Part shown: in pieces, positions 1-64,000 of the stretch
How the letters are laid out: the number at the start of each line of letters is the position of its first letter
Position numbering within the stretch: the first letter of the stretch is position 1
Origin: Trichormus variabilis 0441
GTDB lineage: Bacteria; Cyanobacteriota; Cyanobacteriia; Cyanobacteriales; Nostocaceae
Assembly: GCF_009856605.1 (NCBI RefSeq)
Contig: NZ_CP047243.1
Span: 248,001 to 312,000 of the forward strand
DNA length: 64,000 nt
Reading direction: 5' to 3'
The notes under the pieces: generated by a model
The model's database searches: none
Seen by the model: only the letters and a program-made list of their open reading frames with translations
Told to the model about the DNA's origin: nothing
Program-made: the position numbers and the translations under genes

Positions 1-293
1 CTCAATAGACGACTTTGCAATAATGGATCGCTGTAACTATCCCAAGACCAACCATCGGTGGGATCAAATCCCTGGCGGAAATTAATGTATTCATGCCATC
101 CTAAATCGATGACAATTTTATCTTGTGCAACAGAACGGGCTACTGCTGCGTTGAAATTTGTAGTATTTTGGCTACAGGCAGTTAGGCTTGTAAGTAAAAT
201 TCCCCAAGTAGGCAAAGCCAGCTTTTTCATCTGTCGTTTTAGCGAATGAAATAAACCTGCTTTGGCAAGAGAAGTCAGTGAATATTTTTGCAT
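1..293 (-). CDS. ABC transporter substrate-binding lipoprotein, peptide/nickel type (partial, 3' end outside window)
   Basis: Only the first ~97 codons are in the window; the reading frame is open to base 1. A signal peptide ends in a lipobox (LTSLTAC followed by S), so the protein is probably a lipoprotein. The inner ATG at 230 would give a compact 18-residue signal peptide and may be the true start. The mature part, with a GFDPTDGW motif followed by DPLLQSRLL, resembles the start of family-5 solute-binding proteins, which bind oligopeptides, nickel or metal-metallophore complexes. It lies 37 bp behind a TonB receptor gene on the same strand, so it is probably the last gene of a receptor-receptor-binding protein operon headed by a Zur-like box at 5629. 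The family call rests on a short stretch and is moderate. The ligand is unknown. Confidence 0.6.
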   Translation of the reverse strand, partial: MQKYSLTSLAKAGLFHSLKRQMKKLALPTWGILLTSLTACSQNTTNFNAAVARSVAQDKIVIDLGWHEYINFRQGFDPTDGWSWDSYSDPLLQSRLL

Positions 294-330
294 AGCTTTT
301 AAGTAAAAACAATCAATCAAACCTCCCCCA

Positions 331-2889
331 TCAAAATCTGTAGGAAAAACTACCAATGAGCGTAAATGGCTCTTGGGGATTAATTGATGTGCCATCAGTG
401 GCATCATAATAATTAGTATCAAAGAGATTTTTGAAGTTTAGGCGTGCCTCAAACTGACGGCGGCGATAGAATAATGCTGCATCTGTACGGACGTATGAAG
501 GTATGGTGATTGTATTAGGCAGTCCACCCTGGCGATCGCCTACATACACGATCCCCAAGCCTGCACCCAATCCTTGCAGATTGCCACTTTGAATTTCATA
601 AGTTGTCCATAGACTAGCGCTATTGTAAGGGACATTCGGTAAGCGATCGCCTACAGGGATGCGATTATCCTCTGTCACCTGTGCATCGGTATAAGCATAA
701 GTCAGAATCATTTTCCAGCCAGGTAAAATTTCCCCATTAATATCCAATTCAACCCCACGACTACGTTGCTCTCCCGTCTGAATTCTGGCAAAAGGGTCAG
801 AGGAGTTTGGGTCTGTGGTAGCGACGTTCTGGCGTGTAATTTGGAATAGCGCCAGATTTGCTGACAGTCGCTGGTCTAAAAACTCTTGGCGAATTCCTAC
901 CTCGTATTGCTCGGAAGTCACAGGTTTAAATTGTTCCCCATTGGAGTTTCTACCAAAGATTTGGGGTGTGAATGAGTTTGACCAGCTAGCATAAAGTGTT
1001 GTCGTATTGCCTGGCTGATAAACAATACCAAGTCTCGGTGAAAACTTACTATCACTTACTTCATTAATGCTAGTGTTTGTTTCGCGGTTTTCGTAGAAGC
1101 CATTGACATTATCAAAGCGCACTCCTGCTAGAATTTTCAAACTAGGCAGCACTTCAACAATATCCTGAAGGTAAATACCAAGGGTATCATCACCGTATGC
1201 CTCGTTAGAGTTCAGTGAAAGCGCTGCTGTTGGTCTAGCACCGTAGATTGGATTAAAGATATCGATGGGAGCGATCGGCGCACTAGAGAAGGTATAGGCA
1301 TACTCCAAGCGGGAGTAATCCACCCCAAAGAGTAGATTATGCCGCACAGAACCAGTATTGAACTTTCCTAAAATTTCGTTTCTCAGGGTCAGATTTTCCA
1401 GATCGTTAGTGCGTCTAGTGAACTGCCGATTCAATGTGCGACGATCTGCTTGCAGTCTACCACTACGAGTTGCTCCCTCGTCAAAAACATCTTGCCAAAG
1501 TGTATTAAATCCTAATCGATACTGCCAGTTATCACTAAACTCATGTGAAAATTCGAGTGAGAGTGAATGAGCAGTGAAATTTTCATTGGCTAAATCTGGT
1601 TCACCTAAATAGGTTTTAGGGGAGATTCGCAAAAATTCTGGCTCGGCTCTAAATGTTTCATCATCGGGGTAATCAGTGTTGAAATATTCATAATCAAAGC
1701 TCAGACTAGTACGTTGGCTGATATTCCAGGTCAAAGATGGCGCGACAAAAAAGCTTTTGTAGTTAAGGAAGTCACGAAAACTCCCCTGATTTTGATAAGC
1801 GACGTTCAGACGATACAGCAGCGATCGATTTTCTACTAATGGGCCTGTTAAATCGAGTTCACCACGATAAAAGTCGTAACTCCCAACAGTAGCTTTGACT
1901 TCATAACGTGGTTCGTCAAGGGGTTTTTTCGTCAAAATATTCACAATACCTGACTGAAAACCACCACCATACAAAGCCGCCGCCGGGCCTTTAAGTACCT
2001 CAACCCGATCAATATTGGCCAGATCGCGTGGAAAACCGCCCTGAGAGCGAAATCCATTGCGGAGATTTTCATATACATCAGAGAACCCACGAATGATAAA
2101 GCCTGATGACCCAAGTCCGTCTCCACCTGTTATCCGTTGGACACCACTGACGTTATCGGTAAACTCATCCAAACGCACTGCTCCTCTATCTTCCAGCACT
2201 TGACGTGGAATCACCTGAATTGATTGCGGAGTGTCTTGGATGGGAATTTCAAATCTTGTCCCTGTTACAACTAGTTCGATAGGTTCATCATTTTGAGCTG
2301 ATGGTTGGGTTGCTGGTGTTTCACTATCAGCCTGATTTGTCTGTGGTGTTTGTGGTTGCTGTGCAGAAGTTGTAATTGGTGTGACAACAAAAATTAGACC
2401 GTTCTCGCTGTCATCTAGCTCAACTTTCGGTAAACTCGTCTCACCGATTACTGTAACTCGAATAGTATTGCTATCCTGATTTATTACCGTTATTTCTGTA
2501 ATTCCCGCAACTGGCTTTTGGGAAAGGAAAGAATCACCACTAGCTAGACGTAATTGAGCATTGGGGATATCAACACTCAGGATATTACCTTCACTGTTGA
2601 GTGAAGTTTGCAGTTTGTCAGAAGCAGTAGTTTCTAGAATGACTTCTAAACCATTAGAAGTTTGGTTTAGGCTTACCCCTGTCACTTGGATAATTTGAGC
2701 CTGCTGCTGCGCTAGCCATTCTTTGACATTGGTATGTGGACGTTTGATATCCGAGATTTGGGAAATGTTTGTGATAGGTATTTTACTTATATTCTCGTCG
2801 TTCTGTGCCTTTGCAGTCCCAATTCCTATCAGATATATAGTTCCTGCAATTCCCACACAAAAGAACTGTCTTAGTTGCAACATTCTCAC
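331..2889 (-). CDS. TonB-dependent siderophore-type receptor with AMIN domain
   Basis: An 852-residue outer-membrane receptor for active uptake of a metal chelate. A signal peptide ends near IGTAKAQ. An AMIN domain covers roughly residues 65-170, followed by a Thr/Gln/Pro-rich linker, a plug domain from about 205 (VVTGTRFEIPIQDTPQSI, then DRVEVLKGPAAALYGGG) and a beta-barrel to the C-terminal aromatic end SYRF. The AMIN-plug-barrel layout is typical of cyanobacterial FhuA/FpvA-like receptors. It follows a close paralog by 59 bp on the same strand and precedes a binding-lipoprotein gene, so the three look like one uptake operon. The substrate is not readable from sequence. The upstream Zur-like box suggests a zinc chelate rather than iron. 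Confidence 0.93.
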   Translation of the reverse strand: MRMLQLRQFFCVGIAGTIYLIGIGTAKAQNDENISKIPITNISQISDIKRPHTNVKEWLAQQQAQIIQVTGVSLNQTSNGLEVILETTASDKLQTSLNSEGNILSVDIPNAQLRLASGDSFLSQKPVAGITEITVINQDSNTIRVTVIGETSLPKVELDDSENGLIFVVTPITTSAQQPQTPQTNQADSETPATQPSAQNDEPIELVVTGTRFEIPIQDTPQSIQVIPRQVLEDRGAVRLDEFTDNVSGVQRITGGDGLGSSGFIIRGFSDVYENLRNGFRSQGGFPRDLANIDRVEVLKGPAAALYGGGFQSGIVNILTKKPLDEPRYEVKATVGSYDFYRGELDLTGPLVENRSLLYRLNVAYQNQGSFRDFLNYKSFFVAPSLTWNISQRTSLSFDYEYFNTDYPDDETFRAEPEFLRISPKTYLGEPDLANENFTAHSLSLEFSHEFSDNWQYRLGFNTLWQDVFDEGATRSGRLQADRRTLNRQFTRRTNDLENLTLRNEILGKFNTGSVRHNLLFGVDYSRLEYAYTFSSAPIAPIDIFNPIYGARPTAALSLNSNEAYGDDTLGIYLQDIVEVLPSLKILAGVRFDNVNGFYENRETNTSINEVSDSKFSPRLGIVYQPGNTTTLYASWSNSFTPQIFGRNSNGEQFKPVTSEQYEVGIRQEFLDQRLSANLALFQITRQNVATTDPNSSDPFARIQTGEQRSRGVELDINGEILPGWKMILTYAYTDAQVTEDNRIPVGDRLPNVPYNSASLWTTYEIQSGNLQGLGAGLGIVYVGDRQGGLPNTITIPSYVRTDAALFYRRRQFEARLNFKNLFDTNYYDATDGTSINPQEPFTLIGSFSYRF

Positions 2890-2948
2890 TCACCCCACCA
2901 CATAAAATTTATACGCACGCATAACTGTAGAGATTATGCAAATCCTCT

Positions 2949-5564
2949 TCAAAACCTATAGGAAAAACTACCAATTACTGTAAATGGCTCTTGTACACTC
3001 AAGCTATCACCATAACTATTAGTATCGAAATACTTGAGGTTAGATAGATTTTTGAAGTTCAAATTAATGTCGTAGCGATCGCTGCGATAAAATAACACTG
3101 CATCAGCCCGCAGGTATGAAGGAGTGGTGAATTCGTTGGGTATAGTATTGGCGCGATCACCTACATATACTAATCCAAATCCACCGCCAAACCCTTGCAA
3201 ATTACCTTTTTGAATTTCATAGGTAGTCCAAAGACTCGCACTATTATAGGGGACACCTCCCAGGCGATCGCCAACCGGAATTTCATTATCCTTTGTCACC
3301 ACGGCATCAGTATACGCATAGGTAGTAATGATTTTCCATCCAGGTGATATTTCCCCAGAAATATCTAATTCTATCCCCCGACTGCGTTGTTCTCCTGTTT
3401 GAATTCTGTCCAAAAAGTCATCGGAGTTAGGGTCATCGGTGACGACATTCTGGCGTGTAATTTGATATAGTGCTAGACCTGCTAATAACCGTCTATCAAA
3501 TAACTCCTGCCGAATTCCCACCTCTAATTGCTCGGAAGTGATTGGCTTGAAAGCTCCCCCTCTGGAGTTTCTGCCATAAATTTGTGGTGTAAATGAATTC
3601 GACCAACTGGCATAGAGCGTCGTTGTATCACTGGGTTGGTAAACAATCCCAAGCCTCGGTGAAAATTGGCTATCACTTACCTCGTTAATGATGGTGTTTG
3701 TTTGTAGGTTTTCGTTAGATCCTGTGGAGCTATCGAAGCGGACTCCGGCGGCAATTTTTAAATTAGGCAGAACTTCTATCAAATCCTGAACGTAAATACC
3801 AACAACATCATTGCCGTAAGTTTCAAAGTAGTCTAGTGAGAGTTCCCCAGTTGGTCTAGCACCATAGCGAGGATTGAAGATGTTAATGGGATCAATGGCT
3901 GTGCTGAAGGATTTACCAGGATAGTCTAAGTGCGAATATTCTACCCCAAATAGTAAGTTGTGCCGTAGTGACCCCGTGTTGAACTTGCCAAAGAGTTCGT
4001 TACGAAACGTTAAATTATTTACATCAGCATCAGCGACTGTGTATCGACGGTTTAAAGTTTCTCCATCTGCTTGCAATGCTCTTCTACTTGCCCTTTTTGC
4101 ACTAATCTCTTGCCAGATACGATTAAATGTCTGTTTGAATTGCCAATTATCGCTAAATCGATGCTCAAATTCGTAAGTCAGCGAGTTAGCACTGTAGGTT
4201 TCGAGATCGAGATCGGGTTCTCCTTGATAAAAGCTGCGACGGACGTTGAAAAATCTGGGATCTGCTCGGAATGCGCCAGCACTAACCGATTCATAGGTAA
4301 AGTTTTCGTAGTCTATGTTCAATGTAGTGCGATCGCCCAATTTCCAAGTCAAGGCCGGAGCTATAAAAGTCCCCGCATATCTGCCAAAATCACGAAAACT
4401 CCCTTCATTTTGATAGGAAGCGTTCAGTCGATACAGTAACGATCCTGACTGGGTTAGCGGCCCGGTAAAATCAACTTCACCTCGATAAAAAGAGTAACTA
4501 CCAAAGGTCGCTTTGACTTCATAGAGTGGGTCTTCTAAGGGCTTTTTCGTGATTGTATTGACAGTACCAGATTGAAAACCACTGCCATATAAAATCGCGG
4601 CTGGGCCTTTGAGGACTTCAACACGATCTATGTTTGCTAAATCCCTGGCAAAACCGCCTTGAGTGCGAAAACCATTGCGGAGAGTTTCGTAGTCGTCAGC
4701 AAAACCACGAATGATAAAGCCTGATGAACCAGGCCCTGCTCCACCGGTTAATCGTTGTATACCACTGACGTTGTCTGTAAATTCATCTAAACGTACTACT
4801 CCCCTATCTTCCAGCACTTGGCGCGGAATGACTTGAATTGATTGCGGAGCGTCTTGAATCGGAACTTCAAATCTTGTCCCGGTGACAACGAGTTCTATCG
4901 GTTGATCGTCTTGGGCTGATGGTTGAGTAGGCGGTGTATCCGGTATTTGTGGTTGCTGTGTGGAAGTTGTCACTGGTGCGACAACAAAAATTAGACCTTT
5001 GTCGCTGTCATCTAGTTCAACTTTCGGTAAACTCGTTTCACCCGTCACTGTGACTCGGATAGTATTTGCATCGTGATTTGTGACTACAACATCAGTAATT
5101 CCCGCGCTTGGTTTTTCTTGACGGAATAATTCACCACTACTTAGTTTCAGTTGAGCGTTGGGAATATCGACGATAAAATTATTTCCTTCACTCTTAACTA
5201 CAGTTTGCAGATGGTCAGAACTAGATGTTTCTAAAGTTACTTCTAAACTGTTTTCCCTAGTATTTAAGCTTACCCCTGTTACCAATATGACTTGATTTTG
5301 CAGTTGCGTTAACCAGTCTTTGACGCTGGTGTGGGGACGTTGAATGTCACTTATTTGAGGAATCTGTGTGATGGGTACTTCTGCTTTTGTTCCCTCTTTA
5401 GGGACTGTATACTCTCGATTCAAATGAATCTGGACTAACTTTTCTTTTCCCTGTGCTTGTACAGACTCAGAACATAGCAAACATATAATTCCTGCAATCC
5501 CTAAATAACTAAAATGTCCTAGCTTCAAGATTTTCCTCCACTCCCCAGTCTGATAAATCGACAC
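2949..5564 (-). CDS. TonB-dependent siderophore-type receptor with AMIN domain, first gene of operon
   Basis: An 871-residue paralog of the next receptor downstream. Order: signal peptide, a short extra spacer, AMIN domain (about 85-190), PTQ-rich linker, plug with VVTGTRFEVPIQDAPQSI and VEVLKGPAAILYGSG, then barrel ending SYRF. The two receptors share long near-identical blocks in linker and plug and differ more in the barrel loops, as expected after a tandem duplication with changed ligand specificity. The gene heads the minus-strand operon. A palindrome resembling a Zur box lies about 65 bp upstream (5629-5646). The receptor type is certain; zinc-chelate specificity is inferred only from regulation and neighbours. 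Confidence 0.93.
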   Translation of the reverse strand: MSIYQTGEWRKILKLGHFSYLGIAGIICLLCSESVQAQGKEKLVQIHLNREYTVPKEGTKAEVPITQIPQISDIQRPHTSVKDWLTQLQNQVILVTGVSLNTRENSLEVTLETSSSDHLQTVVKSEGNNFIVDIPNAQLKLSSGELFRQEKPSAGITDVVVTNHDANTIRVTVTGETSLPKVELDDSDKGLIFVVAPVTTSTQQPQIPDTPPTQPSAQDDQPIELVVTGTRFEVPIQDAPQSIQVIPRQVLEDRGVVRLDEFTDNVSGIQRLTGGAGPGSSGFIIRGFADDYETLRNGFRTQGGFARDLANIDRVEVLKGPAAILYGSGFQSGTVNTITKKPLEDPLYEVKATFGSYSFYRGEVDFTGPLTQSGSLLYRLNASYQNEGSFRDFGRYAGTFIAPALTWKLGDRTTLNIDYENFTYESVSAGAFRADPRFFNVRRSFYQGEPDLDLETYSANSLTYEFEHRFSDNWQFKQTFNRIWQEISAKRASRRALQADGETLNRRYTVADADVNNLTFRNELFGKFNTGSLRHNLLFGVEYSHLDYPGKSFSTAIDPINIFNPRYGARPTGELSLDYFETYGNDVVGIYVQDLIEVLPNLKIAAGVRFDSSTGSNENLQTNTIINEVSDSQFSPRLGIVYQPSDTTTLYASWSNSFTPQIYGRNSRGGAFKPITSEQLEVGIRQELFDRRLLAGLALYQITRQNVVTDDPNSDDFLDRIQTGEQRSRGIELDISGEISPGWKIITTYAYTDAVVTKDNEIPVGDRLGGVPYNSASLWTTYEIQKGNLQGFGGGFGLVYVGDRANTIPNEFTTPSYLRADAVLFYRSDRYDINLNFKNLSNLKYFDTNSYGDSLSVQEPFTVIGSFSYRF

Positions 5565-5628
5565 ACATTTTTAGCCCATAACACAAAATTGTTATGAGTT
5601 TTTGACTTTTAAATGCTGTAATATTTTT

Positions 5629-5646
5629 TGATAAGAACGATTATCA
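5629..5646 (-). promoter_or_regulatory. Zur-like box upstream of TonB receptor operon
   Basis: TGATAA and TTATCA flank a 6-base centre. Read as a 7-1-7 site at 5632-5646 (TAAGAACGATTATCA), the right half is perfect and the left matches 4 of 7 against TGATAATnATTATCA. This is the most degenerate of the six sites in the window, so a Fur-type regulator other than Zur is possible. Confidence 0.55.
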
Positions 5647-5725
5647 TACTATTTCCCGTAGATAAACATGAAGAAAAAATAAATAAGCTCAAATTTTTCA
5701 CTGATAGCATAGATGGAAAACTCGT

Positions 5726-5911
5726 TTAAGTTCGACTTTATCCAAAAGTAAGAAGTTGGCTTTCCTTATCAAGCAAAAATCCTGTTTTTTTTGGTCAATA
5801 CTTTTTTTAAGTCACAAATTTGCGCTCAAGTCCAAAAACTAAAACTAGCGTTTTGTAATGGCTTCAGCGTCGGGTTTTAGATTTCTTAAAAATGGATAAA
5901 GTCGAGCTAAG
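5726..5911. repeat. MITE-like inverted-repeat element
   Basis: About 185 bp bounded by inverted arms: the left arm around 5726-5753 (TTAAGTTCGACTTTATCCA) pairs with the right arm ending at 5911, whose reverse complement reads TTAGCTCGACTTTATCCA. No reading frame lies inside. A non-autonomous IS derivative is likely. The rest of the intergenic stretch 5565-6142 holds the Zur-like box and short GGCAGGA repeats near 5945. Confidence 0.5.
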
Positions 5912-6090
5912 TAGATGGGTGTTAAAAATTGTTTTTATGAAAAGGCAGGAGGCAGGAGGCAGAAAGGAAGAGGTTTTCAGGTCAACTTACTTTTCATTAC
6001 ATACTTTGTTTTTTTTGCGCCTTTCTACTTAAAGTCTCAATCCAAAATTGCATTACCCCTGGCTAGTCTTTAGACTTGTCTGAAAAAGAG

Positions 6091-6121
6091 TGTAGAGACG
6101 TAGCAGTGCTACGTCTCTACA
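6091..6121. repeat. Perfect palindromic stem-loop repeat
   Basis: A 15-base arm TGTAGAGACGTAGCA and its exact reverse complement are separated by one base. Long perfect hairpins of this kind recur in Nostoc genomes as dispersed palindromes. It sits just past the truncated toxin gene, and there is no U-run that would make it a clear terminator. Confidence 0.7.
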
Positions 6122-6142
6122 AGGGTTCTGGTTAACACATAT

Positions 6143-6202
6143 TTAATTTCTAATGACTTTACGATGTAGTTCTAACACCTCAATTAATGCTAGGAAGCGC
6201 AT
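6143..6202 (-). pseudogene. Truncated Doc/Fic-type toxin (first 19 codons only)
   Basis: The frame starting at the ATG that overlaps the antitoxin stop (TAATG) reads MRFLALIEVLELHRKVIRN and then stops. The ELHR segment matches the N-terminus of Doc-like death-on-curing toxins, normally about 125 residues. The rest of the gene is absent and is replaced by palindromic repeat and MITE-like sequence, so the toxin is lost. Assignment rests on a short but characteristic segment plus the upstream antitoxin-like gene. Confidence 0.55.
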
Positions 6203-6399
6203 TATGCTAAACATTGATACAACTCAGCATTTTTTGTCAGAACATAATTGACTGCATCAACAAATTCGCTCTTTTGAGAATTAAGCCAATCCTCCAAGCT
6301 AACCTTTAATAGAACTTCAAGCGTAATCCCATGTACTGCTGCCAAATCTTGCAACTGTTGAAATTGGCTATCTGAAAGATCAAGGGTGATAGAGGTCAC
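6202..6399 (-). CDS. Orphan antitoxin-like protein (partner of Doc-type toxin)
   Basis: A 65-residue protein with an N-terminal strand-helix DNA-binding-like segment (ITLDLSDSQFQQLQDLAAVHG) and the C-terminal tail YVLTKNAELYQCLA, typical of small cyanobacterial antitoxins encoded directly before Doc/Fic toxins. Its stop overlaps the start of a truncated toxin frame, indicating former translational coupling. The product probably now acts alone, if it is expressed. Confidence 0.6.
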   Translation of the reverse strand: MTSITLDLSDSQFQQLQDLAAVHGITLEVLLKVSLEDWLNSQKSEFVDAVNYVLTKNAELYQCLA

Positions 6400-6916
6400 A
6401 GCGATCGCTCTCCTAGTATTTCTGGGTCAAGTTTAGCATTCACTTTTAACTGATAACCTTTAACCTTAAAGTACCAGAGTTAGACATTGCGTGCTTATCC
6501 CTGTTCTAAGACACGCAATCGAGGTAATGCCATTGATGTTAGAAAAATCGTCAACTGGGTTGCCACAATACTAGGGCCCGATGGCAAATTTAACCCCGCA
6601 GAAAAGAGGATTCCAATCACCGCACTCAACGCCCCTAGCCCCGCCGATAGCACCACGTAGTTGGCAAATGTACGACTCAGCAACCGGGCGGCGCAGGCAG
6701 GAATCACCACAAACGCACTCACCAGTAATACCCCGATCGCCTTAATCGAAATTCCTACCACCAGCGACAGCAACACAACAAACGCTGTGCGATGGGCCGA
6801 AACTGACACACCACGAGCGATCGCCAGTGGTTCATGCAGCGTCAACAACATTTGCGTTCGCAATGTGAGCATAATAAAGATGGTACAAACCAGTAATAAC
6901 CCCGTACTAAAGATTA

Positions 6917-8081
6917 TACTGAATAGGGAAAGGTAGTATCATTTGAAGCAGAGGGAAAAAGGCTAGAAAAATGGTACGTCCCAGGATAAAACTAACAGAG
7001 CATCTATCAACAGAAGAAATAGAACAAAGTTATCGCCGATGTGAAGATGCACAAGAGAAAACCCGATGGTTAGTGATTAAATTGCTCAATCAACAACCAC
7101 AGTTGTCAGCGCAAAAGGTAGCAGAGATTGTGGGATTCTCAGGGGACTGGGTGAGAAAAATCGTGCGGCGATACAACAAGCTAGGAGCAAACGGAATCAT
7201 CAATCAACAGAAACTGAAACCAGGAGGAAAAAAACTTGCACTCACAAACGAGCAACAACAGTGGTTGCGCCAAAGGTTAGCTTCACCACCAGAAGATGGG
7301 GGGTTATGGAGTGCGCCAAAAGTAGGGGAATTGATCCGAGTACAGTTTGGAATTACACTCCATGTCACTACAGCTTGGGATTACCTCAAAAGGCTAGGAT
7401 TTAGTCTGCAACAACCACGACCTCTGCATACTGAGGCGGCAACTTTTGTTCAAAGACAGATGTTTAAAACTGAGTTAACGGAGTTTGTGCGATTGTTACG
7501 TTTCCTCCATCCGCACAAATCAGTTGAAGTTTGGGCAGAAGATGAAGCTCGATTAGGCCTCAAACCCATCGTCCGTCGAGTTTGGACACCAGTAGGTCAT
7601 CGTCCCAATGCTGTGCATCGCACTCGTTACCAATGGCTTTATACTTATGGATTTGTCCATCCAGCTACTGGCGAGAGTTTTTTCTTGATTTTACCCAGAG
7701 TCAACATTGCTGTCATGCAAATGGCTTTAGATGCTTTTGCCGCTGAAGTCAATCCTCATCATCACAAAATCATTGTTTTGCTTGTTGATCAAGCTGGTTG
7801 GCATACCAGTAAACAATTAATGTTGCCAGCTGGTATCATTCTGTTTCCTCTGCCTGCTTATACACCTCAACTCCAACCGACTGAGTGTGTTTGGTCGCTT
7901 CTACGTGAAGCTGTTGCTAATCAGATGTTTTCTACTCTCGATGAACTAGAAACTGTGTTAATTTCTCGTTGTCAATGGTTAATGTCTCACCCTCAAATTG
8001 TTCATGGCAAGGTTGGGTTTGATTGGATTTGCCAAATTTGACCTCAGTTATTCAATTAATACTTCCTTTCCCAATTTAGTA
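6917..8081 (+). mobile_element. IS630-type insertion sequence, copy 1
   Basis: A 1165-bp element with imperfect terminal inverted repeats: left TACTGAATAGGGAAAGG, right (reverse complement) TACTAAATTGGGAAAGG. It is flanked by TTA at 6914-6916 and 8082-8084. A second copy of exactly the same length is at 41858-43022, also flanked by a 3-bp repeat. The 3-bp duplication, rather than the TA usual for IS630, is supported by the znuB frame, which is restored only with 3 bp. Confidence 0.93.
6971..8041 (+). CDS. IS630 family transposase
   Basis: A 356-residue transposase. N-terminal helix-turn-helix and winged-helix segments (AQKVAEIVGFSGDWVRKIVRRY) are followed by a DDE-type core: VWAEDEARLG (first Asp), VLLVDQAGWH (second Asp) and QLQPTECVW (Glu). 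It fills the element and is translated antisense to the interrupted znuB. Its protein is identical to that of the copy at 41898-42968, implying recent movement. Confidence 0.95.
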   Translation: MVRPRIKLTEHLSTEEIEQSYRRCEDAQEKTRWLVIKLLNQQPQLSAQKVAEIVGFSGDWVRKIVRRYNKLGANGIINQQKLKPGGKKLALTNEQQQWLRQRLASPPEDGGLWSAPKVGELIRVQFGITLHVTTAWDYLKRLGFSLQQPRPLHTEAATFVQRQMFKTELTEFVRLLRFLHPHKSVEVWAEDEARLGLKPIVRRVWTPVGHRPNAVHRTRYQWLYTYGFVHPATGESFFLILPRVNIAVMQMALDAFAAEVNPHHHKIIVLLVDQAGWHTSKQLMLPAGIILFPLPAYTPQLQPTECVWSLLREAVANQMFSTLDELETVLISRCQWLMSHPQIVHGKVGFDWICQI

Positions 8082-8519
8082 TTAGATCCGGTTCTCGCAC
8101 TGCCAGAATATCGCCAAACAAAAGATTATTCAGTCCCCCTTTGTACTGTCCCACGAAGCTAAGGGTAATGATGGCGATCGCCAATGACGAGGAGTAAATG
8201 ATGTTGAGTAAAGCATCCGTCCATAAGCGAGTCCGTTCTAGCAGGTACGTCACGACCAAAGCAAATACAACCGCAAAAGGTAGCAATACTACCGAGGGAT
8301 TTAACCCCAGGAGCAATCCGATGCTAATGCCTAACAACGCCGAGTGACCCAACGCATCGCTGAAGAAAGACAACTGGCGCAAGATTGTAAAACTGCCCAG
8401 CATTCCCCCCATCAATCCGGTGAGAATGCCGCCGAGCATGGCGCGTTGCATGAAGGGATATTGGAATAATTCGAGGATGCGGGTGAGTTCAGTCGGCATA
8501 AGAGAGTGGGGAGTAAGGG

Positions 8520-9284
8520 CTAACAGTGATGGTGATAGCGAACGAATTCAGAGCCATAGGCAGCAGAAAGATTGTCGGGAGAAAGGGCAACTTCTGGGGT
8601 TCCCTGACAAAGTAAAGTGCGATTGAGACACAGAACGCGATCGCAATGCCGCCGCACCATATTTAAATCGTGGGAGATTTGCAAAATTGTCCAGCCTTGC
8701 TCTAGCTTAAGTTGATAGAGCAATTGATAAAACTCTGTTTCACCGCGCATATCCAATCCTGCCGGAGCTTCATCTAGAATCAACAATCGACGTGGGTAAA
8801 CTAGGCAATATGCCAGCAACACCCGCTTCGTTTCACCCCCAGAAAGCCCACTAATCATTTGCTGTCTAAGATGGAGTGCATCTACCTTGGCTAAAGCATC
8901 TCGAACGGCATGACGACGTTTTCTACTGTTTGCCCAGGGCAGTTGAAATCCTAGCCTGTCCCAGCCCAAACCGACCAGTTCTTCTACCGTCATCGGGATG
9001 CGGCGATCAAATAGGAAGTTTTGCGGCAGGTAGGCAATCTGTTGACGGATCTGGGGCGCGAGTGATCCTTTGCGGCTCAACGGTTGCCCCAGAATGAAAA
9101 CGTTCCCTGCAAGACGTGGTAGAATGCCCAGAATGGCTTGCACCAGCGTACTTTTGCCTGCCCCATTCGGCCCAACGATCGCCGTATCGGTGCCTGCCTC
9201 TAGGGAAAAGGAAACATCCTGCACCGCCGCGTAGGTTTCTCGATAAACCGTGAGTTGCTCAACTGCGAGTACAATGTCTTGCAA
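8520..9284 (-). CDS. znuC: Zinc ABC transporter ATP-binding protein ZnuC
   Basis: A 254-residue cytoplasmic ATPase that powers zinc import with ZnuA and ZnuB. Walker A is GPNGAGKS, the signature is LSGGE, Walker B is LLILDEAPAGLD and the H-loop is ISHDLN. The start is a TTG at 9284 preceded by a strong AGGAGG (9289-9294) that overlaps the znuA stop, indicating tight coupling to znuA. It has no intact cognate permease here because znuB is interrupted 20 bp downstream. Confidence 0.93.
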   Translation of the reverse strand: MQDIVLAVEQLTVYRETYAAVQDVSFSLEAGTDTAIVGPNGAGKSTLVQAILGILPRLAGNVFILGQPLSRKGSLAPQIRQQIAYLPQNFLFDRRIPMTVEELVGLGWDRLGFQLPWANSRKRRHAVRDALAKVDALHLRQQMISGLSGGETKRVLLAYCLVYPRRLLILDEAPAGLDMRGETEFYQLLYQLKLEQGWTILQISHDLNMVRRHCDRVLCLNRTLLCQGTPEVALSPDNLSAAYGSEFVRYHHHC

Positions 9285-9293
9285 TCTAACCTC

Positions 9294-10415
9294 CTAAAAC
9301 CTAAACCCAACTCGCTGTGGCACTACTGCAATAGGCTGAGGCATCCAGATCGGCAACACAGACTGGGTTGAACCACCAAAAGCAGTGACCAAACTCTGCA
9401 CGTTCTGACGCATGGTTGTGATGTAATAATTCGGTTCCAGTGCTTCGGAACCACCAGTTTCAATCGGATCAAAAGTGCTGACCTTAACATTTAGATCCTT
9501 TGCCAACCCTGCAAACGCATTTTCTCCAGCCTGGGGTTCCGTCAGAATCGCTTTGAGATTAGATTCCTTCACTTCATCCGTCACCCGTTTGACATCATTC
9601 GGCGATGGATTTTCTTCCGGCACATCTACCAGAAAATTGGCTTTCAAGTTATAGCTTTGAGCAAAGTAGGGGGCAAAGTCATGGAAGGCAACAAAGGTTT
9701 TACCCGCAAATGGTTGCAGTTTTTTTGTGATTTCAGCATCTAAATCTCGCAGTTGTTGAATATAAGCTGCTGTGTTTGCCGTGTAGGTTTCCTTTCCACC
9801 AGGGTCAGCCGCAATCAGTCCATCTCGAATGTTTTCAACTTGTTCAATGGCACGTTTGGGATCGAGCCAGACATGAGGATTGTATTTTCCATGCTCGTGT
9901 CCATGTCCAGCTTCTGCTTTTTCATTTACGCCATGATCATGGTCATGCCCCTCGGTCGCTTCATTGGCGATCGTTTTCACGCCCTGACTGGAATCAATCA
10001 CTTTCAGATTAGCATTGCCCGCATTCTTGACCAGATCCTCCAGAAATTCCTCCACCTCCAGCCCGTTCTGCACCAGCACATCGGCTTTAGCTAGTTTTTG
10101 GGCATCCTCTGGTCTTGCCTGAAAATCATGGGGGCCGACATTGGTTGGCAGTAGCTGTGTCACTTCAGCGCGATCGCCCGCCACGGCTTTTGTAAACTGA
10201 GTGATCGGTAAAAACGTTGTCACCACTTGCAACTCATCAGTTGTGGCTGCGGTCGTCGATTGAGCCTGCGAATTTGAGCTGGTCGAAGGTGTATTCGCCG
10301 CACAACTTCCTAAACTAAGGGCGATCGCCGATACAACCACTACGGAAAACCGACGAACGAAATTGCTGGATGGTTGTAAACTTGTTTTTGAATGAATCAT
10401 TTGAAGTATCTTCAC
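9294..10415 (-). CDS. znuA: Zinc-binding periplasmic lipoprotein ZnuA
   Basis: A 373-residue cluster A-I binding protein that captures periplasmic Zn2+. The lipobox is LGSC (Cys38) after a long n-region; Met6 is an alternative start. Metal ligands of the family are visible: His in VGPHDF, His in NPHVWLDP, His in AFHDFAPYF and Asp in FDPIETGG. A His/Asp/Glu-rich loop (EGHDHDHG to GHGHEHG) between the first two ligands is typical of zinc, not manganese, binders. It lies 91 bp after hemB and 9 bp before znuC, in the operon that starts at the Zur-like box at 11584. Confidence 0.95.
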   Translation of the reverse strand: MKILQMIHSKTSLQPSSNFVRRFSVVVVSAIALSLGSCAANTPSTSSNSQAQSTTAATTDELQVVTTFLPITQFTKAVAGDRAEVTQLLPTNVGPHDFQARPEDAQKLAKADVLVQNGLEVEEFLEDLVKNAGNANLKVIDSSQGVKTIANEATEGHDHDHGVNEKAEAGHGHEHGKYNPHVWLDPKRAIEQVENIRDGLIAADPGGKETYTANTAAYIQQLRDLDAEITKKLQPFAGKTFVAFHDFAPYFAQSYNLKANFLVDVPEENPSPNDVKRVTDEVKESNLKAILTEPQAGENAFAGLAKDLNVKVSTFDPIETGGSEALEPNYYITTMRQNVQSLVTAFGGSTQSVLPIWMPQPIAVVPQRVGFRF

Positions 10416-10505
10416 GTATTTACAGCAGTTTTTAGATCGATGCGTAAAGGAGTAAAGAAACTCTTCACCCCATTCCCCACTCCCTGTTCCCTATTCCCCA
10501 CTTCC

Positions 10506-11949
<1,444 letters not shown>

Positions 11950-11964
11950 TGATAACGATTCTCA
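11950..11964 (+). promoter_or_regulatory. Zur box of thrS operon
   Basis: TGATAACGATTCTCA matches the 7-1-7 Zur consensus at 12 of 14 informative positions. It lies 12 bp upstream of the thrS ATG, a position parallel to the box before hemB on the other strand. Confidence 0.8.
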
Positions 11965-11976
11965 TTCTTTTAAAAT

Positions 11977-13821
11977 ATGGTCAAGTCCCTAACCCAGTCA
12001 CAGGAAAACTTAAGCCAGCATGACAGTGATAAACTTCTGCGAATTCGTCATACCTGCGCCCACATAATGGCAATGGCTGTAAAAAAAGTATTTCCAGGGA
12101 CTAAAGTAGCAACTGGCCCAGTCACAGAAAATGGTTTTTACTACGACTTCGATTGTCCAGTCAGCATCACTCCCGATGACTTGAGTAAAATCGAAGACCA
12201 AATGCGGCGGATAATCAAAGCTAACCTCCCTATCATTCGCGAAGAGGTACAACGAGAAGAAATTCGCACCGAAATTGCCCAATTAAATGAATCTTACAAG
12301 TTAGAAATATTAGACCGTATTCCAGAAGGGGAGACAATTACCCGTTACTTTATTGGTAGTCCCGATACTGGTAAACCAGAATCTTCATTGTTTATCACAG
12401 ACATTCAACCAGCAAGTAACTATTGGTGGGACTTATGTGCAGGGCCACACATTAACTTTACTGGTGAAATTGAGCCTGATGCCTTTAAATTGTTAAATAT
12501 TGCTGGTGCGTATTGGCAAGGAGATGAAACCAAAGCTCAACTGCAACGCATTTATGGTATAGCTTGGGAAACCAAAGAACAACTACAAGCTTACCTCAAA
12601 CAAAGAGAAGAAGCCCTACGCCGCGACCACAGAAAGTTAGGTCAAGAACTCAACTTATTCAGCATTCAAGAAGATGCTGGTGGTGGTTTAGTATTTTGGC
12701 ATCCTAAAGGCGCAATTATTCGTTACATCATCGAAGATTATTGGCGCAAATCTCATCTAGAATCTGGTTATCAATTACTCTACACACCGCATATAGCCAA
12801 CCTCGATTTATGGAAAACATCGGGTCATTTTGACTTCTATCAAGAGAATATGTTTGATTCGATGGATGTGGAAAATCAGGCTTATCAAATTAAGCCAATG
12901 AATTGTCCATTTCATGTCTTAACTTATAAGCATCAACTCCATTCTTATCGAGAATTACCTTTAAGATGGGCAGAATTAGGAACAGTTTATCGCTATGAAC
13001 GTTCTGGAGCATTACATGGTTTGATGAGAGTCAGGGGATTTACCCAAGATGATGCTCATGTCTTCTGTTTACCTAATCAAATTGCTGATGAAATTTTAGG
13101 AGTTTTAAATCTCACAGAGCAGATTTTGTCAGATTTTGGCTTTAAAAATTATGAAGTGAATCTTTCTACCCGTCCTGAAAAATCAGTGGGGAATGATGAA
13201 GTATGGGAATTAGCAACTTCAGCATTAAGACAAGCTTTGAATACTAAAGGCTGGAATTATATTGTCGATGAAGGTGGGGGTGCTTTTTATGGCCCTAAAA
13301 TTGACATCAAAATCCAAGATGCGATAGGTCGTCTCTGGCAATGTTCAACTATTCAGGTAGATTTTAATTTACCTGAACGTTTTGATATGGAATATATTGC
13401 AGTCGATGGTAGCCGCCAACGACCAATTATGATTCATCGAGCTATTTTTGGCTCATTGGAACGCTTTTTCGGGATTTTAATAGAAAATTATTCTGGTGAT
13501 TTTCCTTTGTGGTTAGCACCAGTGCAACTGCGATTATTACCTGTGAGTGATGAAGTGAGAGAATACGCTCAATTAGTGGTAATTTCATTGAAAAAAGCTG
13601 GAATTAGGGTAGAAACAGACAGCAGTGGTGAGCGTTTAGGTAAGCAAATTCGTACAGCAGAGTTAGAAAAAATTCCTGTTGTTGCTGTTGTGGGTAAAAA
13701 AGAAGTAGAGAATCAAAACTTGAGTGTAAGAACTAGACAATCTGGAGATTTGGGCGTACTAAATATGGATGAAATTCTACATCGTTTACAAGATGCTATA
13801 AATTCCAAATCAGTACTTTAA
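11977..13821 (+). CDS. thrS: Threonine--tRNA ligase, TGS-less second copy
   Basis: A 614-residue class II synthetase charging tRNA-Thr. It begins directly with the N2 editing domain (HTCAHIMAMAVKKVFP, HxxxH type) and lacks the ~60-residue N-terminal TGS domain of standard bacterial ThrRS. The catalytic zinc ligands are kept: Cys in PMNCPFH, His in DDAHVF and His in MIHRAIFG. Motif 2 (RYERSGALHGLMRVRGF), motif 3 and an anticodon-binding domain follow. In Anabaena a duplicated ThrRS of this kind is known to be induced on zinc depletion. The Zur box 12 bp upstream agrees. It heads an operon with DUF1636 and CobW genes. Confidence 0.95.
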   Translation: MVKSLTQSQENLSQHDSDKLLRIRHTCAHIMAMAVKKVFPGTKVATGPVTENGFYYDFDCPVSITPDDLSKIEDQMRRIIKANLPIIREEVQREEIRTEIAQLNESYKLEILDRIPEGETITRYFIGSPDTGKPESSLFITDIQPASNYWWDLCAGPHINFTGEIEPDAFKLLNIAGAYWQGDETKAQLQRIYGIAWETKEQLQAYLKQREEALRRDHRKLGQELNLFSIQEDAGGGLVFWHPKGAIIRYIIEDYWRKSHLESGYQLLYTPHIANLDLWKTSGHFDFYQENMFDSMDVENQAYQIKPMNCPFHVLTYKHQLHSYRELPLRWAELGTVYRYERSGALHGLMRVRGFTQDDAHVFCLPNQIADEILGVLNLTEQILSDFGFKNYEVNLSTRPEKSVGNDEVWELATSALRQALNTKGWNYIVDEGGGAFYGPKIDIKIQDAIGRLWQCSTIQVDFNLPERFDMEYIAVDGSRQRPIMIHRAIFGSLERFFGILIENYSGDFPLWLAPVQLRLLPVSDEVREYAQLVVISLKKAGIRVETDSSGERLGKQIRTAELEKIPVVAVVGKKEVENQNLSVRTRQSGDLGVLNMDEILHRLQDAINSKSVL

Positions 13822-13873
13822 AAACCCAAAAGACAAAAGCAAAAACTTATTTAGTTATGCTTGATGTGTACCT

Positions 13874-14263
13874 ATGGCTAAACACGCTTTATTCGTTTGC
13901 AAATCCTGTTATTTTTCTCCCACTCAGCGCGATTATATGGGTGAACGAGGCGGCTGGCATTTGTTGAAGCAATTGTTAAGTTTGTCGAAAAATTGGTGTT
14001 TGCAATCTGAGTTTGTGATTCAAGAAGTAGATTGTTTGAGTGCTTGTAAAAGACCCTGTGCTATAGCTTTTAATGCACTCAATAAAACTAGCCTGATGTT
14101 TGGTGATTTACCACCATTAGAAAGTGAAGCAGCCATACTGCAATTTGCTGAACAATATTATGCCAGCAATAATGGCATTGTGGCACGGCAGGAAAGACCA
14201 GAAGTTTTACAAAAAGGGATTCTGGCAAGGATTCCATCTCTACCTGATGGAGATAGTTGTTAG
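13874..14263 (+). CDS. DUF1636 family metal-binding protein
   Basis: A 129-residue cytosolic protein with a CxxC near the N-terminus (VCKSC, Cys9 and Cys12) and a CxxxCxxxC cluster (DCLSACKRPC), a pattern like thioredoxin-fold [2Fe-2S] ferredoxins. DUF1636 genes commonly accompany CobW/COG0523 genes and cobalamin or zinc loci. It lies 52 bp after thrS and is followed by a CobW GTPase, so it probably shares the Zur-controlled transcript. Whether its cysteines hold zinc or an iron-sulfur cluster cannot be told. Confidence 0.8.
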   Translation: MAKHALFVCKSCYFSPTQRDYMGERGGWHLLKQLLSLSKNWCLQSEFVIQEVDCLSACKRPCAIAFNALNKTSLMFGDLPPLESEAAILQFAEQYYASNNGIVARQERPEVLQKGILARIPSLPDGDSC

Positions 14264-14339
14264 TTAGTAATACTTTTAAAAACTAACTACTAGCAATTAC
14301 TAAAATTACTAACAATTTTGAAACTTACGGAAGATTTAA

Positions 14340-15407
14340 TTGATTATGACTCAACTAACAGCACCAACTTCAAACTCCAGTCTTGATATTCCTAAACAAG
14401 GAATGCCTGTTACCATTATCACAGGATTTTTAGGCAGTGGTAAAACTACGCTGCTAAATCAAATTCTCAAAAATAAACAAGATTTAAAAGTTGCCGTACT
14501 CGTGAATGAGTTTGGCGATATTAACATAGATAGCCAATTGCTAATTTCTGTAGACGAAGATATGGTCGAACTGACCAATGGCTGTATCTGCTGCACAATC
14601 AATGATAATTTAGTTGATGCAGTTTATCGAGTTTTAGAACGAGAAGACCGGATTGATTATCTAGTTATTGAAACGACTGGTGTTGCTGACCCATTACCAA
14701 TTATCTTAACTTTTTTAGGTACAGAATTAAGGGATTTAACAAACCTTGACTCAATTTTAACTGTAGTAGATGCTGAGGCGTTTAATGAAGAACACTTCCA
14801 TAGTGAAGCTGCTTTAAAACAGATTACTTATGGAGACATTATTCTTCTAAATAAAACAGACCTCGTGACTCCAGAAAAACTAGAAGATGTAGAAAATTGC
14901 ATCCAGGATATGAAAATTGGTGCAAAAATTCTGCACACAAAACATGGGGAAGTGGCGTTACCATTAGTTTTAGGTGTGGGATTAACGCCAATAGATGAGT
15001 ATACTGCCAATGATGCAGAAGATACTCACGAAGATGAACACCATCATCATGACCATCATCATGACCATGATCACGACCATTATCATGAACATCATCATCA
15101 CGAACATCACTCACATCATTTAGAAAATGATGGATTTGTTTCAATTTCTTTTGAAAGCGATAGACCATTTGATGTTTATAAATTTGAAAATTTTCTCACC
15201 GAAGAAATGCCACAGGAGGTATTTCGAGCTAAGGGCATTTTGTGGTTTAGTGATAGTGAGTTACGCCATGTTTTTCAACTGAGTGGATTTCGCTATAGTT
15301 TAAATGCTGATGAATGGCAGACTCCACCTAAAAACCAAGCAGTTTTTATTGGTAGAAAGTTGGATATGAGCCAAATTTACTCAAAACTTAATGAATGTTT
15401 GGTATAA
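14340..15407 (+). CDS. CobW/COG0523 family zinc metallochaperone GTPase
   Basis: A 355-residue G3E GTPase. Walker A is GFLGSGKTT, the metal-binding CxCC motif is NGCICCTIND (about residues 80-90), ETTGVADP is switch-like, and NKTDLV is the guanine specificity motif. A His/Asp-rich stretch (about residues 220-260, some 20 histidines) precedes the CobW C-terminal domain. Zur-regulated members (ZigA, ZagA, Zng1 types) deliver zinc to client enzymes under starvation. Neighbours ThrRS, HemB and HisI are plausible clients or replacements. It is the third gene after the Zur box at 11950. Confidence 0.93.
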   Translation: MIMTQLTAPTSNSSLDIPKQGMPVTIITGFLGSGKTTLLNQILKNKQDLKVAVLVNEFGDINIDSQLLISVDEDMVELTNGCICCTINDNLVDAVYRVLEREDRIDYLVIETTGVADPLPIILTFLGTELRDLTNLDSILTVVDAEAFNEEHFHSEAALKQITYGDIILLNKTDLVTPEKLEDVENCIQDMKIGAKILHTKHGEVALPLVLGVGLTPIDEYTANDAEDTHEDEHHHHDHHHDHDHDHYHEHHHHEHHSHHLENDGFVSISFESDRPFDVYKFENFLTEEMPQEVFRAKGILWFSDSELRHVFQLSGFRYSLNADEWQTPPKNQAVFIGRKLDMSQIYSKLNECLV

Positions 15408-15518
15408 TTAAGTAATGTTAAGCAATACTAAGTTTTAGTAACCTTATCGCACCTGGGCAATGGTAGCAACAGTTGTCATTGCCTTGCAACTATTTTTAAG
15501 ATAAAAGGCAATTTCAAT

Positions 15519-16229
15519 ATGAATAAAGAGCATATCTGCTTTGATTTCGACTCAAATCCGGCATTCCAAACGATAGATTATGAAGTAGCAGCACGTAGTT
15601 TTGTGCCTGGTTATGAGTCGATATTCAATATGGCAGTTGCGCTTTTGGATGCAAGTGTACCAGAGCCGGCTCATCTACTAATTGTTGCAGCTGGCGGCGG
15701 TATGGAACTCATAACTTTTGGTCAAGCACGATCGCACTGGCTCTTTACAGGCGTTGATCCTTCGGCAAAGATGCTGGCGATCGCTCAAGAAAAAGTAGCC
15801 AAACAAGGGTTAACAAACCGCGTGAAGCTCCACCAGGGGTTAACCCATGAACTACCTGTCACTACCCTGTATGATGCAGCAACTTGCATTCTTGCTATGC
15901 ACTTTCTCCCTGATGATGGAGCAAAACTGTTACTACTTCAAAGTATTTCGCAACGTCTCAAACCAGGAGCTAAATTGATTCTGGTTGATTTATGTGAGGA
16001 GAAAGGCTCAGAAAGGTTTAACGATTTCCTTAAAGCTTACAAATATCATGCACGTAACTTAGGAATGTCGCCAGAAATAGTAGAGGAAACAGCAAGCAAA
16101 GTCGTACATATCCATTGTATCTCTGAAGAAAGAACTATTGAACTGTTACAAGAAGCAAATTTTAGCAAGATTACTCGATTTTTCACAGCCCTCTGGTTCA
16201 GAGGTTGGATAGCAACAAAAAATACTTAA
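15519..16229 (+). CDS. Class I SAM-dependent methyltransferase
   Basis: A 236-residue protein with a Rossmann-type SAM site: LLIVAAGGGMELITFG (motif I), FTGVDPSAKML (acidic loop after beta-2), then an ILAMHFLPDDG segment and KPGAKLILVDL. The acceptor is unknown. It lies 111 bp after the CobW gene on the same strand and 35 bp before hisI, so it could belong to the zinc-regulated unit, although no Zur box precedes it. It is not a nicotianamine synthase-like protein as far as the visible motifs show. Confidence 0.85.
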   Translation: MNKEHICFDFDSNPAFQTIDYEVAARSFVPGYESIFNMAVALLDASVPEPAHLLIVAAGGGMELITFGQARSHWLFTGVDPSAKMLAIAQEKVAKQGLTNRVKLHQGLTHELPVTTLYDAATCILAMHFLPDDGAKLLLLQSISQRLKPGAKLILVDLCEEKGSERFNDFLKAYKYHARNLGMSPEIVEETASKVVHIHCISEERTIELLQEANFSKITRFFTALWFRGWIATKNT

Positions 16230-16264
16230 TGCTCCAGAAATTTAACTATCTGTAGTAAACGCTA

Positions 16265-16615
16265 ATGAATCAAAATTTATTGTGGTTTGAAAAACTTAAG
16301 TTTAATAATCAAGATTTAATTCCTGCCATAGCGCAAGATTACCGCGATGGCACTGTTTTGATGATGGCTTGGATGAACTCGGAATCAATTCAAAAAACAT
16401 TATCCACAGGTGAAGCTCATTATTGGAGTCGTTCGCGCTCTCAACTATGGCATAAAGGCGCAACATCTGGACATATTCAAAAAGTAAAAGAGCTTTTTTA
16501 CGACTGTGATGGAGATACCATTTTGCTAAAAGTTGAGCAAATTGGTGATATTGCTTGTCACACTGGCGCGAGAAGTTGTTTTTTTAATGCTGTGCCAATT
16601 TATCCTCAATCTTAA
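16265..16615 (+). CDS. hisI: Phosphoribosyl-AMP cyclohydrolase
   Basis: A 116-residue HisI, single domain without the HisE pyrophosphohydrolase. It opens the purine ring of phosphoribosyl-AMP in histidine synthesis. The metal sites are kept: DCDGD for Mg and the cysteines of ACHTGARSC for zinc. Stand-alone hisI copies beside COG0523 genes are a recurrent theme of zinc-starvation loci. Immediately after its stop, in the same frame, begins the tail of a broken cysteinyl-tRNA synthetase gene. Confidence 0.92.
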
Positions 16616-16957
16616 TTAACGATTAAGCAGCAGTGGCAAACCCTAGTTCACTTGGCACAGGTTTTAGGACTAGAAGCATTACCAAAAGATGAAACTGATG
16701 CCAGACAAAAACGTTTAAGGAATGCAGACATTGAAAATTTAATTCAACGACGGCAGAATGCTCGTAAACAGCGTAATTTTGCCGTTTCAGACCTGATACG
16801 CGAACAATTGCAAGCAGTAGGGGTAACTCTCATCGATGAATCAATTCAAAATTCAAAATTCAAAATTAAAGACAGCCACCCACAAGGGGGAGCCACTGCG
16901 GTGGACGGGTTCCCCGGCATAAAGCAAGTGGCGTTGGCGTTTCTACCTACCTTGTGA
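16616..16957 (+). pseudogene. cysS: C-terminal remnant of cysteinyl-tRNA synthetase
   Basis: Directly after the hisI stop the frame reads TIKQQWQTLVHLAQVLGLE, continuing IENLIQRRQNARKQRNFAVSDLI and ending VGVTLIDES. This is the end of the CysS anticodon-binding region. No catalytic domain (HIGH, KMSKS, zinc cysteines) is present upstream, so only about the last 75 codons of a ~480-codon gene survive. The tail then runs into three ATTCAAA heptamers (16842-16868) and repeat sequence. CysS is zinc-dependent, so this was probably one more duplicated zinc enzyme of the island. Confidence 0.75.
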
Positions 16958-17070
16958 GATAAGGATTTTTTCTCTACGAGACGCTAACGCAAACGCCCAC
17001 CAGGGGCGTTCGCGTAGCGGGACGCAAGTCCGGTTTTGTTGGCGCAGCCTTCCCGTAGGGTACCTAGCTT
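16890..17070. repeat. Dispersed Nostoc-type repeat block
   Basis: It contains TCTACGAGACGCTAACGC, its near-complementary GCGTTCGCGTAGCGGGACGC, and AGCCTTCCCGTAGGG. Related blocks occur at 29360-29412 and 30035-30105 in this window. There is no reading frame of its own. Confidence 0.55.
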
Positions 17071-17148
17071 TTTCCGATAAACCAGATGGTACAACTGTGT
17101 GGCATTGGTAAAGTTAGCAATTTTCTTGCTACTATATTCCAAATTATA

Positions 17149-17163
17149 TAAAAATGATTATCA
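17149..17163 (+). promoter_or_regulatory. Zur box of CobW-like/phosphoesterase operon
   Basis: TAAAAATGATTATCA has a perfect right half and 5 of 7 in the left half. It ends 10 bp upstream of the ATG at 17173, the same tight spacing seen before thrS and hemB. Confidence 0.75.
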
Positions 17164-17172
17164 TTACATTTT

Positions 17173-17946
17173 ATGTCTGTACCAAACATTATTGTCGTTG
17201 CAGGTTCGTCTGGGGCTGGAAAAACTACCTGGGTTTGTCAACAGATGCGAGATATTGCAAATTTTGACAAAATAATTTATTACAGCCCTGGCACTGGGAC
17301 TGTTCCCGTTGACCAAACCCGCATAGCTTCTGAATTTCCTGATATACAAGTTTTTAGTGACGGTCAGGAAGTTGAATTTATCAACCAAATACCTCAAGCA
17401 AGTGCAGTGTATATCGAATTGGGGTTTTACTTGGAGTTAGGATCTGTAGCACAATTATTAGATAATCTGACTTACCGTACCGTAGCAGTCCTAGCACCCC
17501 ACCTCAAAGACTCTGAATACCATGCTTGGGCGAACAAGATTATACACGGCGTACCAACCCAAGCCAGTAATGCTGAAAGTTTATGGCGGGCGGCAAGCAG
17601 TGGTCAAGTAATTGACGAAAACAGTTTAGAGGAATTTTGGTACGAAATCACCCACGGAGCTTACGGTATTGTCACCCGTGCCAAAGGAATTTTTGATGTT
17701 AACGATGGTAGGTCACTTTACGGCGATTTCGTCGCGGGTGTTCCCCAAACAGACTTTCTGGAATTAGACCTACCGCGCTATTTAGAGGGTAGACCGCAGC
17801 GTTTCAGTGGACTAGAAGTGGTGGGGAAAAACTTGGATGAAGCAGCCTTAAGGCAAACCTTATCAGATTGCTGTTTATCTGACACTGCGATTTTGCAGTA
17901 CCAACGACAGGTTAAAGAGATTCTATTAGAGGAGACACAAACGTGA
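17173..17946 (+). CDS. Divergent CobW-like P-loop protein without CxCC motif
   Basis: A 257-residue protein. An N-terminal P-loop (VAGSSGAGKTTW) is followed by a degenerate middle with no CxCC, no NKxD and no His-rich stretch. The C-terminal part (FLELDLPRYLEGRPQRFSGLEVVG) resembles the CobW C-terminal domain. It looks like a reduced COG0523 relative that binds nucleotide but has lost the canonical metal-transfer cysteines, although single Cys residues remain. It is the first gene after a Zur box and overlaps the next gene by 4 bp (GTGA), so the products are probably made together. Confidence 0.75.
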   Translation: MSVPNIIVVAGSSGAGKTTWVCQQMRDIANFDKIIYYSPGTGTVPVDQTRIASEFPDIQVFSDGQEVEFINQIPQASAVYIELGFYLELGSVAQLLDNLTYRTVAVLAPHLKDSEYHAWANKIIHGVPTQASNAESLWRAASSGQVIDENSLEEFWYEITHGAYGIVTRAKGIFDVNDGRSLYGDFVAGVPQTDFLELDLPRYLEGRPQRFSGLEVVGKNLDEAALRQTLSDCCLSDTAILQYQRQVKEILLEETQT

Positions 17947-18752
17947 AAATAGCTGTTATGTCATGTATTCATGGCAACTACGAAGCCTTGGATGCTGTAT
18001 TACTAGATATTGACCAGCACTCATGCGAAAAAGTATTCTGTGTGGGCGATTTGGTAGGATATGGGCCGCATCCCAATGCAGTCATTAGCCAAATTCGTTC
18101 TTTAGATATTCCCACCTGCGCTGGGTGTTGGGATGAAGATATTGTGGAAGGATTGAACGCCTGCGATTGCAGTTATCCCTCGTTATTGGCAGAAAAAAGA
18201 GGGATACAGGCTCACGAGTGGACTAATAAGGAAATCTACCCAGAAAATCGGGAATTTTTAGCCCAATTACCCTACAGTCTCAAAGAGGGCAATTTAGCTT
18301 TTGTTCACGGTAGTCCCTATAGTAACCATGAGTATTTGTTACCTGAACTAGACGCTTTTGTGGCATTAGAGCGCGTACTTTCTACAGATTCAGATGTGCT
18401 TTTTTGTGGTCATACTCATGTACCTTATGCTCGGACTCTGGATGCTGGACAGCTACAAGTTCACGTTGGTAGGGGAGAAAAAGTACAAGAAATTAACTTT
18501 ACATCTCCTCTAAAACGAATTGTAAATGTAGGTTCAGTGGGAGAACCCCGACATGGACGACCAAACGCTACCTATGTAATTTACGACACAGATACTCAAG
18601 AAGTAAAACTGCGGGAGATACCTTACGATTATCAAAAAACCTGTGCAGCGATTATTGAAAAAGGTTTACCTACAATTTTTGCTTGGCGTTTAGCGCATGG
18701 GTTGGAGTATGCAGAACGAGCAGATGATCCAACTCATGTTTGCACAAGGTAA
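17943..18752 (+). CDS. Metallophosphoesterase-fold protein with altered metal site
   Basis: A 269-residue YfcE/calcineurin-fold protein. The conserved D-x-H is SCIHGN, with the first metal-binding Asp replaced by Cys. GDLVGYGPHPN (second Asp) is kept. The GNHD motif is AGCWDED, with Asn and His replaced by Cys and Trp. VHGSP and FCGHTHVPY are kept. The site could still bind one metal but with different chemistry. The GTG start overlaps the stop of the CobW-like gene by 4 bp. A second, more degenerate paralog follows. Substrate unknown. Confidence 0.82.
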   Translation: MKIAVMSCIHGNYEALDAVLLDIDQHSCEKVFCVGDLVGYGPHPNAVISQIRSLDIPTCAGCWDEDIVEGLNACDCSYPSLLAEKRGIQAHEWTNKEIYPENREFLAQLPYSLKEGNLAFVHGSPYSNHEYLLPELDAFVALERVLSTDSDVLFCGHTHVPYARTLDAGQLQVHVGRGEKVQEINFTSPLKRIVNVGSVGEPRHGRPNATYVIYDTDTQEVKLREIPYDYQKTCAAIIEKGLPTIFAWRLAHGLEYAERADDPTHVCTR

Positions 18753-18798
18753 TTTCTCTCTTCTATTTTTCCTTTGCGTTCCTCAGCATTAAAAAAAT

Positions 18799-19560
18799 AT
18801 GAATAAATGGGTAATTTTAAGTGGAATTGAAGGTAATTTGGCAGCTTATGAAGCCGTAATGGCGGATATTAAGCGTCAGGGTAATAGCGTAGAAGCTTTG
18901 TATATTTTAGGTGATTTGGTAGGGCCAAGACCAGAAACCGAAAAATTAGTAGAACGAGTGCTAAACCCACGCCAGGGAGAGTTAGAGCCTTTAATTTGTA
19001 AGGGATGGTGGGAAGAACAGAGTTTGATTTTGCATGGTTTGGGGCCGACTGGGGATGCTCCTGAACTCATGGCAAAATATGGTGGTGATACCGTAAAACT
19101 ATTGTGGGATAGTGTCTCTCGAAAGACTGTACAATGGTTGCGATCGCTCGATTTTGGTTTTTTTGAATTGGATTGTTTATTAATCCACGGTTCAACAGTG
19201 GGTGTGAACGATGAATTGACTCCAGAAACCTCCCCAATTCAAATGCTTGATAGACTAAGAAGGATGCAAGCAAATAACTTATTTTGCGGGCGTTCTGGTT
19301 TAACTTTTCAGTATCAGTTGCAAACTGGTTCCATCACAACTGCACTTACCACTCTTGATAACCAAGTATCTCCGCACACAGTTACCGTTACGCCACGCCA
19401 AGTAATTGGCGTGGGTAATGTAGGACGTACACCAGGGCAAGCTACCTATACTCTCTATAACCCTGGTACGAATCAAGTGGAATTCAAGACGGTATATTAC
19501 GGCAATAGTAAGGGATTTCAAAGCCAGCACAAAAATACAAAATCGAAATCTAAAGTTTAA
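18799..19560 (+). CDS. Degenerate metallophosphoesterase-like protein
   Basis: A 253-residue paralog of the preceding gene, 46 bp downstream. The D-x-H motif has become SGIEGN, GNHD has become KGWWEE, and GHTH has become GRSGLT. Only GDLVG and IHGS remain. Most metal ligands are gone, so it is probably a pseudoenzyme, perhaps a partner or regulatory subunit of its neighbour. The fold is inferred from spacing of the surviving motifs. Confidence 0.75.
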   Translation: MNKWVILSGIEGNLAAYEAVMADIKRQGNSVEALYILGDLVGPRPETEKLVERVLNPRQGELEPLICKGWWEEQSLILHGLGPTGDAPELMAKYGGDTVKLLWDSVSRKTVQWLRSLDFGFFELDCLLIHGSTVGVNDELTPETSPIQMLDRLRRMQANNLFCGRSGLTFQYQLQTGSITTALTTLDNQVSPHTVTVTPRQVIGVGNVGRTPGQATYTLYNPGTNQVEFKTVYYGNSKGFQSQHKNTKSKSKV

Positions 19561-19660
19561 TTCCACCCTTGAAAATTAGGGACGCGATCTATTCAATGTT
19601 AAGTTCACAAAGGCAGAGATTCGCTCATGCTTTTGACTACATCAAAAAAGAGATGACATT

Positions 19661-19855
19661 ATGTCTAGTAAAGAAGTTTACATTCGAGAATATAAAGTCA
19701 AAGCGCATAAACGCATCATTCATACTAGGGTTTACAACTTTATCTGTCAAGCCTGCCATGCAGCAGTGCAAAGAGAGACTTATTGTACTGGTTGTCCCAA
19801 GTATGGAAACAAATGTAATGGGGTAGAAAGTAACTGTTTGCGTAGTAAGCATTAG
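19661..19855 (+). CDS. Small Cys-rich (zinc-ribbon-like) protein
   Basis: A 64-residue basic protein with CQAC, then CTGC ten residues later, then two further Cys (GNKCNG and SNC), a pattern able to hold one zinc. An AAGAG about 12 bp upstream could serve as ribosome site. It lies 100 bp after the degenerate phosphoesterase gene on the same strand, so it may be the last gene of the Zur-controlled unit. I do not recognise the family. It could also be a chance frame before the IS5 remnant. Confidence 0.5.
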   Translation: MSSKEVYIREYKVKAHKRIIHTRVYNFICQACHAAVQRETYCTGCPKYGNKCNGVESNCLRSKH

Positions 19856-19959
19856 TGATTACGGTAGTACAAGAGCCAACACAGGTGATTACTCTTCAAA
19901 ATATCAATCTCTCCTCTTGTCTTGAGTTCCTCTAAAGGAGCGATCGCAATCCTGTCTAC

Positions 19960-20124
19960 AGGGCGAACGCAGTTAAAGCCAGATGGGTCATTGAAAGAAG
20001 TAATGCTTGGATGGAACGCTGTAAAAGCTTGGTCAAAAATTTTGAAAGAACTTTGGAGAATGCGACGACTAAAATTCATCTCTGTTTTGTCAGACTTATG
20101 CTCCGAAGATTAGCTACTTCATAG
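19960..20124 (+). pseudogene. IS5-type transposase remnant (C-terminus)
   Basis: The frame through 19981 reads RWVIERSNAWMERCKSLVK, then NFERTLENATTKI, ending in LMLRRLAT. This is the conserved C-terminal end of IS5-group DDE transposases (the Y/W-x-x-E-R-x-F-A-W-L region). No upstream part exists. A short inverted repeat follows at 20121-20142. Confidence 0.7.
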
Positions 20125-20138
20125 ATCCCAAATGGGTT

Positions 20139-21644
20139 CTATAAATTAGTCAGTAATCTAGTTTTCCTGAGTATGAATGTTAACAGAGTTTCTTCTTGAG
20201 CTAGGATGTCTGTTGTGACTTCCATACCTGCTTGAACATGATACTTTTGCGAATTTTTTTGTAAGTAATTTACTTCTGGTTCAATTGTCGCATCATAATA
20301 GGCAGGTATTGATGAGTTATTTGCTGTAGTAATTGCATCGGCAGTAATTTCTCTCACTGCACCTTTAAGTGTGCCGTAATCAGGATAGGGATAAGCAGAA
20401 AATTGGATATTTACTTTACCTTGTTGACAATCTGCAATTTTTTCTAATCGACAAATCTGTACTTTACCAATGTCAGCAGATGCTACACGGGCTTTAATGA
20501 TTAAAGGCTTATTGTTGGGGGCGATCTGAGCGATCGCCTGTCCCAATTCTACAACTTGTCCGGGGTTTCGCAATTCTAACTTAAAAATATTGCCTGTAGC
20601 TGAAGCCCGAATGATAGTTTTTTGAATATCAGCTAAAATCTGTTTCAGTTCTTTTTTTGTATTATTAATTGTGTCTTGAATTTCCGTTTGACGCTGTAAT
20701 AAACTCTCTTTTTCTTGGCGTAAACGAGCTAAATTATTTTGTTTACTAGCCTGTTCAGTGGCAATTTTTTCTTGAGCAATTGTCATCACTGCATCACTGG
20801 GGTTTAATGCTGAGGAGGCTTTCACCCGGTTGGCTACTGCGGCTGTTAAAGCTTGCTGTTTTTGCTGAATGACTTGTTTTTGACTTTCTACGGCGGCTTT
20901 TTGGGATTCTAAAACTTGTGCTTGTTGTGTTGCTGCTAGTTGTACTTCTTCTAGTTGGTTTTGGGAAATAGAGCCAGATTGGGCGATAATTTGATAGCGA
21001 TCGTGCTTGACAATTGCCGCTTGATATGCAGCCTCTGCACTTTTGAGATTAGCTTGAATGGATTTTAAATCAGCTTGCGATCGCTGCAATTCATTTTGAG
21101 CAATTTTCAGATTAGCCTCAGCTTCTTGCCATTCACTACTCACCGCAATTTGTTTATCTGCATACTCTCTTTGTGTCAAGTTGAGTTCAGCCTTAGCTGA
21201 GGAAATCACACGTTCACCACGCTGATTTTCTGTGGTAATTTGCTGATCTAAAGCGAGAATTTGAGCATTTATTTGGTGAAGTTGTTGCTGAGATTTTTGA
21301 ATATTTCCTTGTAGTTGACTTTTTTTAGTTTGTAGTTGAGTATCATCAAGAATTACTAAAGATTCACCTTGGTTAACCAACTGATTTTCTCTGACAAAAG
21401 TTTTTTTCACCGTTCCTGCTATTGCTGTTTGAACTATACGTAATTCTCCAGTCGGACGCACAGTTCCAGGTGCTTTCACTGTTTGATGATATCTTGTCAA
21501 AGCTGCGACACTCACAGCCATACCCACCACACCCACAAGAAAAAATCCTCCTAGTCGCGTCCAAATACCAATTTGAGGTAGGTATTCATCGGATTTTGCA
21601 CTAGGAAGAAAATTAGGACTAAAATTTTTGAGTTCTACCATCAA
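20139..21644 (-). CDS. HlyD-family periplasmic adaptor for peptide export
   Basis: A 501-residue membrane fusion protein. One N-terminal membrane segment (GGFFLVGVVGMAVSVAALT) is followed by a biotinyl-lipoyl half (GTVRPTGELRIVQTAIAGTV), a long Gln-rich coiled-coil hairpin (about residues 110-340) and the returning lipoyl/beta-barrel part. It would link the inner-membrane peptidase-ABC exporter to an outer-membrane channel. It lies 56 bp after the lanthipeptide precursor gene, both downstream of a Zur box at 22032. No TolC-like gene is nearby. Confidence 0.9.
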   Translation of the reverse strand: MMVELKNFSPNFLPSAKSDEYLPQIGIWTRLGGFFLVGVVGMAVSVAALTRYHQTVKAPGTVRPTGELRIVQTAIAGTVKKTFVRENQLVNQGESLVILDDTQLQTKKSQLQGNIQKSQQQLHQINAQILALDQQITTENQRGERVISSAKAELNLTQREYADKQIAVSSEWQEAEANLKIAQNELQRSQADLKSIQANLKSAEAAYQAAIVKHDRYQIIAQSGSISQNQLEEVQLAATQQAQVLESQKAAVESQKQVIQQKQQALTAAVANRVKASSALNPSDAVMTIAQEKIATEQASKQNNLARLRQEKESLLQRQTEIQDTINNTKKELKQILADIQKTIIRASATGNIFKLELRNPGQVVELGQAIAQIAPNNKPLIIKARVASADIGKVQICRLEKIADCQQGKVNIQFSAYPYPDYGTLKGAVREITADAITTANNSSIPAYYDATIEPEVNYLQKNSQKYHVQAGMEVTTDILAQEETLLTFILRKTRLLTNL

Positions 21645-21700
21645 TTCAATTTAGTTTGTAGTCAGGACTTTAGTCCTTTGATTTGAGAAATGGTAACTGT

Positions 21701-21925
21701 TCACACACTGATATCTTCCAACGCACCAAAGACAGGCTTGCATTTAATTATGGGTGTATGTAGTGGATTACCACAGGTTGTGCATCCACCTGCAACAGAT
21801 GACATATCCTCATCACTCAGTTCAATCAAGCCAGCCGGGTTTTCTGGTAGCTGTTGCAATTGTTCGCTGCTGAGGCTTTGACGGTATTCCTCGTCTTTCC
21901 ATGCACGAATGATATCTACAGACAT
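21701..21925 (-). CDS. Mersacidin-type class II lanthipeptide precursor
   Basis: A 74-residue precursor. The leader (residues 1-47) has the type 2 features: acidic, ENPAGLIELSDEDMSSV and the double-glycine site AGG. The 27-residue core starts at Cys48 and contains Cys48, Cys51 and Cys62; Thr49, Thr50 and Thr57; Ser73; and His56. Up to three thioether rings are possible. It has a strong ribosome site (GGAGGT at 21931-21936, 5 bp before ATG) and a Zur-type box 107 bp upstream. LanM, LanT and HlyD genes flank it. The short spacing CxxC plus His56 could present zinc ligands if not all cysteines are cyclised; that is inference. It could instead be an antimicrobial peptide. Confidence 0.88.
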   Translation of the reverse strand: MSVDIIRAWKDEEYRQSLSSEQLQQLPENPAGLIELSDEDMSSVAGGCTTCGNPLHTPIIKCKPVFGALEDISV

Positions 21926-21930
21926 TATAT

Positions 21931-21936
21931 ACCTCC
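21931..21936 (-). promoter_or_regulatory. Strong ribosome binding site of lanthipeptide precursor
   Basis: GGAGGT lies 5 bp before the ATG at 21925. It is one of the strongest sites in the window, consistent with the high expression expected for a secreted peptide. Confidence 0.75.
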
Positions 21937-22031
21937 GATATTGGGGATTGGGTCATTTTCGCTATTCCTAGTGTTTCCTAGAAATTACGGCTGAAAAAGT
22001 ATTATTGATGACAATTTCATCAACATAAGAA

Positions 22032-22046
22032 TAATAATCATTATCA
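22032..22046 (-). promoter_or_regulatory. Zur box of precursor-hlyD unit
   Basis: TAATAATCATTATCA matches the 7-1-7 consensus at 13 of 14 informative positions. It lies in the 161-bp gap between lanT and the precursor gene, about 107 bp upstream of the precursor ATG. Confidence 0.8.
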
Positions 22047-22086
22047 TTATCTTAGTCAACTAGGTTTGAGAAACGGGTGCGGAGAT

Positions 22087-24234
22087 TCAAGAGATGAGGT
22101 AATCTAGGTGTTCACCAGGGATGTTGAGTAGTTCGGAGAGAGTGCCTTGGAGTTGGAGTTGTCCGGCTTCTAAGAGTACAATCCAGTCGGCACGTTTAAT
22201 GACGTGGGGACGATGACTAATCAGGATTGTGGTTTTCCCTTGGCGATAGGCTAGTAACTGGTCTAAAATTACACTTTCGGTTTTGGGATCTAGTCCAGCA
22301 GTGGATTCATCTAAAATCAAAATTGGTGGATGGGTGACTATCCCTCTGGCTATGGCTAATCTTTGTCTTTGTCCGCCGGAAAGATTAGCCCCAAATTCAC
22401 CTAAGATAGTTTGATATTTCTCCGGCAATTTACTGATAAATGTGTCTGCACCTGCTACCTGACAAGCTGTCACGACTTGTTCAAAGTTAACTTGGGGATT
22501 ACCAAGACGCAAATTATCTAAAATTGAACGACTCCAAAAATGAGCTTCTTGAGGAACTAAAATTACTTGTTGACGCAAGCAATCGGGTGATAAATCTTGG
22601 AGGTTGTAGCGGTGGATGCGAATATTCCCTGATTGGGGAGTGTACAACCCAGCTAGGAGTTTAGTGAGGGTACTTTTACCACACCCTGATTGTCCAATAA
22701 TGGCTATCACTTTTCCCCCTGGGAGAGTCAAGGAGAAATCTTGTAATAAATCTACTCTCCCAGGATGGTGAAAATTGAGATAACTGCAAATAATCTCTGC
22801 ATTGTCGGGAATGTTGACAAAGGGTTTGTGATTGACTTCAGGAAATTCTGGGGTAGATTGAATAACTTCATTTAAACGTTCTGTAGCGGCTTGGGCGCGG
22901 GTAAATTCGGTGACAAAACCAACGACTGTATTGACTAAGGCAATAATCTGAGTATTTAAACTATTAAAAGCTAATAGTTGCCCTATTGTGATTTCTCGAT
23001 TAATTACCAATGTACTGCCGAACCACAGCAAAATTATCCCTCCCGATGTGGCTACCCAACCAGAAAAAATATTATTAGTAATGACAATCTGCACGGTACG
23101 AAACATGAAGTTAGCTTGTCTACCGTAGCGAGTTTGAAATTCTTGCCAAAATTCCGGGGCTGCATTGGTAGTTTTGACAACTAATGCACCTTTGAAGGTT
23201 TCCACTAAAATACCTTGATTTTCGGCAGCTATTCCTAGAACATTGCGGATTTTCTGTTGCAGACTGGGGAAGAAAACCACTGTGGATAGGGGCATGAATA
23301 AAGCGATGAATAATGAGGCGAGGGTGAGTTTAGGGCTATAAAATAGCATCAAAGCTAAAGAAGCGATCGCAATTAATAATTGACTGGGTAAAGTCACACC
23401 CACTTGCGAAACTAATTGATTAATGGTTTGAATATCCCGTAACCGACTCACCACTTCACCACTACGGCGAGATTCATAATAGGACAAAGGCAAACGTAAA
23501 ATGATTCTGCCAAATTCTAAGACTAAATCTAATTCTAAACGATGGGCAAAGTGTGCTACTAAGTTTCCTTGTACCCATTGCAAAGCACTACTAATTAAAC
23601 TCATCGCTAAGACTCCCAAGGCTATACCCGTGAGTAATTGGGTGTCTCCCCTCACCAAAACATCATCTGTGAGAATTTGGATGAGAAATGGCGAAAGTAA
23701 GGCTAATAAGCCGACGACAAAGTTAAGTAGTAAGGCTTCTGCTAAGATATGACGGTAACTAAATAGACGTTGCCCTAAGCGTTTCCACCCGCCGACTTTA
23801 TCTTGATCATCTGCTTGAGAAAGGAAATCGGGACGGGGTTCTAGTAGCAGCATTACGCCGTTAGTCCAACCAGTTAACAGTGCTTCTTTGGTTAAATAAC
23901 GCACACCCACCAAGGGATCAGCGACGATATATTGTTTACCTCTGCGTCCATATAATACAGTCCAGTGATTACCTTTCCAGTGAATGATGGCTGGGAGAGG
24001 TATCTGTTGCTTATCTACTAAGTCGATAACAGCTTTCACTCCCCGCGCATTGAAGCCTAAAACTTGCGCCCCTTGTTTGAGGTTGAGTAAAGTTGTTCCT
24101 AATTGTCCTGTTCCTGCGGCTTCACGGGTGCGGTTGATGGTGAATAGCCGTCCGTAGTATTTGCAGATGGTGGCTAGACAGGCGGGGCCACAGTCTTCTT
24201 CGTTGTGTTGTAGGACGACGGGGTATTTTATCAT
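22087..24234 (-). CDS. Peptidase-containing lanthipeptide ABC exporter (LanT, C39 domain)
   Basis: About 715 residues from the ATG at 24234 (a GTG at 24276 would add 14). The N-terminal C39 peptidase has catalytic Cys in NEEDCGPACL, His in GNHWTVLYG and Asp in VADP, and would cut the precursor after AGG. A transmembrane domain with about six helices follows, then the ATPase with Walker A GQSGCGKST, signature LSGGQ and Walker B ILILDESTAGLD. It lies 30-70 bp after lanM on the same strand. It cleaves and exports the modified peptide across the inner membrane, working with the HlyD protein. Confidence 0.92.
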   Translation of the reverse strand: MIKYPVVLQHNEEDCGPACLATICKYYGRLFTINRTREAAGTGQLGTTLLNLKQGAQVLGFNARGVKAVIDLVDKQQIPLPAIIHWKGNHWTVLYGRRGKQYIVADPLVGVRYLTKEALLTGWTNGVMLLLEPRPDFLSQADDQDKVGGWKRLGQRLFSYRHILAEALLLNFVVGLLALLSPFLIQILTDDVLVRGDTQLLTGIALGVLAMSLISSALQWVQGNLVAHFAHRLELDLVLEFGRIILRLPLSYYESRRSGEVVSRLRDIQTINQLVSQVGVTLPSQLLIAIASLALMLFYSPKLTLASLFIALFMPLSTVVFFPSLQQKIRNVLGIAAENQGILVETFKGALVVKTTNAAPEFWQEFQTRYGRQANFMFRTVQIVITNNIFSGWVATSGGIILLWFGSTLVINREITIGQLLAFNSLNTQIIALVNTVVGFVTEFTRAQAATERLNEVIQSTPEFPEVNHKPFVNIPDNAEIICSYLNFHHPGRVDLLQDFSLTLPGGKVIAIIGQSGCGKSTLTKLLAGLYTPQSGNIRIHRYNLQDLSPDCLRQQVILVPQEAHFWSRSILDNLRLGNPQVNFEQVVTACQVAGADTFISKLPEKYQTILGEFGANLSGGQRQRLAIARGIVTHPPILILDESTAGLDPKTESVILDQLLAYRQGKTTILISHRPHVIKRADWIVLLEAGQLQLQGTLSELLNIPGEHLDYLIS

Positions 24235-24306
24235 GCACAGATGCAGAGGGTAGGAGTTGAGTTGATACCAATTCACAAGAAAACTATGATCGAGAGTCGA
24301 ACTTTC

Positions 24307-27300
24307 TTAATTTTGAATTTTGAATTTTGAATTGGTATGAGGGGGTTCTAGGAGGAGGATGGAGGGGATTTTTTCAGGATGGTCTAGGCGTAAGCATCCG
24401 TAGCCTATACCTGCTAGTCCTGTCATGAGTCCTGGGGTTTCTATGGCTAGGGGTACGCCACAATAAAAGTTATGTTGGTGGATTTGATTTAGAATTTGGT
24501 TGGTGATGGGGGATGTGTGGGATGTGAGTTCTGGCTGGATTTTGCTGGCGAGTAATAATAGGTCTAGGTTGCCTAAGTCTCCGTGACACAGACATTGATT
24601 ATCCCCAAATCCTTGGTTGATAGTTGTGTGAATGGCGATCGCAATTTCTTTGTGAATTTCTGGATCATCTAGGTATTTTAAGGCACGCCAGCGTCCTAAG
24701 CCAATCCCTGGCGCACCATGACACCACGCTGTCATAAATTGGTTTTGTGCGGGGGTGCGTAAGTCTAGCCAGTTCCCCGCCTCTGGGGAAAAATGTCTGC
24801 GTTCGTAGTTAATTGCTTTGATAGCTGCGGTTTGAAATTCTTGTTTTCCAGTAATTTGGGCTAATTCTAACAGTACCGACGCAAACCCAGCCGCACCATG
24901 AGCAAATCCTGTGAGGGGTTGCTTTCCACCACTGGGAGAAATCCAGCCGATTCCATCATCCATGATTTGGGCTTGGTTAAGCAGATGTTCTCCACACTCC
25001 AAGGCGACATCTAAAATTAAGTCATTGGGAAAAACTTGGTATAAACTTAACAAGCTAGCAATGCAACCAGCTACACCTGCGATCATATCTAACTGTTCAT
25101 CTTGGACTATCAAGCCAGGAAGTTTTTTTACTAAGGTAAGTGCATCAGCAATTAAATCGGGATTTTGCCAGAGTGTGCCTAAGTGAGTGTAGGTGTAAAT
25201 AATTCCTCCCCAGCCACTAAATGCGCCGATGAATTTGATTGTGTCGGTATCTCTAATCAACTGCTGTTGTAAAGTTTTGATGGCGGCTTTTGCTAGGCGG
25301 GTATAGTGATAATTTTGGGTAATTTCTCCTAAATAAGCCAAGAAAAAAGCTATTCCTGGTACACCTTCATAAAAATCTGTTCCCAAGGGGGCTAATGTCC
25401 ATTGATGATTGTTGGTGACGGTGACACCCATCCAGTTAATCAATTCACCGTTTTTATGGGCGAGGAGTTCTAGACGGTCAGCAATTATACAAGCTGCTGT
25501 GAGTGGTGAGTGGGGGGTGGGAATTTGGGAGTTACTAATACTAGCTGAGTGTTTGACTTGATGTTGATCAGTATTAGTATTTATCCCCAATGTAGCCAAA
25601 GCTGACTGAATAAACCATTGCTGACGTTGTAAGTCACGTTCACTCAGTTGTTGAATGCGATGGTGAACTAATTCCATTCCCGACTGGGTGAAAAAATTGG
25701 GCAAATGTAAGTTAGTGTCTCGACTCCATAAATCACAGGAATGGGGATGGGTGGTAAATAAGGGAATATCACCTTGCCATAATGCTTGATGTTCTGCCCT
25801 AATGACTTGAGTAAGAAGAGGTCGATTTTGTACGTCTACCCACAGTTTATCAAACAGGCGATCGCGCTCTAAGGCATCGCGCAACACATCAGGGTGATAG
25901 CTTTCCCGCAGTAGTAAAGCATAACTTCGACTCGGACGCAGCACTACACGCACCTCATCAGCTACAAATCTCTCTAATATCTTCAGCAATTCTTGACGAT
26001 GTTGTAAAAGGGTGCGGTAAACATCTGTAAATCCTTGGGTAATAGCTGGTGTATAGGCTTGTACATTCACCTCCTTTTCGTTGAGTGTGGGGCGATTTTG
26101 ACTACCTGCTAATACCACCTGTCGGCGGACAATTCGCATGGTATCAGTACCGATTTTCTCCAACTGGGGGACTCGTTCTGGTGTCACTTGTCCAGCCGCA
26201 CCACCCAAGCCACTCAAATCAATGCCGGCTGCTTGGGTATTTCCCCAGACTAACTGAGGTAATAAACCTACCCGCAATACGGAATCTGCAATCATTTCTC
26301 TATCTAAGGTAGCGGCGGCTGTGGTTGTGGCTTCATGGCTGCGGGGATGAAATAAAGATTCTAAATCAATCAGTATGGGGTGTTCGCCGACAGCAATTAA
26401 GTTTTCAAAGTGAAAGTCTGTAGCTGATAAAACATATAACAAGGCTAAGTAACCACCTTGACGCTGATAAAAACGCTGAATTTCCTCCAAGGAAGTACAT
26501 TTTTGCGCTTTGACAAATTCCATCCAACCATAATCACCCCGATTGAGAATTTTTAGGGTTTTAAACGGGGGATGAGTGCCTTGTTGATTTAACCAAAGTA
26601 GTAATTCTTGAAAATGCTCATCTACAGCTAGGGAACGAGGCTTATAAACTAACTGCCAACCACTCTCAAATTCCAGTATAAAAACAGACCTACCACCATG
26701 ATGACTATCTCCTGCACCCCGTTGAATTTTGATCAGTTTACCGGGGTTGTTTGGCTGGAAGTGGTGACATATTTCTTCCCAATCATCGCCAAGACGTTGC
26801 AGAAACTCCAAGCTAGTTGTCACCCATCGCTGAATTTCTTCTATAATTAGCCGTGCTAACACAGGGTACTCTTGCCAAAGCATGAGCCTCGCTTCCCCCG
26901 TTTGCAACCGTTGCACAAAGCTAGAAAATCTCTCCTCGGCAGTATCACCTGTTAATAATCCTTGTAACCTCGCCACGTTGAGTTCTAGTACCAAGGTGGG
27001 ATGGAGCATGAATAATAGTTGTTCTGGTAAGCCTTGTAAAAAAATACTGTCAATATTACTAATATCAATAGGTATATTTTGTAGATTATCAACCCCTACC
27101 CTCAGTTGCATCATACCTTGACGAATGCAGGGAGCGATCGCATTTAGCAATCCCAGATGAGGATCGGGCAAACCTTGTATTTCTATAATCTCCTCATCCT
27201 CAGGATTACTGAAAACTGCCGTCAATTTCCCTAACCAAGCTTGTGGAATTTGCGGTGCTGTTTGCCCTAATAGGTAACAAAAATCATCTACCTTCAAACC

Positions 27301-27483
27301 ATCTATTGCTAATCTTTGGACAAACAAAGCCTCATTCATGAAAGGAGATTGCATCCGCCATCGCTGGAATCGTCGCTGCCCCAAATCAGCATTTAATGGT
27401 GCTGTTAGCGACATAGCTGCAATTCTTTCTGTTAGTGATACTGCACGATACCAAGTGGCATCCTCATAGTTAAATTTTTTCAT
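24307..27483 (-). CDS. Class II lanthipeptide synthetase LanM
   Basis: A 1058-residue bifunctional enzyme. The N-terminal lipid-kinase-like dehydratase (about residues 200-600, with GGRSVFILEFESGWQLVYKPR, LSATDFHFENLI and ILIDLESLFHPR) phosphorylates and eliminates Ser/Thr. The C-terminal LanC-like cyclase (about 700-1040) keeps the zinc ligands in WCHGAPGIGLG and CLCHGDLGN (Cys, Cys-His), in the standard CHG rather than the ProcM-type CCG form. The last residues (NSKFKIQN) are encoded by AATTTTG heptamer repeats at 24309-24334, so the original C-terminus has been altered. A perfect Zur palindrome lies 35 bp upstream of the ATG. Confidence 0.95.
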   Translation of the reverse strand: MKKFNYEDATWYRAVSLTERIAAMSLTAPLNADLGQRRFQRWRMQSPFMNEALFVQRLAIDGLKVDDFCYLLGQTAPQIPQAWLGKLTAVFSNPEDEEIIEIQGLPDPHLGLLNAIAPCIRQGMMQLRVGVDNLQNIPIDISNIDSIFLQGLPEQLLFMLHPTLVLELNVARLQGLLTGDTAEERFSSFVQRLQTGEARLMLWQEYPVLARLIIEEIQRWVTTSLEFLQRLGDDWEEICHHFQPNNPGKLIKIQRGAGDSHHGGRSVFILEFESGWQLVYKPRSLAVDEHFQELLLWLNQQGTHPPFKTLKILNRGDYGWMEFVKAQKCTSLEEIQRFYQRQGGYLALLYVLSATDFHFENLIAVGEHPILIDLESLFHPRSHEATTTAAATLDREMIADSVLRVGLLPQLVWGNTQAAGIDLSGLGGAAGQVTPERVPQLEKIGTDTMRIVRRQVVLAGSQNRPTLNEKEVNVQAYTPAITQGFTDVYRTLLQHRQELLKILERFVADEVRVVLRPSRSYALLLRESYHPDVLRDALERDRLFDKLWVDVQNRPLLTQVIRAEHQALWQGDIPLFTTHPHSCDLWSRDTNLHLPNFFTQSGMELVHHRIQQLSERDLQRQQWFIQSALATLGINTNTDQHQVKHSASISNSQIPTPHSPLTAACIIADRLELLAHKNGELINWMGVTVTNNHQWTLAPLGTDFYEGVPGIAFFLAYLGEITQNYHYTRLAKAAIKTLQQQLIRDTDTIKFIGAFSGWGGIIYTYTHLGTLWQNPDLIADALTLVKKLPGLIVQDEQLDMIAGVAGCIASLLSLYQVFPNDLILDVALECGEHLLNQAQIMDDGIGWISPSGGKQPLTGFAHGAAGFASVLLELAQITGKQEFQTAAIKAINYERRHFSPEAGNWLDLRTPAQNQFMTAWCHGAPGIGLGRWRALKYLDDPEIHKEIAIAIHTTINQGFGDNQCLCHGDLGNLDLLLLASKIQPELTSHTSPITNQILNQIHQHNFYCGVPLAIETPGLMTGLAGIGYGCLRLDHPEKIPSILLLEPPHTNSKFKIQN

Positions 27484-27517
27484 GGGAAATCACAGTGTTT
27501 ACACTGTCGTATGATTA

Positions 27518-27532
27518 TGATAATTATTATCA
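27518..27532. promoter_or_regulatory. Perfect Zur palindrome between lanM and porin
   Basis: TGATAATTATTATCA is an exact 7-1-7 match to the cyanobacterial Zur consensus. It sits 35 bp from the lanM start and about 57 bp from the porin start in the 105-bp divergent promoter region, so one bound dimer set could control both directions. Confidence 0.9.
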
Positions 27533-27588
27533 TTGTCTGGATATCAACGTAAAGTATCTGGAATACAGGTGTATATACTATTGAGGTT

Positions 27589-29283
27589 GTGATGTTAAAA
27601 GCGTTGTGGTGTGGGCTTTTGGGTGTATCAACATGGGTAATTGCGGCGGAAGTGTGGGCGGCGGAAAATACAGATGACTCATTAGCACAGGTAACTTCCG
27701 TATCTCAGTTATCCGATGTCCAACCCACAGATTGGGCGTTTGCAGCTTTGCAATCTTTAGTAGAACGTTATGGCTGTATTGCAGGTTATCCCAACGGTAC
27801 GTTCCGGGGAAATCGTGCGATGACTCGTTATGAGTTCGCCGCCGGATTAAATGCTTGCTTAGATAGGGTAAATGAGCTAATAGCTACGGCTACGGCTGAA
27901 ACAGTTCAAAAAGAAGATTTAGCGACTTTACAAAGGCTACAAGAGGAATTTACAGCCGAACTAGCAACTTTACGGGGACGGGTGGATGCAATAGAAGCCA
28001 GAACTGCAACTTTAGAAACACAGCAGTTCTCTACAACTACCAAGCTTTCCGGCGAAGTGATTTTTGCTATTACTGATGTTTTGTCAGGAGATAGTGATCC
28101 TTTTGGAGTGGACTTACCTCGTAATAGTACGATTTTAGCTAATAGAGTTCGACTCAATTTACTTAGTAGCTTTACAGGGAAAGACGAGCTAAAAATTAGA
28201 CTACAAGCTGGTAGCACTCCCCACCCCCAAAGGGCTGGAGGTTTCCGCTATGGAGCAGATCCCGTGCTGGCTTCCTTGGGAAGTCTACAAACAACACCAG
28301 AAGGTAGTCAAACCTTTAACCAAGAGTTTCCAGATCAAGCGGGTAGTGTAGAAATAGGCACTGTTAGTTATAAATTTCCGGTGGGTGATAAATTACGCGC
28401 GGCTGTATTTGCCAATCGGGGAGAACACGTAGATTATTTACCAAATGTGTTTAGTGCAGTTGGTGATGAAGATGGGGGTTCTGGTTCACTTTCCACCTTT
28501 GCTCAATATAGCCCGATTTATCGCATTGTTTCCCAAGGTGCGGGTGTGGGGTTGAATTATGAATTGAGTCCTGCTATTAACTTGACTTTAGGATACTTAG
28601 CCCCAAATGCTAGTAGTCCAGAAAATTTAACTCCTAGTAGCAGTAATGGCACAACGGCTGGAGGTTTATTTAATGGTCGCTATTCAGCTTTAGCACAATT
28701 AACTATCCAACCAACCAGAAATTTAGCTTTCGGTTTAACTTACGTTAATGCTTATACAGCAGGAACACCTACTTTTCTCAATGATGTGGGGACAATTTCC
28801 GCAAATTCACCAAGTTTAATTTCTGATAATTCCCGACGCACAATCAATGCTTATGGTGTAGCGGGGTTGTGGCGAGTTTCTCCCAAATTCGCTGTTAATG
28901 GTTGGTTTATGTATACCAATCAACAAGGCCAATCCGCCGGGGAAGATAATGAAAGTGCAGATGTTTACAGTTATGCGATCGCTCTAGCCTTTCCTGATTT
29001 GGGTAAAGATGGTAACTTGGGAGGTATTATCGTCGGTGTTCCCCCCTATGCTACTCGTTCTGGTGTCGTTCCCTTATATAGACCCTTTTTAGGTGGTGCA
29101 ACTGACGTAATCAGCACTATACCTAATCGCGCTACCCCAGTACATTTAGAAGCCTTCTACAAATATCAACTCAACGATAATATCTCAATTACACCTGGAG
29201 TAATTTGGTTAATTGCTCCTAACCAAACCAGTGATAACCCTGATGTAGTTATAGGTACAATTCGCACTACTTTTAGGTTTTGA
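27589..29283 (+). CDS. SLH-domain outer-membrane porin (cyanobacterial iron-uptake-porin type)
   Basis: 564 residues from the GTG at 27589; ATG at 27592 is the likelier start. A signal peptide ends near AEVWAAE. An SLH domain (DVQPTDWAFAALQSLVERYG, then YPNGTFRGNRAMTRYEFAAG; about residues 45-95) anchors to peptidoglycan. A coiled-coil (EEFTAELATLRGRVDAIEART) follows, then an OprB-like 16-strand barrel ending TIRTTFRF. Such porins carry small solutes and ions across the cyanobacterial outer membrane. The divergent Zur box suggests a role in zinc entry or a matching role with the exported peptide. Confidence 0.92.
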   Translation: MMLKALWCGLLGVSTWVIAAEVWAAENTDDSLAQVTSVSQLSDVQPTDWAFAALQSLVERYGCIAGYPNGTFRGNRAMTRYEFAAGLNACLDRVNELIATATAETVQKEDLATLQRLQEEFTAELATLRGRVDAIEARTATLETQQFSTTTKLSGEVIFAITDVLSGDSDPFGVDLPRNSTILANRVRLNLLSSFTGKDELKIRLQAGSTPHPQRAGGFRYGADPVLASLGSLQTTPEGSQTFNQEFPDQAGSVEIGTVSYKFPVGDKLRAAVFANRGEHVDYLPNVFSAVGDEDGGSGSLSTFAQYSPIYRIVSQGAGVGLNYELSPAINLTLGYLAPNASSPENLTPSSSNGTTAGGLFNGRYSALAQLTIQPTRNLAFGLTYVNAYTAGTPTFLNDVGTISANSPSLISDNSRRTINAYGVAGLWRVSPKFAVNGWFMYTNQQGQSAGEDNESADVYSYAIALAFPDLGKDGNLGGIIVGVPPYATRSGVVPLYRPFLGGATDVISTIPNRATPVHLEAFYKYQLNDNISITPGVIWLIAPNQTSDNPDVVIGTIRTTFRF

Positions 29284-30553
29284 TAGAATTTAGAGTAATA
29301 GTTTAGAGGCTTTTTCTTGACAAGACAGCCTATCTCTGAGTTTAATGAGTTAGTCAAGTCGCTTCTCTACGAGACGCTGCGCGTAGCTTGCTTCCACGAA
29401 GTGGTACGCTCCAATTCAAAATTAAAGACAGTTGGAGTAGGGGATTTAAACCCCAACTCAACTTATACTACGTGTAGACGTAAGTAGGTGGGCGTTAAAA
29501 AACATAACTATACTTTTGTCATTGCGAGGAGGTACGACGAAGCAATCGCAAGAGTTTTGAGTAATTTACATTCTGTTACATAGTTGAGTTTATTCGTGCC
29601 TACCTACTTAGGGGTCTTAAACCCTTGAACTTGCGGTAAATAAATTTGTCTTTAAATAAAACTTCAAGCCTATTTTACCTAGATATACCTTGAATCTAAA
29701 ATGCTGTATATTTTTAATCTAAGTTAGTTAACTCAATTTTATGTCTAGGTAACATCTAGGTAAAACAAACCTATAGGCATTTAAGGCATCACCGTGCCAA
29801 AATGTACTTTAAAGAATTATTTGTCAGTTTTCAACAATTACCGTCAAGTCACTCGGCTTTTTGCGTCTTATGCAATTAGAGTTATGCTCTAGCTCCTCAA
29901 ATTCCAGTTTTAAATAATTACTGTCCCCTTCACTTATAAAGACGAGGCTCATTATCTATCAGAATTTTTCAGTTAAATCATGAAATGTTTCCATAACAAG
30001 CATCTTAACCATAATTTGGGTGCTTGCTTGTACTAGCGCAACGATGCTCCGCTTCGCCAAGAGCGCGATGGACTTACGCCCCGCCGTAGGCTATCGCTCT
30101 ATGAGAATAACAGCAAAAGTCTGTAGTCTACTGAGAGGAACATAAGAAAAGGCATTTAATTGTTTAAATCTTGAGGAGTTAGTTTTTAGAGAAAAGGCAT
30201 TTAATTATTTAAAAGCTTTCAAAGAATACAAAAGTAGCAAAAACCCTAATCTTTTTAATATATAAGCTTTTCGGCATCTTCCGTAGTAAGACATTCATTC
30301 TTTAATGGACAGGAAAGATAGTTTGAGTATGGGATGGGAATTTAATGAAGAAACAGGTTTTTATCATCCTATAACTTGAGCCATTAGAGACTTGACTAAT
30401 AACTAATTATTAATGACCAATAATTTTAAATATTTATAAATGTTGTCCATAGATTAACTTTGCATACTCCTCAAAATTAAATGTAGATATTTCGGTTGTT
30501 ACCAGCATTAAAGTTACAGCATGGTGGAATTGGACATCTACTAAACACTGGCA
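29284..30553. other. Gene-poor junction, 1.27 kb
   Basis: I see no convincing gene. It holds dispersed repeat blocks at 29360-29412 and 30035-30105, a MITE-like element at 29481-29610 and a direct repeat GAAAAGGCATTTAATT near 30147 and 30190. It separates the zinc island from the plasmid-like region. Confidence 0.6.
29481..29610. repeat. 130-bp MITE-like element
   Basis: The ends are imperfect inverted repeats: left TAAGTAGGTGGGCGTTAAAA, right (reverse complement) TAAGTAGGTAGGCACGAATA, with similarity continuing to about 30 bp. The interior is non-coding. A sequence resembling the left end also occurs near 5908-5935. Confidence 0.6.
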
Positions 30554-30880
30554 ATGGAAGTTACAATTTTACTGCTATGGCTATCTTTAATGCTGTTTAC
30601 TCTACGTCTAGTTTTTCTAGTAATACAGGCGCAGAAAAAGCCTCAAAGTCGTCACATAATTAATCACAAAAGGACAGTATATAAGCACCAACGCAGACAA
30701 CAGCATCAGTACAATATCCCTAAAACAGGGCAGTGGCGAGAACTTTTAGCCCTAGTTCATGGTGATGTATCTACTGCTCAACGGTTAATAGAATTTGAAC
30801 AACAGCGTAATCCGACTCGTAGCGTTGAGTGGTGTATAGAGAAAGCACTTTGGCAGATCCAACGTGACCGTCGTGCCTAA
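30554..30880 (+). CDS. Conserved hypothetical membrane-anchored protein
   Basis: A 108-residue protein. One N-terminal membrane helix (TILLLWLSLMLFTLRLVFLV) is followed by a basic, Gln/His-rich linker and a helical domain (GQWRELLALVHGDVSTAQRLI, later EWCIEKALWQIQRDRR). The form resembles small conserved cyanobacterial proteins of unknown function. It stands alone on the plus strand next to an IS element. Confidence 0.65.
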   Translation: MEVTILLLWLSLMLFTLRLVFLVIQAQKKPQSRHIINHKRTVYKHQRRQQHQYNIPKTGQWRELLALVHGDVSTAQRLIEFEQQRNPTRSVEWCIEKALWQIQRDRRA

Positions 30881-30984
30881 GTTAATTATGACAGTTGCTT
30901 GATTTAAGGCACACATCAAATTTTATGTAAGAAAAAATACAATAAGTAAGTCGTGGTGAAATTTCACAAGTATGTAACAAAGAA

Positions 30985-31554
30985 TTAAGCAGAAGAAGAA
31001 GAATTAAATCTTACACGATGTGTACTGTAATTTCCTTTATCTCCTCTTGTTTGAACTCCATCAATGACGGCATAAGCAAGGTCTAACTCATCCTCAAAAG
31101 TTTTCGAGGCAAGTTCATCTTTTTTCAGGTGTTGCCACTCCAATTCAATTGGGTTCATCTCAGAACAATATTTGGGTAAAAAGAAAATGTACAAACCCAT
31201 TGCTTCCCACTTTGTCCATAATTGCTGAACTTCGCGGCATCGATGTATTGGGCCGTTGTCCTGCACTATGACTCTGATGCGTCCAGTTTTTTGAGCTTCA
31301 AGTGCTTCAAATTCCATCATCTGAATATAAGACTGGCGTGAAACACCACCAATCACCAGACCGTATACAAAACTAATTAACGGTTGTAGAAAGCCAATAA
31401 TACTTAACCTTCGACCCCGACGGTTACTCTGTTCTAAACGTTTTTGTTTACCTTTGAAGTAATAGCTATAACTGGGGTCACTCCACGCACAAAACCCTGA
31501 TTCATCCACATACTTTAAATCGATTTCGCCAACAGCCGCAGACAATTCCCGCAT
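30985..31554 (-). CDS. IS630 transposase, DDE catalytic part (frame B)
   Basis: 189 residues from an internal ATG. YVDESGFCAW carries the first Asp, VIVQDNGPIHR the second and EMNPIELEWQHLKKD the Glu. Homology continues upstream of this ATG in the same frame (WKRTRKSHKRKQDPVVQQI) back to the A7 run near 31641-31647. The natural product is therefore probably a frame A-B fusion made by -1 slippage. Confidence 0.85.
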   Translation of the reverse strand: MRELSAAVGEIDLKYVDESGFCAWSDPSYSYYFKGKQKRLEQSNRRGRRLSIIGFLQPLISFVYGLVIGGVSRQSYIQMMEFEALEAQKTGRIRVIVQDNGPIHRCREVQQLWTKWEAMGLYIFFLPKYCSEMNPIELEWQHLKKDELASKTFEDELDLAYAVIDGVQTRGDKGNYSTHRVRFNSSSSA

Positions 31555-31583
31555 TTCTAAGTCAGCCTGTTTGATTTGCTGTA

Positions 31584-32105
31584 CTACCGGGTCTTGTTTT
31601 CTCTTATGGCTTTTTCGAGTTCGTTTCCAAATGATCCCCTTTTTTTAAGTACCTGTCTTAACCAGTCAGGACTTAATTTCACAGAGCGTTCTTGTTCTAA
31701 TTTTTGAGCTAACTGAACACTATTATATGTACGTGGCTCAAGCTCCAAACATTCTTCTAAAAACACCATGTCAGCTTCAGCCCACCTTGATTTTCCTCCC
31801 CGCCCTGGTTTCTCCCAAAGCCCCTCTAAGCCAAGATCCTCCCATCTATGCAATACTTCTCTGACTGTTTGGGCAGTCCAGTTAAAGTGCGCTGCTATCT
31901 TCTCTACATACCAACCATGTGCGCTCAATCTAATCACTTCGGCTCTGTCTTTTACCTTCTGGGGTACGTCTGCCGTTCTCAGGTTTAAAAGCATTCTATC
32001 TTGCTCTTTAGTCAGAAATACCCTTAAACGGCTGCCCATATCGCTGTTACCTTTGTATGTACATTGTACGTATTTACTTATCTTTACATAGTTTGGTTTT
32101 TTCAC
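31584..32105 (-). CDS. IS630 transposase, DNA-binding part (frame A)
   Basis: 173 residues; homology probably starts near MGSRLRVFLTKEQ. It contains two helix-turn-helix segments (VEKIAAHFNWTAQTVREVLHRW and SVQLAQKLEQERSVKLSPDWLRQVLKK). The frame passes through CTT followed by seven A and four G, a classic slippery site. The ~20 residues after it are out of the family frame. Confidence 0.85.
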   Translation of the reverse strand: MKKPNYVKISKYVQCTYKGNSDMGSRLRVFLTKEQDRMLLNLRTADVPQKVKDRAEVIRLSAHGWYVEKIAAHFNWTAQTVREVLHRWEDLGLEGLWEKPGRGGKSRWAEADMVFLEECLELEPRTYNSVQLAQKLEQERSVKLSPDWLRQVLKKRGSFGNELEKAIRENKTR

Positions 32106-32259
32106 CTCATTCTACTTAGTTATTGTATGATTAGCGACTTTATGAAGTTTTTGTCTTGAATAAGAGAATAAATAATAGTAACTGATGGTAATCAGTATGA
32201 ATGTACTAAAATAAATTCACCCACAAGTTTATAATGGTGTGCGGCATTTTTGACACCCA

Positions 32260-34509
32260 ATGTCAACTCTACCAACAGCACAACAAACCGAAGCACAACC
32301 CCACTACGAAATCATCACCGGAGTAGTCGAGCGCCTAACGTTCCACTCAGAGGAATCCGGGTATACAGTCGCACGTCTAACCCGCTCCCGCAGTACCGAC
32401 CTCACCACCATCGTCGGCAGCTTCGCTAACATCCAGCCTGGGCAAACGCTACAGCTAACAGGCTTCTGGAAAGACCATCCGCAGTACGGGCCACAATTCA
32501 ATGTCACTAACTACCACGAAACCAAACCCGCTACCCTCACCGGAATCGAGAAATACCTGGGTAGCGGACTAATCAAAGGAGTCGGGCCGGTCACAGCAAG
32601 GCGCATTGTTGCACATTTCGGGTTAGAAACACTCGACATCATTGAGAACCAAATTGACCGCCTAATTGAAGTACAAGGTATCGCCAAGAAACGCATCAAG
32701 CTCATCAAGAACGCCTGGGAAACGCAAAAGGCAATCAAAGAGGTGATGGTGTTCTTGCAAACCCACGGCGTTTCTACAACATACGCCGTAAAAATATATA
32801 AACAATACCAAGATAAAGCGATCGCCACCGTCACTGCGAACCCGTACCAGCTTGCGACCGACATCTACGGTATTGGCTTCTTGACCGCCGACAAGATTGC
32901 GCGAAATCTTGGTGTACCCTCAAGCTCAGAATTTCGTTACAGCGCTGGCATTATCCACGCATTGAGTGAAGCAGCCGAAGATGGTCATTGTTATCTCCCC
33001 CAGCCGGAACTCATCGAGAAAGTTATCAAGCTACTAACAACCGATGACCATCAGCCAACAAATGAAGCGATCGCGGACATCATCAAAGATATGTCAGCCA
33101 AGGAAGAACTCATCCGGGAATATGTTAGAGACAGCTACGGAGAAAAGTTATTGCTGTGCTATAAGCCGAGCTTCTTCCACACCGAGCAGAATTTAGCACA
33201 GTTGATATCTCGACGGTTACGCCAACAAGTTAAACAAGATATTCCCCGCGTCCGTGCTTGGCTAGAGCGATTCATGTCCAGCCGCAAAATTCAGCTATCA
33301 CCCCAACAGCAGCAAGCGGTAGAGAAGGCAGCTTACTCTCCGGTAATGGTTCTTACTGGTGGGCCAGGGGTGGGGAAAACCTTCACGACACACACCATAG
33401 TTTCATTGTGGAAAGCGATGGGAAAAAACATTGCCCTAGCTGCACCAACAGGAAGGGCCGCACAGCGATTATCCGAGATGACTGGGCTGGAAGCTAAGAC
33501 CATTCACCGCTTGCTGGAATTTGACCCGAAAACAATGGGTTTCAAACGGGATAACGAAAATCCCCTGCCCTTCAGTGCCATTATTGCCGATGAGGCTTCG
33601 ATGTTAGACCTATTTCTGGCACATTCGCTCTTTAAAGCGGTAGCTAATGGAGCGCAACTATTATTAGTGGGTGATATTGACCAATTACCATCAGTAGGCC
33701 CTGGTAAAGTGCTGGCAGACCTAATCACTTCACTACAAGTACCAGTGGTGAAGCTAACGCAAGTATTTCGCCAAGCCCAGCAAAGCGCAATTGTGACGGC
33801 AGCGCACCAAATCAACCAGGGGGATTACCCAAAGATTGAACCAATCAGCGATAATCCGCAGTCGGACTGCTTGTGGCATGGTGGTGGCCACAGCCCTGAA
33901 CACGGAGTCCAAGCAATCTGTGAATTGGTAGGCGAGTTTATCCCACGGCTGGGTTTTAATCCAGGCACGGATGTACAGGTGTTGTCTCCAATGTCGCGGG
34001 GGTTAGTCGGGACTAGAAATTTGAATGCCGTTTTGCAGCAGCTGATCAATCCGCCTGCATCGGGGAAAGTCGAGATTAGCCGGGGTGGGATGATTCTGCG
34101 CGAGGGCGATCGCGTTATACAACAGATGAATGATTATGACCGCGAGGTCTTTAACGGGGATTTGGGGACTATTTTAAATATTGATACGGAGGAGCAAGAG
34201 GTTACGGTTGAGTATGGTGGTCGGGCTGTGGTGTATGATTATGCGGATCTCAATGAGATAACTTTGGCATTTGCGATTTCATGTCATAAAAGCCAGGGCG
34301 GAGAGTTTCCAGTTGTAATATTTCCACTTTTCATGCAACATTATGTCATGCTTTCGCGGAATTTGTTTTATACAGGTCTGACCAGGGCAAGGAAGTTAGC
34401 GATTGTGGTTGGTTCCAAGAAGGCGATCACCTTGGCAGTCAGAACTACGAATGATCAGCAGCGCTACACTCGGTTGTGGCAGAGGTTGTTGCAGCCGATG
34501 GCTTTGTAG
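32260..34509 (+). CDS. RecD2-like superfamily 1B DNA helicase
   Basis: A 749-residue stand-alone RecD-type helicase. An N-terminal OB-like part (EIITGVVERLTFHSEESGYTV) is followed by helix-hairpin-helix repeats (GLIKGVGPVTARRIV, IYGIGFLTADKIA). The helicase core has Walker A TGGPGVGKT, DEASMLD, GDIDQLPSVGPG and the final AISCHKSQGGEFP and YTGLTRARK motifs. It unwinds DNA 5' to 3' in repair or plasmid maintenance. It is isolated on the plus strand between an IS element and minus-strand small genes. Its codon use is richer in GC than its neighbours. Confidence 0.92.
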   Translation: MSTLPTAQQTEAQPHYEIITGVVERLTFHSEESGYTVARLTRSRSTDLTTIVGSFANIQPGQTLQLTGFWKDHPQYGPQFNVTNYHETKPATLTGIEKYLGSGLIKGVGPVTARRIVAHFGLETLDIIENQIDRLIEVQGIAKKRIKLIKNAWETQKAIKEVMVFLQTHGVSTTYAVKIYKQYQDKAIATVTANPYQLATDIYGIGFLTADKIARNLGVPSSSEFRYSAGIIHALSEAAEDGHCYLPQPELIEKVIKLLTTDDHQPTNEAIADIIKDMSAKEELIREYVRDSYGEKLLLCYKPSFFHTEQNLAQLISRRLRQQVKQDIPRVRAWLERFMSSRKIQLSPQQQQAVEKAAYSPVMVLTGGPGVGKTFTTHTIVSLWKAMGKNIALAAPTGRAAQRLSEMTGLEAKTIHRLLEFDPKTMGFKRDNENPLPFSAIIADEASMLDLFLAHSLFKAVANGAQLLLVGDIDQLPSVGPGKVLADLITSLQVPVVKLTQVFRQAQQSAIVTAAHQINQGDYPKIEPISDNPQSDCLWHGGGHSPEHGVQAICELVGEFIPRLGFNPGTDVQVLSPMSRGLVGTRNLNAVLQQLINPPASGKVEISRGGMILREGDRVIQQMNDYDREVFNGDLGTILNIDTEEQEVTVEYGGRAVVYDYADLNEITLAFAISCHKSQGGEFPVVIFPLFMQHYVMLSRNLFYTGLTRARKLAIVVGSKKAITLAVRTTNDQQRYTRLWQRLLQPMAL

Positions 34510-34592
34510 GTGCAATTACACGCTTGCGGTTAGCGATCGCTCAATTCCAGTTAGTATATAAGACTAAAACCGTTACAGCAAAAGCCTTTCAC

Positions 34593-34621
34593 GATGCTCG
34601 ACAGACATTCTGTCGAGCATC
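34593..34621 (+). terminator. Stem-loop after RecD2-like gene
   Basis: GATGCTCGACAGA and its exact reverse complement around a 3-base loop form a 13-bp stem about 85 bp past the stop. There is no strong U-run, so this is a possible terminator or a dispersed palindrome. Confidence 0.4.
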
Positions 34622-34867
34622 CCTCTCCTGCATCAGCCAACCCAAGGCTTGGAACTGTTCCGATGCAGTTCCACCGCTATGTCGAAAGCTTTGTACTTTT
34701 GAGGGCAGTATTTCACTTCAGGAAAGTCTTTGATACTGGCGTTGACTCTAAGGTGCAAATCATTTATTAAAAATAGTCGCTGCCAGTAGTAGACAATTAA
34801 TTCAGGTACAGAAAATTCGGTTTCTCTCATGCGATTGCACTGAACTGAATTTATTTCTCACCTTGCT
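34622..34867. other. Non-coding stretch between the stem-loop and the first minus-strand small gene
   Basis: I see no convincing gene or repeat here. Short frames on both strands lack ribosome sites and recognisable composition. Confidence 0.4.
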
Positions 34868-35101
34868 TCAAACAACTTCATCAAGAATCATCACGTCTTC
34901 AGATGTTAGAAAATCAACCTCTGTAATACAGCGTGGTTCTTGCAATACGAGTAACCACTGTCTTGCACAGATAAAATCGGTCTTTTTATCTGAGATTTTA
35001 CCCATCTCAGTGTGATAGCCACACTCAACAGTTTGACCATCACGAAATAGTATCTTACCTGTATTCTCACACTCAATATCTCTTAAAATTTTTCCTTTCA
35101 T
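34868..35101 (-). CDS. Small hypothetical protein
   Basis: 77 residues, with a beta-rich start (MKGKILRDIECENTGKILF) and an acidic C-terminus. Not recognised. It lies in a minus-strand series with two other small genes after the large ATPase gene and may be cotranscribed with them. There is no clear ribosome site. Confidence 0.5.
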   Translation of the reverse strand: MKGKILRDIECENTGKILFRDGQTVECGYHTEMGKISDKKTDFICARQWLLVLQEPRCITEVDFLTSEDVMILDEVV

Positions 35102-35124
35102 TATTTTGAAACCATTAACAATAA

Positions 35125-35295
35125 TTATTTCTTATCCTGTTCCTGCCTCAAAATCTGAGCTTCGTACTCTCGGATATTCCGCAAAATTTCTTCACGCTGA
35201 GGATGCCCTTGTAGATGCTGTTTGATAGAAGCTACTTCATCAATTATCAAAGCCTGTCCACTGGAAATATTGGTAGATAAATCTGTTATGTTCAT
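35125..35295 (-). CDS. Small hypothetical protein, 56 residues
   Basis: The frame starts MNITDLSTNISSGQALI and is highly helical and charged afterwards (EEILRNIREYEAQILRQEQDKK). It is too short for most gene callers but is flanked by similar small genes on the same strand with 23-45 bp gaps. Function unknown. Confidence 0.5.
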   Translation of the reverse strand: MNITDLSTNISSGQALIIDEVASIKQHLQGHPQREEILRNIREYEAQILRQEQDKK

Positions 35296-35340
35296 AATGT
35301 TTGTATTCGTTAAATATATTTATTTTGCTAACTAGAGAGA

Positions 35341-35529
35341 CTACAAATAATCTAAAAACTTCTCTCCCTCATCCACAGTTAGAAAAACTCGTGCGCGTTT
35401 ATTGAAGGTCTGCATCAGATAATTTTTGATATTCTCCTGCATCCAATCTAATCGCCGTATCTGGGCTTCAATATGAGCAAATATTTCACCAGGATGAGTA
35501 TTATTTGAGGATGAATAATATGTGTTCAT
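35341..35529 (-). CDS. Small hypothetical protein, 62 residues
   Basis: Helical, with a probable amphipathic stretch (IFAHIEAQIRRLDWMQENI) and the C-terminus FLTVDEGEKFLDYL. Not recognised. It follows the ATPase gene by about 96 bp. Confidence 0.5.
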   Translation of the reverse strand: MNTYYSSSNNTHPGEIFAHIEAQIRRLDWMQENIKNYLMQTFNKRARVFLTVDEGEKFLDYL

Positions 35530-35625
35530 ATATATTGATTAAGCTTTTAAATTTAAAATATCAGTATATTTCATATTTTTCTTCCAGTTTTGTTCTTAGT
35601 TGAAATAAATAAATGTTTAAGAAAC

Positions 35626-37404
35626 TCACCCGTCAAACTTATATTTGAGAGGGGAGTCTTTGAGTAATTTCTCAATCCCCACACGTACTAAATCGGCTTG
35701 AGTCCCGTCTAATTTCAACTCGTTGTAGATAAATTCATCGAGTGAGGATGCAGTAGTACGTTCCAAAAGTGCTAGTACCCGTTGAGATTGACTTTGGGAT
35801 GTTTCAGTTGCATCTAAATCTGCTACTTGAGAGGAATCATTAGTCTTTGGTGTATCTAGAAATTTCTTATTGTCCCGGTCATAACCAGAGAAATTTTGTA
35901 GCAACTGCATGGGAAACCATTCGTTCACCCCACCGTAATATACTGCTCGACCCACAGGTGATTGTGCAGCAATCTCCATCACTTGCGTCGAAGTAATCTT
36001 GCGATCGCCCGGAATCAGTTGAGTGGAAATCATGGCATTGTAAGCCGGCACATTATCGGGGTGAACTAGAGCTACAGATGTTAGTTGCGATCGCAGTCCG
36101 CCAGAAATACCCAAATCGTCAGTGTGGGGATTTTGTACGACTATCCAGAAGTGCCAACCAGAACTATCACCACATGAACAGTAGGAGATGATTTTATCCT
36201 TGAGCCAACCAATTTCATTCTTAGCGTTCTTGAATTTGGAACAAACCGCCGTACCTTCATCCAGAATAATCAGCTTGTCTCCGGTGATAAGTTGGAACTC
36301 GGCAAAACAGTCTTTGACCCACTTGACTGCCTCAATGGGTGACATTTCCAGAATTTTGGCACGTTTTAAAGTGTCAACGCGACCTTTGAAATAACCAGTT
36401 TCTTTCTCATCACCTTTAGGGTCAATGTAAAAGATATGTGTGTCTCTATGCGATCGCTTGATAGCATCAATGGCATTGCTAATGGTGATGCCTTTGCCAG
36501 AACCAGGAACACCAACCCACAGCATATTTGTCACTTTCTTAGCAATATGCCCGATGAGGTCATACTGCACTTGAGGCGTTTTGGTGTAGGTGGAGATTTC
36601 CGTGTTAACAATTGCAGTTGGGGTAGGCGAAGTAGAAGAAGCAGGGGGAGAATTTACTAACATTTCCCCCCTTGCCTCCCCTGCTCTGATACTAGGCAAC
36701 TCAACAAACCTTGCAGGCGGAATACCAAGATTTTGGGGTTTAATAGCTTCTTGAATAACTGTTACCTGTTGGTAATTTACACGCGGGTCAATTGTCACTT
36801 GCGCTAAATGCCCAGACAATTGATCGCGGGTGGGGAACTGCCCACGCAACTGAATGAACCAATCCAACAACCAACGGTAAGCGTAAAACCTTTTTCCAGG
36901 CTCAACGAAGCTCAAGTATTCACACACTACATGAGATGATTGCTTGAGCATGGCGAACTCATATTTCTCCATAGGCTCTAAGTGGAGCATCAAGTCAGCC
37001 AGTTCATTTTTGTTAGCAAAATATTCGTCTCTAGCAACACTATCACCCATTGCTGAGAGAAACTCAATAAAGTTACCGCGAATAAAGGGGATAGGAGCGA
37101 ATTGGTGAGTGTCGTTGATGTCTTGTACTACAGACCAGAGATACCCAACACCAGCAACCACAGCCCCAACCGCCGCTAAAGGAGATGTTGCATAGCAAAC
37201 TGCTCCAGTGGACGCCGTCGCCAAAGTGATGAACTTGGCAAGGTTCATACCATTACGTTCATCTTTAGCACGGATGAGTAGTTGGTCTTGACGTTCTTGC
37301 AACCAAGAGGCGATGTTCCCAGCTTCCAAATACTCAATGCTGGGGTAATCGCCACGCAGAAGCGCGGTTTCTTTTGTTCCTAGCATTGGTATTTGGTGTT
37401 CCAT
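35626..37404 (-). CDS. Membrane-linked P-loop ATPase, coupling-protein-like
   Basis: 592 residues. Hydrophobic segments near 50-90 (FITLATASTGAVCYATSPLAAVGAVVAGVGYLW) precede a soluble part with Walker A GVPGSGKG (about residue 305), FYIDPKGDE and Walker B KLIILDEGTAV. The order membrane segments then RecA-like ATPase resembles VirD4/TraG/FtsK-type DNA-translocating or coupling ATPases, but overall similarity is not strong. It is last in a minus-strand operon with a multi-pass membrane protein 12 bp upstream. A role in plasmid DNA transfer or partition is inferred. Confidence 0.7.
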   Translation of the reverse strand: MEHQIPMLGTKETALLRGDYPSIEYLEAGNIASWLQERQDQLLIRAKDERNGMNLAKFITLATASTGAVCYATSPLAAVGAVVAGVGYLWSVVQDINDTHQFAPIPFIRGNFIEFLSAMGDSVARDEYFANKNELADLMLHLEPMEKYEFAMLKQSSHVVCEYLSFVEPGKRFYAYRWLLDWFIQLRGQFPTRDQLSGHLAQVTIDPRVNYQQVTVIQEAIKPQNLGIPPARFVELPSIRAGEARGEMLVNSPPASSTSPTPTAIVNTEISTYTKTPQVQYDLIGHIAKKVTNMLWVGVPGSGKGITISNAIDAIKRSHRDTHIFYIDPKGDEKETGYFKGRVDTLKRAKILEMSPIEAVKWVKDCFAEFQLITGDKLIILDEGTAVCSKFKNAKNEIGWLKDKIISYCSCGDSSGWHFWIVVQNPHTDDLGISGGLRSQLTSVALVHPDNVPAYNAMISTQLIPGDRKITSTQVMEIAAQSPVGRAVYYGGVNEWFPMQLLQNFSGYDRDNKKFLDTPKTNDSSQVADLDATETSQSQSQRVLALLERTTASSLDEFIYNELKLDGTQADLVRVGIEKLLKDSPLKYKFDG

Positions 37405-37416
37405 CGCCTCTGACCT

Positions 37417-38121
37417 CTACTTAGTAAGTTTCCAAATGTTGTAACCAATCTCGCCAGCCATCATGGAAGCACAGTTATACGCAAAACAACCTAAAATTGC
37501 GCCTGGGTTAGTGTAACGGAAGGGCCACCGACCAACAAACGTTGTGGTGATATCCAGTACCCAGAAAAATAGTGCGATCGCTCCCCCTGCATTACGTTCT
37601 TTCATACCAGCCCTCTTATAATCACCCCACAAAGCCACAGTCAAATCGATATTCCCGGTGGGTTTGCTACCTAAAGCATATTGCTTGGATTCTTCAAACT
37701 CACTTCTAGCCTGGATTGGGTCTTTACCACGCAGGGTTCGTGCTTCCATAACTTGTACCAATGCAGAGATGCCAAAACTGATCCAGAATAAGGGATTAAA
37801 TGGTAGTTGTAACCAACCGATCCAGCCAACCCATTCTTGTTCAAACCAAGGCCAAATGGGCTTTCCTTGGAATAAAACCTGCCAAACGCTATCAGTAGAA
37901 AGGAGTGTGCCAATCCAAAAACCAATTGCACCGACTAATCTATATCCTGGTGTACCTGGGGTGACAAATTGAGCAACGATGTGTGAGACAAACACAACTG
38001 GTAGTGAAATTAGCTCAACAATCCATCGAGCTAAAAGTTCTAAATACTCACCTAACCCCCGTTGAGGTTTATTTTGCTCTTTTGGTTGTGGGTTAGGAGT
38101 AGTGGGTGTGGGATTGCTCAT
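37417..38121 (-). CDS. Multi-pass membrane protein of ATPase operon
   Basis: 234 residues with a Pro/Thr/Gln-rich start and about five membrane segments (LISLPVVFVSHIVAQFV; GAIGFWIGTLL; PLFWISFGISALVQVM; GGAIALFFWVLDITTTFVG; GAILGCFAYNCASMM). No known family recognised. Spacing of 12 bp to the ATPase and 3 bp from the preceding gene suggests a membrane partner of the ATPase. Confidence 0.7.
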   Translation of the reverse strand: MSNPTPTTPNPQPKEQNKPQRGLGEYLELLARWIVELISLPVVFVSHIVAQFVTPGTPGYRLVGAIGFWIGTLLSTDSVWQVLFQGKPIWPWFEQEWVGWIGWLQLPFNPLFWISFGISALVQVMEARTLRGKDPIQARSEFEESKQYALGSKPTGNIDLTVALWGDYKRAGMKERNAGGAIALFFWVLDITTTFVGRWPFRYTNPGAILGCFAYNCASMMAGEIGYNIWKLTK

Positions 38122-38124
38122 GGT

Positions 38125-38535
38125 TTAATTTCCAGCGTCAGAATATAGTGGTGAATCATTGCAAGCCCCTCTGAATCGATATTTCCATTTCCATTGACGT
38201 TCTTCGATTCGCCCGATGCACCTGCCTGTCGAGTCATAGACAAAAACTAGTTCATCTTCTAAATAACCTGTAGTATTGGGTCTAGGATTACGCGAATGAG
38301 TATCTAAATAATTTTGCATCCGCAATTTTTTAAAGCTGGGGCTGACTCCTAACTCGTTAATTCTTTGGGATGTTGCTGCCCTTTCTTCGGCTTTAATCCG
38401 CTCTATTTCTTCGGATTGTTGAATAGTTGTGGCGGTGTTGTAAGTGTGGAATTGCGCTGGCAGTTTAGATAACCAAGGACTAGCGATTAAACCCATTCCC
38501 AATAATCCTAGTAGTGCTTGTTTTTGGTATTTCAT
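38125..38535 (-). CDS. Exported or membrane-anchored hypothetical protein
   Basis: 136 residues. The N-terminal hydrophobic segment (QALLGLLGMGLIASPWLS) could be a signal anchor. Then a charged helix (EEIERIKAEERAATSQRI) and a C-terminal part with two Cys (GRCIGRIEER, RGACND). It is 3 bp from the next membrane-protein gene. Unknown function. Confidence 0.65.
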   Translation of the reverse strand: MKYQKQALLGLLGMGLIASPWLSKLPAQFHTYNTATTIQQSEEIERIKAEERAATSQRINELGVSPSFKKLRMQNYLDTHSRNPRPNTTGYLEDELVFVYDSTGRCIGRIEERQWKWKYRFRGACNDSPLYSDAGN

Positions 38536-38544
38536 GCCTCAAAA

Positions 38545-38700
38545 TCAAGCTGGCTCGTACTGGTCTAAAATTTTTCCAAAGTTGTCAATCGTGTTTGGGA
38601 TTTGCTCATGTTGAACTACAACTTGTTCAACTACAGGTTTTGGGTCTGGTTCTATTTGTGGATTTCCAAAACCTATTGCATCTAGAATTTGTCTTTCCAT
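38545..38700 (-). CDS. Small acidic hypothetical protein, 51 residues
   Basis: The frame MERQILDAIGFGNPQIEPDP continues to DNFGKILDQYEPA. It lies 9 bp before the next gene on the same strand, within the operon. Its Pro-rich middle suggests a short adaptor. Unknown. Confidence 0.55.
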   Translation of the reverse strand: MERQILDAIGFGNPQIEPDPKPVVEQVVVQHEQIPNTIDNFGKILDQYEPA

Positions 38701-38743
38701 ATTGATTAGTTCGTTAATTTTGTAAGTTGTTTAACTACCCAAA

Positions 38744-39055
38744 TCACCCGCCAAAAAACAGAGAAAATACCATCAAAAGTCTGAGCAACCAGTTTACTAC
38801 ACACCTCACTGGAGTATTCCAAAACAACCATAAGTGAACTAATTTATGAGCCGATTCACACAATGGCACAATATCCCGCACAGGTATTTCGTACTTCAGA
38901 TTGTCGTAAGTCAAATGATGCGCGTGATTGGATTTGTGCCAGGGAAGAAGTACACAATGAAAGAGCGTTAATTGTTGGCACTGCTTGGATTTGATCTTCC
39001 ACCGTGGGGAATGAATGTAGGTAAGATACTCAGTTGAATACTTGCGTTTGCTCAT
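38744..39055 (-). CDS. HNH-nuclease-like protein with C-terminal hydrophobic tail
   Basis: 103 residues. SPRWKIKSKQCQQL, then HKSNHAHHLTYDNLKYE, then DIVPLCESAHKLVH give the layout of HNH domains that start from a C..C zinc knuckle. Several zinc cysteines are changed (CESAH instead of CxxC/H) and the tail is a hydrophobic segment (LLRLLMVFSLFFGG). It may be a degenerate or membrane-held HNH protein. The start overlaps the end of the preceding 47-residue gene. Confidence 0.6.
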   Translation of the reverse strand: MSKRKYSTEYLTYIHSPRWKIKSKQCQQLTLFHCVLLPWHKSNHAHHLTYDNLKYEIPVRDIVPLCESAHKLVHLWLFWNTPVRCVVNWLLRLLMVFSLFFGG

Positions 39056-39173
39056 TTATCACCTGAGTTGGTGTTGAAGCTTGCAATACACGAATGCCTA
39101 CAGACAACGCAACACAACTTATGAAGAAAACTATTGAGATGGCCCATTTGTACTTCTCCCAAAACTTACTCAT
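39030..39173 (-). CDS. Single-span membrane peptide, 47 residues
   Basis: MSKFWEKYKWAISIVFFISC continues as a membrane helix to about residue 30, then a polar tail. Its ATG overlaps the stop of the preceding interrupted gene (ATGA) and its end overlaps the start of the HNH-like gene, typical of tightly packed plasmid operons. Confidence 0.55.
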   Translation of the reverse strand: MSKFWEKYKWAISIVFFISCVALSVGIRVLQASTPTQVINEQTQVFN

Positions 39174-39349
39174 GCTGTAGCTTGATTTGGTTGTCGTTTG
39201 AATAAATGCTGGGTTAGCGATCGCAAATCCTGTATAGTCTTGGGTTGCACTGACTTTTTTGCTTCGACTGGTAAACCTACCTCCTCAAAAAACTTCAACG
39301 GGTCAAACTCAGGTGTAGAAGTTTCGGTCAAAGTTTGAACTTCATTCTT

Positions 39350-40896
39350 GTAAGGATTCAGGTAACAGAGTATTGACAAAGGGGACAGTAGAGGTGGAGT
39401 ATCAAAAATATGAACCAAAACTTGCCTCAAGATTTAGACAGAGAAAGTTTGAGCCAGTTATCTAAAGAAGAACTGGTGGACATCATCATTGAGCAGAGCA
39501 AGGTAATACGTGAGCTACAAAAGATAATATTAGAACTACAGCAAGAAATAGAGCGTTTAAAAGTCAGCAGAGATTTAGATAGTTCTAATTCATCAAAACC
39601 TCCATCACAAGACATTCACAAAAAAAGCGAAAAAGAAAAAGTGCCTCACCTTGAGGAATCAAACCCACCGAAAAAGAAACCAGGTGGGCAACCAGGACAT
39701 CAAGGTAAAACTCGAAAGGGTTTTGGCAGAGTAGATCGCTATGAAATTTTACGTCCAACGGATTGCATTTACTGTGGTCAAAAAGCATTTGCACCCCTAG
39801 CAGTAAAAGTAGAAAAACACGCGGTAGCGCAACTAGTAGAATGTCCCATAGAAATAGTTGAGTATCAACGCCATACGTGCGTGTGTGAATGCTGTGGAAA
39901 TATACAAACAGCAGCCTGGCCCCAAGAAATTATTCCAGGACAAGATTTAGGAACGTCGTTACAAGCATTTTTAGGGTGGACAAATAACTATGCACATATG
40001 CCCTACGAAAAACAGCAGGAAATGCTTTGGGAACTTGGTGAGATTGAAATTGGATTGGGAACTTTAGTCGCCACCAATGAACGAATACAACAAGCAATTG
40101 AACCGAGTATTCATGAGTTAAGTAATTGGGTAAAACAGACACAACCTAACATCCATGTAGATGAAACACCTTGGTCAGTTAAAGGGGTTAAAGAATGGTT
40201 GTGGGTAGTGGCTAATTCTGAATTCTGCCTGTTTACTGCGGCTGATACTCGTTCTAGAGCCGAACTAGAAGCAATTTTAGGGACTGAGTATACAGGTGTA
40301 CTCAGCAGCGATGATTTTAGTGTTTATAATGGCTATCAAGCTGTTGCCCAACAGAAATGTTTGGCTCATCTACGTCGTCACTTCAAAAAATTGATTCAAC
40401 TTCCCGGTCTTCACAACAAAGCTATCGGCGAAACCTTTGTCAATTTAATTGATGAAGCCTTCAGAAGTTATGCTCAATGGTTTGAAACTCTTGACTCAAA
40501 CAGTTATAACGATTGGATAAATCAATTCAAATTCAAGTTGCAATTTTCTGTTGATCAATGGATTAACTTGGCAGGAGCTACGGCTGGAAACCTTTTACGT
40601 TCTTTGCGCGATAAAGCAAGCCAATGGTGGTATTTCCTTGACCATCCTGAAGTTCCTCCTGATAATAATCTCGCTGAACGCTCGCTGCGTTTAGCTGTGA
40701 CAAAACGTAAGGTTAGTGGTGGTTCACGCTCGATGAAGCGGTTTCAACATACTGCCAATTTGTTGACGGTAGTGCAGACTTGTCGCCGTCAAGGTAGGTC
40801 TGTTATTGATTTTTTTGTGCAAGCTCTAATTGCTGATTCTAATAATTCTCACTCTCGCCCCTCTTTACTTCCGCAATATTAGACCTGAATCCTTAC
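39350..40896 (+). mobile_element. IS66 family insertion sequence, single-gene type
   Basis: 1547 bp with perfect 14-bp terminal inverted repeats (GTAAGGATTCAGGT) and an 8-bp target duplication TCATTCTT at 39342-39349 and 40897-40904, as expected for IS66. It carries only the TnpC-type transposase, without tnpA and tnpB. Confidence 0.95.
39410..40882 (+). CDS. IS66 family transposase (TnpC type)
   Basis: 490 residues. An N-terminal coiled-coil (IIEQSKVIRELQKIILELQQEIERL) is followed by KPPGGQPGH-like linker text (KKKPGGQPGHQGKTRKGF), a zinc-binding CxxC/CxxC part (CIYCGQ, CVCECCG), then the DDE core with HVDETPW, LSSDDFSVYNG and NNLAERSLR. It is complete and likely active given intact ends. 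Confidence 0.95.
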   Translation: MNQNLPQDLDRESLSQLSKEELVDIIIEQSKVIRELQKIILELQQEIERLKVSRDLDSSNSSKPPSQDIHKKSEKEKVPHLEESNPPKKKPGGQPGHQGKTRKGFGRVDRYEILRPTDCIYCGQKAFAPLAVKVEKHAVAQLVECPIEIVEYQRHTCVCECCGNIQTAAWPQEIIPGQDLGTSLQAFLGWTNNYAHMPYEKQQEMLWELGEIEIGLGTLVATNERIQQAIEPSIHELSNWVKQTQPNIHVDETPWSVKGVKEWLWVVANSEFCLFTAADTRSRAELEAILGTEYTGVLSSDDFSVYNGYQAVAQQKCLAHLRRHFKKLIQLPGLHNKAIGETFVNLIDEAFRSYAQWFETLDSNSYNDWINQFKFKLQFSVDQWINLAGATAGNLLRSLRDKASQWWYFLDHPEVPPDNNLAERSLRLAVTKRKVSGGSRSMKRFQHTANLLTVVQTCRRQGRSVIDFFVQALIADSNNSHSRPSLLPQY

Positions 40897-41430
40897 TCAT
40901 TCTTAAGCTGTTGGGGCGTTTTTAAACCGTACTCAGAGATGATTTTCTCTTTAGTTTGAGGATCTTTAATGATTTGGTAGATGAGCGAAATTTCTTCGAC
41001 ACCTGCTTGTGTACGCTCTTGCAAAAGTTGAACATCTAGTCCCTGTGAAATGTCGTCAAACAACTGTGTTTTGAAGTTGTGAACGGCAAACGCTTGAGCA
41101 ACAGTTGTCCCCGCCGCAATCTCTAAGAATGCTTTGAATGTCTCTTGTGTGATTCCTTGCGCTTGTAATTGTTGCACGGCTGTATTTATTGCCTGAGTTT
41201 GTAAATTTGTTAGACTTCCTCCTGCTCCTAATAGTTTGGCTTGGTCTATCACTGTCTCGGCTAGGTTGAATAACTTCTCCAAGCGATCGCTCACCTCCAC
41301 ATCAAACTCTTTTCCATTTGGATCAATGCTTGCATCTGTTTTGGCTAACTCTTGTAACCCTGCAATGATTTTCTCTGGGGGATAACTGGCGCTTAACAGT
41401 TCAAATAATTCTTGGCGGGTGAATTTGTTA

Positions 41431-41844
41431 TCAGACATTGGCTTCTCCTAATACGTTTGATGTGAATCTCAGATGGTCTTTTTCAAATTCTGAGCGTGTG
41501 TACTCGGTTTTATTTGTTTCCACAATTGCCTTGACAAAAGGTTTTTTATCTATTCCCTGTTCTAAATCTCCAAACAATTCACCAATCTTTCCTACCACCC
41601 ACACTTGATAAGGTGTGATTGGTGGTGCTTTTAGATTATTTTGGTCAGCAAAAGTCTTCATTCTCATAAGTATTAATCTATACTCAGGTATGAGTCCGGC
41701 GACTTTTGCCCATCTTTCTAATGTGCGAGGGCAAATACCTAAAATCTTGGTCGCTTTTGTCTTTGACATCGGTAAAATCAAAGGATCTACCCCTGATTGG
41801 CTCGGTTTTAGATTAAAAAGTTGTTCTTTCCATCCTGATTTCAT
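41431..41844 (-). CDS. MerR-like helix-turn-helix protein, first gene of operon
   Basis: 137 residues. The segment KATKILGICPRTLERWAKVAGL looks like an excisionase/MerR-type helix-turn-helix. The rest is helical and acidic. The stop overlaps the next gene by 8 bp. The IS630 copy 2 begins 13 bp before its ATG, so the original promoter has been displaced about 1.2 kb upstream. Confidence 0.65.
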   Translation of the reverse strand: MKSGWKEQLFNLKPSQSGVDPLILPMSKTKATKILGICPRTLERWAKVAGLIPEYRLILMRMKTFADQNNLKAPPITPYQVWVVGKIGELFGDLEQGIDKKPFVKAIVETNKTEYTRSEFEKDHLRFTSNVLGEANV

Positions 41845-41857
41845 TCACTATGTCTTA

Positions 41858-43022
41858 TACTAAATTGGGAAAGGAAGTATTAATTGAATAACTGAGGTCA
41901 AATTTGGCAAATCCAATCAAACCCAACCTTGCCATGAACAATTTGAGGGTGAGACATTAACCATTGACAACGAGAAATTAACACAGTTTCTAGTTCATCG
42001 AGAGTAGAAAACATCTGATTAGCAACAGCTTCACGTAGAAGCGACCAAACACACTCAGTCGGTTGGAGTTGAGGTGTATAAGCAGGCAGAGGAAACAGAA
42101 TGATACCAGCTGGCAACATTAATTGTTTACTGGTATGCCAACCAGCTTGATCAACAAGCAAAACAATGATTTTGTGATGATGAGGATTGACTTCAGCGGC
42201 AAAAGCATCTAAAGCCATTTGCATGACAGCAATGTTGACTCTGGGTAAAATCAAGAAAAAACTCTCGCCAGTAGCTGGATGGACAAATCCATAAGTATAA
42301 AGCCATTGGTAACGAGTGCGATGCACAGCATTGGGACGATGACCTACTGGTGTCCAAACTCGACGGACGATGGGTTTGAGGCCTAATCGAGCTTCATCTT
42401 CTGCCCAAACTTCAACTGATTTGTGCGGATGGAGGAAACGTAACAATCGCACAAACTCCGTTAACTCAGTTTTAAACATCTGTCTTTGAACAAAAGTTGC
42501 CGCCTCAGTATGCAGAGGTCGTGGTTGTTGCAGACTAAATCCTAGCCTTTTGAGGTAATCCCAAGCTGTAGTGACATGGAGTGTAATTCCAAACTGTACT
42601 CGGATCAATTCCCCTACTTTTGGCGCACTCCATAACCCCCCATCTTCTGGTGGTGAAGCTAACCTTTGGCGCAACCACTGTTGTTGCTCGTTTGTGAGTG
42701 CAAGTTTTTTTCCTCCTGGTTTCAGTTTCTGTTGATTGATGATTCCGTTTGCTCCTAGCTTGTTGTATCGCCGCACGATTTTTCTCACCCAGTCCCCTGA
42801 GAATCCCACAATCTCTGCTACCTTTTGCGCTGACAACTGTGGTTGTTGATTGAGCAATTTAATCACTAACCATCGGGTTTTCTCTTGTGCATCTTCACAT
42901 CGGCGATAACTTTGTTCTATTTCTTCTGTTGATAGATGCTCTGTTAGTTTTATCCTGGGACGTACCATTTTTCTAGCCTTTTTCCCTCTGCTTCAAATGA
43001 TACTACCTTTCCCTATTCAGTA
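41858..43022 (-). mobile_element. IS630-type insertion sequence, copy 2
   Basis: 1165 bp, same ends as the copy in znuB, inserted in the opposite orientation in the window and flanked by TTA at 41855-41857 and 43023-43025. It lies just upstream of the minus-strand transfer-like operon and probably cuts it from its promoter. Confidence 0.93.
41898..42968 (-). CDS. IS630 family transposase (copy 2)
   Basis: 356 residues, identical in protein sequence to 6971-8041: helix-turn-helix plus winged helix, then the DDE core. The nucleotide stretches I compared at the 5' end are also identical, pointing to very recent transposition within this genome. Confidence 0.95.
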   Translation of the reverse strand: MVRPRIKLTEHLSTEEIEQSYRRCEDAQEKTRWLVIKLLNQQPQLSAQKVAEIVGFSGDWVRKIVRRYNKLGANGIINQQKLKPGGKKLALTNEQQQWLRQRLASPPEDGGLWSAPKVGELIRVQFGITLHVTTAWDYLKRLGFSLQQPRPLHTEAATFVQRQMFKTELTEFVRLLRFLHPHKSVEVWAEDEARLGLKPIVRRVWTPVGHRPNAVHRTRYQWLYTYGFVHPATGESFFLILPRVNIAVMQMALDAFAAEVNPHHHKIIVLLVDQAGWHTSKQLMLPAGIILFPLPAYTPQLQPTECVWSLLREAVANQMFSTLDELETVLISRCQWLMSHPQIVHGKVGFDWICQI

Positions 43023-43217
43023 TTATCTGTGTCAATAGTCTTAAAAAGATAGTCAATATCCGTGTCATATCCGTAGCAACATGAATGTCATTATGATGTC
43101 CATGAGCATCGTCTTTTGACTGTGTTTTGACTGTCTCTTGACCTTGTTCCTTGATAATAAAAAACCTGCACACAGCAGGCAATTGACTAGGTAAATGATT
43201 TTGTAATTGATTAAGAA

Positions 43218-43427
43218 TCAGTCAAAAAAAATGGGGTTTGGTGGCTCTAGTCCATGTTCTCGGATGAAGTTGAGCAGTTGAGAAATGCGACAAGTTGTAG
43301 CGGCTGGTCTGTTTTTATTTTTTGTGGACAGGATCTGTCTACGGTAGGCGTTCTCACTAATACAGTGTTCGTGTGCCACAGTTGTTGCTTTCAAATTGTA
43401 TTTCTGTGCGTACTCTTGAGGTGTCAT
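43218..43427 (-). CDS. Small HTH-like hypothetical protein
   Basis: 69 residues. TPQEYAQKYNLKATTVAHEH and ISENAYRRQIL suggest a short DNA-binding helix-turn-helix. Not recognised further. It lies upstream of the IS630 copy in the same direction as the operon it may once have headed. Confidence 0.5.
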   Translation of the reverse strand: MTPQEYAQKYNLKATTVAHEHCISENAYRRQILSTKNKNRPAATTCRISQLLNFIREHGLEPPNPIFFD

Positions 43428-43476
43428 GATATTTATTGTCCTCCAGTCTGTTTGGGGGGAACTGCCTTCGGGTGGG

Positions 43477-43510
43477 AGCGATCGCAGTTCTTTGCCGGAG
43501 TGCGATCGCT
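43477..43510. repeat. HIP1-cored stem-loop
   Basis: AGCGATCGCA and its perfect complement TGCGATCGCT around a 14-base loop, followed by TTTGATTTG on the plus strand. One of five similar hairpins between genes of this region. Confidence 0.6.
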
Positions 43511-43842
43511 TTGATTTGTCATCTGCACAATAACTTTAATAAATTCATATTATTTTGTTTCTCCTTGGTCTTTTATTATTTAATACTTTTCCCAACAATG
43601 TTTTGAATTAGTTGCAGGAATTATATTAATAATACTGTAATTTTTTAGGGAATAGAGATTCCTTTAGAAATACTTGACTTATACAGTAATATTAAAACAC
43701 GGAACTTAAAAGTTATAAGACTACAGGCACTTTTAACTTCCACAAGGAATGTCATTCGACAAAGAGCAACCTTTCTCACTCTCTTAAGTAGTTATTGATT
43801 CTGACCTATGTACTCTGTTTGTTAAGTGATAATTTAATTTTT
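43511..43842. other. Intergenic stretch, 330 bp
   Basis: AT-rich, with no gene seen. It probably holds the promoter of the plus-strand trio starting at 43843 and the promoter of the minus-strand small gene. Confidence 0.4.
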
Positions 43843-44106
43843 ATGCCAAATCAGGGTTATCAAAATGTTTCCCTCAAAAATGAAGTTATAGCTGTGCTAG
43901 ATACTATGCCAGGTAAAAGCAGAGCAGAAAAAATAGAGCGGATGATTAAAAGCACTAATGATGCTTTGCTGCGTGTTGGCTCACTTCCTGATGAGCCACC
44001 CGAAGCCGTTATCCAATATGTACTTGACCAAATTCCTTCTTGGGATAGTAATAATATTTTGGAGTTAGCGATCGCTTTGCTCAAACACGTACAACAAGTT
44101 AAATGA
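43843..44106 (+). CDS. Hypothetical protein upstream of DUF5674 gene
   Basis: 87 residues from the ATG at 43843 (MPNQGYQNVSLKNEVIAVLD); an upstream in-frame ATG at 43795 is less likely. Helical, with a central acidic Pro stretch (LPDEPPEAVIQYVLDQIPSWD). The start resembles the operator-binding half of small antitoxin-like proteins, but this is weak. It is followed by two genes on the same strand with 60-bp and overlapping spacing. Confidence 0.55.
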   Translation: MPNQGYQNVSLKNEVIAVLDTMPGKSRAEKIERMIKSTNDALLRVGSLPDEPPEAVIQYVLDQIPSWDSNNILELAIALLKHVQQVK

Positions 44107-44166
44107 ACTTCAGACAAAACCACCAAATAAAGTATGTCTAACTGAGGATTTAGTGAGGATAGTGAA

Positions 44167-44499
44167 TTGATTCTACTATTGCGCGAACCTGCTACCCCTT
44201 TTCAACTTGAGCAAATGCTGTTAGAACACAAATTTTATATCAAAACCGTAGTAGATATTGAGCGTCGAGTATTAGTTGGTGGTGGTGATTTACACGCTGA
44301 CTGTGAAAAGGAGTTATTGAAAGATGGGAGTAGACAACAAGATATTTGGGCTGCTAGTTTCATGCCTTTAACAGGAAGGATAATGTTTGATTCAATGGTC
44401 AACCTTCGTCCCCGCCAAAACCGTACAATGGAGATAATTGATCCTAATATTAGACAAAGAGTAGCCCAAATTATTATTGAGTTCCTGGGAGATGTATGA
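44167..44499 (+). CDS. DUF5674 family protein
   Basis: 110 residues from a TTG start. LLLREPATPFQLEQML, KTVVDIERRVLVGGGDLHADCE and WAASFMP match the small DUF5674 family of unknown function. Another member starts at 63847 near the window end with the same REPATP and VDIERK pattern. Overlaps the next gene by 4 bp (ATGA). Confidence 0.75.
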   Translation: MILLLREPATPFQLEQMLLEHKFYIKTVVDIERRVLVGGGDLHADCEKELLKDGSRQQDIWAASFMPLTGRIMFDSMVNLRPRQNRTMEIIDPNIRQRVAQIIIEFLGDV

Positions 44500-44870
44500 T
44501 TGAACCGACACCTGAGCAACAAATTTTCATGCAAGATGATGTCTCCACTCGTCTGCATCGCTTGGCAAATCACCTATCGCAAATTTATTCTCTGTGGACT
44601 AGGGAATCATCGAAGGATTTGATGCTGCCTCTGGTAAAAGAAAGCAGGTACTTTATCGAATGGACTGTTCCTGACATGGTGAAGGCTCAGGATATTGACC
44701 GAGCTTGTGAGTTGGTTGACTTGGTACGTTTAATGACTAATTGGTTGTTCGATTGGGACGAAATTTGGTCTGATACCGAACAAATACAGTTGGCGGCTTC
44801 CCAAACCCAAAGCTGGTTGCATCGTGTCTTGGAAATAGCTGATACAGAGCCGGAAGCACTAAGTGCTTAG
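44496..44870 (+). CDS. Hypothetical protein coupled to DUF5674
   Basis: 124 residues, helical and acidic, Trp-rich (FIEWTVPDMV, NWLFDWDEIWSD). ATGA overlap with the DUF5674 gene indicates translational coupling and perhaps a complex. It overlaps the end of the convergent gene at 44867 by 4 bp. Confidence 0.65.
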   Translation: MIEPTPEQQIFMQDDVSTRLHRLANHLSQIYSLWTRESSKDLMLPLVKESRYFIEWTVPDMVKAQDIDRACELVDLVRLMTNWLFDWDEIWSDTEQIQLAASQTQSWLHRVLEIADTEPEALSA

Positions 44871-45235
44871 TTTTTTGGTTCTTGTACCTCAGTCCCATCC
44901 AAACACACCCCCAACAGCGCACTCCCTAGAAACCCAGAGAATGCTACCACCATGCCGCCCAAGCAAACATTTTTGTGGGCTTGCCAATCATCTCCCCGAA
45001 ATATTGTTGGTTTGGAGTTGGCATCAATAATTTCAAATCCCCAACAGCCCAAAGCTGCTACTCCTAAAAACCCAGTAGTCACAATCGAGTAAAGCGCAAA
45101 TTTTGTCAGGGTTTGGTTAACAAAACAGCGTGATTTTAATCGCTTCATAGTACGTCGTTTCCTGGTGATTATTTCTATTTTTTGAATGCGTTCTAAATGT
45201 TTTGTTTGGGTTATTTGGTGAGTGATTTTGTTCAT
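44867..45235 (-). CDS. Two-span membrane protein
   Basis: 122 residues. A basic N-terminal region (KHLERIQKIEIITRKRRTMK) is followed by membrane helices FALYSIVTTGFLGVAALGCWGF and VCLGGMVVAFSGFLGSALLGVCL. Unknown function. Last gene of the long minus-strand series. Confidence 0.6.
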   Translation of the reverse strand: MNKITHQITQTKHLERIQKIEIITRKRRTMKRLKSRCFVNQTLTKFALYSIVTTGFLGVAALGCWGFEIIDANSKPTIFRGDDWQAHKNVCLGGMVVAFSGFLGSALLGVCLDGTEVQEPKN

Positions 45236-45307
45236 GGTTTTCAGGTATTAAAAAAAGAAAGACAGTATAAAACTGCCTTTGAGAAACAAATTGATAAGCT
45301 CAATTAA

Positions 45308-45580
45308 TTAATTGCCAGCTTCTAATACTGCTGTAGTAATTACGTAATTTTTGCGCTTTTTAACTGGAAACCATGTAGATTTTTCTCCTAACTTTGTTGT
45401 TAACTCCTTCCAATGACGGGGAAAGTAAGTTTTGAGGGCAGAATTAGACAGAATGCGAGCTTCTCTTTTATTGGTTTCTAAATTTATCAGTTGCACTATA
45501 TAAAATCGATTCACCAACATACTTTGCCATTGCTCATAGGGAATACCTATCACCGTTTTTCTGAAAAATTCTGAGTGCAT
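45308..45580 (-). CDS. Hypothetical protein, 90 residues
   Basis: Basic protein with FYIVQLINLETNKREARIL and a C-terminal KKRKNYVITTAVLEAGN. Not recognised. It lies 18 bp after the exonuclease gene, probably one transcript. Confidence 0.55.
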   Translation of the reverse strand: MHSEFFRKTVIGIPYEQWQSMLVNRFYIVQLINLETNKREARILSNSALKTYFPRHWKELTTKLGEKSTWFPVKKRKNYVITTAVLEAGN

Positions 45581-45598
45581 TTGTTATCTCCTTATTTA

Positions 45599-46312
45599 CT
45601 AACGACCTGCTGTTTTCACCCGGAATAAACTTACATCAAAATCAAGCGACTGAATGAAATCATCCAACAAACACTCACGCATTGATTTGTACCAAATTTT
45701 GCGCTCGCCATCCCACGCAAACTTCGCCTTACTCGCTTTGTGGCGGTCTTCGTAGCTAACCAGTGCTTTGATTTCTACCATCGGGGATTCAGCAAGGATA
45801 ATTGCATCCTCCACCAGTTTTGGTAAGTTCTTGTGGCGATTCAAACACTCAACCAACAACCGCACATCATCCCCAGCACGATGGACAGTGCTGATACCAA
45901 TCCCCAGCCAAAGGGCGAGGTCAGTCAGCTTGTAACCACCATGCGAATTGATGCTGTGGTATCCCCAATCAAAGTCGCGCATTGCACAAAGCCAGGGAAC
46001 TGAAACCATACCAGGGAAGAATTTGTCAGCCACTTGTGAATCAAACTCAGCATTGAAAGCAACAGCATAATCACCGATCGCGGATATTTCTCGCAGAAGT
46101 TCAAGCGAACGCTGATAAATGGGATGTGCCGCCTGGGTTAGTTCTGGGGAAATCCTATTGATTGCCTGGGCGTTGTTGACTTCAACTGGAATCAAAGTTG
46201 AAACAGTGGCAATCGCTCCCGAATACTCTCCAACTTGGTAGAGCGTTGCAGAAATTTCACAGGGCGTATTTTCGTTGTCTGCGGTTTCTGTGTCTATTAT
46301 TAATAGCTTCAT
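45599..46312 (-). CDS. DEDDh-type 3'-5' exonuclease
   Basis: 237 residues of the DnaQ/RNase T fold. Exo I is LLIIDTETAD, Exo II is VAFNAEFDSQ, and Exo III carries the catalytic His (VHRAGDDVRLL). A C-terminal extension (SYEDRHKASKAKFAWDGERKIW) resembles a small DNA- or nucleotide-binding addition found in phage/plasmid exonucleases. Likely trims DNA or RNA ends in plasmid replication or repair. Confidence 0.88.
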   Translation of the reverse strand: MKLLIIDTETADNENTPCEISATLYQVGEYSGAIATVSTLIPVEVNNAQAINRISPELTQAAHPIYQRSLELLREISAIGDYAVAFNAEFDSQVADKFFPGMVSVPWLCAMRDFDWGYHSINSHGGYKLTDLALWLGIGISTVHRAGDDVRLLVECLNRHKNLPKLVEDAIILAESPMVEIKALVSYEDRHKASKAKFAWDGERKIWYKSMRECLLDDFIQSLDFDVSLFRVKTAGR

Positions 46313-46362
46313 CTTTCTCCTTGAAAAAATAAGCAGCCGATATAGCTGCTTAAATTAAATAT

Positions 46363-47247
46363 CTACCGAGAACTAACAGGAGTTCTCAAACCTGCAACAT
46401 AATTCATCCATCCCTGAATAGCTTGTATTTCAGGAGTACCAGAGACAACGGTATTCAACACCTGCTGCTGATAAGAAGCTGTTGCATGATTGGGGTCAAG
46501 TTTGTCAGCCGCCCAAGCCAAACAAATGGTTTTCACCAGTTCATCTACCTTGATAATGGGCAATTGACTAGGAGCTTTCACATCCTGGAATTGAAGCCAT
46601 TCCCGAATTAAGTCAACTGGATAATCCATCAGAGTCCGAATTTGTTTCACCCGCAAGTCTTGGGGATGTACCGCCGCAGATTTTGGGTTGATTGGGGGTG
46701 GTGCAGCAATACGGTTCGGATAAGCAGGGGGTGCAGGGGTAGAAATATTCTCTTCTTCTAATTCATATTTTGGACTAGTTGATAGTCTTGATTGAATGCT
46801 TTGTATTAAGAAAGCCCAATCAGAATTTGCATCCCATTGATAGCGGATTCTTTTTCTGGTTTGGGGATCAAAGATACTGCAAAACACTACTTTCTCATCG
46901 CCAGGATTAGCAACGATTGTTAGTGGCTTGTTGTAATCCTCTATGAGAGACGCTGCCAGTAGAAAGGACTTAGTGAAAATAGTCTCAATCCCACTTCTAA
47001 CAACATATAGTTCGTCTGCAAAAATAACGATATCTAATTTCAAGTTTTCTTTTCCCTTGAAATCTTTACTGGTCAGTTTTATTTCACTGATATATCCAGT
47101 CAATGCTCTGTCTGCGACAAGAGTTTTTTTGTCTTGTTGAGGGTCATAATGATGCCAACCATAAGTATAATTATCAGCCAGTTCTTTATCTACATACAGA
47201 TAAACAGGTAGCGGTGGATTCCCTAACCCTAATTTAATTTCACTCAT
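46363..47247 (-). CDS. Hypothetical protein, 294 residues
   Basis: The N-terminal two-thirds are beta-rich (LPVYLYVDKEL, YISEIKLTSKDFKGKENLKLDI, DELYVVRSGIETIF), possibly an OB-like fold. A Pro-rich linker (STPAPPAYPNRIAAPPP) leads to a helical C-terminal part. A single-stranded-DNA-binding role would fit its place beside an exonuclease, but I cannot show it. It shares one base with the preceding gene. Confidence 0.6.
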   Translation of the reverse strand: MSEIKLGLGNPPLPVYLYVDKELADNYTYGWHHYDPQQDKKTLVADRALTGYISEIKLTSKDFKGKENLKLDIVIFADELYVVRSGIETIFTKSFLLAASLIEDYNKPLTIVANPGDEKVVFCSIFDPQTRKRIRYQWDANSDWAFLIQSIQSRLSTSPKYELEEENISTPAPPAYPNRIAAPPPINPKSAAVHPQDLRVKQIRTLMDYPVDLIREWLQFQDVKAPSQLPIIKVDELVKTICLAWAADKLDPNHATASYQQQVLNTVVSGTPEIQAIQGWMNYVAGLRTPVSSR

Positions 47248-47507
47248 TAGAAATTCTCCAAGTCATCATGAGTATTCTGCTTTGCAGTTTGTTTGTATTT
47301 ACTCATTTGATATTGAGAAGTTTTCAGCAGTGGCATTGCTGCTTGTTTAACTGATGCTTTAGCCTGTTCAAATAGAAACTGTGTCGCCCCTTCTGCATCT
47401 TCTTCTGGGTCAATTTGCCCCCATAATGAGCAACCAACTTCTACTGATTCATAATCGCCCAAGTTGAATTTTCTTTGATAGGTAACGGAGATTGTTTTGA
47501 TTTCCAT
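47247..47507 (-). CDS. Hypothetical protein, 86 residues
   Basis: MEIKTISVTYQRKFNLGDYESVEVG continues to a helical tail. The start resembles small phage-type recombination helper proteins with a strand-rich N-terminus. Its stop overlaps the ATG of the 294-residue protein, so the two are coupled. Confidence 0.6.
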   Translation of the reverse strand: MEIKTISVTYQRKFNLGDYESVEVGCSLWGQIDPEEDAEGATQFLFEQAKASVKQAAMPLLKTSQYQMSKYKQTAKQNTHDDLENF

Positions 47508-47552
47508 AAAAATATTTTAGAATTTCTGGAGATTTAGCGTAGCTTTGTTTAT

Positions 47553-47750
47553 TCAATTACTTTCGACAATTTCTAGTAAAAAACCGCATCCAGTGTTTCT
47601 GACTTTTACTACTCCACGATCCACCAAAGATTGAATAACAGACATGGAAACTCCTATCCGATGCAAAGGAGTAGAACCACCGCATACCCGAAGTGAATGC
47701 AGTAAACTAGCTGCCGTTAATTCAGAACAATTCTTTTGTTTTTTAGTCAT
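47553..47750 (-). CDS. Small HTH-like protein, 65 residues
   Basis: SELTAASLLHSLRVCGGSTPLHRIGVSMSVIQSLVDRGVV looks like a small winged-helix DNA-binding unit. Unknown target. Confidence 0.55.
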   Translation of the reverse strand: MTKKQKNCSELTAASLLHSLRVCGGSTPLHRIGVSMSVIQSLVDRGVVKVRNTGCGFLLEIVESN

Positions 47751-47771
47751 TATTTTTACCTAATTTCTAAC

Positions 47772-47811
47772 AAAAATAAGCGGTTTGCTATTAACAAATA
47801 ACAAACCGCTT
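47772..47811 (-). terminator. Rho-independent terminator-like hairpin
   Basis: AAGCGGTTTG and CAAACCGCTT form a perfect 10-bp stem around a 14-base loop. On the minus strand it is followed by TATTTTTG. It lies just past the WGR gene. Confidence 0.65.
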
Positions 47812-47833
47812 GCGATTTAAATGGCAGTAACCC

Positions 47834-48382
47834 TCAAAAATGTCGCCAGAAGCTCTTAGGCAGAGACTTGAGACTGACGGTTTGCGGTTCAGCTTTTGGA
47901 GCTTCTGTAGGTTGTGGAACCGTTGTAGGAGTGAGTGATAATAATGAGTTGAGGATTTGTTTCTGGTGGTCGATATCCTCAACAGTTCTGTAGACCCTGG
48001 TAGGATCTATCTGCATTCCGAGGGGTGTGGGAACGATTTGCAAATACTCATTTAATGCAGCAATGTAGCCCTCATGAAAATTCCTCACATCAAGGCAAGA
48101 ACGCATGATGTTGAGCAATTCTATCGCACGTCTGATTTCCGAAACATTGCGACTACCGTCCATCTCAGATTGGCTTTCCTGATAACCTTTGGCTTTTTTC
48201 TCAGCTACCAACTGATAATATTTGAAAATCGCTCGTTGATTGCTTGCCAAAGAATGGATTTTCGTTTGAGATGAATATCCAACTCTCCCCCATTTGACGA
48301 TCAGTTGAGTGCCTTCGGCTTTCGCTGACCAGAATTTGTTACTGTTGCGGACAGCATCCACAAATACAAGATATGTTTCCAT
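47834..48382 (-). CDS. WGR domain protein
   Basis: 182 residues from the ATG at 48382 (METYLVFVD); an upstream in-frame ATG at 48442 is less likely. A WGR domain occupies the first ~80 residues (FWSAKAEGTQLIVKWGRVGYSSQTK), a fold tied to nucleic-acid binding, as in PARPs. The rest is helical with a Pro-rich tail. Proteins of this kind occur on cyanobacterial plasmids. Function unknown. Confidence 0.8.
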   Translation of the reverse strand: METYLVFVDAVRNSNKFWSAKAEGTQLIVKWGRVGYSSQTKIHSLASNQRAIFKYYQLVAEKKAKGYQESQSEMDGSRNVSEIRRAIELLNIMRSCLDVRNFHEGYIAALNEYLQIVPTPLGMQIDPTRVYRTVEDIDHQKQILNSLLSLTPTTVPQPTEAPKAEPQTVSLKSLPKSFWRHF

Positions 48383-48450
48383 AGTTTTTAATATTTTAAT
48401 TAACTTGCGGGTGAATATCCTTGAGTAAATATTCACCCGCAATAGACTAT

Positions 48451-48624
48451 TTATTCAGTTTCATCCTCCTCATCTTGAGCCAGAGGGTTAACTGTAGAGA
48501 TGAAATGTACTTTAGCTGTATTATTAGATGCGGCTTCTAAGGCTTCTTCTGGTTTTTCATAGGGTGTAACTTTACTGATACCTTCATTTGTTGATTGAGC
48601 TTCACAAAGATAATATTTAGCCAT
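48451..48624 (-). CDS. Small acidic protein, 57 residues
   Basis: MAKYYLCEAQSTNEGISKV continues to the acidic tail DEEDETE. A short alpha-beta protein of unknown function between the WGR and AAA ATPase genes on the same strand. A HIP1-like stem-loop (48670-48703) lies just upstream. Confidence 0.6.
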   Translation of the reverse strand: MAKYYLCEAQSTNEGISKVTPYEKPEEALEAASNNTAKVHFISTVNPLAQDEEDETE

Positions 48625-48669
48625 TGAATTTCTCCTGAATTTTGAGTAACTTCAAAAACTATGCGCGAA

Positions 48670-48703
48670 GCGATTGCCTTCACTATTTGAGAGGAGCAAT
48701 CGC
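48670..48703. repeat. HIP1-like stem-loop
   Basis: GCGATTGC and GCAATCGC form a perfect 8-bp stem in the gap between the AAA ATPase gene and the next small gene. Confidence 0.55.
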
Positions 48704-48710
48704 CTGTTTA

Positions 48711-50333
48711 TTAATTCAAATTAAAACGAGAAGTTCGCAACGACTTAGCTGCTTTTGTCGGCACAGCACTAGAAGCAGCCCTGGCAGATTTCGCCCAAGT
48801 TTGCATTCTTTCGACTGCCACTGCATCCTGGACAGCAAGCGGTATGATAGTTTGGCGACAAGCTTCCAAATCACCGAGCGTTACCTGCTGCGGTCGCCCT
48901 TCGTCAAATGCCAACAATGCAGATTCGGCTGCAAGCACTTCGAGTTCTGCGCCAGAGAATTTTGCGGTATTGGCTGCGATCGCCTCAAGGTACTCGTCCT
49001 CAACGCTGATGCCAAATCGCTCCAGATGAATCTTCAAAATCTGCGCTCTTTCAGCCTCAGACGGCAAATCCACAAAGAAATTCTCGTCAAATCTGCCTTT
49101 TCTCTTGAGTTCAGAAGGCAACGCTGACGGGTCGTTACAGGTGGCCACAACGAATACCCCAGCCGTACATTCACTCATGAACGTGAGGATATTTCCGAGT
49201 ATTCGCTGGGAGACTCCAGAGCTATCACCCTGACCAGACAAGGCTTTGTCGATTTCGTCAAGCCACAAAACGCACGGGGCAATAGCTTCGGCAGTTTTCA
49301 AAGCACGGCGAACATTGCCCTCAGACTCACCCACCAAAGAACCCAACATTGATGCAATATCAAGCTGAAGTAGTGGTAGATTCAGGATACTGGCGATGTT
49401 CTTAGCGCAGATGGATTTGCCAGTACCCGGTGGGCCAGCCAGTAGCACACCTTTGGGTTGCGGCAGATTGAGACTTCGCGCTTCAGTAGTAAACAAACGC
49501 CGCCGCCGTTGCAACCACTCGCGCAACAGGTCTAATCCGCCAAACGGGATAGTTGCAGGTTTCCCCAACTCAATGCCCATTTGAGACAGCAGCCGGGTTT
49601 TGTACTGAACCACCCTCTCGGTCAAGTGCTGATCAATCACAACTCCCTTGGTAGGATTCCAGATTTGTTTGACGCTCAATCTCAGAAAATCGCTAATTTC
49701 TTCCAGGGTTAACCCTAAAGCAGCCCGTGCCAAAGATTCTGTTTCTTCACCAGTTAAGGCAATTGTGAAGTTTTGTTCTTGTTCTTGTGCTACTTGTTCT
49801 AAGTAGGAAAGATAGCTTTCTAGGTGATCTTGAATTTGATCAACAGTAGGCAAAGGCACTTCAAAATGTGGAATTAACCGCACTAAAGACTCGTGCAGTT
49901 CAATATTTTGACCCAGAAAGATGATGCGTTTGTCGGTGGGTTTGAGCCGGTGGTAAAGATTCTTAATCCTGGTGAGTATTTCCCAGGATAACTGCGGTGA
50001 GTTCTTCCCCACGAATGGATGCACATCACCCAAAATGAATACCCCTGCACCATCGAAACTGTTGATATACTCGAAAATGTACACCAACGGATCTGCGTGG
50101 GGTGGTCTTTTGTACTCTGGTACTGGTTTGAAAACCAATCCACCATCCTCAGCAATCTGGCATAGTTCCAGCCCCGATACTCCCAGATTCCAGAAGTACA
50201 CGGGACTGTCTAGTTTTTCTCGCGCCTGAGAGGATAGCCACTGTACAATTGTGGCTTCTTCTGGGGACATGACATCCAAAGCTACAATTGGGATCTGCGA
50301 ATCAATTGTTCTCAGGAGATTAATTAAGTTCAT
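48711..50333 (-). CDS. Ycf46-like AAA ATPase
   Basis: 540 residues. The N-terminal half is a degenerate ATPase-like domain (AGVFILGDVHPFV, RIIFLGQNIELH); the C-terminal half is an AAA module with Walker A AGPPGTGKS, Walker B VLWLDEIDKAL, sensor 1 VVATCNDPSALP and arginine fingers RKGRFDENFFV. This matches the Ycf46 family conserved in cyanobacteria and plastids. It overlaps the next upstream gene by 4 bp and is followed in the same run by DUF2997 and DUF1257 (Ycf35) genes, a recurring association. The cellular role of the set is not established. Confidence 0.88.
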   Translation of the reverse strand: MNLINLLRTIDSQIPIVALDVMSPEEATIVQWLSSQAREKLDSPVYFWNLGVSGLELCQIAEDGGLVFKPVPEYKRPPHADPLVYIFEYINSFDGAGVFILGDVHPFVGKNSPQLSWEILTRIKNLYHRLKPTDKRIIFLGQNIELHESLVRLIPHFEVPLPTVDQIQDHLESYLSYLEQVAQEQEQNFTIALTGEETESLARAALGLTLEEISDFLRLSVKQIWNPTKGVVIDQHLTERVVQYKTRLLSQMGIELGKPATIPFGGLDLLREWLQRRRRLFTTEARSLNLPQPKGVLLAGPPGTGKSICAKNIASILNLPLLQLDIASMLGSLVGESEGNVRRALKTAEAIAPCVLWLDEIDKALSGQGDSSGVSQRILGNILTFMSECTAGVFVVATCNDPSALPSELKRKGRFDENFFVDLPSEAERAQILKIHLERFGISVEDEYLEAIAANTAKFSGAELEVLAAESALLAFDEGRPQQVTLGDLEACRQTIIPLAVQDAVAVERMQTWAKSARAASSAVPTKAAKSLRTSRFNLN

Positions 50334-50581
50334 TGTTGTACATTTTTATACGGTAATGGTGCGAGTTCTTCGTGAGTATTAACAAGTCTCACGATCACTT
50401 CATAAAATTCGGCTTTGCCGTCAAAAATCTCCGCAGTTCCATCACTGAAGGCAATCGCTGAAACTAAAGCATTAATCAATACACATAAACCTTCAGCATT
50501 TCCTTTGATCACGATTGGTTCTCTTTCTTTCGTAGCTACGTAAATATGAACCATCGCGTATTCTTTCGGTAATTCGCTCAT
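50330..50581 (-). CDS. Hypothetical protein coupled to AAA ATPase
   Basis: 83 residues. MVHIYVATKEREPIVIKGNAEGLCVLINALVSAI suggests a small alpha-beta fold. Its stop overlaps the ATPase start (ATGA), implying coupled production and a possible complex. Family not recognised. Confidence 0.65.
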   Translation of the reverse strand: MSELPKEYAMVHIYVATKEREPIVIKGNAEGLCVLINALVSAIAFSDGTAEIFDGKAEFYEVIVRLVNTHEELAPLPYKNVQQ

Positions 50582-50592
50582 AATTTTTTGTG

Positions 50593-50618
50593 CCGGGGGA
50601 AGTGTTCACTTTCCCCCG
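50593..50618 (+). other. GC-rich intergenic stem-loop
   Basis: CGGGGGAA-GTG pairs with CAC-TTTCCCCCG around a 2-base loop. The U-run lies on the plus-strand side only, so for the minus-strand operon it is more likely an mRNA-processing or attenuation hairpin than a terminator. Confidence 0.45.
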
Positions 50619-50624
50619 TTAGTT

Positions 50625-50828
50625 TTACTGCCGTAGCCGTGTTTGTTGTGTTGAAGTCATTCGTTGCTGTTGAACTTCCGGCTTAAACTCTCGTTCGCCT
50701 TCCACAACCCCCAAAGCTTCCTCAAAGGGCTGCGTCGCTTCCAAACACGACAACCCCTCAAACCCAAGAGCTTCTACTCGCACTTCACCAGTTTTGTTAT
50801 CGAAATGTATCAGTATAGAACGTTCCAT
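50625..50828 (-). CDS. DUF2997 family protein
   Basis: 67 residues. RSILIHFDNKTGEVRVEALGF and the Cys-containing GLSCLEATQPFEEALG are typical of DUF2997, a small family usually encoded beside DUF1257. The gene lies 3 bp after the DUF1257 gene. Unknown biochemical role. Confidence 0.8.
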   Translation of the reverse strand: MERSILIHFDNKTGEVRVEALGFEGLSCLEATQPFEEALGVVEGEREFKPEVQQQRMTSTQQTRLRQ

Positions 50829-50831
50829 TGA

Positions 50832-51275
50832 TTATCTCCTGGCGTATTGTTTAACTTCCTGATGTCCGGCAAATGTTAGGCGTAGGGTTTGCACTTGACC
50901 TTTGGTTTCTTCGCTAATCGTGCATTCGCCAAACTTTTCGCGTAATTCTCCAGTTTTGGCTAAAACCATTCGCCGCCCGTAAGTCTGCATTAACTTGTGG
51001 CTGAAGAAATTTTCACCAAGCCGGGGAGAAGTTTCGTACTTGTCATGGATGACATCGTACTCAGAACCGTTCCACTTAAAACCCATGTCTGCACGAGCAT
51101 TGAAACTATGCCCAGGAACGATAATCTCTGCACTCTGCCCTTGAGAATCCCCGTAGTACCCCCTGAGTGGCTGTGCTGTTTCGTGGACTTGGGGTTTGAG
51201 TTTTAGATCCTCTAGAGCTTGGACTAAGCACTTACCGTTGGTTAATTTGGTTTTAACTGTTGAAAAATGTGACAT
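50832..51275 (-). CDS. DUF1257 (Ycf35-type) family protein
   Basis: 147 residues. The N-terminus SHFSTVKTKLTNGKCLVQALEDL and the middle ADMGFKWNGSEYDVIHDKYE match the DUF1257/Ycf35 family of cyanobacteria and red-algal plastids. It is followed by DUF2997 at 3 bp and then the Ycf46-like ATPase, so the three probably work together. Confidence 0.85.
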   Translation of the reverse strand: MSHFSTVKTKLTNGKCLVQALEDLKLKPQVHETAQPLRGYYGDSQGQSAEIIVPGHSFNARADMGFKWNGSEYDVIHDKYETSPRLGENFFSHKLMQTYGRRMVLAKTGELREKFGECTISEETKGQVQTLRLTFAGHQEVKQYARR

Positions 51276-51306
51276 ATTTTTAAGAGAAAAATACTAGCAT
51301 TAGCGT

Positions 51307-51331
51307 GATGCCCCGAAATTCTCAGGGCATC
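51307..51331 (+). other. Intergenic stem-loop
   Basis: GATGCCC and GGGCATC form a 7-bp stem with an 11-base loop, followed by GCTTTTTT on the plus strand. It lies between two minus-strand genes. In that direction it has an A-run before, not a U-run after. Confidence 0.45.
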
Positions 51332-51339
51332 GCTTTTTT

Positions 51340-52401
51340 CTAACGGAACTTGAACGACTTCACAGTGGCTTGAGTTAACCCAATATCCTCACTCGCCAGC
51401 CTTTGCAGATTGCGTTGCTCGTCCAACAATTTGGAGTAGATTGCATCCACTTTCGTCTGGAGTTGCGATCGCCCTTCTGACCCCAAATTCTTAGACTCAA
51501 TCGCTGGGTCATTCACAATCGAATCCAGATGTTCCATCATTTGAGCAAGACTACCGCCAGCTTCGGGACTAGCATTCGCCAGCAGCACACGCACTTTCTG
51601 AAGATGTTTCTCCATTTTGCGTTTGAACTGTACTGGCTTGCGTCCTGGCTCCCAATCGGCTAACTCTTCTAGCAACTGTGCGGCTAGTTGTTCACCTCCA
51701 GCGATCGCTGATTCCCTCAACCTTTGCTCTAGGTTTTGGTCATACTGCTGGATGAACTGGGTTATCTGTTGAAGGCACTTGGCTTGCTCGGAGTTCAACT
51801 GTTCAGACAGCGCCGGGATAATCACCGGACGACCGATAATTACTTGCAGATATTCTTCCAAATCTGACAGTAGTGGAAAAGCTTTGATGAGATTCGCCTT
51901 AACTTCATCACGCTTTTCTACTGGTAAATCCCAAACATTTAACGAGATGAATTTGTCAATACGTGCGGTGTAATCTGCTAGTCCCTCCTCATAACTATCT
52001 TTTAAACCAGTACGTAAACCAGGAGCAACTACATCTCTAATGTTGAGCAACTGACTCCACACCAGGGGCGCTAGGTCTATCGGACAAATCCAATCCCCGT
52101 TATCGTTGCTCATCCACTCTTGCACCGATGCAATCTCAGAGCGCAATTGACTTGCCGCTTCGTCCAGTGCTTTGAAGACTTTAATGCCCTTTAACCCAAC
52201 TTCAGAGGATTTTACTTTGAGTAAATCTGATTCTTCTTCGTTATCAGCCTGCAAAACATCAGTCCACTTTGGCGCGTTACTTTTAGTGGTTTTCTTGAGT
52301 TGAATTTTGAAACGAATCCGAGTTTTATTTAATTTTGCAAAGTTGTAATGTTCAACTACTGCATCTGTTAGAAATGTTTCGTTAGCGATCGCTTGTACCA
52401 T
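51340..52401 (-). CDS. Hypothetical protein, 353 residues (possible DUF3150-like)
   Basis: Long helical, Gln/Glu-rich protein (ARIDKFISLNVWDLPVEKRDEV, then SDLEEYLQVIIGRPVIIPAL). Proteins with similar layout are encoded beside AAA/MoxR-type ATPases on phages and plasmids, and here an AAA ATPase lies three genes downstream. The family name is tentative. A role as ATPase partner is inferred. Confidence 0.6.
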   Translation of the reverse strand: MVQAIANETFLTDAVVEHYNFAKLNKTRIRFKIQLKKTTKSNAPKWTDVLQADNEEESDLLKVKSSEVGLKGIKVFKALDEAASQLRSEIASVQEWMSNDNGDWICPIDLAPLVWSQLLNIRDVVAPGLRTGLKDSYEEGLADYTARIDKFISLNVWDLPVEKRDEVKANLIKAFPLLSDLEEYLQVIIGRPVIIPALSEQLNSEQAKCLQQITQFIQQYDQNLEQRLRESAIAGGEQLAAQLLEELADWEPGRKPVQFKRKMEKHLQKVRVLLANASPEAGGSLAQMMEHLDSIVNDPAIESKNLGSEGRSQLQTKVDAIYSKLLDEQRNLQRLASEDIGLTQATVKSFKFR

Positions 52402-52459
52402 TGTTCAGTACCTCATTTTTTCGCTTTGCTTAAGCGTAGCTTTCACAGTATTTCACTCA

Positions 52460-52648
52460 CTAAACAACAGCCCAATACATCCCCTGTTTCCGAACCATGA
52501 CTGATTGTTTGTTGATTGTGGCTGTACCAATCGGGGAACTATCTTTGAGTTGTTGAATATCTCTAACTGTCCGGTAAATTATTTTTTGAGCGTTATTTTT
52601 TTGCAACCGGATAGGATGTTTTATAGTCCGGGGTTTGTACTTACTCAT
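52460..52648 (-). CDS. Small basic protein, 62 residues
   Basis: SKYKPRTIKHPIRLQKNNAQ, then SPIGTATINKQSVMVRKQGMYW: a basic start with a small beta-rich C-terminus. It lies 4 bp after the previous gene on the same strand. Unknown. Confidence 0.55.
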   Translation of the reverse strand: MSKYKPRTIKHPIRLQKNNAQKIIYRTVRDIQQLKDSSPIGTATINKQSVMVRKQGMYWAVV

Positions 52649-52652
52649 ATTA

Positions 52653-52916
52653 TTAAAACAACTTCATCTGCGTCGCGTTTTCATCAATTACTGTGGCGTT
52701 AACTTGCATCCCTACAACTTCCTCACACCGATTAATCAAGGTTTTGTGATTAATCACCAAATTAGTCTTTTTGCGCTGTCCTGGCATTGGTTTAAAGTGA
52801 TATTGGGGATGTTTAATTGTCCCAGTTTGATATAAGTACCGGTACAGCGTTCTTTGTATTTGATATACTTTTGAGAAAGATAACAAGGTACTGTCATACA
52901 CTCGGTTTAACTGCAT
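52653..52916 (-). CDS. Small basic hypothetical protein, 87 residues
   Basis: The start is taken at the ATG at 52916 (MQLNRVYDSTLLSFSKVYQI), because the frame upstream runs into heptamer repeats (52938-52972). Basic, with KTNLVINHKTLINRCEEVVGM near the end. Unknown, possibly nucleic-acid binding. Confidence 0.5.
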   Translation of the reverse strand: MQLNRVYDSTLLSFSKVYQIQRTLYRYLYQTGTIKHPQYHFKPMPGQRKKTNLVINHKTLINRCEEVVGMQVNATVIDENATQMKLF

Positions 52917-52937
52917 AGTTCTACGTCCCCATACCAA

Positions 52938-52972
52938 TTTGCAATTCGCAATTCGCAATTCGCAATTTACCC
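52938..52972. repeat. CAATTCG heptamer tandem repeat
   Basis: About four to five copies of the 7-bp unit GCAATTC. An oppositely oriented array of the same unit lies at 53120-53156, so the pair could fold as a large hairpin around about 150 bp. Confidence 0.8.
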
Positions 52973-53101
52973 TCACATAACTGTTCACGTAGAGTATTGA
53001 TACTATATGTTTTGTTTTTTCTCATGATTGGAATCAAGAAAGTACTGATTTGAACAGGTTTTCGGTTTGAGCTAAGTGGAGTGGCTTATACCCTAAGCGA
53101 G

Positions 53102-53242
53102 TTAATCTTTAATTACATCCACAATTGCGAATTGCGAATTGCGAATTGCAAATTGTTTTAGTCTTGCTTTGCCACCAGAACGCCGCAAGAATTGCAGACA
53201 TACAGCCGTTGAATTCTGCCGAATATGCTTTGTTTTCGCCAT
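53102..53242 (-). CDS. Doubtful 46-residue frame running into repeat
   Basis: MAKTKHIRQNSTAVCLQFLR continues with basic residues, then the repeat-coded stretch FAIRNSQFAI. Either a small basic peptide whose 3' end was replaced by heptamer repeats, or a chance frame. Confidence 0.3.
   Translation of the reverse strand: MAKTKHIRQNSTAVCLQFLRRSGGKARLKQFAIRNSQFAIVDVIKD
53120..53156. repeat. CGAATTG heptamer tandem repeat (inverted partner)
   Basis: Four to five units of GAATTGC, inverted relative to the array at 52938-52972. Confidence 0.8.
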
Positions 53243-53282
53243 ATATTTTGATGATTTAGATTAAGTTTGTTAAGACTAAATC

Positions 53283-53319
53283 AAAAAAAACAGGAGAGTT
53301 TCTTCTTCGCTCTCCTGTT
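53283..53319 (-). terminator. Rho-independent terminator
   Basis: AACAGGAGAG and CTCTCCTGTT form a perfect 10-bp stem with an 11-base loop. On the minus strand it is followed by a run of eight T. It ends the transcript containing the gene at 53364-53756. Confidence 0.85.
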
Positions 53320-53363
53320 AGATAATGAGGTTTGAGTTTCACTTTCGCTTCGGCGTAGCCATT

Positions 53364-53756
53364 TTATGCTGCTGACTTTCTTGATATGCTCTGTCTTCGC
53401 ATTGGTTTAGAAGTCGTTGGTTTTACGTCCCCAAAGAGAGTCTGAATATCTAAATTCACTCCTAATTGCGCTTGAAGAATTGCTACTTCATTAAGATAAG
53501 CGTCAATCTCGTTCAAATTTTTTTCTTCTGATTCTTTGGCGGAAAACGGTTGTATTTCCTCTTCTTTAAGATAAACAATATCTTTGCTGTTTTTGTCAGG
53601 TAGCAAACCATATTGCCAGCCTGCATTACCTTCTTTCCCTATCAAACTATCACTAGAAATATACTCAATCCCCACTACAGTACCTTGTTTTGTACGCTGC
53701 CCAAATGTGAATCGTGGATATCCCCAACCCCGTGGAATCGTGATTGTTACTTGCAT
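53364..53756 (-). CDS. Hypothetical protein, 130 residues
   Basis: The N-terminal half is beta-rich (FTFGQRTKQGTVVGIEYISSD), possibly a small SH3-like fold; the C-terminus is basic (RRQSISRKSAA). It precedes a clear terminator. Unknown function. Confidence 0.6.
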   Translation of the reverse strand: MQVTITIPRGWGYPRFTFGQRTKQGTVVGIEYISSDSLIGKEGNAGWQYGLLPDKNSKDIVYLKEEEIQPFSAKESEEKNLNEIDAYLNEVAILQAQLGVNLDIQTLFGDVKPTTSKPMRRQSISRKSAA

Positions 53757-53779
53757 GGTAGATTTCCCATCAATTAGGC

Positions 53780-53992
53780 TTAATTTTCTAGAACATCTAA
53801 AGCTTGAGCTAATGCCTGGATGGCATCAGCAAGTGTTAATTCGCCACCATTTTCATTTATGAATTTGAAAACCTGGGGGTTTTGCTCTTTGAAATCTATC
53901 AGCGCACTCCAGATGTTTTCTAGTTGTTCATGCACTGTTTCTAAATCATGATTGTCGGTGGCTAAGGCTTTCTCTAATATCTGTTCGCACAT
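53780..53992 (-). CDS. Hypothetical protein, 70 residues
   Basis: The start is taken at the ATG at 53992 (MCEQILEKALATDNHDLETV); an in-frame ATG at 54031 lies inside a hairpin. Helical acidic protein of unknown function, 23 bp before the next gene. Confidence 0.55.
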   Translation of the reverse strand: MCEQILEKALATDNHDLETVHEQLENIWSALIDFKEQNPQVFKFINENGGELTLADAIQALAQALDVLEN

Positions 53993-54007
53993 GATGTTTA
54001 CCTCATA

Positions 54008-54040
54008 CAAAAAGCGGTCTGCTGTTAACAAACCGCTTAC
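54008..54040 (-). terminator. Terminator-like hairpin
   Basis: AAGCGGT and ACCGCTT around a loop containing TTAACA. On the minus strand a short U-run follows (CTTTTTG). Related in stem sequence to the hairpin at 47772-47811. Confidence 0.45.
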
Positions 54041-54062
54041 GTTTTTGATGTGTGGTGCTGAT

Positions 54063-54950
54063 TTAATGCGAAAATCTGGCTAACAGTTCTTCACGCGATA
54101 ATTCTAGACACATTGGCGTAAATTCTTCTGCTGATAACTGTAGTAAACTATCGACTACTTTTGATAGTTCTTCATCCACTTCCCCAAATCTGAATCTCAA
54201 CAGATTTTCTACTACTTGGCGTTGTCCTTCTAATCTTGCCTGTTGCTTAGTAGTATCTTCCCACTGTTGATAAGCTTGCGACAAATTCATGATTAACTCC
54301 CGCTCATCCTCTGTTAAAGTATCTTGCTGCTGAATTAAAACAATACGCCAGTTAGTAATCAACCTGAGAGCATTTTGCCTTAGTGGATTGCTTTCTGGTA
54401 ACGCCAACAATTCATTCACAGCTTGGCGTTGCGTTTCTCCTCTACCCAAAATTCTCAGCCACAATGTTTCTGTTGTTACTGGTAGCTGATCAACTGCTAT
54501 CAACGCCCCTCGAAAACCCTTTTGGAAAAAGTAGACCCCAGAAGGCCAGTTTTCTAAGTCTAGTTTAAACTCAAAATCTGCCAACAGAGTTTTATTAGCA
54601 CTGGGCGATATAATCCACAGTCGCGCCAAGCTATCTTCTGGTAATCTGCTTCTTTCTCGCTTGGCTTTGCGTTGTGCGTTGGCTATAACAGCGAATAACT
54701 TCAGAAAACAGTTGCGTATTTCTGTTGAACTAGGTTGATTGCGAAACGGCTCTAACAGTGCAGTATTCAGTAGAGCGATTCTGCCTAACAATCCTAAGTT
54801 CGGGGCTTGCGCTTCGGGAGAAGGAGAAAACAACACATCCACAAATCTTGTTTCATCTGTTACTTCTTGATTAGTCCGTACTTCCCCCAGAGGTGACAAT
54901 AACTCTTCCAAGAACTGTTTTGCAAACTGATCGTGCGGTTTTGTCGTCAT
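54063..54950 (-). CDS. Rpn-like/PD-(D/E)XK family protein (cyanobacterial DUF4351-type)
   Basis: 295 residues. The N-terminal part (DQFAKQFLEELLSPLGEVRTNQEV, ETRFVDVLFSP) has the layout of the Rpn/YhgA-like nuclease superfamily. The C-terminal coiled-coil and RFGEVDEELSKVVDSLLQLSAEEF resemble the DUF4351-type tail common in cyanobacteria. Such proteins are abundant in Nostoc and often linked to mobile DNA. Activity here is unproven. Confidence 0.7.
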   Translation of the reverse strand: MTTKPHDQFAKQFLEELLSPLGEVRTNQEVTDETRFVDVLFSPSPEAQAPNLGLLGRIALLNTALLEPFRNQPSSTEIRNCFLKLFAVIANAQRKAKRERSRLPEDSLARLWIISPSANKTLLADFEFKLDLENWPSGVYFFQKGFRGALIAVDQLPVTTETLWLRILGRGETQRQAVNELLALPESNPLRQNALRLITNWRIVLIQQQDTLTEDERELIMNLSQAYQQWEDTTKQQARLEGQRQVVENLLRFRFGEVDEELSKVVDSLLQLSAEEFTPMCLELSREELLARFSH

Positions 54951-55054
54951 ATTTTTACTGTTAACCGGACAGTATTATACTTGTCTGCTGGATTCGGCGC
55001 GTGAGTTTGGGGCAATCGCTCAACATCTTGACCCGCGCGATCGCACCCCCCAAA

Positions 55055-55327
55055 CTACACCACTAGTTCCTCAGAAGTCTCAAACAGAATTTCCACTTGC
55101 TCTGGACTTAGCTGACCAATCGGGATATCCAGCAAACCAACCGATTCGCATGAGATTTGCGGTAGCTCTTTCAAGGTCTGGACATAGTAGCATTGACCAT
55201 TGCCGTGAACGAACTCGACCAGCTTTGTTTCTTGCTGGTAAATCCCGTCTTCTAGTAGTTCTAGCCCCAGGCTTTCGCAGCCAGAGGCTATCTGCGCCAT
55301 GATTTCGTTTCCTGTTGTGGCGGACAT
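55055..55327 (-). CDS. Hypothetical protein, 90 residues
   Basis: Acidic alpha-beta protein (ASGCESLGLELLEDGIYQQETK, GQCYYVQTLKELPQIS) with two Cys. Not recognised. Stand-alone between gaps holding HIP1-like sequence. Confidence 0.55.
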   Translation of the reverse strand: MSATTGNEIMAQIASGCESLGLELLEDGIYQQETKLVEFVHGNGQCYYVQTLKELPQISCESVGLLDIPIGQLSPEQVEILFETSEELVV

Positions 55328-55428
55328 TATCGAAAATTCCTTTATTCGCTAATTTTTGCGTATACCGTATACCAAGACAGAATGTATTAGTATGTTATTA
55401 GCTTGATGTTTATCAAGAGTACGTTTTA

Positions 55429-55464
55429 ATGCGATTGCTGTTCACCCATTTGCAGCGATCGCAT
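55429..55464. repeat. HIP1-cored stem-loop
   Basis: ATGCGATTGC pairs with GCGATCGCAT (one mismatch) in the gap between two minus-strand genes. Confidence 0.5.
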
Positions 55465-55470
55465 TTCCAT

Positions 55471-55974
55471 CTACACCATTGCTAACTGCCTAACTCCTAA
55501 CTTGAAGAGCGCATCAGCAGCACTATGGGCGTATCGGTCAGGCTCAGTCGCTCTACGGCTGTATGTCCACATTCGGCTGAACCTGTGGAACCCAACAAAG
55601 CCCACCAAATCACGACCCCGATAGACCTTCGTTGAGAACATTAAATAGTCAATCTCACCATGCTGTAACCCGTACTGGGCGCAGGCTTGATTTAACTCGT
55701 CCTCTAGTCTTTGGTTGTGCCTGTGAAGGCTCTCTTGCGCTTCTAGAGAAGTCTTTTCTTGGGCTACTCTTTGCGCGAACCAGTTGCGATCAAAGGGTAA
55801 TCTTCCGCCGTCCTGAAGCTGCACCCAGACGGTGATGCCACCTTCAATCCAAATAGTTTTGATTTGCTCTGGAGTGCGTTGGATGATGGTTGCAATTATC
55901 TGTTTGTCTTGCTCGGTTAACGGGTTTTGAGCTTGCTTGTTTATTGTTGCGTATGTCATTATGGAAATCTCCAT
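55471..55974 (-). CDS. Hypothetical protein, 167 residues
   Basis: The N-terminus is TEQDKQIIATIIQRTPEQIKTIW; the middle is helical (QESLHRHNQRLEDELNQACAQYG); the C-terminus has GRDLVGFVGFHRFSRMW and Arg-rich text. Not recognised; possibly nucleic-acid linked. Confidence 0.6.
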   Translation of the reverse strand: MEISIMTYATINKQAQNPLTEQDKQIIATIIQRTPEQIKTIWIEGGITVWVQLQDGGRLPFDRNWFAQRVAQEKTSLEAQESLHRHNQRLEDELNQACAQYGLQHGEIDYLMFSTKVYRGRDLVGFVGFHRFSRMWTYSRRATEPDRYAHSAADALFKLGVRQLAMV

Positions 55975-55987
55975 TTACTTGGATAAA

Positions 55988-56024
55988 AGGCGATCGCGGA
56001 GTTTACCAGACAGAGCGATTGCCT
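55988..56024. repeat. HIP1-cored stem-loop
   Basis: AGGCGATCGC pairs with GCGATTGCCT (one mismatch), followed by TTGTTTTTG on the plus strand. Confidence 0.5.
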
Positions 56025-56064
56025 TTGTTTTTGCTGACTACGTTGTGGCTTCCCCACAACGCAC

Positions 56065-56217
56065 TCATTTGATTTCGGCGTAGCCGTTTCTTAATTGGTC
56101 AAAACAAGCAGTAGCAGTAATTAAAATGGCGGACACAATTAATGTGATCGCCTTGTAGAAAACTTTCATAACCAACAGCACAGGGCTGTAGAGAGGATTT
56201 GTCTTCTGTGCAGCCAT
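56065..56217 (-). CDS. Single-span membrane peptide, 50 residues
   Basis: MAAQKTNPLYSPVLLVMKVF continues as a hydrophobic helix (YKAITLIVSAILITATA), then CFDQLRNGYAEIK. A plausible small membrane protein between two HIP1-cored stem-loops. Unknown. Confidence 0.45.
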   Translation of the reverse strand: MAAQKTNPLYSPVLLVMKVFYKAITLIVSAILITATACFDQLRNGYAEIK

Positions 56218-56231
56218 GAGTTTCTGTTTAA

Positions 56232-56264
56232 AAAGCGATCGCTACTAGGAGCAGCAATCGCTTT
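56232..56264. repeat. HIP1-cored stem-loop
   Basis: AAAGCGATCGCT pairs with AGCAATCGCTTT (one mismatch), with a short loop. It lies between two minus-strand small genes. Confidence 0.55.
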
Positions 56265-56298
56265 GATTTACTAGGATTTTGGCCTTCAGTACCAGTTT

Positions 56299-56493
56299 TT
56301 AGACTTGGCGGGTCATCGGAATCATCTCCGGTGGCTTGAGCATTACAAGTTTTAGGCTCCCGGCTGCTTGTCCCGGCGGCTGTTGGTTGTTGGTTTGTTG
56401 AAATACGTGTTCCTTTGATTGGTTTGCAAACCCTTGATTGCGTTCTGGTGCAGGCGGTTCGCTGTTCCTTTGCCCTTGATTACTATAGTGCAA
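56299..56493 (-). CDS. Gln/Pro-rich small protein, 64 residues
   Basis: Low-complexity, Gln/Asn/Pro-rich (HYSNQGQRNSEPPAPERNQG), so possibly disordered. It lies 3 bp after the XRE regulator gene, and an operator-like palindrome overlaps its start. It may be an accessory of the regulator. Could also be a chance frame. Confidence 0.4.
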   Translation of the reverse strand: MHYSNQGQRNSEPPAPERNQGFANQSKEHVFQQTNNQQPPGQAAGSLKLVMLKPPEMIPMTRQV

Positions 56494-56525
56494 CCTTTAG
56501 TTGCATTTGTCAACCCCTAATTGCA
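56489..56525. promoter_or_regulatory. Pair of operator-like palindromes
   Basis: TGCAACCTTTAGTTGCA (56489-56505, perfect TGCAAC-N5-GTTGCA) and, 20 bp further, GTCAACCCCTAATTGCA (56509-56525, the same motif with changed bases). A spacing of two helical turns suits two repressor dimers. Related sites lie at 56825 and 56858. Confidence 0.6.
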
Positions 56526-56820
56526 CAATTTTGGTTTCTTTTAGACACAGTAATTCAGCTAAACTACAGCCAAATACTTTACATAAGCCAGTGACCATTT
56601 CTGGAGAAGCTCCTTTGACATCGGAATCTGTCTCCATTTTGTGTAAATATTGCCGTGAAATCTCTACATCATGTTCTGCAAGCTTTTTAGACAAATTTAC
56701 TAATGGCATATCGCCACGTAAGGAACGCATTTTCTGTCCTCGTTCCTCTGTCCATTTAATAGATCCCACTTCGCTCAGTGGTAACATTACAACCTCTTGT
56801 GTTCTTTCTTGGCTTGCCAT
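56497..56820 (-). CDS. XRE-family transcriptional regulator
   Basis: 107 residues from the ATG at 56820. The helix-turn-helix region runs RSLRGDMPLVNLSKKLAEHD, then ISRQYLHKMETDSDVKGASPE, then VTGLCKVFGCSLAELLCL, the usual five-helix Cro/C1 layout. Divergent from the replication gene at 57118 and flanked by four TGCAAC-N5-GTTGCA-like sites. Probably represses itself and perhaps copy-number or transfer genes. Confidence 0.85.
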   Translation of the reverse strand: MASQERTQEVVMLPLSEVGSIKWTEERGQKMRSLRGDMPLVNLSKKLAEHDVEISRQYLHKMETDSDVKGASPEMVTGLCKVFGCSLAELLCLKETKIVQLGVDKCN

Positions 56821-56824
56821 ATTA

Positions 56825-56874
56825 TGCAATATTTAGTTGACAAAATCAATAGCTATCTGCAACTATTAGTATCA
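56825..56874. promoter_or_regulatory. Operator-like sites upstream of XRE regulator
   Basis: TGCAATATTTAGTTGAC (56825-56841) and TGCAACTATTAGTATCA (56858-56874) share TGCAA-N6-AGT with the sites at 56489-56525. The two starts are 33 bp apart, three helical turns. They lie where the regulator promoter is expected. Confidence 0.55.
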
Positions 56875-57117
56875 GAGTAAATGTAAATGATGGCTAGTTG
56901 CTTCAATCACTCAACAACAAAATCTCTGATTTCTCGGAACGTTGTTCAAAAAATTTTTAACGTGGTTGTACGTAATGTCTAATTCCACATTCAGCCAAGA
57001 GGTGGCACTGACAATTTATCAGTCTGATTTAGTTTTCTAATCACTGCCTGTTTTTAAGCATTTCAAAGAGGTTGATGGTCATACCGCTAACTCTGTAGTG
57101 CATCTAAGAAGGAAAAT
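56875..57117. other. Region upstream of replication gene, possible origin
   Basis: AT-rich 240 bp between the regulator promoter and the CyRepA1 gene. No gene seen. AAGAAGGA lies just before the ATG at 57118 as ribosome site. No obvious iteron array, so an origin role is only suggested by position. Confidence 0.35.
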
Positions 57118-60100
57118 ATGGGCATTGAATCACATCATTTGCAAGAATGGCTAGATAGTGACGTTGATGAAGAATTAATTGCCCTGAATATGAGGTCGCT
57201 TTACGGTAATGTACCGTATGAATACCTCTTGTACAGCCCGAATATCTCCCGCCGCAACGATGGACGATTGCGGGACAGGGATTTGAAAAAGTACCAACAT
57301 ATTGAACTCGGCGGCTGGTGGTGTAGTGGTATTGACCCACTCAACGATCATCAACAAATGCTCTGGGGTTGCTTTAAACCCGACAAACCCCGGCGAGATC
57401 CCCAAAAGTTTCACAAGTTCATCAAATACGAGCATCCTTACCGAGAGCAAACACGCGCTTTCTTCCTGCAAGTCACCAAGAAAATTTGGGTGAAAGTGTC
57501 GAATCGTTGTGGTATTTCTATCACTGATGGAGATTTGCTTCATCCCGGTGGTTTCTGGCATTGGGTTTGGAAAAACAATGTGCCAGTAATAATTGTCGAA
57601 GGAGCCAAAAAAGCAGCTTGTTTACTATCAGCAGGCTACGCGACGATCGCCATTTCTGGTGTAAATGCAGGATACCGCACACCTTATGATGAGTACGGTA
57701 CTGCTATCGGTAAGCCATCTCTTATCCCAGACCTAAAACACTTTGCAACACAGAATAGACAAGTCAACATTTGCTTTGACCAGGACAGCAAGCCTGAAAC
57801 CGTGCAAAGGGTGAGAACAGCGATTAGTCGTATGGGTCGGCTGCTTGTAAACGAAGGCTGTTCTTTACGAGTGATTGATTTACCTTTTGGTCAAGAAAAA
57901 GGTGTTGATGATTTTATCGTGGCTCATGGTCAGCCAGCGTTTCATGCACTTTACAATACCGCCGAACCATTGGAATTATGGGAAATCAAGTTATTCACCC
58001 TGTTAACTTATCCCCCAGCGATCACATTAAACCAAAAATTCTTGGGTGGGCTGATTGCACCTGTTGGTGAAAAGTTGATTGTCCTCAAAGCACCCAAAGG
58101 CACAGGTAAAACCGAGTGGTTGACCCAGGAAGTCGCTAAAGCACATGACCAGGGAAGGCGAGTATTAATCATCACTCATCGCATTCAATTGGGTGAGGCG
58201 TTATGCGATCGCTTCGGTGTTGATTACGTTAGTGAACTCTACACGTCTGACACGGGCGGCTTACTCGGTTATGGCGTATGCGTTGACTCGTTGCACAAAG
58301 ACAGTCAAGCTCGGTTTGACCCAGAGGACTGGTCTAACGATGTTGTGATTATAGATGAATGTGACCAAGTTTTTTGGCATCTGCTCAACTCTACTACAGA
58401 CGTGCAGAAGCGGCGGGTGTCAATTCTTCGCAACTTTAAGCAGTTGGTACAGAATGTCTTGGGTAGCGAACACGGTAAAATTTACCTTTCTTCTGCCGAC
58501 GTGTCAGATACAGATGTCAAGTACATTTTGTCTCTGGCTGGAGAATATAAAGTTAACCCGTTTGTGATCGTCAACAATTATCAGTCGGTGTCTGGCAAAT
58601 GTTACAACTATTCTGGTAGCAACCCCAAGAATTTAATCGCGGCGTTAGACAAGGCGATTGAGAAAGGGGGACACCATTTATTATGTTGTTCTGCTCAAAA
58701 AGCAAAATCTAAATGGGGAACCCAAGCCTTAGAACAACGGTTTAAGCAGAAATTCCCACACCTACGGATTCTGCGAATTGACAGTCATTCTGTTTTAGAC
58801 CCGAAACACCATGCCTTTGAGTGTATTGCCCATCTCAACGAAATTCTCACGCAATATGATTTAGTCATTGCTTCGCCCAGCTTGGAAACAGGCGTTTCTA
58901 TCGATATTCGAGGTCATTTTGATTCGGTTTGGGGGATATTCCAGGGAGTTCAGCCTGTGGACTCTGTACGGCAGATGTTGGCACGGTTGAGAGAAACTGT
59001 TGACCGTCACATCTGGGTTAGTCGGTACGGTATGGGGACTGTGGGCAATGGTTCAACTTCTATGGGTGGATTGTTGCGGAGTCAGGACATTGCAACCCAG
59101 GCTAACATTGCCCTTTTGTCGGCTTCTGATAATGATGACTACTCTTTCATTGACCAGAATTTTCAGCCCGAATCTTTGCAGACTTGGGGCAAGCGTGGGG
59201 CTGTCATCAATGTTGAAATGCGCCGCTATCAAGAATTTGTGCTGAAGGGTTTGGCTGCTGACGGTTATACGATTATTGATGCGGGTGATTTCGACCCCGA
59301 CGAAACCAAGGAAGTTGTTAATGAGGTGAAAGCAGCCTCCAAAGAATTATATTCTGGGGAATGCTTGGGGATTTCTCAAGCTGAAGAGGTGTCTGATGCC
59401 GAACTGAAGAAATTGCAGGAGAAACGCGTTAAAACGAAAGAAGAACGTCATCAGCAGCGAAAGGCGGAATTGTCTCGACGTTATGAGGTTGAGGTAACGC
59501 CTGATTTAGTTGAGAAAGATGATGACAGTTGGTATCCACAGCTAAGGCTGCACTATTATCTGACGGTGGGGCGAGAGTTCCTGACGAAGCGGGATAGCAA
59601 ACGGACTAAGGCGCAGGCTGAGGCTGGAGAGAATGCTATTTGGAAACCTGACTTTAATAAGGGGCAAATGTTGTCGTCGGTGCTGTTGTTAGAAAAACTG
59701 AATCTATTGCAGATGTTTACGCCTGGGAAGAAGTTGCGGGGTTCAGATCAAGGGATGCAGGAACTTAAGGCGATCGCGCTACAGCATCGGTTCCTGATCA
59801 AGAACTATCTGAACGTAACTATTTCGGAGAAATTGACACCTGTGGCGATCGCACAGAAGCTACTCGATAAGATTGATTTGCGACTGTCTTATGTGGGAAG
59901 GCTAGGGCCGAGGGGTCATCGGGAGAGTGTCTATAAGTTTGTTGGAGCTGATGATGGGCGTGATGTGATTTTCCAACAGTGGTTAAATCGGGAGTTGGTG
60001 TCAGTCACCAGTAATATAAATGTACTAACACAAGTTAGTGACACAACAAGGTTATCCACACTCCCCACTAATGATAATTGCGGGGACATGGACGGACTAG

Positions 60101-60315
60101 AAAACTCTACTGATTCATGGTGGCAACAGGTTAAATCTCATAGTGCAAAGTTTATAGAACTCTTTGAACATGGTTTGGAATCAGTCAAAGAATTTCTTTC
60201 CACCCTCACCAGTGACGAGCGCTGGGGCGTGATGATGGCGATTGATGAGCAAGCGCCCGTGATGTTTGAGCAACTGGTGGCGCAGGTTCCCGATTGGGTG
60301 CAGTGGTTGGTTTGA
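57118..60315 (+). CDS. CyRepA1-type plasmid replication protein (DUF3854 plus helicase)
   Basis: 1065 residues. A primase/toprim-like DUF3854 domain (about 150-280: VPVIIVEGAKKAACLLSAGY, then VNICFDQDSKPETV) precedes a superfamily helicase with Walker A KAPKGTGKTEWL (about residue 326) and DEAD-like VVIIDECDQVF, then ASPSLETGVSIDIRG and a helical C-terminus. This is the layout of the CyRepA1 family, which replicates many cyanobacterial plasmids. It marks this part of the window as plasmid or integrated plasmid. Divergent from the XRE regulator. No partition genes seen nearby. Confidence 0.85.
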   Translation: MGIESHHLQEWLDSDVDEELIALNMRSLYGNVPYEYLLYSPNISRRNDGRLRDRDLKKYQHIELGGWWCSGIDPLNDHQQMLWGCFKPDKPRRDPQKFHKFIKYEHPYREQTRAFFLQVTKKIWVKVSNRCGISITDGDLLHPGGFWHWVWKNNVPVIIVEGAKKAACLLSAGYATIAISGVNAGYRTPYDEYGTAIGKPSLIPDLKHFATQNRQVNICFDQDSKPETVQRVRTAISRMGRLLVNEGCSLRVIDLPFGQEKGVDDFIVAHGQPAFHALYNTAEPLELWEIKLFTLLTYPPAITLNQKFLGGLIAPVGEKLIVLKAPKGTGKTEWLTQEVAKAHDQGRRVLIITHRIQLGEALCDRFGVDYVSELYTSDTGGLLGYGVCVDSLHKDSQARFDPEDWSNDVVIIDECDQVFWHLLNSTTDVQKRRVSILRNFKQLVQNVLGSEHGKIYLSSADVSDTDVKYILSLAGEYKVNPFVIVNNYQSVSGKCYNYSGSNPKNLIAALDKAIEKGGHHLLCCSAQKAKSKWGTQALEQRFKQKFPHLRILRIDSHSVLDPKHHAFECIAHLNEILTQYDLVIASPSLETGVSIDIRGHFDSVWGIFQGVQPVDSVRQMLARLRETVDRHIWVSRYGMGTVGNGSTSMGGLLRSQDIATQANIALLSASDNDDYSFIDQNFQPESLQTWGKRGAVINVEMRRYQEFVLKGLAADGYTIIDAGDFDPDETKEVVNEVKAASKELYSGECLGISQAEEVSDAELKKLQEKRVKTKEERHQQRKAELSRRYEVEVTPDLVEKDDDSWYPQLRLHYYLTVGREFLTKRDSKRTKAQAEAGENAIWKPDFNKGQMLSSVLLLEKLNLLQMFTPGKKLRGSDQGMQELKAIALQHRFLIKNYLNVTISEKLTPVAIAQKLLDKIDLRLSYVGRLGPRGHRESVYKFVGADDGRDVIFQQWLNRELVSVTSNINVLTQVSDTTRLSTLPTNDNCGDMDGLENSTDSWWQQVKSHSAKFIELFEHGLESVKEFLSTLTSDERWGVMMAIDEQAPVMFEQLVAQVPDWVQWLV

Positions 60316-60448
60316 AGAGGTATAGGCGCTCGCTTTGGAGTAGAAGCAATAAATTCCTGAAACACTTCTATACAAAAAGCAGTTAGAATTGAAATTCTGC
60401 GAAATTTTTGGCTGGGATTTGAGAAGTTCAGGAGTAGGGGACAAAACT

Positions 60449-63400
60449 ATGATTAAGCTTGGCTCATTAGTGCAGTCCTCAAATAATACTTTGGGGACAG
60501 GTAAAGTAATTGAAGTATCTGGTGGCAGTATTGTTGTTGAGTATTTTAGTACCATAGGACAGCGCTGCCAAAAAACTTTATCCTTGCAATCGTTGTCTGG
60601 GGTTATACTAAGACCTCAAACGCGATGTTATGTTCAATTAAAAGAGCAAGATAAATATAAATGGGTAATTGGCAGAATTTCTGGATGGGATGAAGACATC
60701 CAAAGGTATGAAATTGATTTGCCAGGGCAGAAATCTATAATTAAATCAGAACAAGAAGTTTATGTCCGTTGTAATTTAACAATAAAAGATCCGGTTGAAA
60801 CACTAGCAATCAAGGCACACGAAACCCCCTACTTACACGACAGAAGGTCAGCTTTAGTTAAATGCTTAATCCAGCAGAGGGCTGTAAGTCGTGGGATGAG
60901 TGGACTAATTTCATCCAATATTCATCTTTACCCTCATCAAGTAGAAGTCATCAGGCAAGTATTACAAGATTCAGTTCAACGCTACATATTAGCTGATGAA
61001 GCCGGACTGGGAAAAACTATTGAAGCTGGTGTAATTCTGCGCCAATATCTACTTGATGAGCCAGAAAAAAAAGTAGTAGTCTTGGTTCCAGGGAAATTAC
61101 TACAACAATGGAAAAATGAGTTAGAGAATAAATTCTATATTTCTTCGTTTCCTACAAGAGTAGTAGTGCTGGCATACGAGGATTCGTCCAAAATTAATGC
61201 ACAGAAAAATATTGGCTTGCTAATTTTGGATGAAGCCCACCACATTGCCGCAATGGCTAATTCCCAAGATAGCAAACTACGCCAGAATTTTGAAATCTAT
61301 AAGTATCTAGCCCATAGAAGCGAACACTTACTTTTACTATCTGCAAGTCATATTCTTCAATGTGAGCAAGAGTTACTAGTCCTGCTGCATTTACTTGAGC
61401 CTAAAATTTATCAACTCAATAATCTAGAAGATTTTCAGCTAAAAATTAATAAAGATAAACTGCTAGCTCAACTTATCTCCTCATTAATAAATGAGGAAAA
61501 TACTTCTAATGTCCACAATGGTTTAAAGCAATTACAAACATTATTACCCGAAGACAAGTATTTATTAACTTTATTAGGTAAATGGGAAGATGGCTTAAAC
61601 ACTGATTCGTCTGCTCATACTAAAACCCTTAAAGAAATTTGCACGTATGTTAATGAAAACTATCGACTGTATCAGCGAATACTGTCTAATAGTCGTGCTT
61701 GTCTAGAAGATGACACATTTAGGCGCAATATTACACCCAAGGAAGAATATGATTTAGATGAGCGATCGCCTGATATTCATGAATTGCTAGAGAAATGGCG
61801 TACTATTGCACCCAAACAAGAAGCTTATCAACGCATTTTCCTACTGTTGTTCTTAGCTTCTGGTACGTGGTTAGGTATTTTAGAGCGAGTAATAGCCGCA
61901 CGCCAGAGTGGAGTGCGTCATCCATTGCTACTTAAAGAGTTTAGTAGTAATGATATCAATCTTTTAACTGAAACTCCCAAGTTTGAAGGTGAAGAAGAGG
62001 TTTTAATCTCTTTACGCCAAATTATTAATCAACCTTCAGAAGACGGAGACCGGATTGAACTATTAAAAATCATCATTCTCTACCGCTTATCAGAAATTTT
62101 TGGTTTGCAATCATTTCGCAGCGACCTTAGCAAACTAAGCGAGAGAATCCGGCAGAGAATTTCTAGACCTATTCCTGGTGATTATTTGCCAAAGATATTG
62201 ATATTTACCAGTTTTGGACAAACCTGCTTAGAAATCGCTCGTTCACTAGCAAATGCTTTTGGTACAGAAACTATTGCTGTCCATCAATCAGAACAAAGTT
62301 GGGGAGAAATCGAGAAAAACTTACAGCAGTTTTACAGTAATCCTAATTGCTTTATCCTCATCTGTGATGCTTCTGCACAAGAAGGTCATAATTTTGGATT
62401 TGTTGATTGGGTAATTAATTTTGACTTCCCTTGGCAACCACATCAATTAGAACAGAGAATTATTAGATTCGACCAAATTGGGCGTTCTAAAAATATTGAT
62501 TTTACCGTACTAGTTGGCGCTGATTTAGATGATAGTTTTCATTATGCTTGGTATCAACTTTTAAAGGATGGATTTTCCATTTTTACTGAGTCTATAGCTA
62601 GTTTCCGATTAGATAATGAATTATCACATCTAGAACAAAGCTTGTTTCAACTAGGCGCTATTGGTTTGCTCAAACAAGTAGAATCCATCAAAAACACAAT
62701 TGCTCAAGCACAATCCCAGGTGATTGCAGAGCATAAACTAAATAAGGCTCTGCTTGGAGAGAATGACGATACATTTTTTCCAGAGCTAGATAGTTACGAT
62801 CTTAATCATCTGGAAATTAAACGAGCTATAGAAGGTTGGATTGATAATTCACTAAAATTCAAATCTGTGTATCACCCAGATTTAGCAAATGTCAAGTATT
62901 ATCAAGCAACTAAGTATACTTTAGTACCTCTCAACGAGTTGAAATCTTGCTTTATCCATAGCAATCTCAACCAATTTGGTACTTATGACCGCCAACTAGC
63001 AAACCACAATCCTGGTATCAAACTTTTTCGTATAGGAGAAGGGTTGGTAGATGCACTTTCCAGATATATAGAATGGGATGATCGGGGTCAAGCTTTTGCT
63101 CTTTGGCGACAAGACTCATCTTGGGACAGTCGTGGGGGAATGGAATGGTTTGGTTTTCAATGTAATTATTTAGTTGAATTTAATCTGGAAAAAGTCAAGC
63201 AGATTTTTACCGATTATCAACTTGATAATTCTCGGTTTAACGTCTTAAAGCGTCAGGTTGATGCTTTATTTCCACCATTGATTGAAACTATCTTTATTGA
63301 TGCTCGTTCCCAAATGCTCCGTGAAGTTCAGGATGAATTACTCTTGAGTATATTACAACGCCCATATCAAAAAGATAAAACCTCTCATGGAGTACAAGAT

Positions 63401-63754
63401 CATAATCTTGCTAAAGAACGTTTAGGAATCATTGACAATTTTATTGCTCCTACTAATTGGGAGCAAGTTTGCCAGGAAGTTAGTAATATATCAAGGAGAT
63501 TACTCGCCCAACGTCAACACTTGATTCAACGATGTCAACGTTATGCTCATTTAGCAGAGCAGAAGTTAGCTCCTAAAATAGAGCAGTTAAGTTTACGCTT
63601 GAATACACAAACTTGGGATAATACTCTAGCTGAGGAATTGAAAATCGAAAGGCTTTTGAAGTCTGCTATTGTCCAAGGTATCTATCAACCACAACTTCAA
63701 GTTGATTCTGTTGGTTTTATTGTGATATCTGCTCATTCTCCTGCCCATTTTTAA
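60449..63754 (+). CDS. Large SNF2/RapA-type helicase, DpdE-like
   Basis: About 1101 residues from the ATG at 60449 (MIKLGSLVQSSNNTLGTGKV); an upstream in-frame start at 60389 is less likely. An N-terminal SH3-like part precedes helicase motifs: LADEAGLGKTIEAG (Walker A), LLILDEAHH (DEAH-type), LLLSASH, ICDASAQEGHNFG and EQRIIRFDQIGR. In the last motif the usual GR and DR are changed (I for G, Q for R), which may alter ATPase coupling. The overall layout resembles DpdE of the dpd system, which puts 7-deazaguanine into DNA, or RapA. No other dpd gene is inside the window, so the name is tentative. A long helical C-terminal half follows. Confidence 0.75.
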   Translation: MIKLGSLVQSSNNTLGTGKVIEVSGGSIVVEYFSTIGQRCQKTLSLQSLSGVILRPQTRCYVQLKEQDKYKWVIGRISGWDEDIQRYEIDLPGQKSIIKSEQEVYVRCNLTIKDPVETLAIKAHETPYLHDRRSALVKCLIQQRAVSRGMSGLISSNIHLYPHQVEVIRQVLQDSVQRYILADEAGLGKTIEAGVILRQYLLDEPEKKVVVLVPGKLLQQWKNELENKFYISSFPTRVVVLAYEDSSKINAQKNIGLLILDEAHHIAAMANSQDSKLRQNFEIYKYLAHRSEHLLLLSASHILQCEQELLVLLHLLEPKIYQLNNLEDFQLKINKDKLLAQLISSLINEENTSNVHNGLKQLQTLLPEDKYLLTLLGKWEDGLNTDSSAHTKTLKEICTYVNENYRLYQRILSNSRACLEDDTFRRNITPKEEYDLDERSPDIHELLEKWRTIAPKQEAYQRIFLLLFLASGTWLGILERVIAARQSGVRHPLLLKEFSSNDINLLTETPKFEGEEEVLISLRQIINQPSEDGDRIELLKIIILYRLSEIFGLQSFRSDLSKLSERIRQRISRPIPGDYLPKILIFTSFGQTCLEIARSLANAFGTETIAVHQSEQSWGEIEKNLQQFYSNPNCFILICDASAQEGHNFGFVDWVINFDFPWQPHQLEQRIIRFDQIGRSKNIDFTVLVGADLDDSFHYAWYQLLKDGFSIFTESIASFRLDNELSHLEQSLFQLGAIGLLKQVESIKNTIAQAQSQVIAEHKLNKALLGENDDTFFPELDSYDLNHLEIKRAIEGWIDNSLKFKSVYHPDLANVKYYQATKYTLVPLNELKSCFIHSNLNQFGTYDRQLANHNPGIKLFRIGEGLVDALSRYIEWDDRGQAFALWRQDSSWDSRGGMEWFGFQCNYLVEFNLEKVKQIFTDYQLDNSRFNVLKRQVDALFPPLIETIFIDARSQMLREVQDELLLSILQRPYQKDKTSHGVQDHNLAKERLGIIDNFIAPTNWEQVCQEVSNISRRLLAQRQHLIQRCQRYAHLAEQKLAPKIEQLSLRLNTQTWDNTLAEELKIERLLKSAIVQGIYQPQLQVDSVGFIVISAHSPAHF

Positions 63755-63846
63755 GTGCGGGATTTATTGATAAGGGCGTTGAAGTTGAGGTGAAACCAAG
63801 TATTGTATAAATTGATATTGTTAATTGTTAAATAGGGTGATTGCAG

Positions 63847-64000
63847 TTGGTTTTAATCATTCGTGAACCTGCTACCCCACAGCAGATAGAAGAAATGCTA
63901 AAAACTTGGGATGTATTTATTAAAATAGCAGTAGACATCGAACGCAAAATTCTGGCAGGCGGGGGTGTTCGTCATTACGAGTGTGAACAAGAACTACTCA
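63847..64000 (+). CDS. DUF5674 family protein (partial, runs off window)
   Basis: From a TTG start the frame reads LVLIIREPATPQQIEEMLKT, then AVDIERKILAGGGVRHYECE. It matches the DUF5674 protein at 44167 in the REPATP, VDIER and GGG segments. It lies about 90 bp after the large helicase gene. Only the first ~51 codons are present. Confidence 0.7.
   Translation, partial: MVLIIREPATPQQIEEMLKTWDVFIKIAVDIERKILAGGGVRHYECEQELL

What the first reader, a model, noticed from the sequence alone, without database searches (positions are those of the whole stretch)
20139..27532. Complete class II lanthipeptide system apparently under Zur control: candidate lanthipeptide zincophore
Seen: one mersacidin-like precursor with a 27-residue core (three Cys, three Thr, one Ser, one His), LanM with intact cyclase ligands, a C39-peptidase ABC exporter and an HlyD adaptor. 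A perfect 7-1-7 Zur palindrome (27518) lies before lanM-lanT and a 13/14 site (22032) lies before precursor-hlyD. Known: Zur controls zinc acquisition genes; lanthipeptides are usually antimicrobial or signalling peptides. Inference: the peptide is secreted on zinc starvation to bind or scavenge zinc, with uptake by the nearby Zur-linked TonB receptors and the peptide-type binding protein. The alternative is a zinc-limitation-triggered antimicrobial.
Basis: partly seen in the sequence, partly recalled or inferred. Interest (0 to 1): 0.95.

Follow-up and report, generated by a model that had tools for sequence, protein, structure and literature searches.

The report
Zinc-starvation lanthipeptide, a likely zincophore
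A cyanobacterium and a whole branch of its relatives carry genes for a small modified peptide right behind DNA sites that match their zinc-starvation switch, and because the peptide's core keeps a histidine in every member of that branch compared here, it is likely released to catch scarce zinc.

Summary
In detail: lanM-lanT and lanA-hlyD are complete, with a perfect TGATAATNATTATCA palindrome at 27518 and a 13/14 site at 22032. The cluster is identical to one on plasmid A of Trichormus (Anabaena) variabilis ATCC 29413. Zur control is strongly supported: boxes recur before lanA in 31 of 33 related clusters (controls 1 of 68) and before lanM in 28 of 31, and follow the genes through three gene orders. 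In this genome such boxes also stand before zepA, hemB, COG0523-type genes and a TonB-receptor/ABC-importer operon. These LanMs form one branch. All 31 intact box-bearing cores keep a histidine while the rest turns over; 16 of 33 branch cores read CX2C-Xn-H-Xn-C (others 0 of 73). New here: 15 of 30 branch LanMs, not the window's, have replaced cyclase zinc ligands (Cys to Ser/Asn, His to Asn/Ser) while keeping fold and the catalytic-type His, as zinc-sparing enzymes of Zur regulons do. Most likely this is a zinc-starvation peptide that binds zinc outside the cell. Zinc binding, uptake and receptor are inferred; a zinc-timed antimicrobial is the main rival, and Fur cross-talk is not excluded.

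The parts
24307..27483 (-). lanM, class II lanthipeptide synthetase, 1058 aa, cyclase zinc ligands C921/C966/H967 intact
   Evidence: TIGR03897 1107 bits, cut-off 304; PF13575, PF05147; ligands; AVA_RS27210 in the identical named record
22087..24276 (-). lanT, C39 peptidase-containing ABC exporter (record annotation starts at 24231)
   Evidence: PF03412, PF00664, PF00005; AVA_RS27205
21701..21925 (-). lanA precursor, mersacidin/lichenicidin-type leader, core after Gly-Gly CTTCGNPLHTPIIKCKPVFGALEDISV
   Evidence: AVA_RS27200
20139..21644 (-). hlyD, periplasmic adaptor of the exporter (record annotation starts at 21641)
   Evidence: PF13437; AVA_RS27195
27518..27532 (.). perfect 7-1-7 Zur-box-like palindrome TGATAATTATTATCA, between lanM and the porin
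   Evidence: strongly conserved block in a 6-sequence alignment; lanM boxes in 28 of 31 assessable branch clusters
22032..22046 (.). 13/14 Zur-box-like site before lanA; the same 15-mer (other orientation) as the box before hemB in this window
   Evidence: conserved in a 5-sequence alignment; lanA boxes in 31 of 33 branch clusters
22031..22059 (-). promoter-like TTGACT-17-TATTAT of lanA; the box lies in the spacer and overlaps the -10
   Evidence: TTGAC invariant in 5 sequences
27589..29283 (+). OprB/SLH 'iron uptake' porin, divergent from lanM, shares the 27518 box
   Evidence: PF04966, PF00395; NF033921 543 bits, cut-off 100; AVA_RS27215
11584..11598 (.). yardstick box before hemB (10506-11576, -), TGATAATGATTATTA
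   Evidence: hemB PF00490
11950..11964 (.). 2-mismatch box before thrS (11977-13821, +)
   Evidence: PF00587
17149..17163 (.). 2-mismatch box before a CobW_C protein (17173-17946, +)
331..5564 (-). two AMIN-type TonB-dependent receptors (331-2889, 2949-5564); in the named record an Opp-type ABC importer follows on the same strand
6495..10415 (-). znuA (9294-10415), znuC (8520-9284) and znuB in two pieces (8056-8499, 6495-6872) split by an IS630-type element (6971-8041, +)
   Evidence: ISAva6 named

Best explanation
Window 20139-27532 encodes a complete class II lanthipeptide cluster with near-perfect Zur-box palindromes before lanM-lanT and before lanA-hlyD, so its peptide is predicted to be made when zinc runs out and is likely secreted to bind extracellular zinc for return to the cell. 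Steps shown: the genes, both boxes, their conservation in one branch of cyanobacterial LanMs, the box inside a conserved promoter-like site of lanA, a Zur-like protein in the genome, and a histidine in all 33 branch cores examined. Steps inferred: Zn-Zur represses both promoters and lets go at low zinc; LanM dehydrates and cyclises the core; the C39 domain of LanT cuts after Gly-Gly and exports the core with HlyD; the His (beside a predicted methyllanthionine in the His-Thr cores), the C-terminal acids and any uncyclised Cys hold Zn2+; the complex returns through a Zur-boxed TonB receptor and an ABC importer of SBP_bac_5 or FecCD type, or zinc is handed to ZnuABC. In half of the branch the synthetase itself has lost cyclase zinc ligands, which would let it run without zinc, or would leave Cys thiols free as zinc ligands.
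For: Boxes before lanA: up to 1 mismatch in 23 of 33 branch clusters, up to 2 in 31 of 33; controls 0 and 1 of 68; shuffle means 0 and about 0.2. Boxes before lanM: 28 of 31 assessable, 17 perfect. The boxes follow the genes: divergent porin/lanM plus lanT-box-lanA; divergent hlyD/lanA plus box-lanM; one box before a lanA-lanM-lanT-hlyD run, L016. In the family, 9 of 9 full-length porin relatives of at least 82% identity that face lanM (own included) have a box with at most 1 mismatch between them; the one full-length relative without lanM (G199, 81%) has none. In the stretches held (branch 8-24 kb, controls 4-20 kb), 29 of 33 clusters carry porin, znu, cobW, thrS, folE, FecCD, SBP or similar island genes; controls 7 of 55, four of them generic ABC ATPase hits and one (L027) a decayed member of the family. 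Own-genome best sites stand 31 bp before the all3515/ZepA family 'Zur-repressed' protein, and before cobW, CobW_C, two hemB and a TBDT-DUF7676-SBP-FecCD-ATPase operon on the same replicon. Zur present: the L089 ORF best matches 7NE9, the Synechococcus Zur. LanM branch: one split, SH-aLRT 99, after dropping 11 rows; 2 changes against 22.9 shuffled with all 71 rows. Core His: 31 of 31 box-bearing intact cores; 33 of 33 in the branch set against 9 of 48 cyanobacterial or unassigned controls (20 of all 68); 12 of 12 core clusters against 7 of 33. CX2C-Xn-H-Xn-C: 16 of 33 against 0 of the other 73 (pattern chosen after looking). Cyclase zinc ligands replaced in 15 of 30 branch LanMs, 0 of 38 controls (L155 and two truncated rows apart).
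Against: No expression, binding or metal data. A 1-mismatch site also precedes a diaminobutyrate transaminase/decarboxylase operon of siderophore type (L182), so Fur may read such sites too. In the window LanM is intact, so its three Cys may all end as thioethers, poor zinc ligands, leaving one His and acids. No TonB receptor was found in the held stretch of most branch clusters; the FecCD-type SBP occurs in 90 of 208 family genomes, mostly without lan. The branch is one lineage, so the His and box counts are not independent events. L138 and L159 were counted as branch members with only 3-mismatch boxes. Alignment A1, used to find further members, contained cores. Ten of 44 near-invariant LanC columns fall below 90% in the ligand-less LanMs, so loss of cyclase function is open.
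Confidence: 0.58

Rival explanations
1. Zur-induced antimicrobial: the peptide is made at low zinc to kill or inhibit competitors, and zinc control only sets the time of attack.
For: Mersacidin-type leader and class II machinery; cores diversify strongly between lineages, as expected in antagonism; a cyanobacterial class II lanthipeptide (nostolysamide) is reported as antifungal (PMC13060382, passages).
Against: His kept in all intact box-bearing cores while the rest turns over; no immunity gene (LanFEG, LanI) is named between AVA_RS27140 and AVA_RS27215; znu, SBP or FecCD genes beside several clusters.
Confidence: 0.24
2. The boxes belong to the porin and other zinc genes; the lan genes merely lie in a Zur island and are not zinc-controlled.
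For: The 27518 box is shared with a divergent porin; porin ORFs occur in 20 of 33 branch stretches, mostly beside lanM.
Against: A separate conserved box lies in the lanA promoter-like site. Twelve branch stretches show no porin; leaving out three cut close to lanM (L025, L045, L050), nine remain and eight of them have a lanA box with up to 2 mismatches. The one full-length close porin relative without lanM lacks the box. In Anabaena sp. [quoted passage not shown] orthology to this porin not tested).
Confidence: 0.06
3. The palindromes are Fur (iron) boxes and the peptide serves iron or another metal.
For: The motif resembles the Fur 7-1-7 box (recalled); one 1-mismatch site precedes a siderophore-type operon (L182); the receptors and porin carry 'siderophore'/'iron' names.
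Against: A perfect site precedes the all3515/ZepA family, a Zur target in Anabaena (PMC10957091 section 7); the lanA 15-mer equals the hemB box; neighbours are znu, hemB, thrS, cobW, folE, typical Zur targets (PMC6103462, PMC2770081, passages); it is zinc ligands that half of the LanMs have lost.
Confidence: 0.08
4. The peptide is an envelope or signalling peptide of the zinc-starvation response that neither binds zinc nor kills.
For: A porin and, in five clusters, a gene for a weakly DUF3466/PEP-CTERM-like protein sit beside the lan genes.
Against: Does not explain the conserved His and the CX2C-H-C pattern.
Confidence: 0.04

Closest known systems
Class II lanthipeptides with mersacidin/lichenicidin leader (cyanobacterial class II example: nostolysamides, PMC13060382, passages read)
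   Same: LanM; for the window also TIGR03898 leader, Gly-Gly before the core, C39 exporter, HlyD partner
   Different: Zur boxes at both promoters, zinc-island setting, His in every branch core examined; half of the branch lacks cyclase zinc ligands
ZepA/All3515 (PMC10957091: outline, sections 7, 11, 12, 17 and 18 read)
   Same: Zur-repressed, secreted, proposed extracellular zinc scavenging with conserved His; Zur sites overlap the -10 in both
   Different: ZepA is a PEP-CTERM protein of about 300 aa; this is a 27-residue core of a RiPP with its own synthetase and exporter
Small-molecule zincophores such as staphylopine and pseudopaline (recalled; zincophores mentioned in PMC10957091 section 18)
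   Same: Made at low zinc and exported; the SBP_bac_5 protein near the window is distantly like CntA (71.7 bits, cut-off 800)
   Different: Opine metallophores, not ribosomal peptides
Methanobactin, a ribosomal chalkophore (recalled)
   Same: A RiPP used to capture a metal
   Different: Copper, oxazolone/thioamide chemistry, unrelated enzymes and regulator
Class III LanKC metal-independent cyclases (PMC10604976, passages read)
   Same: LanC fold with Ser in place of the first zinc-ligand Cys (ThurKC Ser726)
   Different: Here class II LanM with mostly Ser/Cys/Asn at the three places, under Zur boxes; that paper calls the ligands strictly conserved in all other cyclase domains
Zinc-independent paralogues in Zur regulons: HemB2, PyrC, DksA (PMC2770081, passages read)
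   Same: Zinc ligands lost in enzymes behind Zur sites
   Different: Those are paralogues of housekeeping proteins; here a biosynthetic synthetase

Membership tests
Class II lanthipeptide cluster | LanM with dehydratase and LanC-like domains | tested here: met
   TIGR03897 1107 bits, cut-off 304; PF13575 and PF05147
Class II lanthipeptide cluster | Cyclase zinc ligands Cys-Cys-His | tested here: met
   Met in the window (C921, C966, H967) and in 15 of 30 branch LanMs; not met in the other 15
Class II lanthipeptide cluster | LanA leader ending in Gly-Gly with Ser/Thr/Cys core, and a C39 exporter | tested here: met
   TIGR03898 81.3 bits, cut-off 23.5; core; PF03412
Class II lanthipeptide cluster | Dehydrated, thioether-cyclised product | not testable with these tools
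   Needs mass spectrometry
Zur regulon | Near-perfect Zur box at the promoter | tested here: met
   27518 and 22032; conserved
Zur regulon | Zur protein in the genome | tested here: met
   L089:1447-1851, best match 7NE9 Synechococcus Zur
Zur regulon | Box read by Zur rather than Fur | tested here: inconclusive
   Seven of nine other intergenic best sites stand before zinc-type genes, one before a siderophore-type operon
Zur regulon | Zur binding and derepression at low zinc | not testable with these tools
   Needs EMSA and RNA
Zincophore | Zinc-binding product | not testable with these tools
   His/Cys/acid conservation is suggestive only
Zincophore | Dedicated export | tested here: met
   LanT and HlyD genes in the cluster; hlyD ORFs in 31 of 33 branch stretches; export itself not tested
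Zincophore | Cognate outer-membrane receptor and importer | tested here: inconclusive
   Zur-boxed TBDT-SBP-FecCD operon on the same replicon; TBDTs plus Opp-type importer about 15-25 kb away; beside lan in only some genomes
Lantibiotic (antimicrobial) | Immunity genes (LanFEG or LanI) | tested here: inconclusive
   None named among the annotated neighbours; not all lantibiotic clusters have them (recalled)

The most novel reading that the evidence does not exclude
A deep branch of cyanobacterial lanthipeptides is a ribosomal zincophore family under Zur: diverse cores built round a conserved His, often as a zinc-knuckle-like CX2C-X4-H-X4-6-C, exported at zinc starvation. In half of the branch the synthetase has shed its own zinc and works as the first zinc-free class II LanM, or stops cyclising so that the Cys stay free to hold zinc.
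Probability: 0.45. Interest if true: 0.95.

Novelty: new variant of a known kind. Interest (0 to 1): 0.88.

Why it matters
Lanthipeptides are known as antimicrobials, antifungals and signals (recalled, apart from PMC13060382); a zinc-scavenging one would give the class a nutritional job and add a ribosomal, easily engineered member to the zincophores. A branch of LanMs without cyclase zinc ligands under zinc control would let one ask directly how thioether rings form without metal in class II, or whether they form at all. The cluster is identical to one in Trichormus variabilis ATCC 29413, a culture-collection strain, so the steps can be tested.

Tried and rejected
Box counts with up to 2 mismatches across the genome gave no enrichment (126 against 122 reversed) and were not used. 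The L056 box (2 mismatches, Chloroflexota, repetitive cores) is taken as chance. L027, held again as L157 (Trichormus sp. NMC-1), is a decayed copy (truncated lanA, lanM and porin, box kept) and was left out of core counts. L155/L019 (Oscillatoria-like) have His, Cys and only 3-mismatch palindromes; L155 falls next to the window's sub-branch with weak support; both were kept as controls, and L155 was set apart in the ligand count. Co-occurrence of the FecCD-type SBP with branch lanA in the family was modest (13 of 17 against 77 of 191, Fisher 0.005); the draws differ (217 and 208 genomes), so some of the 17 may not have been searched. The PEP-CTERM-like gene between lanA and lanM in five clusters (one member scanned, weak matches) does not show the ZepA motif H-X2-9-H-F/Y-H, read by eye; no role assigned. 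The homology search with LanM listed 120 of 3411 matches; all 120 were checked for the ligands. Paper searches (open-access PMC only; 12 to 20 rows shown of 13 to 1,230 hits) showed no title or abstract start on Zur-controlled or zinc-scavenging lanthipeptides; most listed papers were not read, so absence is not shown. The original Anabaena Zur paper (PMC3347182) was not held; Zur data are from PMC10957091 and PMC6103462. Most stretches cannot show a receptor further than 10 kb away. The short HlyD match (L194) was not pursued.
Full report
WHAT IS THERE. The window is G000:C2:248001-312000 of a 7.1 Mb cyanobacterial genome; 20139-27532 is 100% identical over its whole length to plasmid A of Trichormus (Anabaena) variabilis ATCC 29413, NC_007410.1, AVA_RS27195-27210. 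On the minus strand lie lanM, lanT, lanA and hlyD, with a divergent OprB/SLH porin beyond lanM. A family search found no other LanM in the genome.

THE BOXES. TGATAATTATTATCA at 27518 is perfect; 22032 has one mismatch. The lanA box is the same 15-mer as the box just before hemB in the window and the box before a TonB receptor 88 kb away on the replicon. Genome-wide, up to one mismatch gives 16 sites against 4 for the reversed pattern, but up to two gives 126 against 122. Of the 16, five lie inside reading frames. Of the other eleven, two are the lan boxes; seven precede the all3515/ZepA family (31 bp; NF040463 'Zur-repressed', 326.8 bits, cut-off 75), a CobW GTPase, a CobW_C protein (the box overlaps the first codons of the mechanical ORF), two hemB and two TonB receptors (one 101 bp away, one 533 bp away with another gene nearer on the other side); one precedes a gene of unknown kind; and one a diaminobutyrate transaminase followed by a decarboxylase, which looks like siderophore synthesis and may be Fur's. 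The lanA box lies in the 17-bp spacer of TTGACT-TATTAT and overlaps the -10; TTGAC and most of the box are invariant in five aligned sequences. Zur sites overlapping -10 boxes are what was reported for zepA (PMC10957091 section 7). The genome has three Fur-family proteins; the L089 ORF best matches 7NE9, the Synechococcus Zur (PMC9337993, passages).

RELATIVES. A single-query scan with the precursor gave 73 loci; searches with an alignment of 21 precursors hit, branch and non-branch alike, 9 of 386, 43 of 388 and 52 of 217 genomes of phylum, order and family (overlapping draws). Joining the 73 loci, 40 fetched stretches and the window and removing duplicates left 106 precursors. Boxes with up to two mismatches lie within 350 bp of 33: 31 intact cyanobacterial precursors, one truncated (L027) and one taken as chance (L056). 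With L138 and L159, added for core and LanM kinship and holding only 3-mismatch sites, and without L027 and L056, the branch set is 33: 31 have a lanA box, against 1 of 68 controls; shuffle means are about 0.2 (L027 and rows without a core left out). Before lanM, 28 of 31 assessable clusters have a box, 17 perfect. Gene order differs: porin/lanM-lanT-lanA-hlyD; hlyD/lanA with lanM-lanT apart; lanA-lanM-lanT-hlyD; boxes stay with the first genes in each, so they most likely serve the lan genes.

THE PORIN RIVAL. In the family, 14 of 208 genomes hold a close porin relative. Nine full-length ones (82% identity or more, own included) face a lanM across a box with at most one mismatch; G657, whose porin is truncated, does too; G718 (62%, faces a lanM) has a 2-mismatch site; G199 (81%, full length, no lanM) has no box; two are partial. 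Twelve branch stretches show no porin; without three cut close to lanM, nine remain, eight with a lanA box of up to two mismatches.

NEIGHBOURS. In the stretches held, 29 of 33 branch clusters carry porin, znu, cobW, thrS, folE, FecCD, SBP or similar island genes, against 7 of 55 controls, some of whose stretches are shorter. Two clusters abut znuABC (L016, L138); L138 matches a conjugative plasmid of Dolichospermum sp. DET69, and the window's copy is on a plasmid typed conjugative. L009 and L011 lie beside SBP, FecCD and ATPase genes; L011 and L015 beside a TonB receptor and SBP. Near the window, two TonB receptors are followed in the named record by SBP_bac_5, two permeases and two ATPases. 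That SBP occurs in 12 of 208 family genomes; three (G000, G799 at 89%, G706 at 48-52% identity) have the branch lanA, each 13-22 kb from it. The FecCD-type SBP is common (90 of 208), so it is no private partner.

ONE BRANCH. In a quick LanM tree of 71 rows the label needs 2 changes against 22.9 shuffled. Dropping 11 long or truncated rows (L155, L060, L069, L057, L052, L073, L065, L061, L068, L071, L039) gives one split with SH-aLRT 99. Named members span Nostocaceae, Microcoleaceae, Spirulinaceae, Calotrichaceae, Nodulariaceae, Coleofasciculaceae, Gomphosphaeriaceae and Stigonemataceae. The boxes have therefore been kept over deep divergence; the counts are not independent events.

THE CORE. 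All 31 box-bearing intact cores contain His; in the 33-set it is 33 of 33, always as HT or HH, against 9 of 48 cyanobacterial or unassigned controls (20 of all 68) with any His; after clustering cores at 50% identity, 12 of 12 against 7 of 33. The HT/HH and CX2C-Xn-H-Xn-C patterns were chosen after looking; the latter fits 16 of 33 and none of the other 73: window CX2CX4HX5C, L153 CX2CX4HX4C, the spacing of CCHC zinc knuckles (recalled). L166 has three Cys but two Ser/Thr, so at least one Cys cannot be bridged within the core. Acidic residues near the C-terminus are also common (31 of 33 against 22 of 48).

VERDICT. Zur control: very likely by comparison (my estimate 0.93), unproven at the bench. 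Zincophore function: most likely (0.58), because it explains the His, the Cys pattern, the island, the importers and the ligand-less synthetases together. A zinc-timed antimicrobial is the main rival (0.24).

Noticed in passing
window 6495-8499: Plasmid znuB is split by an IS630-type element (ISAva6 in the named record), so this znuABC copy looks broken in this strain.
   Followed up: partly
LanM of L005, L006, L012, L013, L014, L025, L045, L046, L050, L135, L137, L143, L150, L153, L166 and L155: LanC zinc ligands replaced (mostly Ser-Cys-Asn) in an otherwise conserved class II synthetase: a predicted zinc-free or non-cyclising LanM branch.
   Followed up: yes
L009, L010, L011, L018, L164 (between lanA and lanM); L021 similar: A gene for a weakly DUF3466/PEP-CTERM-like protein sits between lanA and lanM on the other strand; role unknown.
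   Followed up: partly
L013, L014, L135 (between lanT and lanA); in the stretches of L015 and L153: An FAD/NAD(P)-binding oxidoreductase (PF13454, one member scanned) gene recurs with the cluster; a possible tailoring enzyme.
   Followed up: no
L229:4139-10750 (G000:C2:182138-188749): Zur-boxed TonB receptor, DUF7676-ferredoxin, SBP, FecCD and ATPase operon on the same replicon, a candidate metallophore importer.
   Followed up: partly
L182:3186-4734: A 1-mismatch box precedes a diaminobutyrate transaminase/decarboxylase operon near a TonB receptor, probably siderophore genes; shows that Fur and Zur sites are hard to tell apart.
   Followed up: partly
L184 (G000:C3:210000-215000) and G000:C3:207839-209419: A second TonB receptor with an SBP_bac_5 paralogue near a 1-mismatch box on another replicon.
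   Followed up: no
L230 (G653): A lanM with box and porin beside znuABC, a TonB receptor and an SBP, but with no lanT, lanA or hlyD found in the 18.6 kb stretch: probably a decayed cluster.
   Followed up: partly
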